A stretch of 64,000 nt of DNA from Tetraselmis striata (Eukaryota; Chlorophyta; Chlorodendrophyceae; Chlorodendrales; Chlorodendraceae). The stretch lies in contig VCJN01002978.1 in the NCBI GenBank assembly GCA_006384855.1, positions 1 through 64,000 on the forward strand. The letters run 5' to 3'. Positions 1-64,000 of this stretch are shown one piece after another. Numbering within the stretch: position 1 is the stretch's first letter; every line of letters starts with the position of its first letter. Under the pieces are notes generated by a model. It made no database searches and had not been told where the DNA came from. It saw nothing but the letters and a program-made list of their open reading frames with translations. The translations under genes were made by a program, and so were the position numbers.

Positions 1-257
1 TGTACGGACATAGATACACCTCTTGTCCGCTCGGTTGAGCGGTCGTCTCGTACGCGAGAGGTCCCGATATTTTTGATCTTACAGGGGGTCCCGGTATCTA
101 TTCCGGCCCGGCTGCACCCGGTGGCGCGCGGTTGCCCATATCGGGGCCAACCCTACCGGAGCTACGGTTATGTTATACCAGGCGGGAAAACTCGGTAATG
201 CGGTAGGGTCCTGGCAAACATTCCCTAGCGCGAGGATCTTACTGTAGGTAGTCCCGG
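1..257. other. Flank of the PAT-like element, no gene seen
   Basis: No convincing reading frame, RNA gene or repeat was recognised in this 257-base flank. It adjoins the 3' end of the minus-strand PAT-like retroelement. Elements of this class usually make no target-site duplication, so the boundary rests only on where the short repeat begins. Confidence 0.5.
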
Positions 258-283
258 TTTCAAAGTTGAGTCTGGTTTTGCCA
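258..283 (-). repeat. Split direct repeat B, terminal copy (element 3' end)
   Basis: A 26 bp sequence identical to 562-587. The similarity stops sharply after it on both sides, which defines the 3' terminus of the element. Confidence 0.8.
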
Positions 284-375
284 AAAAGGTCGCGCAGGCT
301 GTTTTACACGGTCAAGAGCCGAAATTGGCAGGATGGTTTAGCGAAAGCGTGGAGGGAAAACGGAGTCAGGGGGGG

Positions 376-562
376 CGCTGCGTGGAACGCAGCGAAAACT
401 GGAAGATGGCAGGCTCAGCTGTTCTGGCTGCTTTTATGTCTACTCGTGCTGCACCCAACAAGGGCGCAACAACAGTTACTAGTTCCCGTACCACTGAGCA
501 GCACTTGTAGCTAAAAAGCGGTTAGGTCAAGGATGGAAACCCCATAAACTAGTTTAGATCAT
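376..562 (-). repeat. Split direct repeat A, copy 2
   Basis: Second copy of the 187 bp repeat. It abuts the 26 bp B1 repeat, giving the fused B1-A2 junction expected for PAT-like elements. Confidence 0.9.
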
Positions 563-587
563 TTCAAAGTTGAGTCTGGTTTTGCCA
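562..587 (-). repeat. Split direct repeat B, internal copy
   Basis: A 26 bp sequence identical to 258-283. It sits between the recombinase frame and repeat A copy 2. Confidence 0.85.
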
Positions 588-640
588 GTCTTGAGCGAAC
601 GTAGAGAGCGGTGGATTGACGGAGAAGGGGTAGCGCCAAG

Positions 641-1846
641 TCATAAGGGAGGCACTGGGAAGGCCACCGCTGCGGAGTCCTGTTGGACTTGGAAGTGGCG
701 GAGGGGGGCGATGTGTCCAAAGAAGAACCACGCGCCAGGAGAAGGAAGAACGTTGGGGTCGATGTAGTCCAGAACGACATCAGAGTTAGTGGCCCAACCG
801 CCTTGGTAGCGGATGTGGGACAGTGGCGCTCCGATGGCGTTTGCTGCAGAGGCTGCGCCCTTGCGTAGACTGTGTGAAGTCCAGGAAGTGCCAGCAGGAG
901 GGGCAGCGTTGACTAGGTTGACTGCTGTAGACAACCAGTCTGACATCGTAGCCGCAGTCCAAGGTTTTGACTGCTCAGCCACATTGACAGCCCAGAAGTT
1001 GGAGGCAGCCAAGCCAACAGTAACCAGGGGGGCAGACTGGACGTTGTCGATGAAGTGGTGCAAGAGACGTGCCACTCGAGGGTGCTCGGACACTGGAAGG
1101 AGAAGTACGCGCAGGTCGTCGGGTCCCCGCCGGCCAGCGCGACCCTTCTCGCGGTAGATCTGCAAGGTGATGTTGTAGGTGTCGACATGCACATCTTGCA
1201 CTCGACAGGAGACGCCAGTAAGGCCCTTGGCAAAGAACAAGAAGTTGACAACCGAGGCCAAGAGGGCTCGGTAGTCGAGGTGGGACTCTGGGTAAGGAGC
1301 AGACACAATTAGCTCGGCCTTTGAGACGAAGCGGTAAGCTACATCCGCAGGCAGAGGGACACGCAGAGGGGCAGCGTCCAGTCGGCGCTGACGCAACATT
1401 AACCCACGTCTTGCTGAAGTGAGGTGTAGGCTGTCCTTGGCGATCGGGACGAGGTTGTGCAGCTCGAAGAAGGTGTTGATGGCAGACATGTAGGGCTGCA
1501 GCGATTTAGCTGCGATGTGCCCTCGCTCCCCGATCCAGGCAACGTACCGAACAACAGTAGCAGTAGTCGCTTCCAGCGGGCTGATGTTCTCGGAGTCGTG
1601 GCAGAACTCAGCGAACTGAGACAACCTGCCGGCGTAGCTCTTGAGGGTCTGAGCGCTGAGGGAGCTGGAGAGCAGGTCGAGCGTCCGCTTGCCTAGCTCG
1701 TCTGAGCCGAACGCGTCCTGCAGTCGAGATCGCAGTGACGCAGCCCATGGAGCGATAGCTGCGGGCTCGTCAATTACGTAAGTGCGTCGTTTTACACGAC
1801 AGAGTTCCACCGGCACGGCTACTGTTCGCAAAGTACTCGGCAGCAA
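641..1846 (-). CDS. Tyrosine recombinase of the PAT-like element
   Basis: A 401-residue frame that would cut and rejoin DNA to integrate the circular DNA copy of the element. The N-terminal half (about residues 55-150) resembles the SAM-like core-binding domain of phage integrases and contains SAQTLKSYAGRLSQF. The catalytic domain holds HSLRKGAAS (His-x-x-Arg, about residue 325), then GGW and the nucleophile tyrosine in VLDYIDP (about 360). The usual first catalytic arginine should lie near FLFFAKGLTGVSCR; the best-aligned position there is lysine, so activity is uncertain. It starts at an ATG and is followed by the terminal repeats, as expected for the 3' ORF of a PAT or DIRS element. Crypton elements also encode tyrosine recombinases, but the split repeats favour PAT. 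Confidence 0.8.
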   Translation of the reverse strand: MLPSTLRTVAVPVELCRVKRRTYVIDEPAAIAPWAASLRSRLQDAFGSDELGKRTLDLLSSSLSAQTLKSYAGRLSQFAEFCHDSENISPLEATTATVVRYVAWIGERGHIAAKSLQPYMSAINTFFELHNLVPIAKDSLHLTSARRGLMLRQRRLDAAPLRVPLPADVAYRFVSKAELIVSAPYPESHLDYRALLASVVNFLFFAKGLTGVSCRVQDVHVDTYNITLQIYREKGRAGRRGPDDLRVLLLPVSEHPRVARLLHHFIDNVQSAPLVTVGLAASNFWAVNVAEQSKPWTAATMSDWLSTAVNLVNAAPPAGTSWTSHSLRKGAASAANAIGAPLSHIRYQGGWATNSDVVLDYIDPNVLPSPGAWFFFGHIAPLRHFQVQQDSAAVAFPVPPL

Positions 1847-2303
1847 CGGTTAGGTTCCCAGCGGTTGGCCGGTAGTTGCTGGACGGGTTTGCAGTAGCTC
1901 CAGTACGGGTTTGCGGGGCTAGGTTCAGGTAAGAGGGCCGCCCCGCGCGCCCTTCGCGCTCGTAGCGCCTGTCCCGTGCGTAACGTACACGCGCGAAACT
2001 TGGTCGTTGCGAACCGGTTGTAACACGTAGTGTAACAACCGACGAACGCAGAGATGGGGTTGTAAGAAAGGCGGATGGTTGAGCCGCCATGTGCAGGCGT
2101 GCGGATGGTTGAGCCGCACTCGGTTGTAGCTGTAAGAAGCGCCGCACCGAGGAAGGTCTAAATGAAGTCTGTAAGGTGGGGGGGTCAGGTCTTGACACAG
2201 GGCGCTCATCCCGCCGTTGAGCTGCAAGGGTGCGTCTTGCGGCGGTCACCGAAAGGTGGCCTCGCAAGGCTCTTGCAGCTCCGACGAGCGGCGCCCCACA
2301 CCG

Positions 2304-3179
2304 TCACTCGTGCTCACCTTCGCGGCCACGTCCACGTCCGCCGCCACGTCCTCGCCCACGCCCGCGACCTGCAGCTGCAGCCGCTACTCGAGAAGTAGCG
2401 GTCGCCTTGGCGCTGCTGGCAACGGTCGCCTCGAAGACACGACGCTCGTAGTCCCTCATGAGGTCCCCAAAAATCGCAGAACCCAGATGCTCCGAAGCCG
2501 GCTGAAAATGCTGAGCTCGCAGCACGTCCAGAACACCTTGGTCACCGTGCACACGCTTGATCTCATTCAGCCTCCGCAGGAAGGCTAGACGAAAACGAAA
2601 CGCCTTGTCGATGGCCTCGGCGTGATTCCGAGCTCTCGCGAGGTAGGGGGTGAAGTCCTGGTTAGTGGCGGGGACGTACGGTAGCAGCTCGTCGAGCGCC
2701 ACAAAAAGGGCGGCCATGTGGGCCCCGAAACACGACATCCACAAGTACTCCTCCTGGGCCGGCAGACGTCGGTCATCCTGCTTGAGGTACTCGTTCGTTA
2801 GGTCGGTGCTCAAAGGGAAAAGTCCAGGCACTCGGCTGACCGGTCGAACGGCCTCGTAACCAGACTCTGCTCTCTGCAGTAGCTCTGGCACCGCGAGGTA
2901 ATCATCCTCGGCACTCACGGATTTTGCTCCGACACGGCCGCTCTGGGCTAGCTCTAGCAAGTCGGGGCGCTCTGCGGCTCCCCCGCTGCCTGTCGGCTGT
3001 CCCGCAAAGCGCTGCCCTGAGCCGGAGCCATGTGCCCCTTCTCCATCAACAACGCGATCACGAGCCGTCAATTGTGCCACAGCTGTAGCCAGCTCGCGCA
3101 GTAATGAAGACTGGGCCCTCATATCTGCGTTCAGCGACTCCAACGTCGGCTCAGCGACGGGTTCTTCTCCATCTGGCAT
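2304..3179 (-). CDS. Gag-like protein of the PAT-like element
   Basis: About 292 residues from the ATG at 3179 (MPDGEEPVAEPTLESLNADM); the frame is open upstream to 3266. The N-terminal third has a short coiled-coil-like stretch (LNADMRAQSSLLRELATAVAQ) and a Gly/Ser-rich spacer. The middle is a helical region with many Leu, Phe and Tyr residues. The C-terminus is an Arg-Gly run ending EGEHE, typical of nucleic-acid binding tails. No zinc knuckle is present. The assignment as Gag rests on position (first ORF of the element), composition and the downstream recombinase, not on a recognised domain. RT and RNase H, which should follow, are absent. Confidence 0.6.
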   Translation of the reverse strand: MPDGEEPVAEPTLESLNADMRAQSSLLRELATAVAQLTARDRVVDGEGAHGSGSGQRFAGQPTGSGGAAERPDLLELAQSGRVGAKSVSAEDDYLAVPELLQRAESGYEAVRPVSRVPGLFPLSTDLTNEYLKQDDRRLPAQEEYLWMSCFGAHMAALFVALDELLPYVPATNQDFTPYLARARNHAEAIDKAFRFRLAFLRRLNEIKRVHGDQGVLDVLRAQHFQPASEHLGSAIFGDLMRDYERRVFEATVASSAKATATSRVAAAAAGRGRGRGRGGGRGRGREGEHE

Positions 3180-3290
3180 GGTAACGCACGGACGTACGGA
3201 CGAGAATATCACACTCGGGTGGCGAGCCGGGTGTGGTCTTGAAAAACCGGGTGACCTTGCTCGCAACGGGTTACGAGACAGTTTTTACAT

Positions 3291-3477
3291 CGCTGCGTGG
3301 AACGCAGCGAAAACTGGAAGATGGCAGGCTCAGCTGTTCTGGCTGCTTTTATGTCTACTCGTGCTGCACCCAACAAGGGCGCAACAACAGTTACTAGTTC
3401 CCGTACCACTGAGCAGCACTTGTAGCTAAAAAGCGGTTAGGTCAAGGATGGAAACCCCATAAACTAGTTTAGATCAT
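3291..3477 (-). repeat. Split direct repeat A, copy 1 (element 5' end)
   Basis: This 187 bp block is identical, base by base, to 376-562. It begins with a small palindrome around CGCTGCGTGGAACGCAGCG. It forms the 5' end of the element on the minus strand. Confidence 0.9.
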
Positions 3478-3682
3478 ATCGAATCCTGGCCGATGTATTC
3501 TCGGCAATATCGTCCCGCGGCGTGTCCTGGGTTTACCCGGTTGATGAGGCAATTCGAATGAGGCAATGGTCTACGCACGGCCGGGCTGTATATTATGTAG
3601 TATAGGCATGCGCTGGGCAGGAGGGTTTTTGGAGCCCTCCAGAACCCTTGGGGGAAACAGGGGGGTCTCGAGGACGGGGGAG

Positions 3683-3719
<37 letters not shown>

Positions 3720-5444
3720 GGCGCGGGGGGGCGAGAGTGAGTATATTATGTAGGAACGTCCACGAGAGGACCCGCGCCGGGGCGGGCGCTGCTCATATTG
3801 CATTCTAAGCTGTATATATACGTAATTTCGATGTATATCCAATAATAATGTAATTAATCCTTAATAATGATATAATTTCTTTGGCGCCCAATAACGAACT
3901 CCGCTCGCGGGCCCCCGGCCCCCCAGAACCCTACCTCCTGGCGCCCCGTCACGCCCAGCCCCGGCCCAGGCAGCCATTGAAGGGCGTAATGAAACCGATA
4001 CACACCCGAAGCCTTTTGGCCCCCTTGAACACCCCTCTGAACACTAATTTGAACCCCCTGGATCTGTAAACTGGACTGCGCTTGGGGCCTACAGACCGAG
4101 CCTGCCGCCTGCAGACCCCTCCGTGCAGTCCAGTTGCATTGTCCAAGAGTAGGTCGAGTACTTTCTGCTTTACTGCCCAGCGTCCCACCCCCCGGGCGCA
4201 GTCCAACTGCAGGTGGAGCAGGGCGCGCTAGCTCATGTAATAATGTTGAACAGCGCCAGCTGGGGGGGGGGGGGAGCAGCGCGATAAGCCGCGTACCGGG
4301 TACCACCGTAGCAGCAGTCGTGTCGCAGCCCAGGCCCCGCCAGGCCCAGCAGGTGTCGCAGCTCGCCCACACAGCGATCTCTACGGGGCTACGAACAATA
4401 GATACTATCATAACACGTTGGCGCAACCCCCCCCCCCTCCCCCCCCCGCCCCCCCCTCTAGCATGCGAGTTGTCTAGACCGTCGCCACTCGATCGGCGCA
4501 GCGCGCATGCCGGGCGATGGGGGCGGTCGCCCTGGGCGACTGGAGGATATTCGCCACGATCCAGACACGAATCGGTGGCGTTGCCCCCACTGCCCTCACG
4601 AGTTTCTCGCAGGGACAAGGTCATGGATCATCTCAAGCTCAACAAGAATGGTAAGTTCAAGTGCAAGGAGAAAGCGCGCAAGGCCGAGGTGGCCAAGCGC
4701 AGTTTCGTGGCGAGCATGGAGGGGGACGAGATTCGTCGCGCGTATTTGGCTGAAAAACCGAACTTAATGCCTTAATCTGCATTTTGGGAGCCAGAATGGC
4801 GAAACCTAAAGCGAAAATGCTTGTTTGAGACCGCACTTTCGAATTTTTTTCTGGGGGGGGGGGGGGGGGGGGGGGGGGGCGCGCCCCCCCCCCCCCCCCC
4901 CCCCCCCCCCGCCCCCAGACCCCTGCCCCCCCCAACCCCCGCCCCAGGCGGGGGTTTTCGCCCCCGCCGCAGGCGGGGTTTCCTACATAATATACATCCC
5001 GGGTCTACGGGCTAATCCTTATGCCAGACCTACGACGACTGCAGTTGCGTTAGAGGTCAAGTGCTGCTGGCCTGGGGCGGGTTCGGCCGATGTCCCGGGG
5101 CGAACTTTACTTTCTTACGTACAGTTTGTAGTCGCTCGCGATATATTCTAGCTGCAGTACGAGTCGCAGGTCTGCATCAATAGGGTAGGAAGAGTTCCAT
5201 AGCTCTACTTGCTGCAACCAAAAGCGCGCCGGCGCACTACAGAGCGACACGGCAAGACCTGCATGATTGGTGACTAGCAGGGTTGGTGACCTGCAGGGTT
5301 GCTTGTGCACTTCCGCAGGCAAGTGCACAGCCGGTGCGGAGATTGACCTCGGGCCGACAAACCTAGAAATCGCAACTGGTTTGCGCATGCTGCGGAATTA
5401 TCCCGGTACGGAACAGCACGTGGCGTGCAGTTCCCGTAGTCGGT
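3478..5444. other. Intergenic region with long G and C runs
   Basis: No supported gene. The region holds a G run at about 3686-3718, C runs near 4425-4457 and the G/C palindrome at 4853-4910. The 14-mer TATATTATGTAGGA at about 3738-3751 recurs inverted at about 4981-4994, and a near copy lies near 3588. A short frame at 4622-4774 (MDHLKLNKNGKFKCKEKARK...) is lysine-rich and could be an exon, but nothing around it supports that. Confidence 0.5.
4853..4910. repeat. Perfect 58 bp G27-CGCG-C27 palindrome
   Basis: Twenty-seven G, then CGCG, then twenty-seven C, forming an exact inverted repeat with a four-base centre. Either strand could fold into an all-GC hairpin, and the halves could form G-quadruplex or i-motif structures. 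It lies in non-coding DNA. An assembly or foldback read artefact cannot be excluded. Confidence 0.85.
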
Positions 5445-6435
5445 ATGTTGACAACGACTCGGGGCGGGGCGGCGGCGGCGCTGCTGCTGTTGTTGCTTGC
5501 CCAGGTCGCATCCGCCGACTGGGCTCGCTTTACATGCCACTTGCGCTGTCCGTTTTCACACCTGTGGCTTGAGCATGGCCCCGAGGCGGCGATGGGCATA
5601 ATCGACGCCCGCCATGGCGGCGCTCTGCTCGACAGCGCGGCGCAGCAGCGGGGATTCGCGTCCCCTCGTCGCCGCCTCAGCCAGACCGACGCCTTGTTCG
5701 GCGCGTGCACCTTCACCAACCCCTTTGCCGGCACCCAGAGCTGCACAGAGCTGAGAGGCGACTCCTGGACAGCTACCTCTGCCGCGGAACGCTGCGGCTC
5801 GATCATGCCTGGTGCTTCGGGGCAGCTGACGACAGTCCAGCCGTGCAATGCTCCGACCCAGTTGGCTGGCTGGTGCGTGCGCCACCCATAGCACCTGCAC
5901 ACTCGCTGGCTATTGGTGTCGCCATATACCAACGCTGCGCTGAGCTGCGCTTCCGATGATTTTGATTTCCTCTCGAGGATAGCAGGATCGGTCGGCATCT
6001 GCGGGGTTCCGCTGAACCTTCAGAAATCCTCGCACTTAGGAGGCTGTCGATTGCCTCGTCGGGCCTGCGGACTCTCGTCGACGTTTTTTGTTTGTCTTGC
6101 AACCCGTCGCTAGGTGCGTCGCAGCTGCAGGTGCGGAAGTGAGCCCTCTGCCACTGGGGCCCACTTGCGAGGCCGCTCGCGTGTCGTGCGAGGGCTTTGG
6201 AGGCGGCTCGTTTGAGCCCTCGGAAGAGTGCGTCGACACGACGACTGGGAGCGGCTCGGCCGGTGGCGCTGGCCCGACAGCCATGGGTCCGTCGCCGGCC
6301 GGCGGAGTGCCGCGCTGCTCCATCGCGCCCGGCCCCATCGGCGCCGCGCACCAGATGGGCGCCTCGCCAGGTTACGGCAAGAACTGCGAGGGCACGCCTG
6401 CGGAGGGCTCCCCTTTCATGTGGCCCCTTCGCTGG
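5445..6435 (+). pseudogene. Secreted membrane-anchored protein, 5' half, cut by a Copia insertion
   Basis: Exon 1 (5445-5872) starts at an ATG and encodes a clear signal peptide: MLTTTRGG, a run of Ala and Leu, then a VASA/DW cleavage site. It continues with a Cys-containing segment (FGACTFTNPFAGTQSC). The intron 5873-6113 (GTGCGT...CTAG) joins in phase to exon 2 (6114-6435), a Cys-, Gly- and Pro-rich segment. Exon 2 then runs straight into the Copia 5' LTR, where the frame ends within a few bases. The remaining 45 bases of exon 2 lie beyond the element at 13163-13207. I do not recognise the protein family. Another haplotype may carry the uninterrupted gene. Confidence 0.7.
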
Positions 6436-6904
6436 TGTTGACGAACACTGGTCGAAGCAGGTGATCAACTGGTCCACTGAAGTGTAAGTGAGCCCATCTG
6501 GCTTATAGGCAAATAGGCCTGATGATAATATATTCGTAATAGTGCAGTATAAATTACGGCTACTGCGCAGAAATGATGGAATGTACTGGTACTATCAAGT
6601 GACATATACTGGACCTGCAGAGCAAGACAGGTGTGAGGCATGTGAAGACATGCCTCATATAACACTTCATCAAACACACCCAGATTTCTGACAGGTGTCC
6701 GACTGAACCTGAATAGCCTTTTAGATATTGGAACCAGATCAAGAAGCATGAGAAATGGACAGATGAGCAGATGGAGCATGCCCCTAGCAAGGGCATTCTG
6801 CAGATGAGAATTTAATGGGACATTTCTCATCATTTGTAATTACAATATTCTGATCTCACAGACTCTGTCCCAACAGCAAGCTAGGAATTCTCCGAACTTC
6901 AAGA
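6436..6904 (+). repeat. Copia 5' LTR
   Basis: Starts TGTTGACGAACACTGG and ends ...CTTCAAGA. The end is set by target-site and host-frame logic; a canonical TG...CA end would fall three bases earlier. It contains TATAAA near 6549, a possible promoter element. It matches 12689-13157 apart from two substitutions. Confidence 0.88.
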
Positions 6905-7288
6905 GGTTATGGCTAGCTACACGACTCAAAGCTGCCACTACTTCTAGCCTGCTGTTCAGTTCTTCGTGCCTGTGTGCCTGTGTGCCTGGAGCTGTGTGCT
7001 CGCCTACTTCGTGCCAGCTTTGTGCTTACTTTGTGCCAGCAGCTTCGCTGCTGAGGAGGGGAAACTGTGTGCCTCTCTCAAACGACTTGTCAAACCCCTG
7101 GCCAGCTCTCTCTTGGCAAAACTCGACCGTTCCCTACCTGAGAAGCGACCCAGCTCCGAGCTCTTCTGCCCCCTTCTCAGCCCCACTCAGCTCCACTCTC
7201 TGATTGTGGCTGTGACAACCGATCGTCTCAACTTTGGCAAAGCCCCCCCTGCCAGCCTCTCCGACTGTGTACCTGACTCCCTTGCATC
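6905..7288 (+). other. Copia leader between the 5' LTR and the ORF
   Basis: A 384-base untranslated leader, rich in short C/T stretches with repeated TGTGCC motifs. It should hold the primer-binding site and packaging signals. No complement to a familiar tRNA 3' end was recognised. Confidence 0.6.
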
Positions 7289-10200
7289 ATGTCTCTCCCT
7301 GCCAAACTCAAGCTCAAGGCGGCCAAGTACCTGGAATTTCAGGAGGTCAATGATGCTCGCCTCCTCGTGATCTGGTGCATCTCTGTGAAGCGCCACATCC
7401 GCGGTGTTCCTGGGTACCGCAACATCTTCAGCGCCAATGACACCACTGTTGATGACGCGCATCACAATGAAGCTGTCAGCTTTATGGCTTCCCTACTGCT
7501 AGATAATCAAGCCAAGGGCATCGTGCTCAAGGCCGCTGATCGCGCCAATGAGACAGCAGGCGGACGCGCGGCGCTCAAGGCCTTGGAGGAACTCCGCGCT
7601 TCATACCTTCCAGATGAACGTACCCTTCTCGCTCAACTAAAAGCGTCACTGAATCACGGGCAGAGTACCCATGAAAATCTCCTTGACTTCATGACCCGGC
7701 TGGAGGACCTGCAGATTGCCATCAAAGACTGTGGTGCGACTGTCTCTGATGACGACATGCTTGTATCCCTGCTCAATGGCATGCGCACTGAAGAGGCCAC
7801 TATCCGAGCAGTGGTGAAGGGGGACCCCACTGTCACCACCTTCGAGCTGGCCAAGGCAAAGATCAGGACTGTCCAAGACCACAGCATAAGTATGGAGCAA
7901 CATGGCGCTGCCTTTGCTGCCTTTGCGCCAACTGGGGCGACTTCCTACGCTGCCCTCCAAGCCCGCGTAACTGAGCTGGAAGCTGAGAAGAAGAAGGCGG
8001 AGGCTGCAACCCGCAAGTTCGAGGTAGACGAACTGAAGGCTATGGTGGCTGCAATGCAGTCCCAGCACAACGCTGGAGGCGGCGGCAGTGCACTGCGCTT
8101 CAATCCGCAAAACCGCCGCTGCTACAACTGCAATGCCATCGGACATTTGGCCCGTACCTGCCCCAAGCCCGACAAGAGGAAGACAGCAGGAGAAGGCCGC
8201 CCAAGGCTTGCACCTGGTTCAGAGGAGCCGCCCGCCAAGGAGTTTGGAGCACTGTCGTTCCACATGGCGCTACTTGCCAGCGCCACACCTGAGCTCCCAC
8301 CCATGCCAACTGACGCTTGGTCCGTGATGCCTACCAGCCGTCGCGCCATGATCAGGGCAGCGCCGTCACCCCCGCTCAGCTCTCACAACCCGTTCGGTTC
8401 CCTCACTTTCTCCGATGACACCACTGGCCCAGACGATGAGCCTACCCTTCTGGAGGAGCGCGAAATGCGAGACGCCATCGCCGCTGCGTCAGCTGAAGAG
8501 CAAGCTATTGCTGCCGCCGTTGCGGCAGTCACTGAGGAGGAAGCTGCGGAGCGTGCCGCCAGTGCTGACGTTGCAGCCTTCATTGCAGCCGACCCTGTGG
8601 CCATGACTGTGGCCCGCACAAGCAAAGCAACCATCCTGTCCAACGACGTTGCCATGCGCCGAGCTATCATCACAAATCATCCCACCCCATGGCATGCTGA
8701 CTGGCTGCACTCGGCCCCCCACCGCTCGGGTAAGGCACCAGTCCCGATGCCAACTGTGACGCACGTCGTACCTGCTTCTCACTTCAACGCGTCGACCAGC
8801 AGTGGCATGTCTTCTGACTGCAGCCGCCTGAGCGATCATGATCTCGGGTACGACAGCGCCGATGATGACGAAGCTATGCTGGTGGATTTCCAGCGTCACT
8901 GGGCGCCGGCTGCACTTGCAGCCCATGGCTCCGCTCCCGATGATCTGACATTGTCACCCGTATCTGACGACACTGGCTGCGAGAACAACAGCGTTCCTGG
9001 GCTTATTAGCGACGACAGTAGCAGTGACAGCGACTTCTACCAGCACGCAAGCCCAGCCTCGCTGTGTGGCGTACCCACTACTCAGCCGCACACGACTGAC
9101 AGCATCTTCCCCGACTCTGACAACATGCCGCACCCGGCCCCAGACAGCACTGATGATGACAAGGCCGGCTCGATCAGTCGCCGCTCCTCCTCGCGGGTCG
9201 CACACAGCAATCCCGGCACCCGTGCAGTAAAACTTCACCGCCGCGCCATTCGTGCCGCTGCCCGCACCTTCACAGCGTGGCCCAATGCCAGCCTCCCTGG
9301 GATTTCCCCAACTGCGCCTGCTGTCATGCGCAACACACATCTGGACAGTGCCGTGGACTCCTTTCGCCTCGTGCCCCGCGATGCCGTGTCCATACAAAAT
9401 CCATCGACGCAGCATGTTGCTGCTCACGAGGGCGTCTCATCCAGTAACGCCAGGCTCTCCATGACCAAGAGCGCACGTCGTCATCGCAATCGCCGCTCAG
9501 CTCGTCGCCTTCGGAAGCGCGACCCCTTTGCCATCGACGGCACCAAGCACCTTGCAGTCACCACCCCAGTTGTCATCACCTCGTCCCCTCCCAACGCTAT
9601 CGACCAACTGGAGACTGCTCTGGCGGCCGCTGAGCAACATTGTTTCCTGGGAGAGGCAGCGCCACTGCCGTCCATCCGCCACGTTCGTGCCGACCCTGCA
9701 GCACTGGTACCCCATCATGCACTCCATGTTGTCATCCTCTGCGCCGGAGCCACGTTTGGCGTCATCGACGGACTTTGTGCAGCCGGACACCGCATTGCTA
9801 CCATCACACTCGTGGAGAATGACGCCGCAGTGCGTGCTGCCGGCATCCTGGAGCTCAACAGAGTCCGTGTGAAATGGACTGCGCTCATCTCAGCTGATGC
9901 GATCGCCGATGCCTACGACCGCCTCCTCACTCATGACGTCCAGCTCCTCACCACAGACATGTTTGCAGCACTTCCGCGTGTGGACCTCCTCGTGGCAACA
10001 CCTCCGTGTCAGCCGTTCTCATCAGCTGGGGGGAATCAAGGCCTGCATGACGAGCGAGCCAAGCCCTTCTATGCCGTCTGCCGTCTTGTCAAACAGCTCA
10101 ACCGCGCACAGAGCAGTATCACATACGTCATCGAGAATGTCGTTGGAGCCGGGCGTTTCCCCGCCATTCACGCAGCCCTGGGGGACCCTGTCCTGGCCCG

Positions 10201-12694
10201 CGCACACGAGCTCGGATCATCATTCCGCCGCGACACCCTACTCTGGACCAATGCGCGCAACCCGGAGGAGCTGCAGGCCCAATACCATCGTTTGCTCTGT
10301 CGCCCAAACAGCGTGGGCGATCTGATTGCCAAGGGTGGCTTCGCACCAGAGTGGCAGGCTCCCGCCCATCTGCGTCACAGCAAGTTTGGCAAGTTTGTGT
10401 CCCGCAAGGGCAGCTTTGCGCATCGGATGCATGGGTCCACCCCGGGCAGCAGTATGTTGCTACACAATGGCGTATATGAGGAGGCACCCACCGACATCAA
10501 ATGCGTCTCTATGGGCTTCGATGCCAATGCCGTCGGCTTCCCCGAGGTGTCCGCCGATCTGCGTCGATGTATCATTGGAGCCTGTGTGGGCTCAAACGTG
10601 GCGCGCTGGCTGATGGCGGCTATCTCCTCCGCGTCCAAGGACGAGAGCGCTCTTCCAAGCATTCACACCTTCCCCCACAAATGGATCTTCGACTCTGGAG
10701 CTACCTCACACATGGTGGCGCGGTACGAGGACTACTCCGACTATCAGACCATACCGCGCCGATGGATCAGCGGCTTGGGCGCCTACGCTGTGGGTACCGG
10801 TACAGTCCATATCAGCATGCGAGCCGTCAACGGCGATACATCCTGCAGCACCCTGCACAACGTTCTTCATGTGCCCGATCTCGCTTCCCGCACCAATAAC
10901 GAGGTGCTTCGTCTCTTCAGTGCGCGGCAGGCGCAGGATGCCAATGCAGCCCTACAGATAGTCATGACAGCGCGCAGCAGCGCCATGCAGATCTCCGATG
11001 CCGTAGCCATTCCCATCGAGAATGACGGGCGCTTATTTGTCCTGCACAGTCACGTGCTCCGTCAGGGACGGCGTCAACGTCATGGTAGTCCGGTGGAAGC
11101 TACCACAGCCCTCTCCGCAACACCCTCTAGCGCGTTACCATCTGACAACATGTTGTGGCATGCACGCCTCGGTCACATCCACGAGCGCGCCATGCACCGA
11201 GTTACCCATGGGGGACGCAATGCCGGCATGCGTCATACCAGCCTTCCGTTCTGCAAGTCATGCGCAATCGTCAAATCCACTGTGGCCCCGATACCGCGCA
11301 TCTGTCATGAGAAACCAACTGTGCCATTCTCTCTCGTTGGGAGCGACATCTGGGAGCTGCGCACTCCTTCGCTGCAAGGCCACACGTACTGCTGTGGGTA
11401 CGTCGACTACGCGACATCCCTGGTGTGCTTGTTCTTCTGCAATTCCCGACAATGTGCTACCGCTACTCTGCGTTCATTCAACACCATGGTGGTAAGCTAT
11501 GACCATTCAATCGCAGCATTGCGTCTGGACAACGATACAGCCTTCCGCAGTCAAGCATATGTGTCCGCCTGCGACGCCTTAACCATTCGCCGCACATATG
11601 CAGCACCATACAGCCAGTTCCAGAATCGGTTGATGGAGCGCACCTGGCGCACCCTCAGCCAATGGGCTCGCTGTATGCTGGACTACGCCAGCCTCCAAGA
11701 CACCTACTGGGAGTTCGCCATGTCGGTCGCAGCCTACATCTATAACCGCACCTTCCGCCGTGGAGTTCATGGAATTCCACTTCACCTTGTGACTGGCGCC
11801 ATCCCAGACTTGCGCCATCTCCGGGTGTTTGGCTGTGATGCCTATGCGCACGTTCCCCGTAGTGCCCGGCACAAGGATGCCCCTTCCGCCCGCCAAGGTG
11901 TCTTCGTTGGATACTACACAGACTCGCCGGCATGGCTTGTGTACTTTCCCGCCACGCGCTCTGTTGTGGCCAGTCGATCCGTCACCTTCGATGAAACTGA
12001 TCGCTCTACGCCCTGCACCCTGGAGCACCCCGATTCATGGCCGTCTGCAGCCCCCCAGGAGGGGATGACTACAGAGTCAGGAGGGGCCACAGCCGCCAAG
12101 ACAGGAGGGGCTGTGCCCCGAGCAATATGCCCTACCTGCTCGGCATCAACCCATGACTGGGGACTGACTTTCGGAAGAGAATGCGAGTTACGTCTTCATG
12201 GTTACAGCAATGCTAACTTTCCAACAACGTATCCCAGTCAGTGCAAGTCGACCAGCGGTTCTGTATTCTTTCTTGCAGAAGCAGCCGTCAGCTACCTATC
12301 CAAGCTTCAGCCATTGGTAGCACTCTCGACAGCAGAGGCAGAATATATAGCGCTTTGTGTCACAGCGCAGGAGGCAATGTTCTTGAGGCAGATGCTATCA
12401 GAACTGGGATTCAGGCATGACGGCGCCACAGCAATCGGAGAGGACAACCAGGCATGTATTACAATCGCCACCAACGACGTGACCTCAGCCCGGACCAAGC
12501 ACCTGGACATCCGACTTCACTTCGTGCGAGATGCACAACGCTCTAAGAAAATCAAGGTGTACTATGTGCCCACTGCTGACATGCTGGCTGACACCTTCAC
12601 GAAGCCACTTGCGTCCCGCCAGCAGTTTGAGGCCTTAAACTCGCGCATCATGAACTACAATATTGCACCTGCAACCAGTGAGGAGGGGTGTTGA
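7289..12694 (+). CDS. Copia polyprotein: Gag - C5 DNA methyltransferase - protease - integrase - RNase H
   Basis: One frame of 1801 residues. Residues 1-220 are Gag-like. A CCHC zinc knuckle (CYNCNAIGHLARTC) lies near 277-290. Residues 330-800 are long and Ser/Asp-rich, with an Arg-rich patch near 735. A cytosine-5 methyltransferase domain follows at about 812-1110: motif I-like ILCAGATFG, motif II LVEND, motif IV PPCQPFSSAG with the catalytic Cys near 908, motif VI ENV near 949, and motif X-like GACVGSNVARW near 1097. The aspartic protease has DSGATSHM near 1135. Integrase has the H-H-C-C finger from about 1290 and D, D and E near 1353, 1414 and 1449. RNase H begins near 1638 with GYSNANF, where Copia proteins normally have GYSDADW, so acidic residues are lost; TAEAEYIAL near 1682 is kept. 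No RT motif (YVDD-like) occurs between integrase and RNase H. The stop codon lies inside the 3' LTR. Confidence 0.9.
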   Translation: MSLPAKLKLKAAKYLEFQEVNDARLLVIWCISVKRHIRGVPGYRNIFSANDTTVDDAHHNEAVSFMASLLLDNQAKGIVLKAADRANETAGGRAALKALEELRASYLPDERTLLAQLKASLNHGQSTHENLLDFMTRLEDLQIAIKDCGATVSDDDMLVSLLNGMRTEEATIRAVVKGDPTVTTFELAKAKIRTVQDHSISMEQHGAAFAAFAPTGATSYAALQARVTELEAEKKKAEAATRKFEVDELKAMVAAMQSQHNAGGGGSALRFNPQNRRCYNCNAIGHLARTCPKPDKRKTAGEGRPRLAPGSEEPPAKEFGALSFHMALLASATPELPPMPTDAWSVMPTSRRAMIRAAPSPPLSSHNPFGSLTFSDDTTGPDDEPTLLEEREMRDAIAAASAEEQAIAAAVAAVTEEEAAERAASADVAAFIAADPVAMTVARTSKATILSNDVAMRRAIITNHPTPWHADWLHSAPHRSGKAPVPMPTVTHVVPASHFNASTSSGMSSDCSRLSDHDLGYDSADDDEAMLVDFQRHWAPAALAAHGSAPDDLTLSPVSDDTGCENNSVPGLISDDSSSDSDFYQHASPASLCGVPTTQPHTTDSIFPDSDNMPHPAPDSTDDDKAGSISRRSSSRVAHSNPGTRAVKLHRRAIRAAARTFTAWPNASLPGISPTAPAVMRNTHLDSAVDSFRLVPRDAVSIQNPSTQHVAAHEGVSSSNARLSMTKSARRHRNRRSARRLRKRDPFAIDGTKHLAVTTPVVITSSPPNAIDQLETALAAAEQHCFLGEAAPLPSIRHVRADPAALVPHHALHVVILCAGATFGVIDGLCAAGHRIATITLVENDAAVRAAGILELNRVRVKWTALISADAIADAYDRLLTHDVQLLTTDMFAALPRVDLLVATPPCQPFSSAGGNQGLHDERAKPFYAVCRLVKQLNRAQSSITYVIENVVGAGRFPAIHAALGDPVLARAHELGSSFRRDTLLWTNARNPEELQAQYHRLLCRPNSVGDLIAKGGFAPEWQAPAHLRHSKFGKFVSRKGSFAHRMHGSTPGSSMLLHNGVYEEAPTDIKCVSMGFDANAVGFPEVSADLRRCIIGACVGSNVARWLMAAISSASKDESALPSIHTFPHKWIFDSGATSHMVARYEDYSDYQTIPRRWISGLGAYAVGTGTVHISMRAVNGDTSCSTLHNVLHVPDLASRTNNEVLRLFSARQAQDANAALQIVMTARSSAMQISDAVAIPIENDGRLFVLHSHVLRQGRRQRHGSPVEATTALSATPSSALPSDNMLWHARLGHIHERAMHRVTHGGRNAGMRHTSLPFCKSCAIVKSTVAPIPRICHEKPTVPFSLVGSDIWELRTPSLQGHTYCCGYVDYATSLVCLFFCNSRQCATATLRSFNTMVVSYDHSIAALRLDNDTAFRSQAYVSACDALTIRRTYAAPYSQFQNRLMERTWRTLSQWARCMLDYASLQDTYWEFAMSVAAYIYNRTFRRGVHGIPLHLVTGAIPDLRHLRVFGCDAYAHVPRSARHKDAPSARQGVFVGYYTDSPAWLVYFPATRSVVASRSVTFDETDRSTPCTLEHPDSWPSAAPQEGMTTESGGATAAKTGGAVPRAICPTCSASTHDWGLTFGRECELRLHGYSNANFPTTYPSQCKSTSGSVFFLAEAAVSYLSKLQPLVALSTAEAEYIALCVTAQEAMFLRQMLSELGFRHDGATAIGEDNQACITIATNDVTSARTKHLDIRLHFVRDAQRSKKIKVYYVPTADMLADTFTKPLASRQQFEALNSRIMNYNIAPATSEEGC
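12680..12688 (+). promoter_or_regulatory. Copia polypurine tract
   Basis: An uninterrupted run of A and G (GAGGAGGGG) directly before the 3' LTR, the usual primer site for plus-strand synthesis. It also encodes the last Glu-Glu-Gly of the polyprotein. Confidence 0.75.
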
Positions 12695-13157
12695 CGAACA
12701 CTAGTCGAAGCAGGTGATCAACTGGTCCACTGAAGTGTAAGTGAGCCCATCTGGCTTATAGGCAAATAGGCCTGATGATAATATATTCGTAATAGTGCAG
12801 TATAAATTACGGCTACTGCGCAGAAATGATGGAATGTACTGGTACTATCAAGTGACATATACTGGACCTGCAGAGCAAGACAGGTGTGAGGCATGTGAAG
12901 ACATGCCTCATATAACACTTCATCAAACTCACCCAGATTTCTGACAGGTGTCCGACTGAACCTGAATAGCCTTTTAGATATTGGAACCAGATCAAGAAGC
13001 ATGAGAAATGGACAGATGAGCAGATGGAGCATGCCCCTAGCAAGGGCATTCTGCAGATGAGAATTTAATGGGACATTTCTCATCATTTGTAATTACAATA
13101 TTCTGATCTCACAGACTCTGTCCCAACAGCAAGCTAGGAATTCTCCGAACTTCAAGA
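12689..13157 (+). repeat. Copia 3' LTR
   Basis: Near-identical partner of 6436-6904. It contains the polyprotein stop codon in its first six bases. Confidence 0.88.
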
Positions 13158-13162
13158 GTTGG

Positions 13163-15425
13163 TCCGCTGACGTTGAGACGCGCGCTCTCCCCTTCCAATC
13201 GGACGAGGTTATGAGCGCCCCTTGGTGCTGTATTTCACACATGCAATTACACGAGCCACTTTGTGATGTGCTTCTAACAAAGATTCTTACTTGCCAAACC
13301 TCCAGCGAAGGTCAATAACGACAGTATTGCCCGCCTCGCCAAGACTCTGACTGACTCACAGTAATTCACCGCAGGTCACGTTTGAGTCGCGTGGGCGGGT
13401 GCACTACATGCCAGACCGCAATTGGAAGCGCAGCGATATCAGCTACCAAAATGGCATCCAGTTCACCGTCGGCCAGTCGCCATGCCCGGAAGGCGATCGC
13501 ATCGAGGGCGAACCGCGCAAATGCCGCCGCCACCCACGCAACTCCACAATGATCCATCGCGGCAGCAAGATGTTCTTCTTCGACTATGAGCCCGGCAGCA
13601 ACACACAGATTGTCGATTGCACCTGGCTTGACATGTCTGTTATCGGCAACGTGCGGCCCGACTGGTTCATGGACGCCCGTGGCGCGTCCACAGACGTCCA
13701 GTACCTGGGCAACACCCACGTGTACCACCTCGGCCAGCCCAAGCTGGTCAAGCAGTGGCGCAAGAAAGACTTCGCGAGCCAGTACTTCACCATGTCCGTG
13801 CAGATGAACACTGGGGCCGATGGCGTGAACTGGCCGCTAATCCTGTGAGTGGGTGCTCCCTTTTCTTTGACACCCCTTCCCCCGTTCACTCGATTTGCAC
13901 AATATGCGGCCTCTGTGTGGCATCCAATTACGAGTATGTACGATATGCTACGGGTTAGTACGAGTACGATGTGTACCAGGACTAGTACGATGTTACCAAG
14001 ATACTACGAAGTATATCTGCGCTATTATGCTACCGTGTGGCAATTGTTGTGCTTTTGAGACGAATGTCGACTCGATTGTTACAGTGGTTTCGGAGCATAA
14101 GTTTCAACTGTCACCGTTTGGATCTCGAATGGTGTCGAAAATTGATGTCTTGCGGGGGGGGGGGGGGGGGGGGGATGTAGTTTGGCAATTATAACGCGTG
14201 CAATATACTACGGGTTAGTACGAGTACGATTTGCACCTAACCAGTAGACAGCGAGTGTACTATGTCTACTATTAGTTGACAACAAGATAATGCCACAAGG
14301 CAGGCAACCGTTGTGCTTTTGAGATGAGTTTCGCCTCAATTGTTACATCGGAGCCGCACAAGGGCTTAACCTGCTCCTCGCGGCGACGCCAGGCGGCGCC
14401 GAACGCAGTCGGAACAAACTTGACACTCATGGGAAAATGAGAAGCGCGATGGGTCTGCCTCACATGCCCACCATTCAAGCTAACCAGTGCTCCCTTGTGT
14501 TGCCGCCAGGAACATTCCGGGCGAGGGGTTCGGCGACGACATGCTGCAGCATTACGCCAACCACGAGCTGCTATCAGAAGACGACGAGGCTTTGTTCCTG
14601 TTGGACCAGGCGTATGAGGCGGCGGGCGGGAGCTGCGTCACTATGGGTGGCGCGGGCGGCGGGCCGCCCACGGGACAGGACGAGCACGTGCCCAGCAACC
14701 TGGAGGTGGAGCCTGTTGCGTGGCGGTCCATAGTGTACACGGGCAGCCCGGTGTGGGACCCGCCAGCGCCTGATTCGCGCGAGGGCGGTGCTGCAAGCCC
14801 GCGGGGCGCAAGTATGACGGTCGCGCCCGGCGTGAGAGTGCAGTACTGCTCGGAGGGCAGCGCGGTGCGCTTGGCCGCCTCCTTTGAGATGGCGGAGCCG
14901 GCGTGGGTGGCGCTGAGCGAGCGCGAAACAGCGGAGTGCCTCATGACCCCGCGAGGCGGCGGTCCAGGCAACGCCGTCTTTGCGCAGCCGCAGCCGGACG
15001 GCAGCCTTACCCTGGGGCGGGGTCCTATCTCCCCAGCTCTCAAGAACTTCAGAAGCGCGGGAGCCGCGCACGATGAGTTCCTGTCCGGCCTGGAAACGGT
15101 GGCGAGTGGATCCGTGGGATACGCAGACGGCGTGCTCACCGTGGCCTACGAGGTTGACCCGGGGCAAAGCGGGCCGCCCGACGCGCTGCACCTCTCCTTC
15201 GCCTATGGTCAGGGCCCCGAGCTCGGCTACCACGTCAACCGGGAGTGCTTCATGCTCACCAACATCCCGTCCTGTGACGCCGCCACAGCCCTCGAGGATG
15301 GCTGTGCCGCTTGCGGGTGCAGCTTGAAAAGCAGCCCCTCAAGTGGCGACCTGCCAAATGCGGCCAGCCATGCCGCACTTGCCGCAGCCGCTATTGCCGT
15401 GGCTACGCTAGCCATGTGGCTATAG
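13163..15425 (+). pseudogene. Secreted membrane-anchored protein, 3' half
   Basis: The coding parts are the rest of exon 2 (13163-13207, donor GTTATG), exon 3 (13375-13844, donor GTGAGT) and exon 4 (14510-15425, ending TAG). Phases agree throughout: with the 5' half the exons total 2181 bases, or 726 residues. Exon 3 begins VTFESRGRVHYMPDRNWKRS and is rich in aromatic and charged residues. Exon 4 carries a beta-rich segment (SFEMAEPAWVALSERETAECLM) that is faintly DOMON-like, several Cys, and a C-terminal hydrophobic helix (HAALAAAAIAVATLAMWL). That helix would serve as a membrane segment or GPI-anchor signal. The likely location is the cell surface. DOMON is only a suggestion. Without its signal peptide this half is unlikely to be made correctly from this allele. 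Confidence 0.7.
13945..14360. repeat. Diverged tandem duplication inside an intron
   Basis: Within intron 13845-14509, CTACGGGTTAGTACGAGTAC occurs near 13949 and 14209. TTGTGCTTTTGAGA followed by a CGA or GCCTCGATTGTTACA-like stretch occurs near 14046 and 14311. The spacing is about 260 bp in each case, so one unit was duplicated and has diverged. A G run lies between the copies (about 14154-14174). Confidence 0.7.
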
Positions 15426-17978
15426 AATTCCCCCTCCGTTTCTTTGGCTCTTTCCGCCTCCTTGTGGTTACGGAGCCAGGCGTCAGCATGACAATTTCAA
15501 GGCTGCACACGTGGCGCAGCCCTAGCGCAAAACCCGGGGCTAGCGTTGGTATGTACACAGGCAGCAGCAGGCATCCCTAGCGCTGCAGCAGCGTGTGCCC
15601 TCCGTGAATGTAGTGATGCGCGATATGCGCGCCACACTGCTGCTTTAATGCACCTGTCACGCATACACCCGCATGGCAGCCGGCACATTGGGGCGATGTC
15701 GCAAATTTGCTTGTCTTTCTGATTCAAAAAGTGGGGAATGTGGTATTTTTCGCTTAGCATCAGTATTAATAATGTTGTGACAACAGTAGCAGCTTTACAC
15801 AAGACAGGTGATGTTGCATTAGGTTATGGGCACACATCTTAATGCACCAAGCAATGATATGCATATTACTGGGGAGCAATTGCCGGCGAATGGCGAGCAG
15901 GCTACAGGTATTGATATGATAGAAGAATGGTAGTTTTAATGATGCGATTAGTATATGTAACCATCGGTCCATGTTGGGGTATCGGGAACGTACCTCAATA
16001 CAGCCATGATCATTGACAACCCTGGTGACTAATGAACTATACACAAGTCGCATGCTAGATCATATGATGGAATATACACAAGTCAACATACTGTGGCAAA
16101 CTACAGACTTTCAATGATGTATTAAGTCTATATCCAATTGAAGAAATGAATAACTGACGTTATTTTATGTTCTTTTCTACAGTGCAGGTGAAATAAGTAA
16201 TTGCTATATGATTGCAGTAGTTTAGTATAGACTTCTGCCTTGCTCAGTTCGCAGGGTATTATAATAAATCCCTATGATGAGTGGATGAGATCCAAATGCA
16301 GCAGAGCACCCGCCAAATAATGGCGTTATGTGCACTATAGGAAATCTATGTGTGTTAACGCAGATGCGGTAATGTGGTGCAGTAGGTGCAGTAATTGAGA
16401 AATCCCCCGCATAAGAAGCGCCAGGGAAGAAGCGCCAGCATTGTCTTACACCCCCCACAACAATCCCCCCCCCCCCCCCAAATCCACAGAACACGCAGGA
16501 ATTCACTGTTACGCGGGTATTCAGCAATATTATTGGATGCCATTCAATCAACCGCAGGTGCACTCAATAGCCACTGGGTGCATTGGTAAATTTCGGTTAA
16601 ATTGTCGCGGAGATGTGCTGTGTGATAAAGTGGTATAACAACTGCAACAGTGCCCCAGCCTGCCATTGTTAGCATTATTTCTAAGCAGTTATTCGGACCA
16701 TATAGGTAACGGTTCTTGGCAAGTATGTATAGGTGCGATTTTCATCCTAATTTGCCGACATAGTGGTGTAAGTCATGCGACCACTCATTTTCATTGAGTA
16801 AAAAGGAGTCTCCGCGAGAGGGTACGGGAATCTGAGCGCCGTCATTGTTAGAAAAAAATTGCTGCAATTGTAGTTTTGGTAGGTGTGCCAAGAGGCATAT
16901 CTTCGTAAAACGGTGTCGGGTTGAGGCGTACGAGATCGCGTTGCAAAGCGCATCGCAAAAGTCAGGGTGACTTATCGGATTTTCGCGCTCAGAATTGCCA
17001 TTTGCTAAATGTTTCAGGGCTATGCGAGCCCCAAAACACGTTTTCACACTTCGGAGCCCAATGTTAGCCCCCGTAACGGGCGCCTAGACTTAACTGTGCA
17101 ACACATAGTGCCTCAGACTTAAGCCCACTATAGGTCTCAAGTAAACAAAAAACTCTTTATTACAGCGTTTCCCAAATTAGCACTCTTTTTGCTCGCAATG
17201 CGTAAAAATGCGATTTCGCGGTAAGCGGTGTTGTAGAGTACAATGCCTATCTTGCCTCCCACACCTCCGGCGCTGCGATAGGGCAGTAGTGGTGCATCGG
17301 AAGGACTTTGATATGGGCTAATTATCCACATGGTGAAGCTTGGGCCATATAGCGCGTCGCGTGTTATGCTCCCAATGGACTGCAGCTTGGGCCTTTTCGA
17401 GCACCGACAAAAAAGTAGGGGTAGTGGAGCGTGCACGGCTGCGATGCCACGTCATCAACCAAATGACACGACACTCCCATCATTCAGTCTTATAGTATCA
17501 TATATCCGTGCGTAAAGGCTTGGGGGCATGCGCACCCCATGAAGCTGAAACGCGTGCAATCAAAAGCGGCATTTTTCATTGTGAGTAGCGGAAAAAGAGC
17601 AGAACAAAAAATGATGCATTAGCGCGATGTTTCGGAGGGTCGGTATAAAATAAGTAAAAGACTATTCGTGGTTTAGGATATATGCTAGTGCGCAGCGATG
17701 CGCCCACATGCAAATGATTCGTGTGGGGCCAAGCTTTTTTGGGAGAGTGTACACATCTCGCCGCCCTAGCAGTACTGCGCTATGTACAACACATATAATT
17801 CAAATCATATTGACGAATTGCTGCATGGCACTATGTGAAATACATAATGCATCTATATACGCGATGACGATACCGAAGCGACCCAAGAATAATCGGTCCA
17901 TCGTCGTCAACGCATCGTCAATGCTAGCGCACACTCCGCGCAGTGATCGATGTCAATACAACATAGGTCGGCAGCGAC
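15426..17978. other. Gene-poor intergenic region
   Basis: This is the 3' flank of the secreted-protein gene followed by AT-richer DNA. No reading frame with domain-like composition was seen. A short C run lies at about 16468-16480. Confidence 0.5.
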
Positions 17979-20018
17979 CAGGGTTGGGCAGACTCTGGGG
18001 TTGAGCTGGCAGACCCTGGTAGGCCTAATGGGTAGGCCTACCCGACTCGGTAGGCCTACCTTGGGTATGCCCGACCCGGGTCGGGCATAACTTGGAAGAC
18101 CAGGTAGGCCTACCTGGCATACCCCTACCTGGTAGGGCAGACCTCAGGCAGACCCTTGTCATGTTTCTTCATGTTAATACTGAAGAAAATTCCATTTAAT
18201 GCGCGAAACGTGCTGTGTATTCACACATCCATGCCATGCTTACAACTATAACTCAACAGACTGAGCCATCATCAACAAGGGAGGACATGCCATTGCCTAT
18301 GCGTGTGAATGTATCGTCATCGGATGAAGCGTCAGCATCATCATCCTCCAGGCGAGCCTAGGCCATGTCTACCATGGACTCGTTAGAAAGCAAATCGCTT
18401 GTTGGAGTCCAGTCGATTCTAGCAGCACGGCTGAGACGCGGGTAACCCCTTAAATACTCCTTCCACCACTTGCTCGGCCGCGTCTTCCGATATGCGACGC
18501 GCTCATTGAGGAAAGCGGTAAGCTATGAGCGCTTCTAATTGGTCACCCTCTCGCTAAAGAGCTTTTTGGCAGTCTCCTCTTCACCGTCCACACCATCCAG
18601 CTCCGCATCATCATGGGGCTGATCCTAGTCCACATCCATCAAGTCCTCATGGTGACCCGCACCACTCGGTGCACTCACGGCTTGCTCGTATTGCCCTCAG
18701 CTGCAGCCTCCTTCTCCTTCATCATGTCATACCATGCAAGCTCGACGCACATTGGAATGATAGTTTTCTCATCATATGCCTTCATCACACCACGGGCTGC
18801 ATCAATGTGTTAAAGGTGGGGCGGTCTTTTGCGCCCGGCCGGGCTAGCACAAACATGCGCCCCTTCATGTACCTATCCAATCATGAAACCCGTTACTATG
18901 GTTCTCTGCACACTTTCAATAGTATTCGTTCGTATGCCACGTACATACATACTAAGTTCCACAGTGCAACATGTAAGCAACTACCTCAATCATGGCAGCG
19001 CAACACCGCCTCGGGTCTATCATTGTGGCTACAGCAATTAGCTCGCTTCGTGATCCTGCTCATACTCCGGGAACGACAATTATATGGCGGACCATTACCA
19101 AAGCAAGGGGCTCGCAGTTTTGCCATCACGTCGCCACTGAGAGTGGCAACATTGTTGGCCAAAGAGGTGCTAGCACAGTTGTGTCCATGTAGTCGAGCAC
19201 CACGCTGGACTCCATCGTCGAGCCGCCGAAGTACTTGATCTTCTGCATTATCACGCCGATCACGTACGCGGTTGTAGTGAGGGGAGAGATGCTCGACAAT
19301 TGTTTTGTTCATGGTCACCTCCGGCGATCCACTTTTAGCAAGTGTCCCATATCGCCCTCATGGTAGCCATCGCGGCTGCGCGATTCTGTGATATCATCCT
19401 CAAAGCATGCCACCTAGGTAGCAAGGCATGTGCACTCCAATGAAAATTGAGCAGACACGAGTAAGATAGCAAAGCGTTGATAAAGACCAGTAATCACCTG
19501 AGATAAATTATTTTACCGGATTGTCAGTGCTGCATGAACTGCATCGGAAACAAACAAGCTTTTTGTATCTTGTGTCTTCCTCACTACCTTATTTAAACGG
19601 GGTGTCAAGAGCACTCTGCATAACCGCGCTGTGTATAGACGGCGGCGGCGGGTAATACCCATGTCGCCGTTTTCGCCGTGCGCCAGCATACCGGCCACGC
19701 GGCCCAATTCTCCCGACATTTTTGCCCGCCATGAACAAACACGGGCTCCTCTGACGTTGTTACAATATGGCAGGGTTCCGTGGGGCGGTTTTAGGCTCGC
19801 GACGGCGCGGTGGTTCGGTTGCGCGACGGCCGGGCGGCGGTCTGCCCAGGGTAGTCTGCCATCCGGGTAGGCGTCCGCCGGGCAGACCTTCAGGTAGACC
19901 CCTACCCGGTTGGGGTCTGCCTGTTAGCGTGATTCCCACCGACCTAGTCGGGCAGAGCATGTCTGCTCTCCGGTCTGTCAGGTTTGGGCTTATCCTACCC
20001 AGGGTCTGCCCAACCCTG
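17979..20018. mobile_element. hAT-like DNA transposon, degenerate
   Basis: Terminal inverted repeats begin CAGGGTTGGGCAGAC at 17979 and end with the complement ...GTCTGCCCAACCCTG at 20018. CAGGG starts are typical of hAT elements. The flanking eight bases are GCAGCGAC on the left and GTAGCGAC on the right, a 7 of 8 match to an 8 bp hAT target duplication. The subterminal 150 bp at the left contain three palindromes built on GTAGGCCTAC and one GACCCGGGTC, possible transposase sites. No intact transposase is present. On the minus strand near 18390-18520 a broken frame reads SKWWKEYLRGYPRL, a possible transposase remnant. The element is likely non-autonomous or decayed. Confidence 0.72.
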
Positions 20019-20860
20019 GTAGCGACTACATCATACAAATCAGTACAGCACGTCGCGCTGTTTATTGATGGAGCAATAATACACTGTCATTGTCGTTTAC
20101 AAAGTACTGATCGTGTATGTAGTTGTAGTGATTTGCAAATTCAGGCAACGTTATTACCATCGCAAAAGTGCAATTGCCGGTGTAGATGAATTGTAGATAT
20201 ATATCGTTGTTGTACGCAGTCGGGTTGAAAGTCACCACCACCTATTATTATTATATAACCTACAAAAGCATCACATACATCCTTTTGACAAGCATCGAAT
20301 ATATCATCAGCACTGCTACGCCCGCCCATAAATGCCCACCATATCCATACTTGCCAGCCATAGCGATATCAATATCTGACTCAGCACTGCGAGGAGTCAT
20401 ATTGTGCATTGGTATATTGCGAAAGAAAGTAGTCGCATCAGAAACATGCGACTCTACTTACAGCAGCAGAAAGTGCTCATGCCTTGAGCGGTATTACCTC
20501 ATCCTATTCCTTATTCCGGTATGCCTTTTCATATTCAGCTGCTGCAACGTGATATGCGGTCAGACATTCTACTTTGCTGCCTGTATAATTAGGGCATAAT
20601 TAGGGCATCGCGATATATCAATACCAAATAACGATGAACGCGCATATGACCTCCCTTGCAGGAATGGTTTCGGAGCGACACAGCGCGCCAACCGTCTACC
20701 AACCAAGCGTGTATATAATATACATGCGACAGGTAACAGCCAAACATGAGTGAACCGGTGGCGGAATAAGTGCCAGCAGTCGTGGCTCTACCGCATGCGT
20801 GGCGTAGCAAGATCCCGAGCCCATGACAATCGTCGTCGCAACGATGCGCAGGACAGAAAA

Positions 20861-20978
20861 ACGCAACGAATTCTGTGACTTCAGTTAATAATCCGGTTTC
20901 GACGAAACTCCGGCGCATGAAATCAAGTATCAATAATTGTGCATTTCTGGCGCCTTGTTCGTGGCTACCTTGCATCCG
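20861..20978. repeat. Direct repeat, copy 1
   Basis: Shares CGCAACGAATTCTGTGA, TTCAGTTAAT, AAATCAAGTATCAA and TTGTGCATTTCTG with 21305-21425, in the same order and orientation, with small gaps. Confidence 0.7.
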
Positions 20979-21304
20979 CAATGGAGAATGTAAACCAGGT
21001 TATTTATCCATACTCGCCTGAGGAAGGGTAATGAACACATACAACGCTCTTTGGCACTTTTAATTGGCCATTATTAATTTTGCGTGGACGATATGACGAC
21101 AACATGATGTCGTAGTCACCCTTTCGGCGTGGAGCTGCCACACTTAATATCCCCGACGGTTCGACACGCTGGCAGGGTCGTGGCGCGCCATCGACCGCTA
21201 CTCGTGGGTCAGGGCGACTTGCGTCCGCACGTCATCGCGGCGTGCTGCGCTGATCTGCCCGGAGCTGCTCAGCAGCCACTGTGTCCCAATCGTTGCGCGA
21301 GAAA

Positions 21305-21425
21305 GCGCAACGAATTCTGTGATTTCAGTTAATCTGGTTTTGACGAAACGCCGGCGCAGAAAATCAAGTATCAAAAATTGTGCATTTCTGCCGCCTCGTC
21401 CGTGGCTATGTTCGCATCCGTGCTG
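21305..21425. repeat. Direct repeat, copy 2
   Basis: Diverged copy of 20861-20978, about 440 bp downstream. The family is unknown; it may be a short interspersed element fragment. Confidence 0.7.
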
Positions 21426-21888
21426 CGGGTCATTCCGTCATTTATTCGTAGCATATTTAAGAAACAAGTACCGGTTTCAGTATACGCATCATTTTGCGGT
21501 AGTAGCATGCGGTAGTTCACGATATTGGCGGGTTGATCCTCTCACAATAGCGAGTCTCCACCAGGAATCGTACTCGGATGACAGAATTTTGAAACAACAT
21601 GATAAAAAAAAAAACTGTTATTATGTTTGAGCTTGTCGTATATGGAAATAATCAGCAGAGGATATGGCTCTGCCTGGCCTAGTAATCATGCATGCACATC
21701 CACTGACGCCATCGGAGAATGTCGCGCAGGCCCTGTGACTCTTTGACCCACTTTTGTTCCAGGCTGCGCCTACGCAAGCTGACGTGCACACCAGCATACG
21801 CCGACTGAGTGTGCAATTCGGCCTGGCGAGTCTGAGCACTGTAGGGCATTATTACAAACCGCAGCCCCCAAACCTGCCGGCGCCCGTG

Positions 21889-22536
21889 CTACTTTTTCCT
21901 GCTCGGGGCCTTTGCTGGCACCTTCTCCTGCGGCACAGCCTTCTCTAGCGTGGCAATGCGCTCCAGCAGGGTGTCCTCCCGCTCCTTATACACCTTCTCC
22001 AGCTTGTGGCGCTCCTCCGCCAGGCGCAGCATGACCAGCCTGTTCACCGCCTCGTCCAGCGATTGCGGTATCTACCAGGCACAGACCGCCACAACCAACA
22101 TTCAGCCACAGGCCCAGCACTCCCAGGGCCCTATGCTCACCGTCGCTGGCACCGCGGATCTTCGTAACTGGTCTCCGCATCACTGTGCATGCACATTTTG
22201 TGACATTCAATCGGATCACAAAAAGACTGAACAATTTTGCACCACCGAGTCGGAGACTTGGTGCTATGTTCGTGGTATATTCTGATACATGTCATATATA
22301 GATTATATATGTGTGTGCATATATACATATTTCCACATAACGATACATTTTTCTGACTGTGGGTGGGCCCGGCTTGCGCGAAGGGGGGGGGGGGGGAGGG
22401 GGAGCAGAACAGTAGTATTACTCATAGCGTGGTCATAACGGTACATCATAATAACCACTTGTTGGTACTATGTATGTAGTATTCAACAAAGAACGATGGT
22501 CTGCACTAATCTCCCCCCCCCCCCCCCCCCCCCGCC

Positions 22537-22573
<37 letters not shown>

Positions 22574-24189
22574 CAATATCATTAATCAATGATGTAAGTG
22601 TAGGTCTGAGCCCCATGTAGCTTTGGTTGTCCGGGCCGCACTGACCCTCTCCATCTCCTGCTGCTTCTTCAGCTCCGCCGCCTGCGCCGCCTGCGCCTCC
22701 TTGAAGTTGCGCTCCGCCTCGGCCGCATCCAGCTGCGCCTGCGCTGCCGCCGCCTTCTCCGCCTCGGCCGCCGCAACGAGGTCATCGTTGTACTGCCGCC
22801 AGCCCTCCTCGCTGAAGGCGTCGCCAAAGTCCTGGTTGATGCGCGCGGTCTCCACCTGCAAGGCGCCCCGTCCGGTCAGCAAGTAGTGCAGGCTGTAGCG
22901 GAGCCCCCCCCCCCCCCCCCCCCGCCTCCCCTCCCTCGCCGCCCAGCAGCCGCCTGGGGTCCCCAGGGGCGCAGCGTACCAGCAGCGACACGTCCGTCTC
23001 CCGGCGCGGCTGCTCGTAGTTGAACATGTAGAAGAACTTGTTGTAGTGCCGAAAGTACATGTCGTCGAAGAACTGCGCAATGCTGGCAATGTGGTCTGGC
23101 GCAAAGTGGTAATCGTCCAGCTGCGAGTGAGGCGGCGGGGGTCCGCCCCGGATGGGTGGGTGGGTGGGCGGTCAGGGCAGGGCTGCTGTAGCTAGAGGAG
23201 CTGATACGACCCCGCCAGCCGATCCACCGACATCACCAGCCCCTTCATCTACGGGCTAATGTGTCGGAGCTGGGGGGTCATGGCGCACAAGCATGGGAGG
23301 CTGCATGCAGCATCCAGTTATCGCGCAGGGGAGAGGGATGGGGGCTCGAGAGAGGGGGGGGGGGGGGCTCACAGCCGGGAAGGCGGAGCACAGCCCGACG
23401 AGGAAATTCTTGAGCACCTCCTTCGCTTTGGACCTGGGCCCGCCCTTCTCCGCCACGTCCAGCAGGCTCTGCGAGATGGTGAACAGCGTGCTGATCTTGA
23501 CGGGGCCGAGCCCCAGCTTCTTGCCGTAGCTAAAGGGGTGGGGCGGGGGGGCAGCCGGGGTGTTAGCCGGGCCTTGTGCACACGCGTCGAGTTGTGGGTG
23601 TCGGCACTCGTCCGTGGGCCTGTGAGCTGCACTCCCCCCCCCCCCCCCCCTGGCTGCCTGGGCGCACGAGCGCACTTGAGGACGTAGCTCGCGAAGTCCA
23701 CCTTGGTGGCCTGTCTGGGATCGTGTTTGTAGTCCGGCAGATCCAGAGCGGCAGCCAGGATCCTGTGCACCCATCAGCGCCAGCCGCATTCAGCCCAGGA
23801 GAGCCAGGCCCAGCTGCCACCATGGTACAGGCGTACTAAGTCTACTTTCCAAGAAACATCCAAAGGAATGAAAAAATTTGTACAAATATTTATTGCCCAG
23901 ATAGCATAATGGTTTCTCTGTACTGTCAGCAGCAGCGCATCCCCCGCACCCCCCCTCCCCCCCAGGAGGGAGGCAGTCAGACATGCAGCAAGACGAGGAG
24001 TAGGAGGTACGGCGCGCACTCTCCCGCCACCTCCGCGTCCTCCGCGCCGCGAAAGTACTCCGCCTGCTGCTCCTCGCTCAGGTGCCGCCACAGCATCTCG
24101 TCCCGCACCTTGTCCGGCGGCAGCTCCGGTTCCGGTTCCGGTTCGGGCTCCGGCTCCGGCACCGCATCCGCCTTCTTCTTAGGTGCCAT
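21889..24189 (-). CDS. Coiled-coil protein, possible cilia/flagella-associated (CFAP119/CCDC189-like)
   Basis: Seven exons: 24189-24020, 23762-23676, 23529-23373, about 23248-23210, 23120-22980, 22855-22646 and 22071-21889. All phases close except at exon 4, where one base is unresolved. The product is about 330 residues: MAPKKKADAV, a Pro-Glu repeat, an acidic helix (RHLSEEQQAEYF), a helical core (KKLGLGPVKISTLFTISQSL), FFDDMYFRHYNKFFYMFNYE, then a long Ala/Glu-rich coiled coil and a basic end (KAPSRKK). The YFRHY...F motif after a helical core recalls CCDC189/CFAP119, an axonemal protein. That match is from memory and weak. The first exon faces the next gene across a 1.6 kb shared upstream region. 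Confidence 0.55.
22512..22572. repeat. Poly-C run followed by a (CA)n microsatellite in an intron
   Basis: About 22 C, CGCC, then about 18 CA units. It lies in the last intron (22072-22645) of the minus-strand coiled-coil gene. Confidence 0.85.
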
Positions 24190-25785
24190 ACCGCCTAGAG
24201 GCCGCCACACCGCCCGCGCTCAGCCGCCGCCCTTGCTCGCCCGACAAAACACCGCGAGGGTCGCAAACCACTCCAGCAGTTCCCGCAGACTCGCCTCCCC
24301 ATGCGCGCGGGGCGCCTGGGCCTGGTGCAGCGACTCGTCGTCCGGGGCCAGCGCAAGCGTGTCAGGGGGACGAATCACGGCAGGGAGGAACCAAATTTTC
24401 GCTGCTGGCACTGGTCTCGGGGAAGTTCCAAGCAGGCAGGGCAAGAAACTGTAAGGGTGGAGAGATGTCACCACGACCCGAGGGGGGATGGCATGCGGAC
24501 CCGCATGCCTCCTGCTACGAATCATTATGGCGCGCGCGAGACGAGAGGGGGAGCAGCGGACCGCGCAGCACGTATCTCATGTAGAGTTCATGACCAGCTA
24601 TCATTCTTTACATCGTCAGAATACCTTGGTAGTTATAATTTTTATTACATAATAATAATACCTTATTGGTAGTTAGTTATGCAGTTGCTGTTACTTCTGT
24701 TTGAAGTGCGCATTTGTTAATTAAATAAGCCCTGATGCAATAATACACAATCTTGGTTATGCATGATAAAAGGGCGGTTTTAAATAGTCGGAATGAGACA
24801 CTATATATATATCTTCAATAGTTCCGCTCAAATTGTGCAGTGTAAACAGCGCGCTACGGACGACGAATAAACAGAAATAACCTATACTACACGATTTATC
24901 TGCCCGCGCGCTGCCTGTGCTTGCACGTCGTGCGTGTATCTGCATTCCGCTGTAAATCCTTACTTATATAGGACATATGTCTTCACAGCTGTACGATGAA
25001 TCAAACTCGATTTTGACCGGTCATGTGCACGACATTACTCCGCGCCTACTCATATCGTCCACTGCGCAGTATGAAGTAATCGACCACACTGCCCGCGACC
25101 CAGGCCGATGATTTTACGATGCAAAAACGGAGATAAGCGCGCCCACCCGGCGCGCCCCGATCCAATCCCGACAACTACATGTATGGAGATCCGGTTCAGG
25201 GTACCGCCAAAACCCATCAGTAGGCCATCACTCAAGCAGGACTCGAAGATAATACTTAGCGACTACATGAGCTAGCAGCAGAAGGCGATATCAGGCAATC
25301 ACCAAAAAAAGGGCAATCAGAAAGGCCCTCTACGGCGACTGCGAGGACTCGCAGATCAAATGACAATTTGTTGCCCTGTCCCCTCCCGTCCATCGCCACC
25401 CTCACTCTTGCGACTCACTCTGCACTGATTGGCAACACCCCACGGAACCGCACGAAGCACGCCAGCGCAATTGAACGCGTCCAGGGATACGAGCGCGAAG
25501 CGTCGGGCGCCTCACATCCCAGGTGAGTCGGCGGCCAACGGGGAGTACATATTCCGACAGCCCGCGCTTGCCCCCCCCCCCCCCCCCGCCCACCAACCAC
25601 CGGCCCATCTCCCCCGCCTGCACGGCCTCTGAGGACGGAGGCTGCATCCACCCCCTCTCCTCCGGCCGTTCTTCGTACAGCCGCACCAGGTCAGGAAGCT
25701 AGCGCGGGTGCATCGGGGCCGGCGCCGGCCCGGCGGGTGCATGAGGGGCGCTCCGTGAGGCGGAGGAGGGGGGAGGAGGGGCGCG
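24190..25785. other. Divergent intergenic region, likely shared promoters
   Basis: It separates the start codons of the minus-strand coiled-coil gene and the plus-strand helical-protein gene. AT-rich in the middle (24590-25000). No definite TATA box or motif was assigned, and no coding frame is supported. Confidence 0.5.
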
Positions 25786-28700
25786 ATGGAGGACGACGAC
25801 GACGAGCTCTTCTGGGCGGCGGCGGCGGACAAGCTGCAGGACCAGCTGGACGGGATCACCTCTGTGAGTGGCGCGGGGCGGGCACCCCCCCCCTCCGCCC
25901 CCCCCCCCCCCCCCGGGGGGGCTTCCCCTCTGGGCAGGAGGCAAAGAGAAGTATATATTCTATGGAGGCGCACATGCTTAGCCCCAGCCGGGGAGTAGCT
26001 GAGTGGGAGCAGTGCTGGGCTAGTGCTGGGCTGAAAGTCGCGCCCTCTCTGCCCCCCCCTGGCTGCAGGCGGGCAGCACGCTCTCCCAGGCGCACAACTT
26101 TGGCGGCACCGACTCACCCAAGTTCAGCAATGCCGCGCCGCCGCAGCCGCCCTGGGCCCAGCGGGCACCTCCGCCCCAGCAGGCCCATCAGCAGGCCCAG
26201 CAGCAGGCCCAGCAGCGCCAGCCGCCGCTGCCGTCCCGAGCCCCACCAGCTGGTGCGGGGCTGCTGCTGCTCGCCGCCCTCTGCATGCCCTCATTCGCCC
26301 GCCCGTGCCTCATGCCCGCACCTTCCCGCATCCCGGACCCCGCAGCGATGACAGCACCCCATCACACTAGGGACAGCACAGCTGGCCCGGAGCCCACTCC
26401 AGCGTGTCGCCATAGTGCCCCGGGCGAGCTGTGGCGGCAATCCTGTAGCGGGAATGCCGTCATCACTGCGTGGTACTGGAGGCTTGGGCGACGGACCTTG
26501 GGGGCGCGGGGGGGGGGGGGGGGGTTTGAGAGGCCAGGGGGGTGGTGGTGGTGGAGGGGGGGGGGGGGGGGTCATCGCTGAGGCGCGCAGAGGGGCGTGG
26601 AATTGCCCCCTCTTAACCCCCCCCCCCCCCCCCCCCTGACCCCCCAACCCAACGAACGGTCCCTCAGCGGGCGACCAGCGTGGACCGTCCTCCCAGCCAG
26701 CGCGCTTCCCCGCCGCGCCCTCAGCACCCCACACCCACTGGGCGGCTCAGCCAGCAGGAGACGGCGGCAGCAGCAGAGGGGGCGGCCGTGGAGGCAGTGG
26801 CGGCGGCGGAGGCCTGCCGCCGGGGCGCGTGTCGCTGGCAGCCAAGCAAGCTGCAGGTGGGGCCCCCTCCCCCTAAACCCCCCTTCTGCCTCTTCACTGG
26901 GTCCCTCGACCCCTCCTTCTTTGCCCTATTCCCTTCTCCCACAATATACATATACCAGACTGTATGAGACCACATGCATACAGCTTCTTCACCACGACCT
27001 TCTCCCCCAATTTGTTTGTTTGACTAAATTCTTAACAGTCTGCCAACGCGAGGGCTCGGCAAATCCACATCGCGTCTGAAATGAACTCATTTTTCAATGG
27101 CCCCACTTGTCCGTCAAGCGATTCTTCTAAACACCAACGAAGAACATCAAACCCGAAACCAACGAAACTGAAAACAAGGAAACCTGTCTTCCTCCCCTCC
27201 CCCCCCCCCCCCTCTCACCTTCCCGCCCTGCTCCCCCGCCCCCCAACCGTACCCCGGCAGAGCGGCAGCCCGCCGCAGGGACGGCGGCGGCGCACAGCAA
27301 CGGCCGCGCGCCGGGTGGGCCCGCGCCGGCCGAGCTGGAGGCGGCGCTGGCGCAGGAGCGCGGCAGCAACGGGCTGCTGCGCGACCGGCTGGCCGCCCTG
27401 GAGCGCGCCAACTACGAGCTGCGCCGGGAGCTGAGCCAGGCCAAGCAGGTTCGCGCCCGTGTCGCGCGTTTCACAAGAGAAAATAGCAGCCCTCAAAAAT
27501 GCACTCAACTCCTTGAAGATCTCTCAGGAGAGAGCGAGGTTACGGCTCTCAATAAGCAGTGCGTGCAGTCGGTGTCGGCCGCGGCGGGGCGTCACTGAGG
27601 GGGGGCGGGGCGTCTGCGGCGCCTGCTGGCGTCAGGAACCCGCTCGCGGCGCGGCGGACCCGCACACCATCGCCGACCTCAACGCCCAGCTGAAGAAGCA
27701 GCGCGAGCAGCTGGCGCACGTGGAGCTGGAGGTGCCCCCCCCCCCCCCCCCCCCCCCCCCTCCTCCCCCAACCCTTCGCACCCCCGGCGATGCCACAAGC
27801 AGGCGGCGGCGGCAGTGACTCCGTGGTGCTGCGCTGCGGCCAAGTACGGGTGCCAATGCGGTGCGATACCAACCTTGCGAGTGGGAGCCCGCCCTGCCTG
27901 GCAGAGGTTGGATGTACACGACACTGTTGCGGAACCATAGCGGATGCTGCTGTACACAGCATGCACCCCCAGGTTGAGGCTCAACGCACCGGGTGTCCTA
28001 GGCGCGTGGGTACCCGCATGGGTTTACCGTACCGGTTATTAGGTCGCCGTCGTGGAGACCTCCCCATGCTTCCAAAGATACGGTCTTGCAGCATCACGAG
28101 AGTGTTTGGGTGGTGGAAGATATTCTTTTGACTATTCCATAGTGTGCGGCGCAGGGGGGGGGGGGGGTCAACAGCCGTCACGGTGATGGGTGAACGCACA
28201 GTGTGTTTCCGGGGGGGGGGGGGGGGGGGGGCTCTGACGGTGCTTGGCGCCCCCGGCAGCTTGAGGATTTGCGGCGGGCGGGCGGGGAGCGGGACCAGCG
28301 GCTGCAGGAGGAGCTGCGCGCGGGGCGGGCGCTGCTGGAGGAGAACCGGAAGGTTACCCCCCCCCCCCCCCCCCCCCCCCCGGGCCTGCGACGCCGCCAT
28401 CTTGTGTGTCCTCCCGGGTGGCCAGCAGCGCGCTAACAACGATGACGCGGGGAAATTCGGGGCCGCGCAGCTGCTGCAGGAGAAGGAGGCGCTCCAGGCG
28501 GAGCTGGAGGAGATGCAGCGGGACAGGTGGGTCCCCCCCCCCCCTCCCCCCAACCCCCCCGTCCGCACCCAGCCCTGGTCCCGTTACATCAATGGTCCGC
28601 TGCCTGTCCCTGCTCCGTGCGCTTCTCTCACTCGTGGAGGACTGTGCCGGCGCTCGCTCTGTCGGAAGGCGGGACAGGGCGGCGGGCGTGCTGATGTCGC

Positions 28701-31700
28701 AGCAGCCCTCACATCAGCAGCCCTCGCAAGCGGGCGTGCGGGCGACGCCGCGAGGCAGCCAGGCTGACACGAGCGCGGAGGGCAGGTGGGCGCCCCCCCC
28801 CCCCCCCCCCCTCCCCATCCTCATGACATGCTGCCCGGGCGTCAGGGGCAGCATGCCCACAGGTGAATGCAATGTCATGTAGCGCCGCCTTCCATGGCAG
28901 CACACCCAGGCGGCTGATCACACCAGCTGCCGCTTGTGCCGGCCAGGGGGGCAGCCACTCCGCTGTCCGGCGCCAAGCGGCGCCGCAGCGGCACGGCCAC
29001 GGGCACCCCGGGGACGTCGGGCGCCACGAGACCGCCCCCCTCTTTCGCCGCATCCGGCGGGGGCCACACCCCCGGGGCTGCGCCGCCGCCCGCGACACCC
29101 CCGCCTCCGGCCCCGGCAACAGCGTCGTGGAGGCTGGCGGTGCCGCCGCCTGTGCTGGCGCAGCGGCGGCAGGGCGCCGCGCTTCGGGCCCTCTTGGCGG
29201 AGTGCCACGACGAGCTGTACGCGCTGATGGGCGCGCCCGCGCCGCTTGGTACGCTGCCCGTCAAGGCCGCTACGCTCCAGCCGCCCGGCGACTCCGGGAC
29301 AGCTCTGCCAGGTCTCGATTCCTAGGACACAGGACCCACAACTGCTTATCCGGTAGCACTGTCGGTAGCTCACAGAGAGGGAGAGCGCGAGGGAGAGGGG
29401 CCTGATATGAATCTGTGTGTGGTTTAAGTTCATCAGCTGGCAGTTTGTTTGGCTTCCCTGTTACTCTTGCTGGTGGAGGGGCTCACAAGATGAGCAACAT
29501 TACAAACCCAAAGACAGGGAGCGCCGTATTTCGTGCCGTGCGGAGACCGAGCTCTTCTTGCGCGCTGCAGGGGTTTCCACTGACGGTCGCGGCGGCTCTT
29601 GTGACAGGCGCGGCGTCCTCTAGCGGTGGGCCGGAGGCGATGGCGACCCTGCAGGCGGAATGGCTGATGGCGGCGGGCGGCGCCGCGCCACCAGCGCCCA
29701 CCGGCCCGCCCACGCACGCGTCCATCCTGGAGCAACTGCAATCGTCCGTGCGGCACGCGGTCTCGGTGAGCTGCACCCTGCCACAATCGCCCCACACCCC
29801 CGCAAATGCGTACAACTACTGCCTGTATAGGATCACATTTCAGCTGCGAAGTAGATGGGTGTACTAATATGGATCAATTTGCATCATCACTGTACAATAC
29901 AATCTTGCAGCTGCATTGGCCTGGTATTGAACCCAAGTGGCAATTTCATAGGTTATTATCTGCTTATATTCTTAGACTTATTATGCGCGCACGAAACGAT
30001 ATCAGCATCAATTTCACCAAGTTGTTAATTCCCCTTAGTACGACATGGAAAAATGGCAGTCGTTTACTACTTTCAAAAAAGGGCTGCGGTGCTCGACGTA
30101 TGTCGGAGCAGCCCTCTCTCCTCTGCCCCGCCTGTCGTTCACTGGCCGCGCCTCTGACCCCGTGTCATGTTTTGTTTGTCGGGCGTAGGACATGGCGCTT
30201 GGCACGGCGCGACCTGTGGCCCTTTGCGCCGCTGTCGGGGCGTATCTCATTCGCCTGTCAGACCTCGAGCGCGGCGCGACGGTGACTGAGGTCGATGGCA
30301 CCGAGGTGCCTGCGACGGCCTCTATGCTCGGCCCGCGACGCAGCCTTGGGGAGCAGCTGACGGCGCCCTCGTCCGCGGCTGCGACGCGCGGTGGGACCGC
30401 TACTGCCGCGATGACGCCGGCAGGCTTCGTGCGCACGGGGGCGCGTGACAGGGGTTCGTCGGTGTGGCAGATCTTCGCCGAGCAGCCCGAACCGCGGTGG
30501 CCCGCGCTCGCGGCGATGGCGCTGCTTCGATGCTTGATGCGCATCGACGGCGAGAGCGGCCGGTGGGCGCGGTCGCGCAGCGGCGTCAGCGCGGAGGCGC
30601 TGGCGGTCGCCGCGAAGGAAAGCGACGACGCCCGATTGCGGATATGCTTCGTCGATCGAGGCAGCGGCACGCCTCAAGACGGCAATTACATCGGCAGCAC
30701 TAGTGCCGCCGCTGCAGCTGGGGCTGCGGACGTCCCGGGGAGGGCTGTGCGCCAGGGCGATGGGAGCCTCCGACTCCCAGAACCATTCGTAATAGGCACT
30801 ACCTCGGCAATCAACACGGAAGCGGACGAGGCGGCCATCGGCGGGGACACCGGCTTACTCTCGGCATTGCTGTCGCTGCGCGATTTTCTGCGGGGTACTC
30901 CTGGCGACGACGCGGGCGAGCTGAGCCGGCTAGCGACACTTTCATTGATTGTGACCGGCAGTCCGCGGGGGGCGCTGCCGAGTGGGATGGCGGTCGCACT
31001 GCTGGCGCCAGGTGCGCTCGAGCCCATGCTCCTGCCCGCTGCATCGCCAGCCGAGCGTGTGGCCGCGCTTGAGCTGGCCGCCGTTGCCGGTCCGCGCGCG
31101 TTGGAGCTACCGAGCCTATGGGGCCTGGCGGAGGAATCCGAGGGCGCGGGCGCAGGCATCTCCTCCCCGACTGACCCCTCGTCATTGGCTGGCGGAGGCG
31201 TGCTGGAGGCGCTGCTCGACTGCCTGCACGCACCGAGTGCAGAGGAAGCCGCGTCGGAGATCGTGTCGGAGATCGAGGCCGAGCTCAGAGCAGGAGATAC
31301 CCGAGACGCCGGCAGCGAGACCAACGACGACAGCATACCGGACGTTCCTGAGGGAACATCCCTAGGGGCCGACTATCTATCTCGGCTCCGTGCGGAGGGC
31401 GGTGGTCACCGCATCCCCGGCGCCTTCTGGGGCCGTCTGGGCGTGCCGCGAGCCGGGCTGGCGCTGCTTGCGGCGCTGCTGGCCGGGCGGCAGGTCAGCG
31501 TGCTCGCGGCGCTCCTGTCTCGCGGCCTGGCGAGCCAGTTGGCGCTGCTCTTGGATGGTGCAACGCGCGACGCGGGGCTGGACCTTCTCGCGGGGCTGGA
31601 CCACCCGGGCCGGCTTCTCGGCTCGACGCCGCAAACCGCCCTGTCGCACCGGGCCGGCGAGGCCGGGGCATCGACCGCGCCAGGCCCAGACGACCCGTCA

Positions 31701-32141
31701 TCCGCTGGGCGCCGGGCGCTACTCTCTGCGCAGGCCGGCGTGGGCGCGGAGTACCTCCGGCTGACACAGGAGGCGCTGACGATGCTTCGTGCGCTACTGA
31801 TGGAACCTAGCTTGGCTGGTACATTGGTTGAGGACCTCACCACGTCCATAGCCACGCTGCGCCTGTCGTTCGGGGCGCTCAGCCGGCTGACGGCAGAGAG
31901 CACCGGCGGCGGCGGGGTCACCGGACCGCCGGGGCTGCCTCTCGCGCCCTGGGCCGCGGGACTGTCGCGCCCCTACGCAAACGCTGCCGCGTCGCGCAGC
32001 CAAGGCGCCGCCTCGCAAGGTGCCGTCGGCGCGGCGGCCGCACCAAGCGTGCTTCGCGCTGGCCAGCGCGCCGCGTCGCTGGCGGAGGTGGCCTGTCTCG
32101 TGGCCAGCGTGAAGCGACGACTGACGGAGCGCCGTCGGTGA
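25786..32141 (+). CDS. Large acidic-start, coiled-coil and helical protein (ATRIP-like layout, unproven)
   Basis: Eleven exons: 25786-25863, 26069-26252, 26668-26856, 27261-27448, 27636-27731, 28260-28352, 28429-28526, 28678-28785, 28947-29311, 29571-29767 and 30190-32141. Phases close except between exons 9 and 10, so one boundary there is unresolved. The product is about 1180 residues. It starts MEDDDDELFWAAAADKLQ (an acidic amphipathic segment), then has Gln/Pro- and Gly-rich linkers. A long coiled coil is spread over exons 4-7 (RDRLAALERANYELRRELSQ; LLQEKEALQAELEEMQRDR). A basic KRRR patch and disordered stretch follow, and then 650 residues of Leu/Ala helices in the last exon. ATR-interacting protein (a DNA-damage checkpoint factor) has an acidic RPA-binding start, a coiled coil and a helical C-terminus. 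This is resemblance of layout only. Several introns open with long C runs. Confidence 0.55.
27735..27760 (+). repeat. Poly-C tract starting three bases after a 5' splice site
   Basis: The exon ends at 27731 and the intron reads GTG followed by about 26 C. Similar runs start near 28357, 28533 and 28793 in the next introns of the same gene. Confidence 0.8.
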
Positions 32142-32946
32142 GCGCGCCTACAGGCGCGACCGGACGAGAACAAGCCGGCGAGCTAGGCACGATGATTGTG
32201 CGATAAGTTTTGCACCCTCCCTGCGAGTGAGGCGACATTTATTGGGACATTTGTGGCCTTGCCATGGGATGGTCCATGGTGACGGTGAGGTGTATTTTTA
32301 ACATGCGCTGCCGTCCTATAGGCGGGAGTCTTCTCTTCGAGTAGCCCTTCACAGGTCCGCCCGCCCGGGGGACGGTCCTCCTGCGAGTGCCATCGCCTCG
32401 CTGCACCGTGCTCCGCCCGCCCGGCGCTCTCGACTCGCTGGATCCGACGAGTCTCATTCAGTATTCATATCGAGTACATTTGTACATATCCTATGGTCCA
32501 CCCGAGGGGGCGTCTTCGTCACGTCTACTGTATGCAGGCAGGCAATTTCTCCTTTCTTGCTGCTATGCAGAGAGAGGCACAGACAAATGCAATGCAGTAG
32601 CAGCTGACCGACATAATGATCGGCATAATCAATTGCGGAGGAACTTTGGCGGAATGGGGCGGTTGTGGCATGCTGCGGTGGTGGTAAGCCGTCGTGGCGT
32701 GTATGGACAGTGAGACTGGATGAGCCAGCCACGCTCCAGTGAGTCAGCGAAGCGCACGAAGCATGCGCACAGACTCTTCATCTATTGGGGACACTGGCCT
32801 TCAGAGGGCAACATTCGGCGAGCTTAGCCGACCCTGGGCCGTTGCATGAAGCCGCCGGGCGGCAAGACAACAAGCCACGCGGCATGACCATGGAATGTGG
32901 CATGATATGCTGGTTCGCGCCCGACACTCTGACCTAGGGTAGGAAC

Positions 32947-32954
32947 TATATAAA
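32947..32954 (+). promoter_or_regulatory. Possible TATA box
   Basis: TATATAAA in a GC-rich setting, followed by AGGGCATCACC. No gene is recognised downstream, so it may belong to an old LTR or be chance. Confidence 0.3.
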
Positions 32955-33543
32955 GGGCATCACCCGGCCCCAATTGCGGTACATGGCTGTGGTACTACCC
33001 ACTGAATAAGCTGTTAAATATGTCAAATTATTATCATCGGACATCGGATCAGTGCATGCCGTAGTACTGAGTGAGCGCCAATAATCGATTTGGGAGGCAG
33101 GCGATTCGGGTCATGTGCTGATGCGTGTGGTGTGCTGGGTGGCTGTGCCCGCCCTCGGGTCATGCCTCGCTCAACAGCGGGCCCACACGGCCACCACGCG
33201 TAAGCACTGAGCTGGGTAGCATGCAGTAGGGCTCGTGCAAGGGCAGCAAATGGATTCGCCCTTTGCGCGACAGAAAGCGGTCACTGACGACAGAGAGCTA
33301 GTTACAACAGCGAAGCTGGGCCCTCCGCAAAGTGTCACTCACGCCAGGCACGCTGTATTAAAGTTGAAATTTGCTACAACTGAACCAGGCTCTTTCTCTT
33401 GACAAGCTGTCTTTACCTGGGCATGCGGTAAGATTGATACGGGTGCCGACGTGGTTAAAATAACACTGCGAATCAGAACCATCCTGCTACGCCTGCCAGA
33501 GGCCACACGCAGAGGACGTTGCCTATATCGAATGTTGCTCTAG

Positions 33544-33600
33544 GTTGCATGCAAGCCCAATCCGAGGAATGTAATGAGGGTTTTTAGAATTAGGGTTCCC
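33544..33600 (+). repeat. GCATGCAAGCCCAA short repeat, copy 1
   Basis: Reads GTTGCATGCAAGCCCAATCC, then GAGG and AGGGTTTTTAGAAT. Related copies are at about 42050, 42719 and 43133. Confidence 0.55.
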
Positions 33601-34629
33601 ACAAAGGCTGCGTCAGCACACCTATGGCGAGGATGGCACTCTCATTCCAAACATTTCTTATAGTGTGGCGCCACAGTGGCTACACCGCCCTCTATGTAAT
33701 CACATCGAGTCAGAACACCGAGACCTTGGGGTATATGTGAGAGTCAACATTTCCTCATGCTGCTATTGCTCCCCCCCCCCCCCCCCCCTTTCTCTTCTGG
33801 GCCGTCTCGGTGCTGATAGACACTTACGGGCACACAATTCAGTGATATTCCGGTATTCTGCAGGGCATTACCCGGCCTTTGTGACAGTGTACATCATGCC
33901 CCAAGGTGCTGACACCTCCAAACACTGATGCCCTGCCGCGCAATCATCAGGGTGCCAGCAATCATCAGGGTTAATGGCTCTTATGGGCACTGCGCCTGGA
34001 TCAGGGCCCAAAAGGGCGGGTCATGTTCCTTGCTTCCGACTCCGACAATCACCACCAAAGAGGGCTCTTTTAAACGTGCGTCGACACCCTGCTTTCAGAA
34101 CACGTCTGCTGCGATATGGTGGTCTGTGCCCCAGTCCAGCCTGGCGTGGGCGTTTGCCCCCTCGACCGCAAAACAAGCCCGACCGACGCTACGGCGGTGC
34201 CTGGGAGGCGCCAGTCCCCCCCCCCCCCCCCCCACACACACCTTGCCCCTGATGAGCGTGACGCAAACACCATTGCCGCGGAGGAAGATACGAGCGGGGC
34301 AGCCGGTAGCTGCGGCGTTCCATTTGCTTCGGCGCGGGAATAAGAGCACCGCCAAGAAGATCCTGCCGTACCCGTAGGAGGACAGACCGAGACGGAACTA
34401 CACCAGAGCCATAGCGAACGTTCTCATAATTGGCTGCCTGGAACTAGTTGCATGAAACCCCAATTATTGGCTCATGTTTCGGGGTTCTTATATGCGCCGG
34501 AACCCGTAGACGTCCCACATGCACAACATATGCCAGAGCAAGACGCGGCGCTGGGCCGGTACATCATACGTTTGCGGGGTAGAATAGACGCCGCCGTAGG
34601 CTTTGCGTGTGGAAGCTGCCGCAGTGACG

Positions 34630-34664
<35 letters not shown>

Positions 34665-36898
34665 TGAGAAAGGGAGAAGGATAGCAAGAAGGTGGTGAGA
34701 GTGAGAAACGGGACGGCAGTGGCATGGCCCCTATTGGACCAGCGCGATCTCGTATTATCTGAGAAAAGGGCGATGGCCCCTAAACCCCGTAAACAGCGCC
34801 AACGCAGCGCGTGCATGCTTCAACTGCACACGCCACACCCTGTGAGGCAGGCGCAGTTGCACACTGGGAGCAGGGTGGGCAGGCGGTCGTGAGGAGCGAG
34901 TGGGAGGCATACGCCGCCTGCGCAGCGGTCGTGATACGATGGACCTACGTAGCCACAACTGCGCGCAAATGCGTGATAGGAAAGCCAGCGAACTTGCCCG
35001 ACCAGACACTTAACGGCGCGTACGAGTATTTTGGGGTTACTCGCCCGTCAACCGCCGAGACGGGCGCGAGCTCTGTCGTTCGGCGTGGGATCAGGGTGGG
35101 CGGCCTTGGGCGCTGCCGTGGGGATTTTGGGTCGATGTAACGCGATGTAGCCGTGGTCCCGTCCACAGTTCCCGTTTACTGCGCGGGTGTGCGGTGGTCG
35201 TTGCCGCCGGTCCACCGCCACAGCGTGACAGCTCCGCCCGGGCAAAAACGTACCACGGAGAAGGTTCGCGACATTCGGGCGGTTGGCCGGCTGAACAGGT
35301 ACCGTTACGATGCGGTGGCGTACAGCAGGACGACGTTGACGCCGGGCAGGGCAGGGCGGCGCTCGAGGATGGCACCAGATGGCGTTGTCTGTGTGGTCGT
35401 AGTGCGCCACATACTTCGTGATGCACCCTAAAATGACTGGCAAGCATTGGGGAGTGACGTCCGCAAGTAAAGTACCAGTAGCAGGAAAGCGAGTCGAATC
35501 GACGCACATGGCACGCTTGTCGCCAACCTGTTGCGAGAGGCGGGCCCAGTAAGGATTGCGGATGGGAAAAAGGGGGGGGGGGGGGGGGGATCAACTGCAC
35601 GGTGGCGCTTACTTGATTTGATGGCCCTAATCTGCCCAGTGCGCTGGGCTGCGGCGGCGTGCAGTCTGTGCCCCCAGCGCCTGTTACAGAGCCGGGTGAC
35701 AAACCGGGTGGCACCCAACCCTATTATTGCTATTTATCCCACCTCGCTCTCCGTTCCCCGACGATAGCTAGCTTTTCCGACCACCCATATCTGGCTATCC
35801 ACGGACACGGCACACGATACACACCCTGCAAGTGGCTGACCATCGGGCCGACTTGGCGCAGACGAGGTTAGGATGAGATCACAAGCGATCCGGCGATCGG
35901 GCGAGGGCGCGGCGCTGATGGTTGGGCTGGGAGCCCACGCGGCCACTGACGTGGGCTGCTGACGTAAGACTCAAACCGCGATATTAGGATAAAATGCATG
36001 GATTGCGCGGTACTATTACCGTACAAAAGATCGATAATCCGGATTTATCTGAAATCTGACAGTACCTTAGTACTTAACTGGGCATTCCTCACCAGCTATC
36101 TTGCAGGTTTGGTGCAATGTTCCCGGTATAGTTTCGCGTTCTCAGGAACGCGTTGCACCAGGACCCGCGCGCGTGGACGAGGCCGCGAGGTGGGTGGCCC
36201 GTCCGAAGTACTGTCCTGGCAGTACAGTACTGATAGCAACTGCGCGCTCTCGTCGCGGCAATAAAACCCAGAGTACTGGCCTGGGGCATGGAGGCGACTC
36301 AAGGAAACGCGCTTCCGCAGGCCCGCAGCCCGATCGGTACAGGTACTTAAACCGTCGGCCACCAGCGGCCGACCTCATAACACTCCGGATTCCCACCACC
36401 TCTTAACAGCCTCCATCACCGACGTCCTTCATTGGTCATCTCCCCTGTCAACCGACCACCGGGCACGCCCGGCGTCGACGATCAAGGACTCACGCCTCTC
36501 TGTGTTCGACCGCCTACGGAGCGGCCAGAGCGCTACCGAACCACCACTACCTGCAAGTCTCATCACAACGGCGAATATGGGGGTCGCTGGTGCGTCGAGC
36601 CACCCCGACACGCCTGCTTCTGCTCGCAATTAGGGTTCTCTGATCTCCCCTCTCGAGCCAGCCTTTGCCTACACGCCTCGCCCTCCCATAAGCATCTCGC
36701 CGATTCACAAGATTTGCCCAGATACTGGTTCCCTGTGCTGCTGCGTGCATGCCACGTCAGCGCAGGTCTAAATTAATAGAGACCACCTCTTCGTCCCGAC
36801 TCTCCTCGCTCCTCCACCATCACCAGCTATTCCGTGCACACAGTATGGGCGAGACTCGGTGCCTGAGTCGGTCCCCCTTTTTTTGGCTGTCGACGTAG

Positions 36899-37176
36899 GC
36901 GCTGACCAGGAGGCGCGCCTGAACGAGCTGAAGGCCAAGGTTACCGCCGAGGGTGGCGAGCTGCTCGCCAAGTCCGCCGTCGTGGGGCAGGACAACTCGC
37001 GCCTGCAGGACCTGCTTAACCAGGAGAACGCCCGAAAGGAGCGTCTCGCCGCCAAGCGCGCCGAGCGCGCCAAGAAGAAGAAGGAGGCCAAGGGCATCGT
37101 GGATGACGAAGAGGAGGAGGAGGAGGCTGTCTCCAAGAAGGGTAAGAAGAAGAACAAGAAGAAGAACGACGAGTAG
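36899..37176 (+). CDS. Terminal exon of a small charged protein
   Basis: An acceptor-like TAG at 36896-36898 precedes an open frame of about 92 residues ending TAG. It has a helical, coiled-coil-like part (SRLQDLLNQENARKERLAAK), a Lys run, an acidic run of seven Glu and a Lys-rich tail (KKGKKKNKKKNDE). The tail could bind nucleic acid or act as a nuclear signal. AATAAA follows at 37182-37187, a good polyadenylation signal. No in-frame ATG precedes it in this exon, and the upstream exon was not found. I do not recognise the family. Confidence 0.5.
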
Positions 37177-39979
37177 ATAGGAATAAACTACCGCTACTAC
37201 GGCCCGAAGCTGCGCGCGCTGCACTACTGCTGCAACACGACGACGCGATGTTCAGACGCCCACCGTGACGACGGCATATACGCACTAGCTTGTACCAACA
37301 ATACCGTAAGCGCTCCGCGAGTCGAGCTGTATGTAAACACGTATGATACTCTGTCCGACTCGTTCATCTGGTGTCCCGGCGCCGACCGCACGCCCAAACC
37401 ACCGCCAATCAGGTGCGTCACTACTCCCACGCGCCATGGTGTTCTGCGCCTGTTACAGAGCACATTTATTCACGTGCATGTCCCTGCTCTCTTACTCCTG
37501 TCATGCAACGTTGCGAGTGGTGCTTTCATTATCTCCGTCGAAGCGAACTGTTTAGGGTTTTAAACCTTCGCCCTACTTGCAACACCCCCCCCCCCCCCCC
37601 CTCTCAAAAAACTTATCTCTTGCTCCAAGGAGACATGACAGTATCGATATCCCTGTGCATCCACAAAAAGGTTGGGGCTGCATACGCTGGAACAAAGCCT
37701 CGGCTGCCAGTCTGAGATTGCGAGGGCAGAGTGTGTACGGATCGCACTGCTTCGCAATATGTGTGTCTCAGTTTGCACAGTCGCATGTGTTGATGCATCA
37801 AAACAATGCGCGCGGTGGGGGGCAGTGCTCTGATGTTGTGCACATGCTGACCCCGGAACCCTTCATGCCAATGGTATTGTTATTATGGTTGCAGCCGAGG
37901 AGGTGCGGGGGGTTGAGGAATGAGATAGCAGGAAGCCAAATTTCTATCTTGAAAAGCAGGCAATGCGATTTTGTGGGAGGGGAGGGGTCAAAGTGGAGTG
38001 GCACTAGCTAGTCCCAGTCCAATGCTGGCAGTGACAGGGCCACCCCACAAATGGCCTGTCACTGCTATCTGATCATGCATTTCTTCAGCAGTCTGTGCAC
38101 CACAGGGCGCTGCAGTTGGTTTCGCTGATTTGATGCTCCTGGCCAGTCCTGGCAAGACATTGCTGTGGCGTCAACATACAGCTGCCTTTTATTCATACAT
38201 CATGCTTGCCGCCCCCCCCCCCCCCCCCCCCCCCCGGAAATGATTCTGAGGTGATAGACTATTTTGTGGCTGACGATGCAGGGCATCAGACCGGTCGTAC
38301 ATTGGTATTCCAACACATCCTATGCATGGAATGCCCATGCTCATGTGCCTGCCCACGATGTATAGATTACATTTGTCATTTGGTATCATCAGAGGCATCA
38401 CAACATGCCGGGACATATGGCGGCTGCCCTGCAGCGGTCATAACGTCGTGGCAGTGGACGGTGGTAGGTGAGACAATGGACAATGACGCAGGGCCAAGAC
38501 ACACAATCATGCAGCGCATACAGTCATTGTCAAGGCCACATTTGGTTCATATGTATGCCAGAAAACTCGTGAGCAATATCATCATAATAGAGGTGCAGCT
38601 GTCCGATTGGCAGAAGCTTTTTTGGCCAAATCGTGCAAATCCAGCATTGACAATGGCGTTCCCAGGATGATGGCTTGAAGTCCTTAGATGGCAGCAACCT
38701 ATCGATACCGACGTATTTATTTCTGATGATGTATATGGATCACACGGCGAATTGTGACCCTACTCCGTGTGCAAAAGCATTGCGCCAGCCCCCCAGCAAA
38801 AATGAGTACATCTGAACTCTTAAGTGAGTGTATATCTGTGAGTAAAAATAACAATCGCCGCACAATGAGCAGTTATAGTAGAATTGCCGTTACAAAAATA
38901 CAAGTTACCGCCATCAATAACTTTGTTCCCTGTACCGGGGGCGAAATAAATAAGACTAGTGCTCGATGTGTAGGATGAATAGATAGTTGCTAGCTGCGCT
39001 ACATGCGAAGTTGGAATTCTGAGTTCGCGTTTTGGGCCCGAGTGGGCTTGGTCTCGTTGTGGGCCCTTATGATGCCGTGTACCTGTAGATAGCGGCGTGC
39101 ATCGATACCGAGTACAGCCCGAGTAGGCTCGCGGTTCCTCGACAATCAGAACGGTCAGATCTCCCTCATCAGGAGGATCGCAGGAGATGAATGCCCGCGC
39201 GGTAGGCAATAGCATCTACCACTTCAATTACCTGGCAACTAAAGGTCCGAAAGCCCGCGCGCGCTTGAGCTTCGCGTCGTATTTGATTACCGCGCCCATA
39301 GATATTTACCTTGAGTCCACCTGACTGGCGGCCCAACTCGCTCCCCCTGTTCGGTAGGCGCGGCGCTCCCGGTCTTACGCACTAGCCGCGCCAATAGTGC
39401 CCTTCGCTGATAGACCGCGGTAGCGCAGGCGAGCGCAACTTGCTGAAAGTCGCTGGTTATGCTAGTTTATTTGCCTCTGCGTGAGAACGTAACACCCACA
39501 GCCTCTACATAATCTTCAATCTTGGTAGTAGTTGCTTTTAATAAATTTCGACGAGTCGAATGGTCTTACCACGACCACATAACAGTAGCAGCGCGAAAAG
39601 TATGCGAGCAGACGCGCTGGCGGGGCTAGCCGCGCATGCGGCGCGTAAGCGTGCGCGTGACACTTCCCGCCCGCGCGCTGCGATGTAGTTAATATTGCGC
39701 CTGCGCCGCGTACACCTGTAGTGGGTACATGATGACGATACAGGGTATAAATAAAGTTCAATACAGGGTGTACGCTGGGCGGTAGTGACGTTGCGGTCAG
39801 CAGGGATCGAGTTACAGCATGCTTTAGTTCTGTACGCGCACTTGAGTGATAACGGCCATCGGTCTCAGCCGCCCTGCCGGACAGCGTCGCGGGCCAAGGC
39901 AGGCGGCGCTCGACCTTACGCAACACTGCAGAGATAGACTCTCGACGGAGGCCCAGCCGCACGGGGAAGTGCCGCCGCC
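37177..39979. other. Gene-poor intergenic region
   Basis: Contains C runs at about 37586-37601 and 38212-38236. The frame at 38206-38670 begins in the C run and shows no domain, so it is not annotated. Confidence 0.45.
37182..37187 (+). terminator. Polyadenylation signal AATAAA
   Basis: Lies six bases after the stop codon of the small charged protein exon, so an unusually short 3' UTR would result. Confidence 0.45.
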
Positions 39980-40505
39980 ATGGGGGCGTCCTCCTCGCAG
40001 CCGCAGGGCGCGAGCGCGGGGCAGGGGCCGATACACATCTCGCATGCCCACAACTGGCAAGAGCTCAACGGCGGCATGACCCCCGCGCAGATGGTTCACG
40101 ACCTGCTGGCCCAGCACGGTCTGCCTGTGTCGCCAATCAAGCGCCGCTCGGCGGGCTGGCACTTGCTCGCGCTTCGGGCTGAAGTTGAGGTGCGCGCCAA
40201 CAAGGGGCACGGCTCAGCTGGAGGCACCGGTGAGGCTCCATAGGGGGAGGGAGGGAGTGAGAAAAACCTTACAAAGATGAGGTGCAGGTGGTATTAGGGT
40301 GTCACTGTCTTCCAGTTGGGTATGCAGCTAAGCCCTCTCAACAAGGTCCCATTGTCGTATAGACTCTGATGTAGAACCTCTGGTGTGCAACCAGTTGCAC
40401 AATCTTTGGCAGTGCAGTTTCCTGAGGCGTAAGGTGCGCGGGCGCATGTGTGTGTGTGGGGGGAGGGGGGGGGGGGGGTGCATGCGTGCGTGCGTGCGTG
40501 CGTGC

Positions 40506-40555
<50 letters not shown>

Positions 40556-40625
40556 GTGCGTGTGTGTGTGGGGGGGGGGGGGGGGGGGGGGCGGGTGCAT
40601 GCGTGCGTGCGTGCGTGTGCGCGCG

Positions 40626-40664
<39 letters not shown>

Positions 40665-43600
40665 GTGTGGAGGGCATGAGGGGGTTTAGGTCAGTGGAGC
40701 AGCTGGCGGATTATGGACTTGCGAAGATTGGGAAGTCGCAGGTTGATATGCGCTGTACGCTGTAGTCTTGCACCTGCCGATGCTGCGTGTACCGATGAGT
40801 AGGTGGGCACTTTTGCCCTGATGTCGTGTAGCGGGTGTACACCCCAGCAAGAGCCCGTGCACGGCTGGTCAACGCCAGCGTCTTGACGGGTCTCACTGAA
40901 TGCCGGCATGTATGAGGGTGTCGATGAAAGGGATCCCCGGTATGCCAAGGTGCTGACAGCCACTGGACGCCGGCAGGAGGCGCGCTGCGTTGTCGCGGTG
41001 GTGCGGGATGAGTTCATGGATGAGGTCATCCGCGCCAGCAGCCAGGAGAGCTGCGGCCTGCAGCCGAGCTCCTGGTGCTATTCAGAGCTAAAGTGGGCGG
41101 TGGACATGCAGAAACCCGTGGTCGTGGTGCTGTGGCCCAACACGAGGTTTGTCCGAGGGCTCCCCCTTCGGGCTCATTTGGACGTTGGCGTTTGGTTGGC
41201 GGGAAGGCAAACGATAAGGGGGTGTATTTCTACAGTTTGTGTGTTTAGATACGTATTACTTACCCTTAACATTTACTCATGTTTGCGGATGGCAAACGTG
41301 ATGAATTGTTTTGTACCGACACGAGATACATTTGTGATGTGTTCTGATAGGTAGCAGGTAATCATAGTTTCCTTTAATTTTTGCAAGGGGGTCAAAAACT
41401 ACAACTTACAGAGACCCAACCCGTTGTCAAGATATGTACATACATATAACACAGTTTGATCCGTTTCGCTCGCACAAGATAATTCTACATAGGATTCCAG
41501 TGTCATGGCGTCACCTCCGTCAAATGCTGCTTGCTGCCTGGGAACGGGCGCTGGGCAGAGGTCTGCACCGCTTGGTCCGGTCGAGCATTGAGGATGCTGC
41601 GCCGTCCTGTGCCCCTGCGCCACCCGCAGAGACATCACGCCAGAGGTCATGCAGCAGCTGTCGCCGGAAATCCAGGTGGCGTTCCGGCACTGCACGCCCC
41701 TGGAGTGGGTGGATGAGGAGGACGGCGAGGTGCGGGCTTCTGCACAGATACGGCTGCGTCATCTTGCGCCCAGTCCCCTCACCCTCTCCACCTCACCGGA
41801 CTGCTAATTGGTTCACGTGTCACACTGATAACGAGTTGTTTTGCACCATATAATCATGTATTCCTTGCTGTATTTGTGATGTATTGTGATGGATGTCGTG
41901 TTTTCTTCATCTCGAGGGGTTTGCATACATGGATGCCGACGCGGTATTAATAAAAGCACTCCAAACAAGACCCTGCCCTACCTGTCGTTCACCATGTTTG
42001 ATGTCGACAGCGGGAAATGTGGCAGAACTGTAGGGGATGCTGTCACAGGTCGCATGCAAGCCCAATTTGAGGCTTAGAATAAGGGTTTTTATAGGTCCGC
42101 CGGCACCCATGTATGTATATATGCATATGTGAATGTATGCATGTATATGCATATACGCATGTATACATATGTGTGTATATATATATGTGCATACACACAT
42201 AATGTGTAAAATGTATGTGCATACACACACATATAGTGAATCCATCGCGTGGTCACGGGTTAAAGCTATAAAACGGCCAAACAGAGGCCGCTCACTCCGG
42301 TATGCCGGATGACGCAAGTGGTGCGATGTCACAGGTGGCGCTGAGCTTCGGCAAGCGCATCGTGGAGACCGTGGGCGGCGAGTACCGCGGCGAGGTCCCC
42401 GCGGTAACAGCCCTGCAGAATGCCGGCCTGGGCCACCTGGCCCACGTCGCCAGGGCCGACCTGGAGCTGTTCACGACCGAGGATGTGGCCAATGTAAGTC
42501 GCGCCGTGGCCCCCAGCCACCCCGTGTCCCTGACGACATCCTCTGCAGCGGCTGCCTGTTAATTCGCAGCCGCCGCGCTATGCTGCGCCGCACCCGTGCA
42601 TGTCCGGGTGCCAAAGCGATAGTAAGAACAATGCGAATTATAACCCGCCCTGCCTACCAGGGGTCAATTGCAGACAAAACTACTATAGGGGAACGTATCT
42701 GACATTTCTTTTTTTTGGGTTGCATGAAGGCCCATTTCGAGGCTATTCTATGGAATAAGCGTCCTGATTGTCGGTGCATCGGTACTCGCACTGCCTCATC
42801 TCCAGTATGCTGCCGCGTCTCAGCGTAGTTGGTTGTCATGTAGTTGGTATCATGTACGAAATGGCTGATTCCCTACTTCGATATTGGCTTTAAATGTCCA
42901 GAAATGTACGTTTACAAGCGCGGGATGTCCAAAAAGCACCTCTTGCACTATTTCGTATACCCGCCTCGTAGTTGGTCACGGGTGTACAGTACGGGCTACG
43001 ATGGCTGCGGCTGGTGATGCGCTAGCAAGACATGCCCTAGTCAGAACCCTACCTGCTGCCAGAGGTAAGACATAGTCGCTATATGGAAGTCATAATCTAC
43101 CGCGGAAGTAAAGCGGATGTTCGTACGTTAGGCCGCATGCAACCCACTTTGAGGCTTGTATTAATAGGCGTGATGATAGGGTTCTAATGGCGCCCATCAT
43201 GCCGCCAGCCTGGAAGGCTGCCGCTCGCCTTCTGCTGCATCATGGTGATGGGTGGGTGGGCAAGCGCTGATGGCCGGCGCCGCTGTGGCGCTTTGCCCCA
43301 GGCCGCGGATGAGGACTTTGAGGACCTGGGCGTGGTGCTGTCGGAGGCGGACCGTGCCAAGCTGGACAAAGCCCGGCAGCAGGCCGCTGAGGCGCTGAGT
43401 GCCCGTAGCCGGGCCGTCCTGCCGCTGGACGACGGTGTCTTGGCGGAGCGGAGCGCGCGCAGTGCGGACTCGAGTGGGCGCGGCCGCCGCAGCCGGCGGT
43501 TGGCCGGCAGTCACGTGGACGAAGACTCGCCCGTGTCCGAGTGCCTAGTGGCGGGCAACTGGGCCGGCGATGGCGACTCCATTCTAAGCAGCTACCGAGC

Positions 43601-46600
43601 CACCACACCGCGAGGCTCGGTAGATGGCGCTAGCAGGGCGGGCAGTGGCGCCGGCGGGCTCCATGTCTCCTCGCGATCCATTGGCAGCTCGGCTGGGCAG
43701 CAGCTTGAGCATGAGGAGGACCCCTCCGGCACGACGACGCCCCCCAAGGCGGCTGGCGGCGCCAAGGGTGGTGCAGCTGGCAGGCGAAGAAGCAGCTCCC
43801 TTGCGTTCCCGGGGACGAGCGGCGCGGGTGGCAGTCCTCTGCGCGTCAGCACAGCGAGCACTGCCAGTGAGTCGGGCGGCAGCGTGATCCTGGACATGGA
43901 TGGCTTGGAGGCCGGCATCTCCTCGCCATATGGCACCCCCCCCTGGACACCGAACGATGGCGACGGTGGCAGCTCGAGGTCGCCGTTTGCCATGTCGATG
44001 GGAGCGGACTTGGCGCTGCTGAGTCGGGTCGACCCGTCTGCGGCGCCGCATTATATGGACGATGAGGGCAGCGGGGTGCCAGCAAGCGGCACTGGCCGTC
44101 CAACAAGCAGCAGGGCGGGGCGCATGATCGGCGGCATCTTCAAGTCCCTCTCCTCCAGTCTCGCCAGTGACAAGGGCGGAAAGGAGCTGCCTGTCACGGG
44201 TCTGCGGCGAGCGGGTTCCGCCGCTGCAGAGGAGATGCGGCGCGCCGCCCCCCCTCGCGCCGGCAGCCCCTCGCACAGCTCCCCGCGGGGATCGCCGTTG
44301 TCGAAGCAGCCGCTCGAGAGGGCCGCCAGCCGCGCAGCGGATGCGCCGGCGCCGCAGGGCCGCGTGCAAGTGGCTCCGGCCCGCCGGCCTGGGCCCTGCG
44401 ACACCAACGGTGGCGTCCTCGTTGCGCGCCTGCACTCGCCCCCACCGCACGACTCCGAAGGCAGCCCGGACTGGGCCGCGCCAGCGGCTGAACAAGTGGC
44501 AGCGGAGCCGCGCGGGCAATACAGCCGAGGCGGACGAGCAGCGCGCTCATCACCGCCGCGGGCAAGTCTTCCGAAGCCGTTGGCCACCTCGCCTGACCCT
44601 GGACTGCACCGCGCACGCGCTCGCAGTGGCCGCGCTGCGCTCCGCCCGCTGGAGGACGATCTTGTCGCGCCAGCAGCCGCCCAGGTGACGGGCGGTGAGC
44701 CGTGGCCGGAGACCGCCGGCCGCCCCTCCCGGCCCGACATGCAGGACACCCTGTTTTCTGTCATCCCGGGGGAGCGCCGCCTCAAGCTGCTGACAAACGA
44801 CGCGGCGGATGCCGGGGCCGTGGAGCCCGCCGGTGGGGCTGGCGCGGGGACAGCGCTTCGCCGCTACACCCGCAGACTGAGCTTGGCGTCGGAGGCGGTG
44901 CTGGACGGCGCCACGGGGCAGTGGCTGACTGGCCCCGGGACGGACGCAGACACGGGCCCGCAGGTGCTGAAGCTCGACGGGGTTCCCTGGGTGGGCGAAG
45001 CAAGTGGCGTCCCCGCGCACGCCGAGGAGGGCCGCTTGGGCCAGCCGGCGCCCGCCCCGGGCGACAACCCGGGCGACACCCCGGGCGACAACGGACCTTG
45101 CGCCGAGGAGGAGGACGCGCTGCCCGGAAGCAGCAGCAGCAGCAGCCCGCCTGTATCGCCAACCCGGCGCATCGGCAGCCCCCAACACCAGGACGCATTC
45201 AACATGCATGACGGTCGCCGCGTAGGGCGGCTGCATGGCGCCCGCCCAGGGTCGGCCGCGGTAAGACGCATGACTGCCCGATGTACACCCCACGTCTCCA
45301 TCAAAGGCATGAAGACAGACATCACAGCGTCCCCTGCGTGCCCAGTGGCCTTCATAACGCTACCCGGTGCGCTCATGGTGTTCTTGTTTGTGTCCACGTA
45401 GACTCGCACCGAGCGCAACCAGGTGTTTGAGAACATGGACCGCTCGCTCGAGGGGCGCCCGATCGTGGAGGAGCTGATCGGGGCGCAGCTCGGCGGCCTG
45501 GTGCACGGCCTGTGCTGGGAGCTGGGAGTCTCCACAATGGAGGAGCTCCACGCCGTCAGTGCCTCGGACCTCACTGCCATCCGCGCATCGCACCAAAACA
45601 GGCAGAAGTGTGCCCCCCCCCCCCCCCCCCCCCCCTTGACCCAACTCCAACAGCGCCCTTTCCTGTTCTATGTTCATTATCTCCTTTCATTTCATTTCCA
45701 ATAAAGCCGGACGCCCTACCTCAAAACAGTCCGATATGTGGTCCGATTTCAAGGCTTTTCTTCCATTTTAGTTTACGCAGTGTGTATATATATAATATAA
45801 ACAATAACACAGGTTGGGATGTTGTTCTTATTGCATGTCTAACTTTTTTGTTTTTGTGTCATTCTCAAGCATGACATTACATTAATCATGCATATGGTAT
45901 GGTATGGTATGGTATGGTATGGTATGGTTAAACCGTCGGGCTCGCTGGCGCAGCGGTAGCTAACAGGCATCGCCGGATGACCTCGAAGTTGACCAGCTGA
46001 GGCCCTAGTAGTAGTGTATACTGTTATTGCTAATAATATTATAGCACAGACATTACTGCTATGCTTGAAGAGTTATAATGTTACTAGATGTCGTTACCCT
46101 TGTATGCTATGTTATTATGCTGGCATGTTCTGTTTGCTTCGGCATATAATAGTGGATTGATTTTGCACAGTTGTCACTGTGAGGGTAATATAGAAGCGTG
46201 GTTGATCTGCCGAGGCAATGACTGCTCTGCACCTTTTTGGTGGATGCGCAGACTTGCCAAGTTCTTGGCGAGGTCACAGGCGGGCCACCAGGCTCCCAAG
46301 GCGGCGGTAGTGGACCTGGACGGCAGCCTTGCCTCCGCGCTGGCGGCGTACAACCTGTCCGAGCTAGCCGAAACCTTGCGCGGGCACGGCGTGGCCGCGA
46401 TCGATGACTTGGTGGAGCTGAGCGGGGCGGAGGTTGCGGCCATTGTCGCGGAGGTTGAAGGCGCCGTGGGGCGCACCTCCTTCCGGCGCGGCCGTCTGGC
46501 CAGCCTGGTGGCGCAGTGCAAGGCGCAGGCGCTGCGGGAGATCCGCCCGGCCAGCGGCTTGCGGGGCCCACAGGAACAGGTGACCGTCCGCCTTTTACAC

Positions 46601-48742
46601 GTGATCACGTGTGTGTGTGTGTGTTTGTGTGGTTGAACACTCCGCTCCGTAAATTGTTAAGAGTGGCTGCAATCCTCCGCTCGTGCCATATCTCGAGCAA
46701 CACGTGCACCATCCTAATCATGACAATGAAGTACTGCCCGATGCTCATGTGCTTACGGGTGCCGGCGCACCGATAAGAACCCTTGTTATACGCCTCATCA
46801 CATTGGGGTCGCAAGCAACCTGAGAGACTGAACAGTCGCAGTAGTTCCGATGTGCTTTTGTCCGCATCTGACGTCTGACAGGTAGGGCAGGCTCTTATCC
46901 GCAGCGGTCTTGTCACGGCACCAGCACCTGAACGGATGCCGACGCACCTACTAGAACGAAACGGTTTAATAAGACTTTTTGGGGTCGGTAACCGCATTTT
47001 CTTATATTTCATTGTATATTCGTGGTGATTGCGCATTCAAACGAGCCATGGAAAGCGGCCATTTCTTGGAGGGTGGTTTCTTGTAGCCGCGCCGGCCCCC
47101 GTACATGAAGTGGTATGCGCAAGTATCGGGCATGGTCGCTCCGTAAGGGCACTGCAACCGGTCCATGATGCTCCGCCAGACCAGATCCTGCTGTCATATG
47201 CCTGTTGGAACGGATGAAGGACGGATGGCCTGTGGTGCCCCGGAGAGAGAAATGAATGAATATATACACAGAGAGAGATATATGTATATATATGTACATA
47301 AATATGTGTATATATGTATATAATATAATACATATAGATGTGTATATAGATGTGCATATATAGTATATATACATGTATAGTATGTATAGTATGTATATAG
47401 CTGAGCGCAGGTGTGCCGGATGTGGGCATCAGGGGTATTCAGGAGAGCCCTTCTCAGTGTTGCTTTAATGAGGTTTTTGACAGCACAGACATTAGTATGC
47501 AGAGTAATCCCCGCAGCCGCTCCAGTCTGCTTCACACTGACCACCCCATGCCGACACTCTCACTGACCGGGCGCCCATGCGAACAGTCTGACGCAGGCAC
47601 GGATCTCCCGCTGTCCGTTCTTGTCCGGCAGCTGGATAGCAAGGCCTCCGCCCAGGTAAGTGGTACCTGGAGACTTGTCGCTGCTGCCCCCACCCCCCCT
47701 CCCCCGCCCTCTGGGACAGCGTCGGGAGCGGCACTGCTGTTAAAGTTGCTGTTGTTGCGCCTCATTGCAGGGGGCGCTGCGCAAGCTGGCGGGAGTCATC
47801 GTGTCGCCGAGCGTGCGTGAGCACTTGGTGCAGACGGACCTGGTGCCCAGGCTTCTGCGCGTGGTGGAGAACAGCTCGCACGCCGCGGTAGCCCCGCTGG
47901 CGGTGTCTGTCCTCGCAACGCTGGTTCGGCTGGAGGACAGGTGCCTGGGGCAGGTGGCCGCCAACCGGGGCTCCGCGGTGCTGGCGGCATTCCTGAGCCG
48001 CACTGCCATGTCGGCGCCCGGCGATCCGGCCGGCCAGCAGCAGGCGCTGCGGTGCATCACGCAGCTCATTGGCGGCATGTTGGACAGCGACGGCGCTGCC
48101 GACATGGCCGACGACCTGCACGCCTCCAAGGCGGTGCCGGCCATCTTCACCCTCCTCGAGCGCATCGGCCCCTCGGAGTACGGCCACGCGCACGGGCTGG
48201 TGAAGAGCCTGCTTCAGCTGGTGGGCCGCCTGACGGAGGAGCCGCGCTTCCGGGAGGAGGTGCTGAGCAGCACCGGCGGGGTGACCACGCTGGTGGAGAT
48301 GCTGCCGGAGGGCAACGCCGGCGGTGTCGTCCCGATGCCCGCGGCGCAGGGCGAGCGGGTCCGCATGGCGCTCGCCATCCTGGCCAACCTCTCCCAGGGG
48401 CCGCACTGCCCGGAGTGGCACGTGGACGGGCTGCTCAGCGCGGGGCTGCTCCCCCGGGCTCTGGCCCTGATGGAGCAGCCCGGGCGCGCGGAGCACGGGG
48501 CCGCCGCGCAGCTGGTGTCCAACCTGTCGGCCTCGCCCGGCGCGCGGAGTGCGCTGAGGGATGCCGGCGTGGTGCCGGCGATGACGCGGATGCTGAGCAG
48601 CAAGGCAGCGCGCGCCTCGGCCCGCCGGGCGCTCAGCGCCATGGAGGAGGCGGTGCCCGACGACGTCCAGCTCGCCGCGGAGGGCGGCGCACAGTCACGC
48701 CTCCCTCGCGCAACTCGTCGGGCGCAAGGGACAGACCGGTAG
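39980..48742 (+). CDS. TIR - SAM-like - SAM-like x2 - armadillo protein, inverted SARM1-like architecture
   Basis: Ten exons: 39980-40229, 40695-40741, 40977-41146, 41630-41729, 42335-42493, 43302-45260, 45402-45607, 46252-46579, 47503-47655 and 47771-48742. All intron phases close, giving about 1447 residues. The start MGASSSQ is an N-myristoylation motif, so membrane attachment is likely. TIR spans about 17-188: strand [10 protein letters not shown], core [22 protein letters not shown] with Glu136 at the site of the NADase catalytic glutamate, then KPVVVVLWP and a tail like that of SARM1 ([10 protein letters not shown]...LEWVDE). A SAM-like module lies at about 205-270 and a disordered linker at 270-895. 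Two more SAM-like modules lie at 905-975 ([19 protein letters not shown]) and 990-1055. Armadillo-like helices occupy 1125-1430. In animal SARM1 these parts hydrolyse NAD+ and occur as ARM-SAM-SAM-TIR; here the order is reversed. NADase activity is inferred. AATAAA lies at 48814. Confidence 0.78.
40449..40672. repeat. (GT)n, (GCGT)n and G-run microsatellite
   Basis: Alternating GT, TGCG and G-run blocks in the first intron of the TIR gene. The many ORFs here are repeat translations only. Confidence 0.85.
42051..42096 (+). repeat. GCATGCAAGCCCAA short repeat, copy 2
   Basis: CGCATGCAAGCCCAATTTGAGG followed by AATAAGGGTTTTTATAGG, in intron 4 of the TIR gene. Confidence 0.55.
42110..42235. repeat. 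AT/ATGT-rich microsatellite
   Basis: Degenerate ATGTAT and ATACAC units in intron 4 of the TIR gene. Confidence 0.75.
42719..42760 (+). repeat. GCATGCAAGCCCAA short repeat, copy 3 (diverged)
   Basis: GTTGCATGAAGGCCCATTTC then GAGGCT, in intron 5 of the TIR gene. Confidence 0.45.
43133..43190 (+). repeat. GCATGCAAGCCCAA short repeat, copy 4
   Basis: CCGCATGCAACCCACTTTGA then GGCTT and AGGGTTCTAATGG, in intron 5 of the TIR gene. Confidence 0.5.
45893..45927. repeat. (TATGG)n microsatellite
   Basis: About seven TATGG units in intron 7 of the TIR gene, just before a tRNA-like sequence. Confidence 0.85.
45941..46010 (+). ncRNA. tRNA-like sequence, possible SINE head
   Basis: GGGCTCGCTGGCGCAGCGGT matches an RNA polymerase III A box (TGGCGCAGCGG), and a weak B-box-like GACCTCGAAGT follows about 35 bases later. 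The acceptor stem (GGGCTC with GAGGCCC) pairs only in part. It sits directly after a TATGG repeat inside an intron, as a tRNA-derived SINE or a decayed tRNA might. It is not a confident tRNA gene. Confidence 0.3.
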
Positions 48743-50969
48743 TCTTATCGCGCCAACAGCGGCCGCGCCCCGGGTTGTAGAGGCTCTGTCGCGTGAGGCA
48801 TTCATCACAGCAAAATAAAGGCCATTGTCACCAGCAGGGGCACTGCACTACGAACAGCGTAGCAGTGTCGGCTAAACGATGAGAATTGAAACGAAAATGT
48901 ACACCACAAAGTAAAGCCATCCCGCTATGCGATGAGGGGCGGGCCTCGCCATTGCCTCGCCTGGAGATTGCAACCACCGCATATCAGGAACCTGGACGAC
49001 GGATTTCTCCTGGGGCGTTTTCGAATGTGGCATAGAAGGCCAACTCTATCATTTGGTAAGGCAGCCGCGGTATTGAAACCAACCGAACATCAACATCGAA
49101 TGCTATCTTATTGCAGATGAAAGCGCCGGGGTGCGTCGCGCCGCTGTGCCCCCCCCCCCCCCCCCCCCCCACATCGCCCATGGTGTGCTCACGTGCCGTG
49201 TGGCGGCTCGCCTCGGCAGTTATAACATCTATCAGAATGCCGGATGTACTCGAGCGCCAGCTTATTTGTCGTCCTACAGGTGGAAAGGCAGCGAGTTGTA
49301 GTAGCGACTTCTCTCACAGCAGAAGTAAATGCAAGACGTTTGTGGGCTGCTGTATATGATCTGTGTTACGGCGCGCAGCAGCGCCGGATATAAAGCAGAA
49401 ATCCGGCGGCGGCATCAGCATCCCATGGTCTAGAGCTGCAGGAGCAGGATGGTAGTCTACTACCTACTCATACATACCGGGAGTACTCGAGCGGGTGGGA
49501 GGCCAGGTAAAGTAGGTAGCCGCTATTGGTCATCAGGGTATTATTATACCGGTATCTGTCCTCAGCAGTCGCTAATGGGCAATCAGGGTACCGGTACATA
49601 ATCGCTATGAATGAATGTATCGCTAATGTGTATCGATACGGATTACATAGATAGATATTCAGATAGGAATAAGGATAGATAGACTAGAAGTAGTCGATGT
49701 AGTGTATATATGTGATTATTGGTACAACCGGTATACGGGGGACCCCGATAGTCTGTCGAGGAATCAAGAAGAGACACTTGAACGATACAGCAGTAGACTG
49801 GCTTGGGTCAATGGAAGTCTGGAGCTGAGCAACAGCTCAACAACAGCCAGCAAGCGAGCATGCGCGGCGCACGAGGGCACTCATGAGGCACAACACGTCC
49901 AGGCGCAGTGTAGGGAGAGAGCATTGTGAGAGTGAGGCGGGCAGCATGCATCCATCATTACACAACCATAGAATGGTAGGCTTCGGCCGGGCGGGGAGGG
50001 CGGGTTAACACTTCTACACTTGACTTATGTGGGTTTTCTTCATAATTGTCCTCTTGTGCATGACTGTAATGGCTGAGGCAATAGCTTGCCGGCCAATGTG
50101 TGCTTGCAGGACATCACCACCAATGAATGATATATAACCGCCCAATTGCATCTTTTGCAGTGCTTTGACAATGCTTTGTAGTACATGTGGATGCAGCAGG
50201 AAAGAAAAAAAGGGGAGCTCATCAAAAAAAGGGGGCACCTTAAACGATACATCAAGTTGTGACGGCCTAAACGATAAGAAATGAAGTGCTAGCACATGCA
50301 AGTATATATATGAAATGAAGTGCTTGCCTTTTTCAGTCTTAGTTTAGGCGAATATTCATCTCACCGAATGCGAAGTACTAGAGGTCCGCCTTGCATCCCC
50401 CGTAAGGTCTCTTGTGCAGCACAGTAAATTATTTATTGCCGACTATATTTAGATTAGCGACAAATGCCTGAGGAATTTTTTTTAATATTGGAAAATCTTC
50501 GTGCTACCTGTACTTCGTGCGACCCCATAGTTCAGTATAGAGACCAACGGCCTGTATTCTAGTAGCGCGCATCGTACGAGCCAGCGCAGATGTCGCCGTC
50601 ACGTCGGGCCGCGCCGCGCAACGTGGCTCGCCATATGTGAAACCCTCGCCGCCCGCTTCGGTCAGCCACCCAGGGAGCCGCTAGAAGTGCACTCCCACCC
50701 GCCAACACGTGGTGGTTGACAGTGCGTGCTGGCCCTTCTCGTCAAGCACCTGCTTCATTCAGCCGCGGTCGCAGCCAGTACATTGTGCATGTGACAAGCT
50801 CCGGGGTGGTGCCGGACCTTGTGCCATCGGCGCGCGCTGCCGCACTCGAGAGTCTCGACACCGCCACGACCTGCTTCTAGGGGCTCTCAGAGCCATCGGC
50901 CGCGCTCAAAAGCTCTCAGCGGCACCCCTCTCTGCCCCCCTTCGTAGGCGGCACGCCGCGGAGGGGTGC
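48743..50969. other. Intergenic region
   Basis: Contains the polyadenylation signal AATAAA of the TIR gene (48814-48819) and a C run at about 49150-49170. No convincing coding frame. The stretch before 50970 may hold the 5' UTR or a first exon of the next gene, since its frame stays open from 50709. Confidence 0.5.
48814..48819 (+). terminator. Polyadenylation signal AATAAA of the TIR gene
   Basis: Lies 71 bases after the stop codon at 48742. Confidence 0.5.
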
Positions 50970-53900
50970 ATGTCGGCGCATTCCTTGGCCGCCGGGGGTC
51001 CGAACCAGGCCGCAGCGGTCCGCCGCCGCCTACCGGGCATGCTGCGCTGCGCCAGCGGTCGGCCAACTCGCGCAGCCATCATGTGGTGCCGGATGCCGCC
51101 CAGCTCCACCTCCTCCCCCGCCGCCCAGGATTCTGGCCCCACCAGCAGGGCGCCCGCGCGCTGCCACAGCAGCCAGGCGGCAGATGCTTCCGCGGCGGAC
51201 GCAACGGAGCGGAAACCGGGTGGCGACGAGTACGCGTACGCGGGTACGGCAGCCGAGGCGCTCGCGGGGCGCCTGGAGTCCCTGGGACTGGCGTCGCTGC
51301 CGCCGCTGGCACCGCCCTGCGCGCCGCTCGCGCGCCAGCGGTTCCAGATCATCGACCAGGCCGACATCCCCGGAGACGCCACGGTGGTAAAGTCATTGCT
51401 GTGGGAGGCGAGCGGCATCGGCCCGGTGGCGGTGGTGCTGGGGGTGCATCGGCGGGTGGGGCGCGCCAAGCTCGCGGCGGCGCTGGGGCGCGAGCGGGCG
51501 GGGTGGCTGCGGCTGATGGAGCCCGGTGCAGCCGAGGCTCTAGCGGGTGCCTCGATGGGCAACGTAAGTCGGTTGGCCACGCCGGCGGGGCGCTGCCCAC
51601 GGTGGTGGACGCCGGGTTGGTGGCGGCGGGGACGGGCAGCTGCGGCGCCGTGTACGGCGGGGGCGGCGGCGAGGGCTGGGAGCTGCGCCTCGCGCTCGGC
51701 GACCTGCTGTCCGTGAGCGGTGCGACCGTGGCCGACATCGCGGTAGGCGGCGACGATGACCCCGCCCCATATTTCGACAGCATCGAGACGGGCGGTGCCG
51801 CCAAAGGAGAGCCGATCGCACCAAAGCCTCAATCCCACCCGCCCCAGCCCCCCAGCCCCGATGGCTTTCCTACCTCAGCGGCGCTGAGGAAGGCAGCAGC
51901 TAAGCCAGACGGCGAGGCGGAGGTGAGCGTTCATCACTCATGGGTCCGCATCAAGTATCGATTGAGTATGTGGATTCAGGAGGGGTTCCTCGGGGGGTGC
52001 TTATGGCCGGCTCGGGCGTAAGGAGCTGATTCCTAGTAACCAAAAAGTGCAGTTGTTAAGCGTCCACCGGCGATGCCACTGCAAACCTTTGCGTTTCGGC
52101 GCTCTGAGCTCTGAAGTGGCTGCTCCTCGCTGCAGTCCACTACCAGCAAGGGCACGCCGCACCAGCCGCCCCATGCCGGGCAGTTTTGGGAGGTTGTCAT
52201 CCCGGGGATGAATATCCCCATTGATGCCGACCAAACTGCCGCCGTTAGGGCGGTGGAACCAGGTGCAGGTATAGATAGGGACGGGCTAAGGCAGGCCGAT
52301 GTGGGCCGTTGAAGGGCGCCAGCGGCGCGTTGCGTTGTTGCACCACACGTTCACAGTGAGGAGGGACTGGCGGAGATGGATGTTGGGCCAAATGGTGACC
52401 ACTCCGTTCGCACCAGCACTGGCTTTGCTGGCGCCTTGAGGATTTTACCGCCTCGCCTTCCCCCCTTTGCGCAGGTGCGAGCCCTGCTGGCGGCCTGTGA
52501 TGCTCCAGCGGAGGGCGCCGGCATGCGCCGCCTGTTGGACGCCGGCACCGACCAGAGCGGCAAGACGGCGCTGCACATGGCGGCGTGGCGCGGCTCGGTG
52601 GGCGCGGCGGCGGCGCTGCTGGACGCGGGCGCGGACCTGGATGCGCACAGCACCGGGCAGGGCAACTACGGCAAGACGGCGATCTTCTACGCGCTCACGC
52701 GCTGCCGGGACGACATGGTGGCGTTCCTGCTGGACCGCGGCGCCGACGTGCTCATCTGCAACAACAAGGGGCAGGTAAATTACCCCCCCCCCCCCCCCCC
52801 CCCCCCAACACACACACATTAACACCTCCATCCATTCCCACATACTCCACCTCCCGATGACTAAAGTGCTATCCGCCCAGCTCCAAAGCGGGGCGCGTCC
52901 CTGGCTTTTGGTCTCAGCAGCTGCAGCTTTAGGAAGTGCCAGCGAGACTTCCCCTCCCATATGTCTACCGCAAATTGCCTTGATCTCCGCGCCGATGCCG
53001 CGAGGGCCTCCGTCGTTTTACCCGTTTGTGCGGTAGCAATAATGACATGTCTGCGGCTCATTGCGCCTTACTGTAGCGCCTCCCGCAACGCAACGATAAG
53101 GCCGGTGGGTGCAATGCTGTCAGCGCTGCCGGTGCGCTGCAGCGCTGCGTGATTAGACCCCGGATCAAACCTCCCGGTGATTCCAATTCATACCTGTCCG
53201 GTTTAGCGCCTGAGATGGTAGAAGTTTTCATCGTCCGGCAGCAACTACCCGCCTGTTTTTCTAGAAGGTGTTGTTGTGTTCCGACCGCACGCCGCTGCGC
53301 AGACGCCGCGCAGCATTGCCGCGAGCCACGTGGGGCCGGAGACAGTCGCGGCGCTGGAGGCAGCAGAGGCGGCGCAAGAGGCGGCGGGCCGCCGCTGGCG
53401 CAACTTCCGCGCGAGCCACAGCGACGGCAAGGCGTATGGCGACCTGGACCCGCGCTTTGGGCTGGACGCCGCCAACGGCTGGGCGCCGGGGGCGGCTGCG
53501 GGGGAGGGGGTGCCGCAGGGCGCCAAGAGCGTGCGGCCGACATCGCGGGAGAGCCGGCAGGCCCGGCAGGCCAACCGCGCCGTCGCGCCGCCGAGCCCTC
53601 GCGCGCCGCCGTTCCCCTTCCTGAGCCCCGCCTCCAACGTGTGCCACCTGGTGGGCGTCGTCACCTCCAAGCGGCGCATCGGCCGTGCGCTGGCGTTTGT
53701 GAACATCGTGCCGCCGCCGGACGGCGAGTCCCCGGCGGAGTGCGCGCCCTTCGTGGGCGCCGCCTGCGCGAGCGCGGCGGACAAGTACGCGTGGCGTGGC
53801 GGGGGGCCTGGGGGCGGGGCGCCGCTGGCGGTGCAGCTGATCATCGGGCGCACCGTGAAGGAGCGCCTCGGGCTGGCGGGCGCCGCGGAGGCCATCAGGG

Positions 53901-55006
53901 GGCTGCACGTGGGGCAGCTGCTGCACGTGGTGGGCCGCCTGGGCGTCAACGGCGAGCGCGGGGCGGCCAACCTGCGCGATAACTCCACCCTGGACGTCGT
54001 GGTGTCGGAGTACCGCGTGCTGCAGGAGCGCTTCCGCGTGCCCGCCCTGCAGCAGCCCGCCGACCGAGCTCCCGAGCGGGACGGGGGGGATGCCCGAGAT
54101 ACATCGGCCGCGGGGGAGGCCTCAGCTGCCGGAGAGCGCGGCGACGGCAGCGTGGCGACGATGCCCGCGGAGCAGCCGCCGGTACCGGCGTTGGCCCTGC
54201 GCGACGTGCTGCCGCTGCGGGGTTACCCTCGCGCTGTGGGTGCGCCCGTGGCGGTCGTCGACTCGGAGGCGGGGATGGCGGGCTTCGCGGCGGCGGTGGC
54301 GCAGGAGATGGCGCGGCAGCGGGGCGGGTCGGCCGTGTCGGGGTGCCTCGGCCTGGACTGCGAGTGGGCGCCGGGCCCCGACGGCGGACGGGCCAGCCCC
54401 GTGGCGCTGCTGCAGCTGGCCACGCCCAGCGCCGTCTACCTGCTGGACCTGCAGAGCCTGTGCCGGCCGTGGCTGGAGCCGTCCGCGCAGATGAATGCGG
54501 CGGAGGCGGCGGTGGAGGCGGCGCTGCGCCCCATGTTTTGCGATGCAGAAGCAACGGTGGTCGGCTTCGGCGTCGAGTCTGACCTGCGCAAGCTGGCGCG
54601 GTCCTTTCCGCACATGCCGTGCTTCAGTGCGGCGGCCGGCGCGGTGGACGTCCGCACGCTGCTGGCGCTCACCTCGCCCCAGGTGTCCATGAAGCAGCGC
54701 CGCGGCCTGCAGGCGATGGGCCTCTCCCAGGTGTGCCTCCGCGTACTGGGCCGCCCGCTGGACAAGAGGCAGCAGTGCTCCGACTGGACGGCGCGGCCGC
54801 TGAGCGCCGCGCAGGTCGAGTACGCGGCGCTGGACGCCGCGGTGCTGCTGGCGCTGTTTGCGGCTCTCGCTGGGCGGCCTCCCGTTTGCAAGTGCGAGAC
54901 GGACGAATGCGTGCAGCGCTGCGTGTGCGGCAATGCGCACCTGCGCCGCACTGTGTCTACACGGCAAAGCGACGAGGCGGCTAGCAGCTCCTCAGTTGCT
55001 GGCTAG
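50970..55006 (+). CDS. YbaK deacylase - ankyrin - OB-like - DEDDy 3'-5' exonuclease fusion, apparent frameshift
   Basis: Exon 1 runs from the ATG at 50970 to 51922, then come 52136-about 52247, about 52475-52774 and about 53265-55006. Several internal boundaries do not close in phase. The N-terminal 75 residues are Ser/Ala/Arg-rich and could be an organelle transit peptide. A YbaK-like domain that would clear mischarged aminoacyl-tRNA follows (VVKSLLWEASGIGPVAVVLG; then GALPTVVDAGLV and WELRLALGDLL). Its halves lie in different frames, with a one-base shift between about 51563 and 51595. The third exon encodes ankyrin repeats (GKTALHMAAWRG; FLLDRGADV). The last exon has an OB-like part (VGVVTSKRRIGRALAFVNIV; GLHVGQLLHVVGRL) and a DEDDy exonuclease: LGLDCEW, GFGVESDL and YAALDAAVLL hold the D, E, D, Y and D residues. 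The protein probably acts on tRNA or other RNA. Confidence 0.7.
52783..52806 (+). repeat. Poly-C tract at an intron start
   Basis: Begins eight bases after the donor GTAAATTA that follows the ankyrin exon. Confidence 0.8.
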
Positions 55007-56080
55007 CCGTGACTGTGCGCTCGAGGGCCCGCGGCCTGGTGCCTTTGACGACATACAAATCGCTATCCGTCTACCGCGGTTAGCGATACCCGGTGCAGTC
55101 AAAACTGCACCGTCGTGCAGTGACCACAAAACTGAAACCCAGGAGCACCGCAGACAAAACCAACAGCAATGGAGGTTCTGGGAGGCTAGAAGGGCTCTTG
55201 GGGCAGCAGGCTTTTAGTTTTGACGGCACGTGCGGGCCGGCTGGTCACAATGCACCGGCGGTGCATTGAGCCGCTCCGTGACCCGTACGGCCCCCACCCG
55301 CGCACCACCCGCGTGCTATGGGGGAAGGGCCGTCGTGGCCTTTGTGAGAGATATAACGGCCGACGCTGGGCGTGTATGGGTCCGTGCCAACCACAGGCAG
55401 CATATAGAGGGGGCTGTGCTTCGCGGAGTGCTCTGGCCATGCTCGCGCATGGCCTCGAGTGCGCGAGTCGATAACACCCCGACCTACCCAACCCAATCAG
55501 CGGGAAGGCCGGCGTTCTCACCGCCATCGCGACCCCCCTACCCACCCGGAGACCCCAAGGGGGGGGGGCGACTCGGGCCTCCTTGCTACTCGGGAAGAGA
55601 ACGGGCGGCTTCTGTAGGCGCACGCCGACGAGTCACGAGGCTAGTCATTAAAGAGCTGCCTTTTCCGTCGAATTTATATCGGCGGTGTCGACCCCGTCGA
55701 CTTTCCAGTGGCGAGCCGTAATTCTTATATCGCAGCGCAACCTCCGTGTAGCCTTGAGGTAATCCTTATGTATGTCTCGTCTGAGTGAGGGAATCATGAT
55801 GTTCCTGTCGATGCATTGTATTTTGGCCTATTCGATATCATCTCATAGCAGTCATTTTCGGAGGTTGACTTATAGTATGGTCAACGCTGAATAGTGTGGT
55901 CCATATCCGGCCGATAGTGCCAAGTCGGTGACTGCGGATCAGCGATGGAGTCGTTGTAGGGTATGCCCACCCTGCCAAATCTAGAGGGGTAAGTTCGCGT
56001 GAAGATATCATACCCGTATACGGGTATTCTTGAAGCAGGACGAAAATCCACAGTAGTGGGCGGCACATGGCCTTTCCGAC
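55007..56080. other. Intergenic region
   Basis: No supported gene. A 9 bp stem hairpin (CAATGCACC-GGC-GGTGCATTG) lies at 55248-55268. Confidence 0.45.
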
Positions 56081-56641
56081 GTGGTCCGCCATGGGCGTGG
56101 GTGTCGAGACCCTCACGGACCCGTCGGTGCTTGTTTCTCTTCCGAAGGCAGCGACGGCCGGCCGGCCGATGTCGGGCTTTTTGTGTATGGTGGTATCCGC
56201 GGGAACACGGTTGTTGTCGATACCACCATTGCCCCTATCCTTGGCGTGTCAAGCTCGGATCCAACGACTGCATTGCGGGCCGCAGAGCGGCACAAAATCC
56301 AAAAGTATGACGAGGGGGTCCGAAACGCCGCCGGCATGCTTCGCTCTGTTCCTTTCGCCGCCTCCGAGTTCGGCTCCTCGGCCCCGCACGCTAAGAACTT
56401 CTTGGTGGAGCTCGCGAAAGCTAGCCACACACACACAGGCCAAAAAATCGGCCCCCTCTTATCTGCGTGGCGCCGCCGTTTCTCCTTGCTCATCAACATG
56501 GCACATGCAGACAACGTTCTTGGTGGGGTCGCGGCGGCGCGCGCGGCACGTGACGGTGCTCCTGCGCCTGCGTCGCGTCGCTCGTCGGCATGTGTTGCTA
56601 TGACCCGGATCATTGGCTGCAAGCGTCCTCGCCGCAGCTGA
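56081..56641 (+). pseudogene. Retroelement polyprotein fragment, C-terminal part
   Basis: A frame of about 186 residues ending TGA. Its features resemble the region after the reverse transcriptase in LINE-like algal and plant elements: a strand-rich start (DVGLFVYGGIRGNTVVVDTT), an alanine-rich helix (ALRAAERHKIQKYDEG), a phenylalanine pair (PFAASEF), then LSAWRRRFSLLINMAHADNV and a basic end. No RT core or start context is seen upstream, so it is probably a truncated copy. Resemblance is from memory of the family and is not strong. Confidence 0.4.
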
Positions 56642-57395
56642 TCGCCCACCCCTGGGCGGAGTCCCCATTGGTTTCATGTTTCCCTTTCGGTCTTTCTTGT
56701 CGTTCCTTGGCTTCAGTGCTTCCCTTGACCCTTTGGTTATGGACAGCTTGGCGACTTCGTGGTTCCCTTGACTCTTCCTTGGTTCTTGTCTTCTTGGCCT
56801 TCCGTAGTTCCCTTGACTCTTCCTTGGTTCTTGGCTCCCTGGCCTTCTGCTTGTCCTTGGTTTCAGCCTTATGTCTCTCTTTTACTGTCAACCTTTCATA
56901 GTTGCTTTTAATTCTGTTTGTAGTGCGCATCTGTTAAAGCACTGATGTAAAACAAAATTTCATGGCAACCTTTCATAGTTGCTTTTAAGTCTGTTTCTAG
57001 TTCGCATACGTTACAACACTGATGTTAAAAATCCATGCATTAGCCCTTCGGGGTTCAGATTGAGGCAATGGTCTAAGGGCTATGCCATACTTACGGTACT
57101 ACATACATGCAGTTGGCGCAAGAGGTCGGTGCGGCAAGAGGTTTAGCGCAAGTCCTCGGGCGGCTTCGGCCGATGTCCCGGGCTAACCTTACTGGTACAA
57201 CAATAATTGATTACGTAGTAAGTACGTAGGTAAGTACGTAAGTACGTATTCACGTATGGGCGCAGATATGGCTGATCATCGACATTAGCCTTAACGATGA
57301 AATAACATGTTTTAAGGCCAGAAACCCCGGAAAACGGAGGCGGGGGGGGGGGGGGGGGGGGGGGGGATGTGTTTGTTCGGTTGTAAGCAGGGTCG
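56642..57395. other. Non-coding stretch with local repeats
   Basis: Holds repeated CCTTGACTCTTCCTTGGTTCT units (about 56766-56835), repeated CCTTTCATAGTTGCTTTTAA (about 56891 and 56969), a GTAAGTACGTA-rich stretch (about 57220-57260) and a G run (about 57342-57366). No gene is supported. Confidence 0.5.
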
Positions 57396-57715
57396 GGCTG
57401 CAGTATCAACTGCACTGCAGACTGCAGAAACTGCAGCTTGCAGTAAAGCTACTGCACTGCAGCCTGCAATACTTCCGAAAAGGGGCTGCAGTGCAGTTAC
57501 CCAAAGTGCCCAAAATATATGCCCTTCACTGTCCCGCCCTTCCCTATAATCAACAGTTTCAGTGCTATTGCAGTCTGTACTGCAGCCTGCAGTACTGCAG
57601 CATGTTGACTGCAGCTTGCACTGCAGCCTACTTGCAGCCTGCAGTACTGCAGCATGTTGACTGCAGCCTGCACTGCAGCCTGCCTGCAGCCTGCAGTATT
57701 GGAAAGTGGACTGCA
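57396..57715. repeat. CTGCAG-rich repeat cluster
   Basis: More than fifteen CTGCAG hexamers in 320 bp. Two near-identical tandem units of about 55 bp, built around AGTACTGCAGCATGTTGACT, lie at about 57589-57700. The palindromic hexamer spacing gives many overlapping hairpins. No coding role is likely. Confidence 0.8.
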
Positions 57716-58111
57716 GCCCAACCCTGGTCGTAACTTGCTCGGAAACGAGTACGTACTTCATAGCGCAGAAGATCCCGCCGGCATATGATGTCCAGCGCGC
57801 AATAGCGCGCGCCCTCGCGAGTTGTTGTCCCTCTATATCCTATCTAGTCCTATCCGCCTAGCGATACCGCAACCGCTGTCTCGCGCTCGCATTCGCCCTG
57901 CCTACCGCCCATCCAGCTAAAGGCAACGTGCGCCGGCTGCGAGCGGCCGCGGAGCGCCGCCTCGGCGGAGTGTGCGGAGCACCGCGATGCCGGAACTCAT
58001 CGCCGAGGATGTGGTGCCCTTGCCTGTCTCCCACAGTTGGAGTGGCAAGCCCGCGGGGAGGCCTGCCGAGATCCCCTTGTCTTGGTTGTGGTTTTCCAAC
58101 AACAATAAACC

Positions 58112-58297
58112 TATATCGACTTGCTTAGACGCTACCTTGAGCTTTCGAAAAAGACAAGCCTCCTCGAGCAGTTGCCGGCCGCCGTGGAGGTTGAGCTAGG
58201 CTGCGTTAAGGGCCACTACGTCGTGAAGTGTTCCGAGGGGGAAGAGAGGCGCGTGGAGCAGCAGCAGTATGATCAACTGCTGGATGAGATCGAGTAG
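58112..58297 (+). CDS. Short hypothetical frame
   Basis: A frame of 61 codons before a TAG, with a helix-like composition (LLRRYLELSKKTSLLEQLPA) and an acidic Gln-rich end. An in-frame stop lies just upstream and no ATG opens it. It could be the last exon of a gene or a retroelement tail. It is listed only because its composition is protein-like. Confidence 0.25.
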   Translation, partial: YIDLLRRYLELSKKTSLLEQLPAAVEVELGCVKGHYVVKCSEGEERRVEQQQYDQLLDEIE

Positions 58298-58572
58298 TAT
58301 CAGCGGCAAGAAATGATGGAGATGCTATAGGATGAGCAAGTGTAGTGACCGCCCGGGGCAGTAGCTGCATCAACTATATGAATTGTAGGCCGTGAGGCCG
58401 GGCGGGTCATGGGTGTAGCCAAAACAACCTTTAATTGTGGTTTCATTTGTCTCTACAATCTGCAATGTTGCCCAAAGGTGAACTACCGTTGTCATGCACA
58501 CCCTCTGGCGTTGCTGGCATGCATCATCAGGAGGCGACAACATAGGTAGTGGCTTCAATCCCCCTAAATTTG

Positions 58573-58616
58573 AAATGTGTATATATATACATACACAAAC
58601 ACACAGACACACACAG

Positions 58617-58648
<32 letters not shown>

Positions 58649-58860
58649 GTATGTATGTACTTATGTATGTGCATATATATATATTGTTTATATATATATA
58701 TATATATATACAAATAAATAAGTGCACATATATGAAATGAACATATATATGTATACATATACATATATATTCATGTGTACATATATGTGTGTATGTTAAG
58801 TATATCCAGGTGTACATATATATTTATACATATATCCATGCGTACAAATATGTGCCTATG
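58573..58860. repeat. (CA)n and ATAT-rich microsatellite
   Basis: CACACA and ATATGT/ATACAT arrays. The frames here are repeat translations. Confidence 0.85.
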
Positions 58861-61800
58861 TTGAGTATGAGTATATGTATCCATGTTATATGCTGAGTGC
58901 GCTCTGCTTGCCGCCCATACATATTACTTTATCCTCGCCCGATTCTACCCCGTGCGCGTGTATGTAACGGCTACTATTAATAACGAAACCTGCCATCATA
59001 CAGCGACTACGAGTATTGTATGCATGCTGAGCGCGCGCATGAGCATCATCAGCATCAGACAAGGAGCAGCGCGGCGCGCGCAGCGCGCTGGTAAGCCTCA
59101 CTACACCCCTCCATATAAGTATGGGGTTTGCTGCGAATTCAATCGAATTGTCAAATGCGCGGCGGCTACATTGAGGCCGCGGCCGTGCGCGCGTGCATGC
59201 ATGTTGCCGTGATGGTGGGATACACCTCATATATTGAGACGTGATGGTAACCGTTGCCATCAATAATGCGTTCATTTAATAGGCACAAACACAACTTATG
59301 CCTACCGCCGCGCTAATGCTACTTCAAAATTAACCACAAACCGTGCAATCCATGTGCGCACACATAGCCATGGCCCATGCTGGGACCCAGCCGCGGGCCG
59401 AAATTCGAATAAGTCTAATAAAAGTTGCTACAACATGCGAATTCGCTGCGCTCTGCCGCCCGGGAAGGGTTATTCTCAAGGCGCCTAACATCTCTAGCCG
59501 CGATGGGAACAGTATGGGAACACTATGGCCATCCTCTCATGTTTCCAGCCCCTCTTCCATCCTGCGCAGCCTTGGGCCGCCCCTCATGTCTACTATCTCC
59601 GACTTATTGGCTTCTCGTCCGTCTTCTGGGCCCAGTTTGGCATAGAGCAATAGGCCTCCTCCGGCTGTTTCCTTGGCCCGCTACGTTCAAATTCGACACG
59701 TCGTTGCGCAGCTAGATATCTAGCTAGGATGTCGCCATGTTGCCGCCCATTGCAAGCGTAGAGGAATGTCATGCAAAGCGCGGGCGGACTGAGGCAGCCG
59801 AAGCGTCCCGCTATGCCATGCGCTCCGTACATGGGTCTCCGCCTCCGATGAGGTGCCGTAGTCTCAAGCCTTGTGGGAATGGTGTGTTGCGTTAGTGGTT
59901 GTAGGTGTTGGGGCCGCGTGTGTGCATATGTGCCGTATGGCTTGTGTTTGTAGCGGGCAGATGGGCGTAGAGGCCCTCGTCTGCGTCCTTGGCGTCTTCC
60001 GTCGTCTTCCGGGTCGCCAAGTCGGCGTCGGAGTCTTGGGCGTCGTCAGCCATTTGCTCGTCATCACTAAAAAGAGGAGGCGGGTGAGGGGGGGGGGGGG
60101 GGGGGAGCGAGTGAGGATATGGAGTGGGCCTTTCGCGGCGAGGGAGGCGATTTTGCTCGCGATGCGGGTACATATGCGGGGGGGATTGTGTTGCATCTAG
60201 TCGGCAGCGTACTGGATGAGGTGGTTGCGGCATACCGCCTCCGGGGAGGAATCGCGGTTGGTGAGGTCTTCCGGGACCGGGGTTCTGGCATGTGACGGGC
60301 CTCCGGAGGTGGGAGTGGGAAGAGCCGGAGCTGCCAAGGCGGACCGTAGGGTGCGCTTGTGTGCCACGCGCGCTTCCCGGGGACCGGGGCCTTGACCGCC
60401 GCCGGACTGTGCGCCGACCCCAACGGTCGGCTCTTGGTGATTACCGGGCCAGCTCGGCGGGTAATGTGGATGCGAGCGGAGGCTGCTGCTTCGTGCTCAA
60501 CTTTTGGTGGCGGACTGCCTTGCGCCTCGGACTCGGCTGCGGGTGTTGGTTGGCCTCTACCGCGGCCCGGGTCGCGGCCCTCCCCCTGGCTCGGCCCGGG
60601 CCGCCGGTCTAGCCACGGCCTTCGCCGCGGGCGGAGCGCGCAGCGCCGGCCTGCGGAAAGCGGAATAGGTGGGAACCCCTCGGACTTGTGTGTTTTTGCT
60701 GTGCGGTTGGAGTCGATGGTGACCCAACCCTTGAGCTGTGTCATCACCACTAGAACTCGGTGCGTTCGCTCGGCTTATGTATATGTTGACTTGGCGTATG
60801 CTTCCAACTAGCCGCCGCGGTAGGCGCCCATGGAGACATCCAAGAATCGGAGGTCGGCGTTGCTGCATGGGTTGTTGTTGAGTAGATACGAAGGGCGGGA
60901 GAAGGGCTTGCCTCCGGCCCGCTGCTTATGGGGGGTTGGTAGGTGCAAGAGGGCATACTATGTAAGTGCCTAGCGCGGCAAGGTCGTTCTCAATGCGGAG
61001 GCGGACTCGCTTTGTGTTGACTGCGAAGATCACGCCCGGGGAGGCGGGGGGGGGGGGGGGGGGGGGGGGGCTTGAGCGAGATCGCGAAGCTCGATGCTTC
61101 GGGTTATGTGTAGATGGGACGGCGTGTTAGGGCCCAGTTAATTAGGGAACCTAGCGGGAATAGGTACCCGTAATTAGAGAGTCTCCCATGTTCTCAGCGG
61201 AAGGAATATAAGATAATTGCTGGTCAGTTTTGGGTTGAATTACATCTGGGTTTTGGCGTTCTCTCAGTCTGGTCGTCGGCTATCCCGAGGCGGAATATAT
61301 ACCCGCGAGGAATTGCTGACTAGTATACTCGTACTGTGTTGTGATGCAGCTACGGTGTGCCGTCCAGAAGCAACCAGAAAATTAAGGAAGCTTCTGTGAA
61401 CTCAGCCCAGTAACTATATGGCCTATTTATGCCACATCACTTAGTACCGGCGGATTCCCCATGTATAGGCAACTTGGTATAGACTAGCATCAGTTAGGAC
61501 ACGGTACTGTAGGTACTCGTAATCGCTAATAGCTAGTCTCTTAGGTCTAGCGGTAGTATATATACAAGGCTGGAGTATATGGAATACCACACGGCGGGTA
61601 TGACGGTGGCCCCGGACTGATAGGTGTACAAATCCAAGGTCGCGGGTAGAGGTTGGTGTGAACACCAGCGCAGGCCGCACCTTCCGAATACATCCTTCCA
61701 GCTGATATACGTATCACGTCCGCAACGCCACTGTCTGCCGCCTATGGCTGCGCCACCGATCGACGGCGCAGGTCTGACGGCCGAGCGAGGCGTAGGGCAA

Positions 61801-62657
61801 TGAGCGAAGAATACCGTGGAGAGGTCGGTATCGAATATTTAGAGCATCGGGGCGCTTCGCCGTGCTGGACCTGCCAACAGTTGGAAACACCATCATGTAG
61901 AGGCAGACATGAGGCATATGCGGTTCAGCAGCCGGTCCGGTATCCCCCTGGCCACATCCCTGGTGGCCTTCGCTGTCCTTACATATGGGTATTGCCCGCG
62001 TGGGCCGCCTTCGAGTGAAACCCTGCTGGCAGTGCTTGATGGGTCCCCAAAACCGCCAGAAAATAAAGATGAAAGTATAATACGGCAATAAACGACTTTA
62101 CAACGACAAGGCCTCGCCGCTACGGCCCTCCGCTTAGCCGCCCTGCCACCAAACTTCCCCGGCAACGGAAGCTCGGTCTCTGAAGGCAGCCTTCGGGGTT
62201 GGTGTTAGCGGGGGGCGTGACGCCCGCCGCCAAGCAGCGGCCCACCAGAAGCGGATGATCACCGGTACGGCATGCCCGGCGGCGGCACCCCCACCTCCAC
62301 ATGATGGGCGCAGGTACCCCTAAGACCCGGCTAGGCATGCCCGGCTAGGCGTGGCAGGGGCCTGAGTGGGGCGGCCGGTTGTGTCGGGACCTCGGATCGC
62401 GCGACGACCGGGGAGCCCTACGGGGCCTTTTAAACAATACTCGTAGTCCTTGTAGCGCCGACTGGCGCCGCTTAGCACCCACCCAGTACCAGAGGCTGCC
62501 AAAAATGATTCATGTACGACTTCGGCCTTGCGTCGGCCTCTCCGAGATCCACCTATGGGTGGCGAGGAGGTGTACGACTCGGACCTTTTCGCCTACTGCT
62601 CGCAAGGGCGCACTAGTCTTGCGGACCACCTCGTAATCAGCATGTAATACCTATTGA
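58861..62657. other. Gene-poor region
   Basis: Contains G runs at about 60090-60105 and 61047-61070. On the minus strand, 60080-59892 has an acidic exon-like frame (SDDEQMADDAQDSDADLATRK) preceded by TTTTTAG and a C run, the same look as introns elsewhere in the window. An upstream exon could not be fixed. Confidence 0.4.
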
Positions 62658-63860
62658 TTACTCCGTAATCTCACCGTTATAATGACTCTCGTATGTAGTC
62701 GTTCCGTGACATACTCGTAATACACTCCATCGGGCGCATATATATCGCACGTAACCACTACGCAATATCCGCGGTAGGCTTTTTTTGCAGCTAGCTCTAG
62801 AAGCCCGACAACCTCGCGTCATGATGCGCGAAAGTAGTGCGATAGCGCAATATAGCCCGCGGCAGCAGTGGGCAGCGAGGCGCGCGTCAGTGGGCGGGCG
62901 GAAATTTTTTATGCACATCCGGTTTCGGCCGGAACCGCCACGGCGGTGTGCCTCCCGCTCGCGGGTGACGGCAGTGGCTACTGCCATCGAGGTCTGGCGG
63001 CCGGCCCGCGACCCGAACGTTTCGCCGCGCGCCCTGGCCCAAGCACCGCCCCCGCCCGGGGCCAGCACTCCAGCCGCCGGCTTGGCGGGCTGCTTGGCCT
63101 TCTTGGCCGAGGGCTCCGGGCTACTACCCTCGTCGACGTTGTCTCCGGGAAAAACTTGCGTGGCGGCAAGGTTCTTGACCGCGTTGGTGTTTTGCTTGAT
63201 GATGCCGCCCGCCTTCTTCTGTTGCTGCTTCAGCACGCCCACCAAGCCATGGAGCTCTAGCGACGGAGCGGTGCCCGCATGCGGCAGCGCCACGACCTTG
63301 TTGCGGTGCGCTGAACACTCGATACCGCCAAACGTAGAGACTGGGCGAGGGTTTGACACAGCGACCGTGAAAGTCAGTATGCGTGTTGATTGCTTGTCGG
63401 TGGCTGTGTAACCGAAAAAGTGCGAAAACAAACTCGACTCACATGCGGCTTCCGAGTGCGGCGTCACATTGCAGACCGCCTCCTCGCTCTTGAACATCAC
63501 ATAAGAAGGGGGGGAGCACTTGCCGGTTTGGTAGTACCTCCCGAGTGCGCTATGCTGCCATGCCTTTGCAAGGTCGCGGGCCTTCGCGAGTCGGCCCTCG
63601 CTCGGCAATGGTCCCTTCTTCCTACCTTGGGCGTTCTTGCCCACATCCCGGAAGTAGTGCCGAGGGAGGTAGTTGCTCACGTTCCCATGCTTCTTGGATA
63701 GCACAAGGTGCACCGTCAGCACAACCCACAAGGATGGTCGCAGTGGGGTTGGGAGGAAGGGGGAGGGGTGTGCTCTCGAAACGTGGCGATTCCGGTATCC
63801 TTGGCGTAGCAGTGGTTTTCGGTTGTGTAGCCGGCACGGAAGTTGAAGGTCGCGTAGCAA
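62658..63860 (-). CDS. Hypothetical protein, long open frame
   Basis: A 400-residue frame ending at 62658. The middle has a helical Lys/Gln segment (VLKQQQKKAGGIIKQNTNAV), an acidic-to-basic patch (SPEPSAKKAKQPAKPAAG) that looks like a nuclear signal, and Gly/Arg-rich stretches. The last 120 residues look random (Cys- and Arg-rich) and may be past the true end. No domain was recognised. It may be a retroelement Gag-like protein or an exon read into its intron. Confidence 0.3.
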   Translation of the reverse strand: MLRDLQLPCRLHNRKPLLRQGYRNRHVSRAHPSPFLPTPLRPSLWVVLTVHLVLSKKHGNVSNYLPRHYFRDVGKNAQGRKKGPLPSEGRLAKARDLAKAWQHSALGRYYQTGKCSPPSYVMFKSEEAVCNVTPHSEAACESSLFSHFFGYTATDKQSTRILTFTVAVSNPRPVSTFGGIECSAHRNKVVALPHAGTAPSLELHGLVGVLKQQQKKAGGIIKQNTNAVKNLAATQVFPGDNVDEGSSPEPSAKKAKQPAKPAAGVLAPGGGGAWARARGETFGSRAGRQTSMAVATAVTREREAHRRGGSGRNRMCIKNFRPPTDARLAAHCCRGLYCAIALLSRIMTRGCRASRASCKKSLPRILRSGYVRYICARWSVLRVCHGTTTYESHYNGEITE

Positions 63861-64000
63861 ATCCGCTCGGTGTACGAGGGTGCGGCGATGGGAAACCTCG
63901 GCATTTTCTTAGACGGTAAGTAAGGGATCCCCGTCTGGTGTCGCGCGGCAAGCATTCGTGAGACAGCCGACAGGACCGCCTTGTCTAGAGCTGCAAGTGC

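Follow-up and report, generated by a model that had tools for sequence, protein, structure and literature searches.

A probable TIR-SAM-armadillo gene of the green alga Tetraselmis striata, with SARM1-type parts in reverse order

In a 64,000-nucleotide stretch of contig VCJN01002978.1 of Tetraselmis striata (the window, all positions below being counted from its first letter), we found a gene that is real, that is probably single and that has possibly gone unnoticed so far. Its predicted product runs TIR-SAM-(long linker)-SAM-(SAM?)-ARM, which does not match the ARM-SAM-SAM-TIR order of SARM1; as the initial annotation had proposed, the TIR, SAM-like and armadillo (ARM) parts lie within one gene in the reverse of that order, the SAM parts being tentative. 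Judged from its sequence, the gene suggests that a SARM1-type switch has been assembled on more than one occasion, with NAD destruction as a possible outcome, and its interest likely lies mainly in convergent design.

Gene model and coding evidence

The splice of the window, in nine exons with GT-AG at all eight introns (Table 1), is identical over its full length to a public protein of 1390 residues (P0001; EukProt jgi/Tetstr1/447675/TSEL_035033.t1), so that the single multi-exon gene initially placed at 39980-48742, with its exons closing in phase, is upheld. The start ATG sits in GCCGCCATGG and is the first ATG after an in-frame stop. Ten exons and 1447 residues had been announced; the public protein and the window splice have nine exons, and the former has 1390 residues. 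The larger figure would follow from adding 40887-40976 (30 codons) and about 27 codons at exon 8.

Table 1. Features of the gene in the window
Feature	Position	Strand	Remarks
Exon 1	39980..40189	+	Start MGASSS; TIR strand A to helix B; public protein residues 1-70 identical
Exon 2	40977..41146	+	TIR core with motif SSWCYSEL; public protein residues 71-126 identical
W103	41073-41075	+	In exon 2; aligned to the Trp of six solved TIRs
E107	41085-41087	+	In exon 2; aligned to the Glu of six solved TIRs
Exon 3	41630..41729	+	C-terminal part of the TIR, with LEWVDE
Exon 4	42335..42493	+	SAM-like module 1, first half, after the probable last TIR helix
Exon 5	43302..45260	+	Remainder of SAM-like module 1, up to about 43400, followed by the linker
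Exon 6	45402..45607	+	SAM-like module 2; SAM_TNK match below cut-off
Exon 7	46252..46579	+	Last part of module 2, and a possible third SAM-like module
Exon 8	47587..47655	+	Start of armadillo region; first helix of the modelled superhelix
Exon 9	47771..48742	+	Armadillo domain and stop codon
AATAAA	48814..48819	+	About 70 bases 3' of the stop; presumably a possible polyadenylation signal

As coding sequence, 40887-40976 gave a codon log-odds of -3.0 bits, versus +10.1 for exon 1 at its annotated end. A further reading of the 5' part, an exon 2 starting at 40888, was tried and rejected; it looks TIR-like by eye, and has a non-AG acceptor and a non-coding codon usage, and it is not used by the public protein. 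Compared with the public splice, it scored lower with a home-made TIR profile (4.4 vs 7.1 bits), with a home-made SARM1 profile (3.5 vs 5.6 bits), in hhalign (38.5 vs 43.6) and in its alignment to SARM1 (z of 4.1 vs 5.4). It left the Pfam family TIR_2 unmatched at a limit of E 1, versus 18.2 bits for the public piece at a limit of E 10, the two pieces being cut differently; a PDB sequence search with its TIR returned nothing. Contrary to this rejection, the 40888 splice was the higher-scoring one with two of the four TIRs of the panel (L002 and L003).

Codon usage was scored on seven exons, with exons 5 and 9 as the training set. The log-odds were +27.0 and +10.1 for the two parts of exon 1, +21.6 for exon 2, +22.5 for exon 3, +41.9 for exon 4, +49.1 for exon 6, +86.4 for exon 7 and +14.8 for exon 8. 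A haplotype contig (C1309) aligns at 95-97% to the window over most of 25273-37875 and 42775-55285, the latter position being the end of the 30 kb that were read; at the site of exons 1-4 it has 5000 N, and the haplotype comparison covers exons 5-9 only. Substitutions amount to 0.65-2.5% in the stretches taken as exons 5-9, versus 3.5-5.1% in the four intervening introns; the exonic indels measure 3, 12 and 3 bases. Over 1171 codons the dN/dS is 0.35 (0.43 for exon 5, 0.12 for exons 6-7 on 8 changes only, and 0.34 for exons 8-9), with zero stops and with GT-AG kept in four of four comparable introns. Given this ratio, the intact frame and introns and the low exonic substitution, exons 5-9 look constrained as protein.

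T. striata is a chlorodendrophyte green alga with a genome of 224 Mb. No second copy of the gene was seen in two protein searches of this genome (7 and 26 candidates scored), which returned the locus itself, the haplotype contig and ARM-like matches at E of at least 0.09.

With the TIR apparently encoded by exons 1-4 and SAM-like module 1 by exons 4-5, the joint between exons 5 and 6 is the one least protected by a domain. Two neighbouring genes might have been joined by annotation at this point, a TIR-SAM-linker gene ending at the TAG at 45399-45401 and a SAM-SAM-ARM gene starting from the ATG at 45435. Intron 5 indeed contains no in-frame stop before a TAG created by its own acceptor, and the ATG stands in GAGAACATGGAC, which we take to be a good start context. 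However, the gap between the two putative genes would be 33 bases only, and the part of exon 6 before this ATG is itself coding-like (+4.7 bits over 11 codons, or 33 bases), whereas the codons of intron 5 are non-coding-like (-12.8 bits) and three of the five haplotype changes in it would alter amino acids. The public model, moreover, joins exons 5 and 6. Two genes thus seem very improbable, and one gene is the better reading.

The N-terminal TIR domain

By its sequence, the N-terminal domain is a TIR, yet apparently not specifically one of the SARM1 type. Aligned by hhalign to a profile of SARM1, RPS4, Roq1, RPV1, TLR2 and TLR1, it gave a probability of 91% over 100 columns and a score of 43.6, the best of 200 shuffles reaching 23.0 and the best of seven other protein pieces 17.7. 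Pairwise alignments with BLOSUM50 gave z values of 5.9 for SARM1, 7.7 for Roq1, 3.4 for RPS4, 2.7 for RPV1, 2.0 for TLR2 and 1.9 for TLR1, and of 2.1, -0.8 and 2.3 for three Tetraselmis TIRs; with BLOSUM62 they were 5.6 for SARM1, 7.2 for Roq1, 4.9 for RPS4 and 3.7 for RPV1. None of 400 shuffles scored as high as either the SARM1 or the Roq1 alignment. An N-terminal TIR had been called from the start, and the hhalign score and the alignment z, both above the shuffles, agree with that call. The C-terminal part of the domain had been said to track SARM1 closely, which is true in part: the SARM1 alignment (z of 5.9) includes WP...PExMQ, and Roq1, at 7.7, fits at least as well. The SARM1 alignment, covering residues 30-147, is the longest of the panel, and that to Roq1 is short (101-158).

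In Pfam, the isolated domain matches TIR_2 (PF13676) at 18.2 bits (E 0.0037), which misses the gathering cut-off of 28 bits, and the whole public protein gives no TIR match. A search of the alga's own genome returned no match to PF01582 and 13 to PF13676, none of them in the window, which is consistent with a TIR split by introns. Searched by sequence, no PDB chain matched the public protein at E <= 10. An AF2 model of the TIR and first SAM-like module, made without an alignment, has a mean pLDDT of 40; the order of its elements is partly TIR-like, strand A and helix B are missing, and a helix at 162-173 is seen in this low-confidence model only. Searched with Foldseek, this low-confidence TIR model had no counterpart at E <= 0.001.

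The Trp-x-x-x-Glu arrangement is present. The catalytic-type residue had been numbered Glu136; it is residue 107. A glutamate as expected for NAD+ cleavage is indeed kept, but it is not diagnostic of an NADase, since TLR1 and TLR2 carry it too (with the WCxxEL motif, in the same alignment) and since, according to the accessible part of a TIR survey, the frequency of E75 need not track activity (PMC7075850). Nor is the Trp-Glu pair specific to SARM1.

These features bear on a reading in which the TIR would be catalytically dead and would serve homotypic binding, like the TIRs of TLR adaptors, with the SAM-like and ARM parts completing an adaptor. The domain is divergent and lies under the Pfam cut-off; the Arg that follows the first strand in SARM1 and the plant TIRs compared (SYRR, NFRG, SFRG) is missing, SHAHN standing there, and the stretch preceding the catalytic helix is longer. 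The sharing of WCxxEL with TLR1 and TLR2 also fits such a scaffold. However, W and E are both kept, whereas Asn replaces the Trp in the three other Tetraselmis TIRs compared, and enzymatic TIRs need fusion to oligomerising modules, as stated in the accessible portion of PMC7282519. We regard a dead scaffold as possible, but doubtful.

SAM-like modules, linker and armadillo domain

Three SAM-like modules had been described. The first two are tentatively retained and the third is doubtful, two of the three matching SAM_TNK at E <= 10. Module 2 matches this Pfam family at 17.5 bits (E 0.0036-0.0043), missing its cut-off of 25. For module 1 the SAM_TNK match has an E of 0.15, and unrelated families match better (ATPase inhibitor zeta, E 0.026; DUF6950, E 0.0075); it resembles module 2 with a z of 5.6, one of 400 shuffles scoring as high. 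For module 3, a SAM_EPH match (E 0.0048) is seen in a longer piece only, the isolated module matching RPN2_N alone (E 0.026), and it has a z of 2.0 to module 2 and no likeness to module 1. All SAM matches are below cut-off, and AF2 confidence is low in these regions. The SAM identity therefore depends for the most part on module 2 and on the resemblance between modules 1 and 2.

No likeness to the SAM domains of SARM1 was detected, single modules giving z values of at most 1.9, with ARM-piece controls of up to 3.2, and hhalign a probability of 0.2%. A profile of the three modules matched six PDB chains at E <= 10, none of them a SAM protein by name, and a PDB sequence search with the SAM region returned chance-like matches only. 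The long linker of 600 residues announced earlier is there, with about 615 residues in the public protein; it is rich in Ser, Pro and Gly and lies within exon 5.

The C-terminal armadillo domain was recovered as a predicted ARM superhelix (exons 8-9). Its best Pfam match is ARM_ARMC5, below the cut-off of that family, and the only precomputed Pfam label of the public protein is PF24768, the ARMC5 armadillo, which is why its TIR may have gone unnoticed. SARM1 is absent among the ARM matches listed (two listings of 50 each), and among the structural neighbours are Vac8 and, from Chlamydomonas, a radial-spoke chain. One might picture a housekeeping scaffold of a flagellate, at the membrane, in trafficking or in the axoneme, in which the ARM would be the working part and the TIR a mere relic. 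Such neighbours would fit it, a shared fold showing no function, as would a lipid-modified N-terminus like that of Vac8. Against it, the TIR region is still TIR-scoring over about 100 columns, and nothing specifically indicates flagella, which makes a housekeeping role improbable.

As to the N-terminus of the algal protein, the proposed myristoylation start holds as a motif match alone: MGASSS fits the N-myristoylation pattern, MGxxxS, and we take N-myristoylation to be possible.

A putative switch and its relation to known systems

We tentatively favour an independently assembled TIR switch, which may well be clustered by the SAM-like modules, controlled by the ARM as a sensor, and able to cleave NAD+ or a related nucleotide. 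A myristoylated MGASSS N-terminus would hold the TIR at the membrane, and the C-terminal ARM, as a putative peptide- or ligand-binding surface, would keep the protein quiet or sense a trigger. On release from the ARM, the SAM-like modules would cluster, and the TIRs thus brought together would form an active site in which NAD+ or a related nucleotide is cleaved; the lowering of NAD+, or the signal made, could then lead to cell death or defence. Unlikely, in our opinion, is the full mirror image of SARM1, that is an independently built, membrane-tethered, NAD+-destroying switch whose C-terminal ARM, at the far side of a 600-residue tether, would control the N-terminal TIR by way of SAM clustering, so that the algal cell could destroy itself when metabolically stressed or infected by a virus.

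Domain order seems, by analogy, to be no obstacle to TIR activity, because TIR-SAM fusions act. In the accessible text of one study, such fusions of several TIRs led to Glu-dependent nucleotide accumulation in planta, some being inactive or weak (PMC10242710), and in that of another the SARM1 SAM is said to enable NADase activity on either side of plant TIRs, the C-terminal case being marked there as unpublished (PMC7282519). Should the TIR prove active, SARM1's ARM-SAM-TIR logic would have arisen more than once and would not hinge on domain order, and the gene would reveal what such a switch truly requires; a single-celled alga would also be at hand in which a TIR pathway of death or defence could be tested.

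The gene had been suggested to be either independently built or circularly rearranged. Circular permutation cannot reverse a domain order (from ARM-SAM-SAM-TIR it yields TIR-ARM-SAM-SAM or SAM-SAM-TIR-ARM), and circular rearrangement is thus ruled out. The other suggestion fits, with SAMs that lack SARM1 likeness, an ARM nearest to ARM_ARMC5 and a TIR that scores at least as well against Roq1. The reverse order, the SAMs unlike those of SARM1 and the TIR not specifically like its own argue for parts assembled separately from animal SARM1 rather than rearranged, the SAM and TIR arguments being ones of absent signal.

The protein is already public. When the spliced protein was searched against 2186 candidates, it was the single relative at E <= 1; a further search returned it again (the best 7988 word-sharing candidates being scored), and a third gave an unspliced piece (P0002) that reads like exon 2 of the window with its flanks. 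These searches are word-based and require shared 5-residue words, so that distant relatives can be missed. The public protein is a member of a cluster of 5. Its single NCBIfam match is unrelated and below cut-off, PADLOC gave no match, and two pattern scans of viral contigs yielded 1 and 13 matches, none of them confirmed. No description of this protein was found in the literature on SARM1, on TIRs and on the TIR-SAM-ARM architecture, as far as it was accessible.

Among known systems, the NAD+ hydrolase SARM1 and its Caenorhabditis elegans counterpart TIR-1 likewise unite an ARM, SAM-type modules and a TIR in a single chain, with Trp-x-x-x-Glu. The Tetraselmis protein differs from both by its reversed order, its linker of about 615 residues and its two or three SAM-like modules, and it starts with MGASSS, whereas SARM1 has a mitochondrial targeting sequence. 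With the plant TIR NADases (Roq1, RPV1 and RPS4) it shares an N-terminal TIR and an SSxWCxxEL-like catalytic helix; unlike the TNL receptors, it matches neither NB-ARC nor LRR families of Pfam at E <= 10. SARM1 itself is described, in the accessible part of PMC9780360, as an autoinhibited, NMN-activated enzyme. Natural TIR-SAM proteins with recovered transcripts are described in amphioxus (PMC2575513); compared by description only, the combination is alike, and the accessible text does not mention an ARM. Finally, a 2026 preprint of a TIR atlas (PMC13142454), which in its accessible text names neither species nor domain orders, reports a few SARM1-like green-algal TIRs drawn from EukProt v3, and these share their EukProt origin with the protein described here.

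Intron 5 of the TIR gene and the stretch before exon 2

Intron 5 of the nine-exon TIR gene (window 45261-45401) stays open in frame until a TAG, the acceptor itself forming this TAG. If the intron were retained, the product would consist of TIR, SAM and linker and would lack the SAM2-ARM half, which is encoded by exons 6-9. The intronic stretch directly 5' of exon 2 (window 40887-40976), TIR-like by eye, was rejected as coding, as its codon usage is that of non-coding sequence.

Other open frames of the window

Ten of the 28 open frames listed for the window were submitted to the domain search, and the features identified are collected in the table.

Features of the window identified by domain search
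Feature	Window position	Strand
Phage-integrase-like open frame, 402 residues	644-1849	-
Copia-type retrotransposon, single open frame, 1805 residues	7277-12691	+
3'-5' exonuclease domain (PF01612, E 3.2e-18), open frame, 594 residues	53222-55003	+

The phage-integrase N-terminal SAM-like domain scored above the cut-off (33.2 bits), and the integrase core of the same frame was weak and below it (20.1 bits). In the Copia-type frame, the zinc knuckle, GAG pre-integrase, Pol_BBD and SH3 domains were above the cut-off, with the integrase core slightly under it; a C-5 cytosine DNA methylase stretch (PF00145, residues 886-955, E 5.2e-10, 39.7 bits) also lies inside this frame. The exonuclease frame is located downstream of the TIR gene.

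TIR stretches elsewhere in the genome

The genome holds at least 13 TIR_2 stretches. In all three of these stretches whose TIR frame was read (L002, L003 and L008), Asn-Cys replaces Trp-Cys ahead of the conserved Glu.
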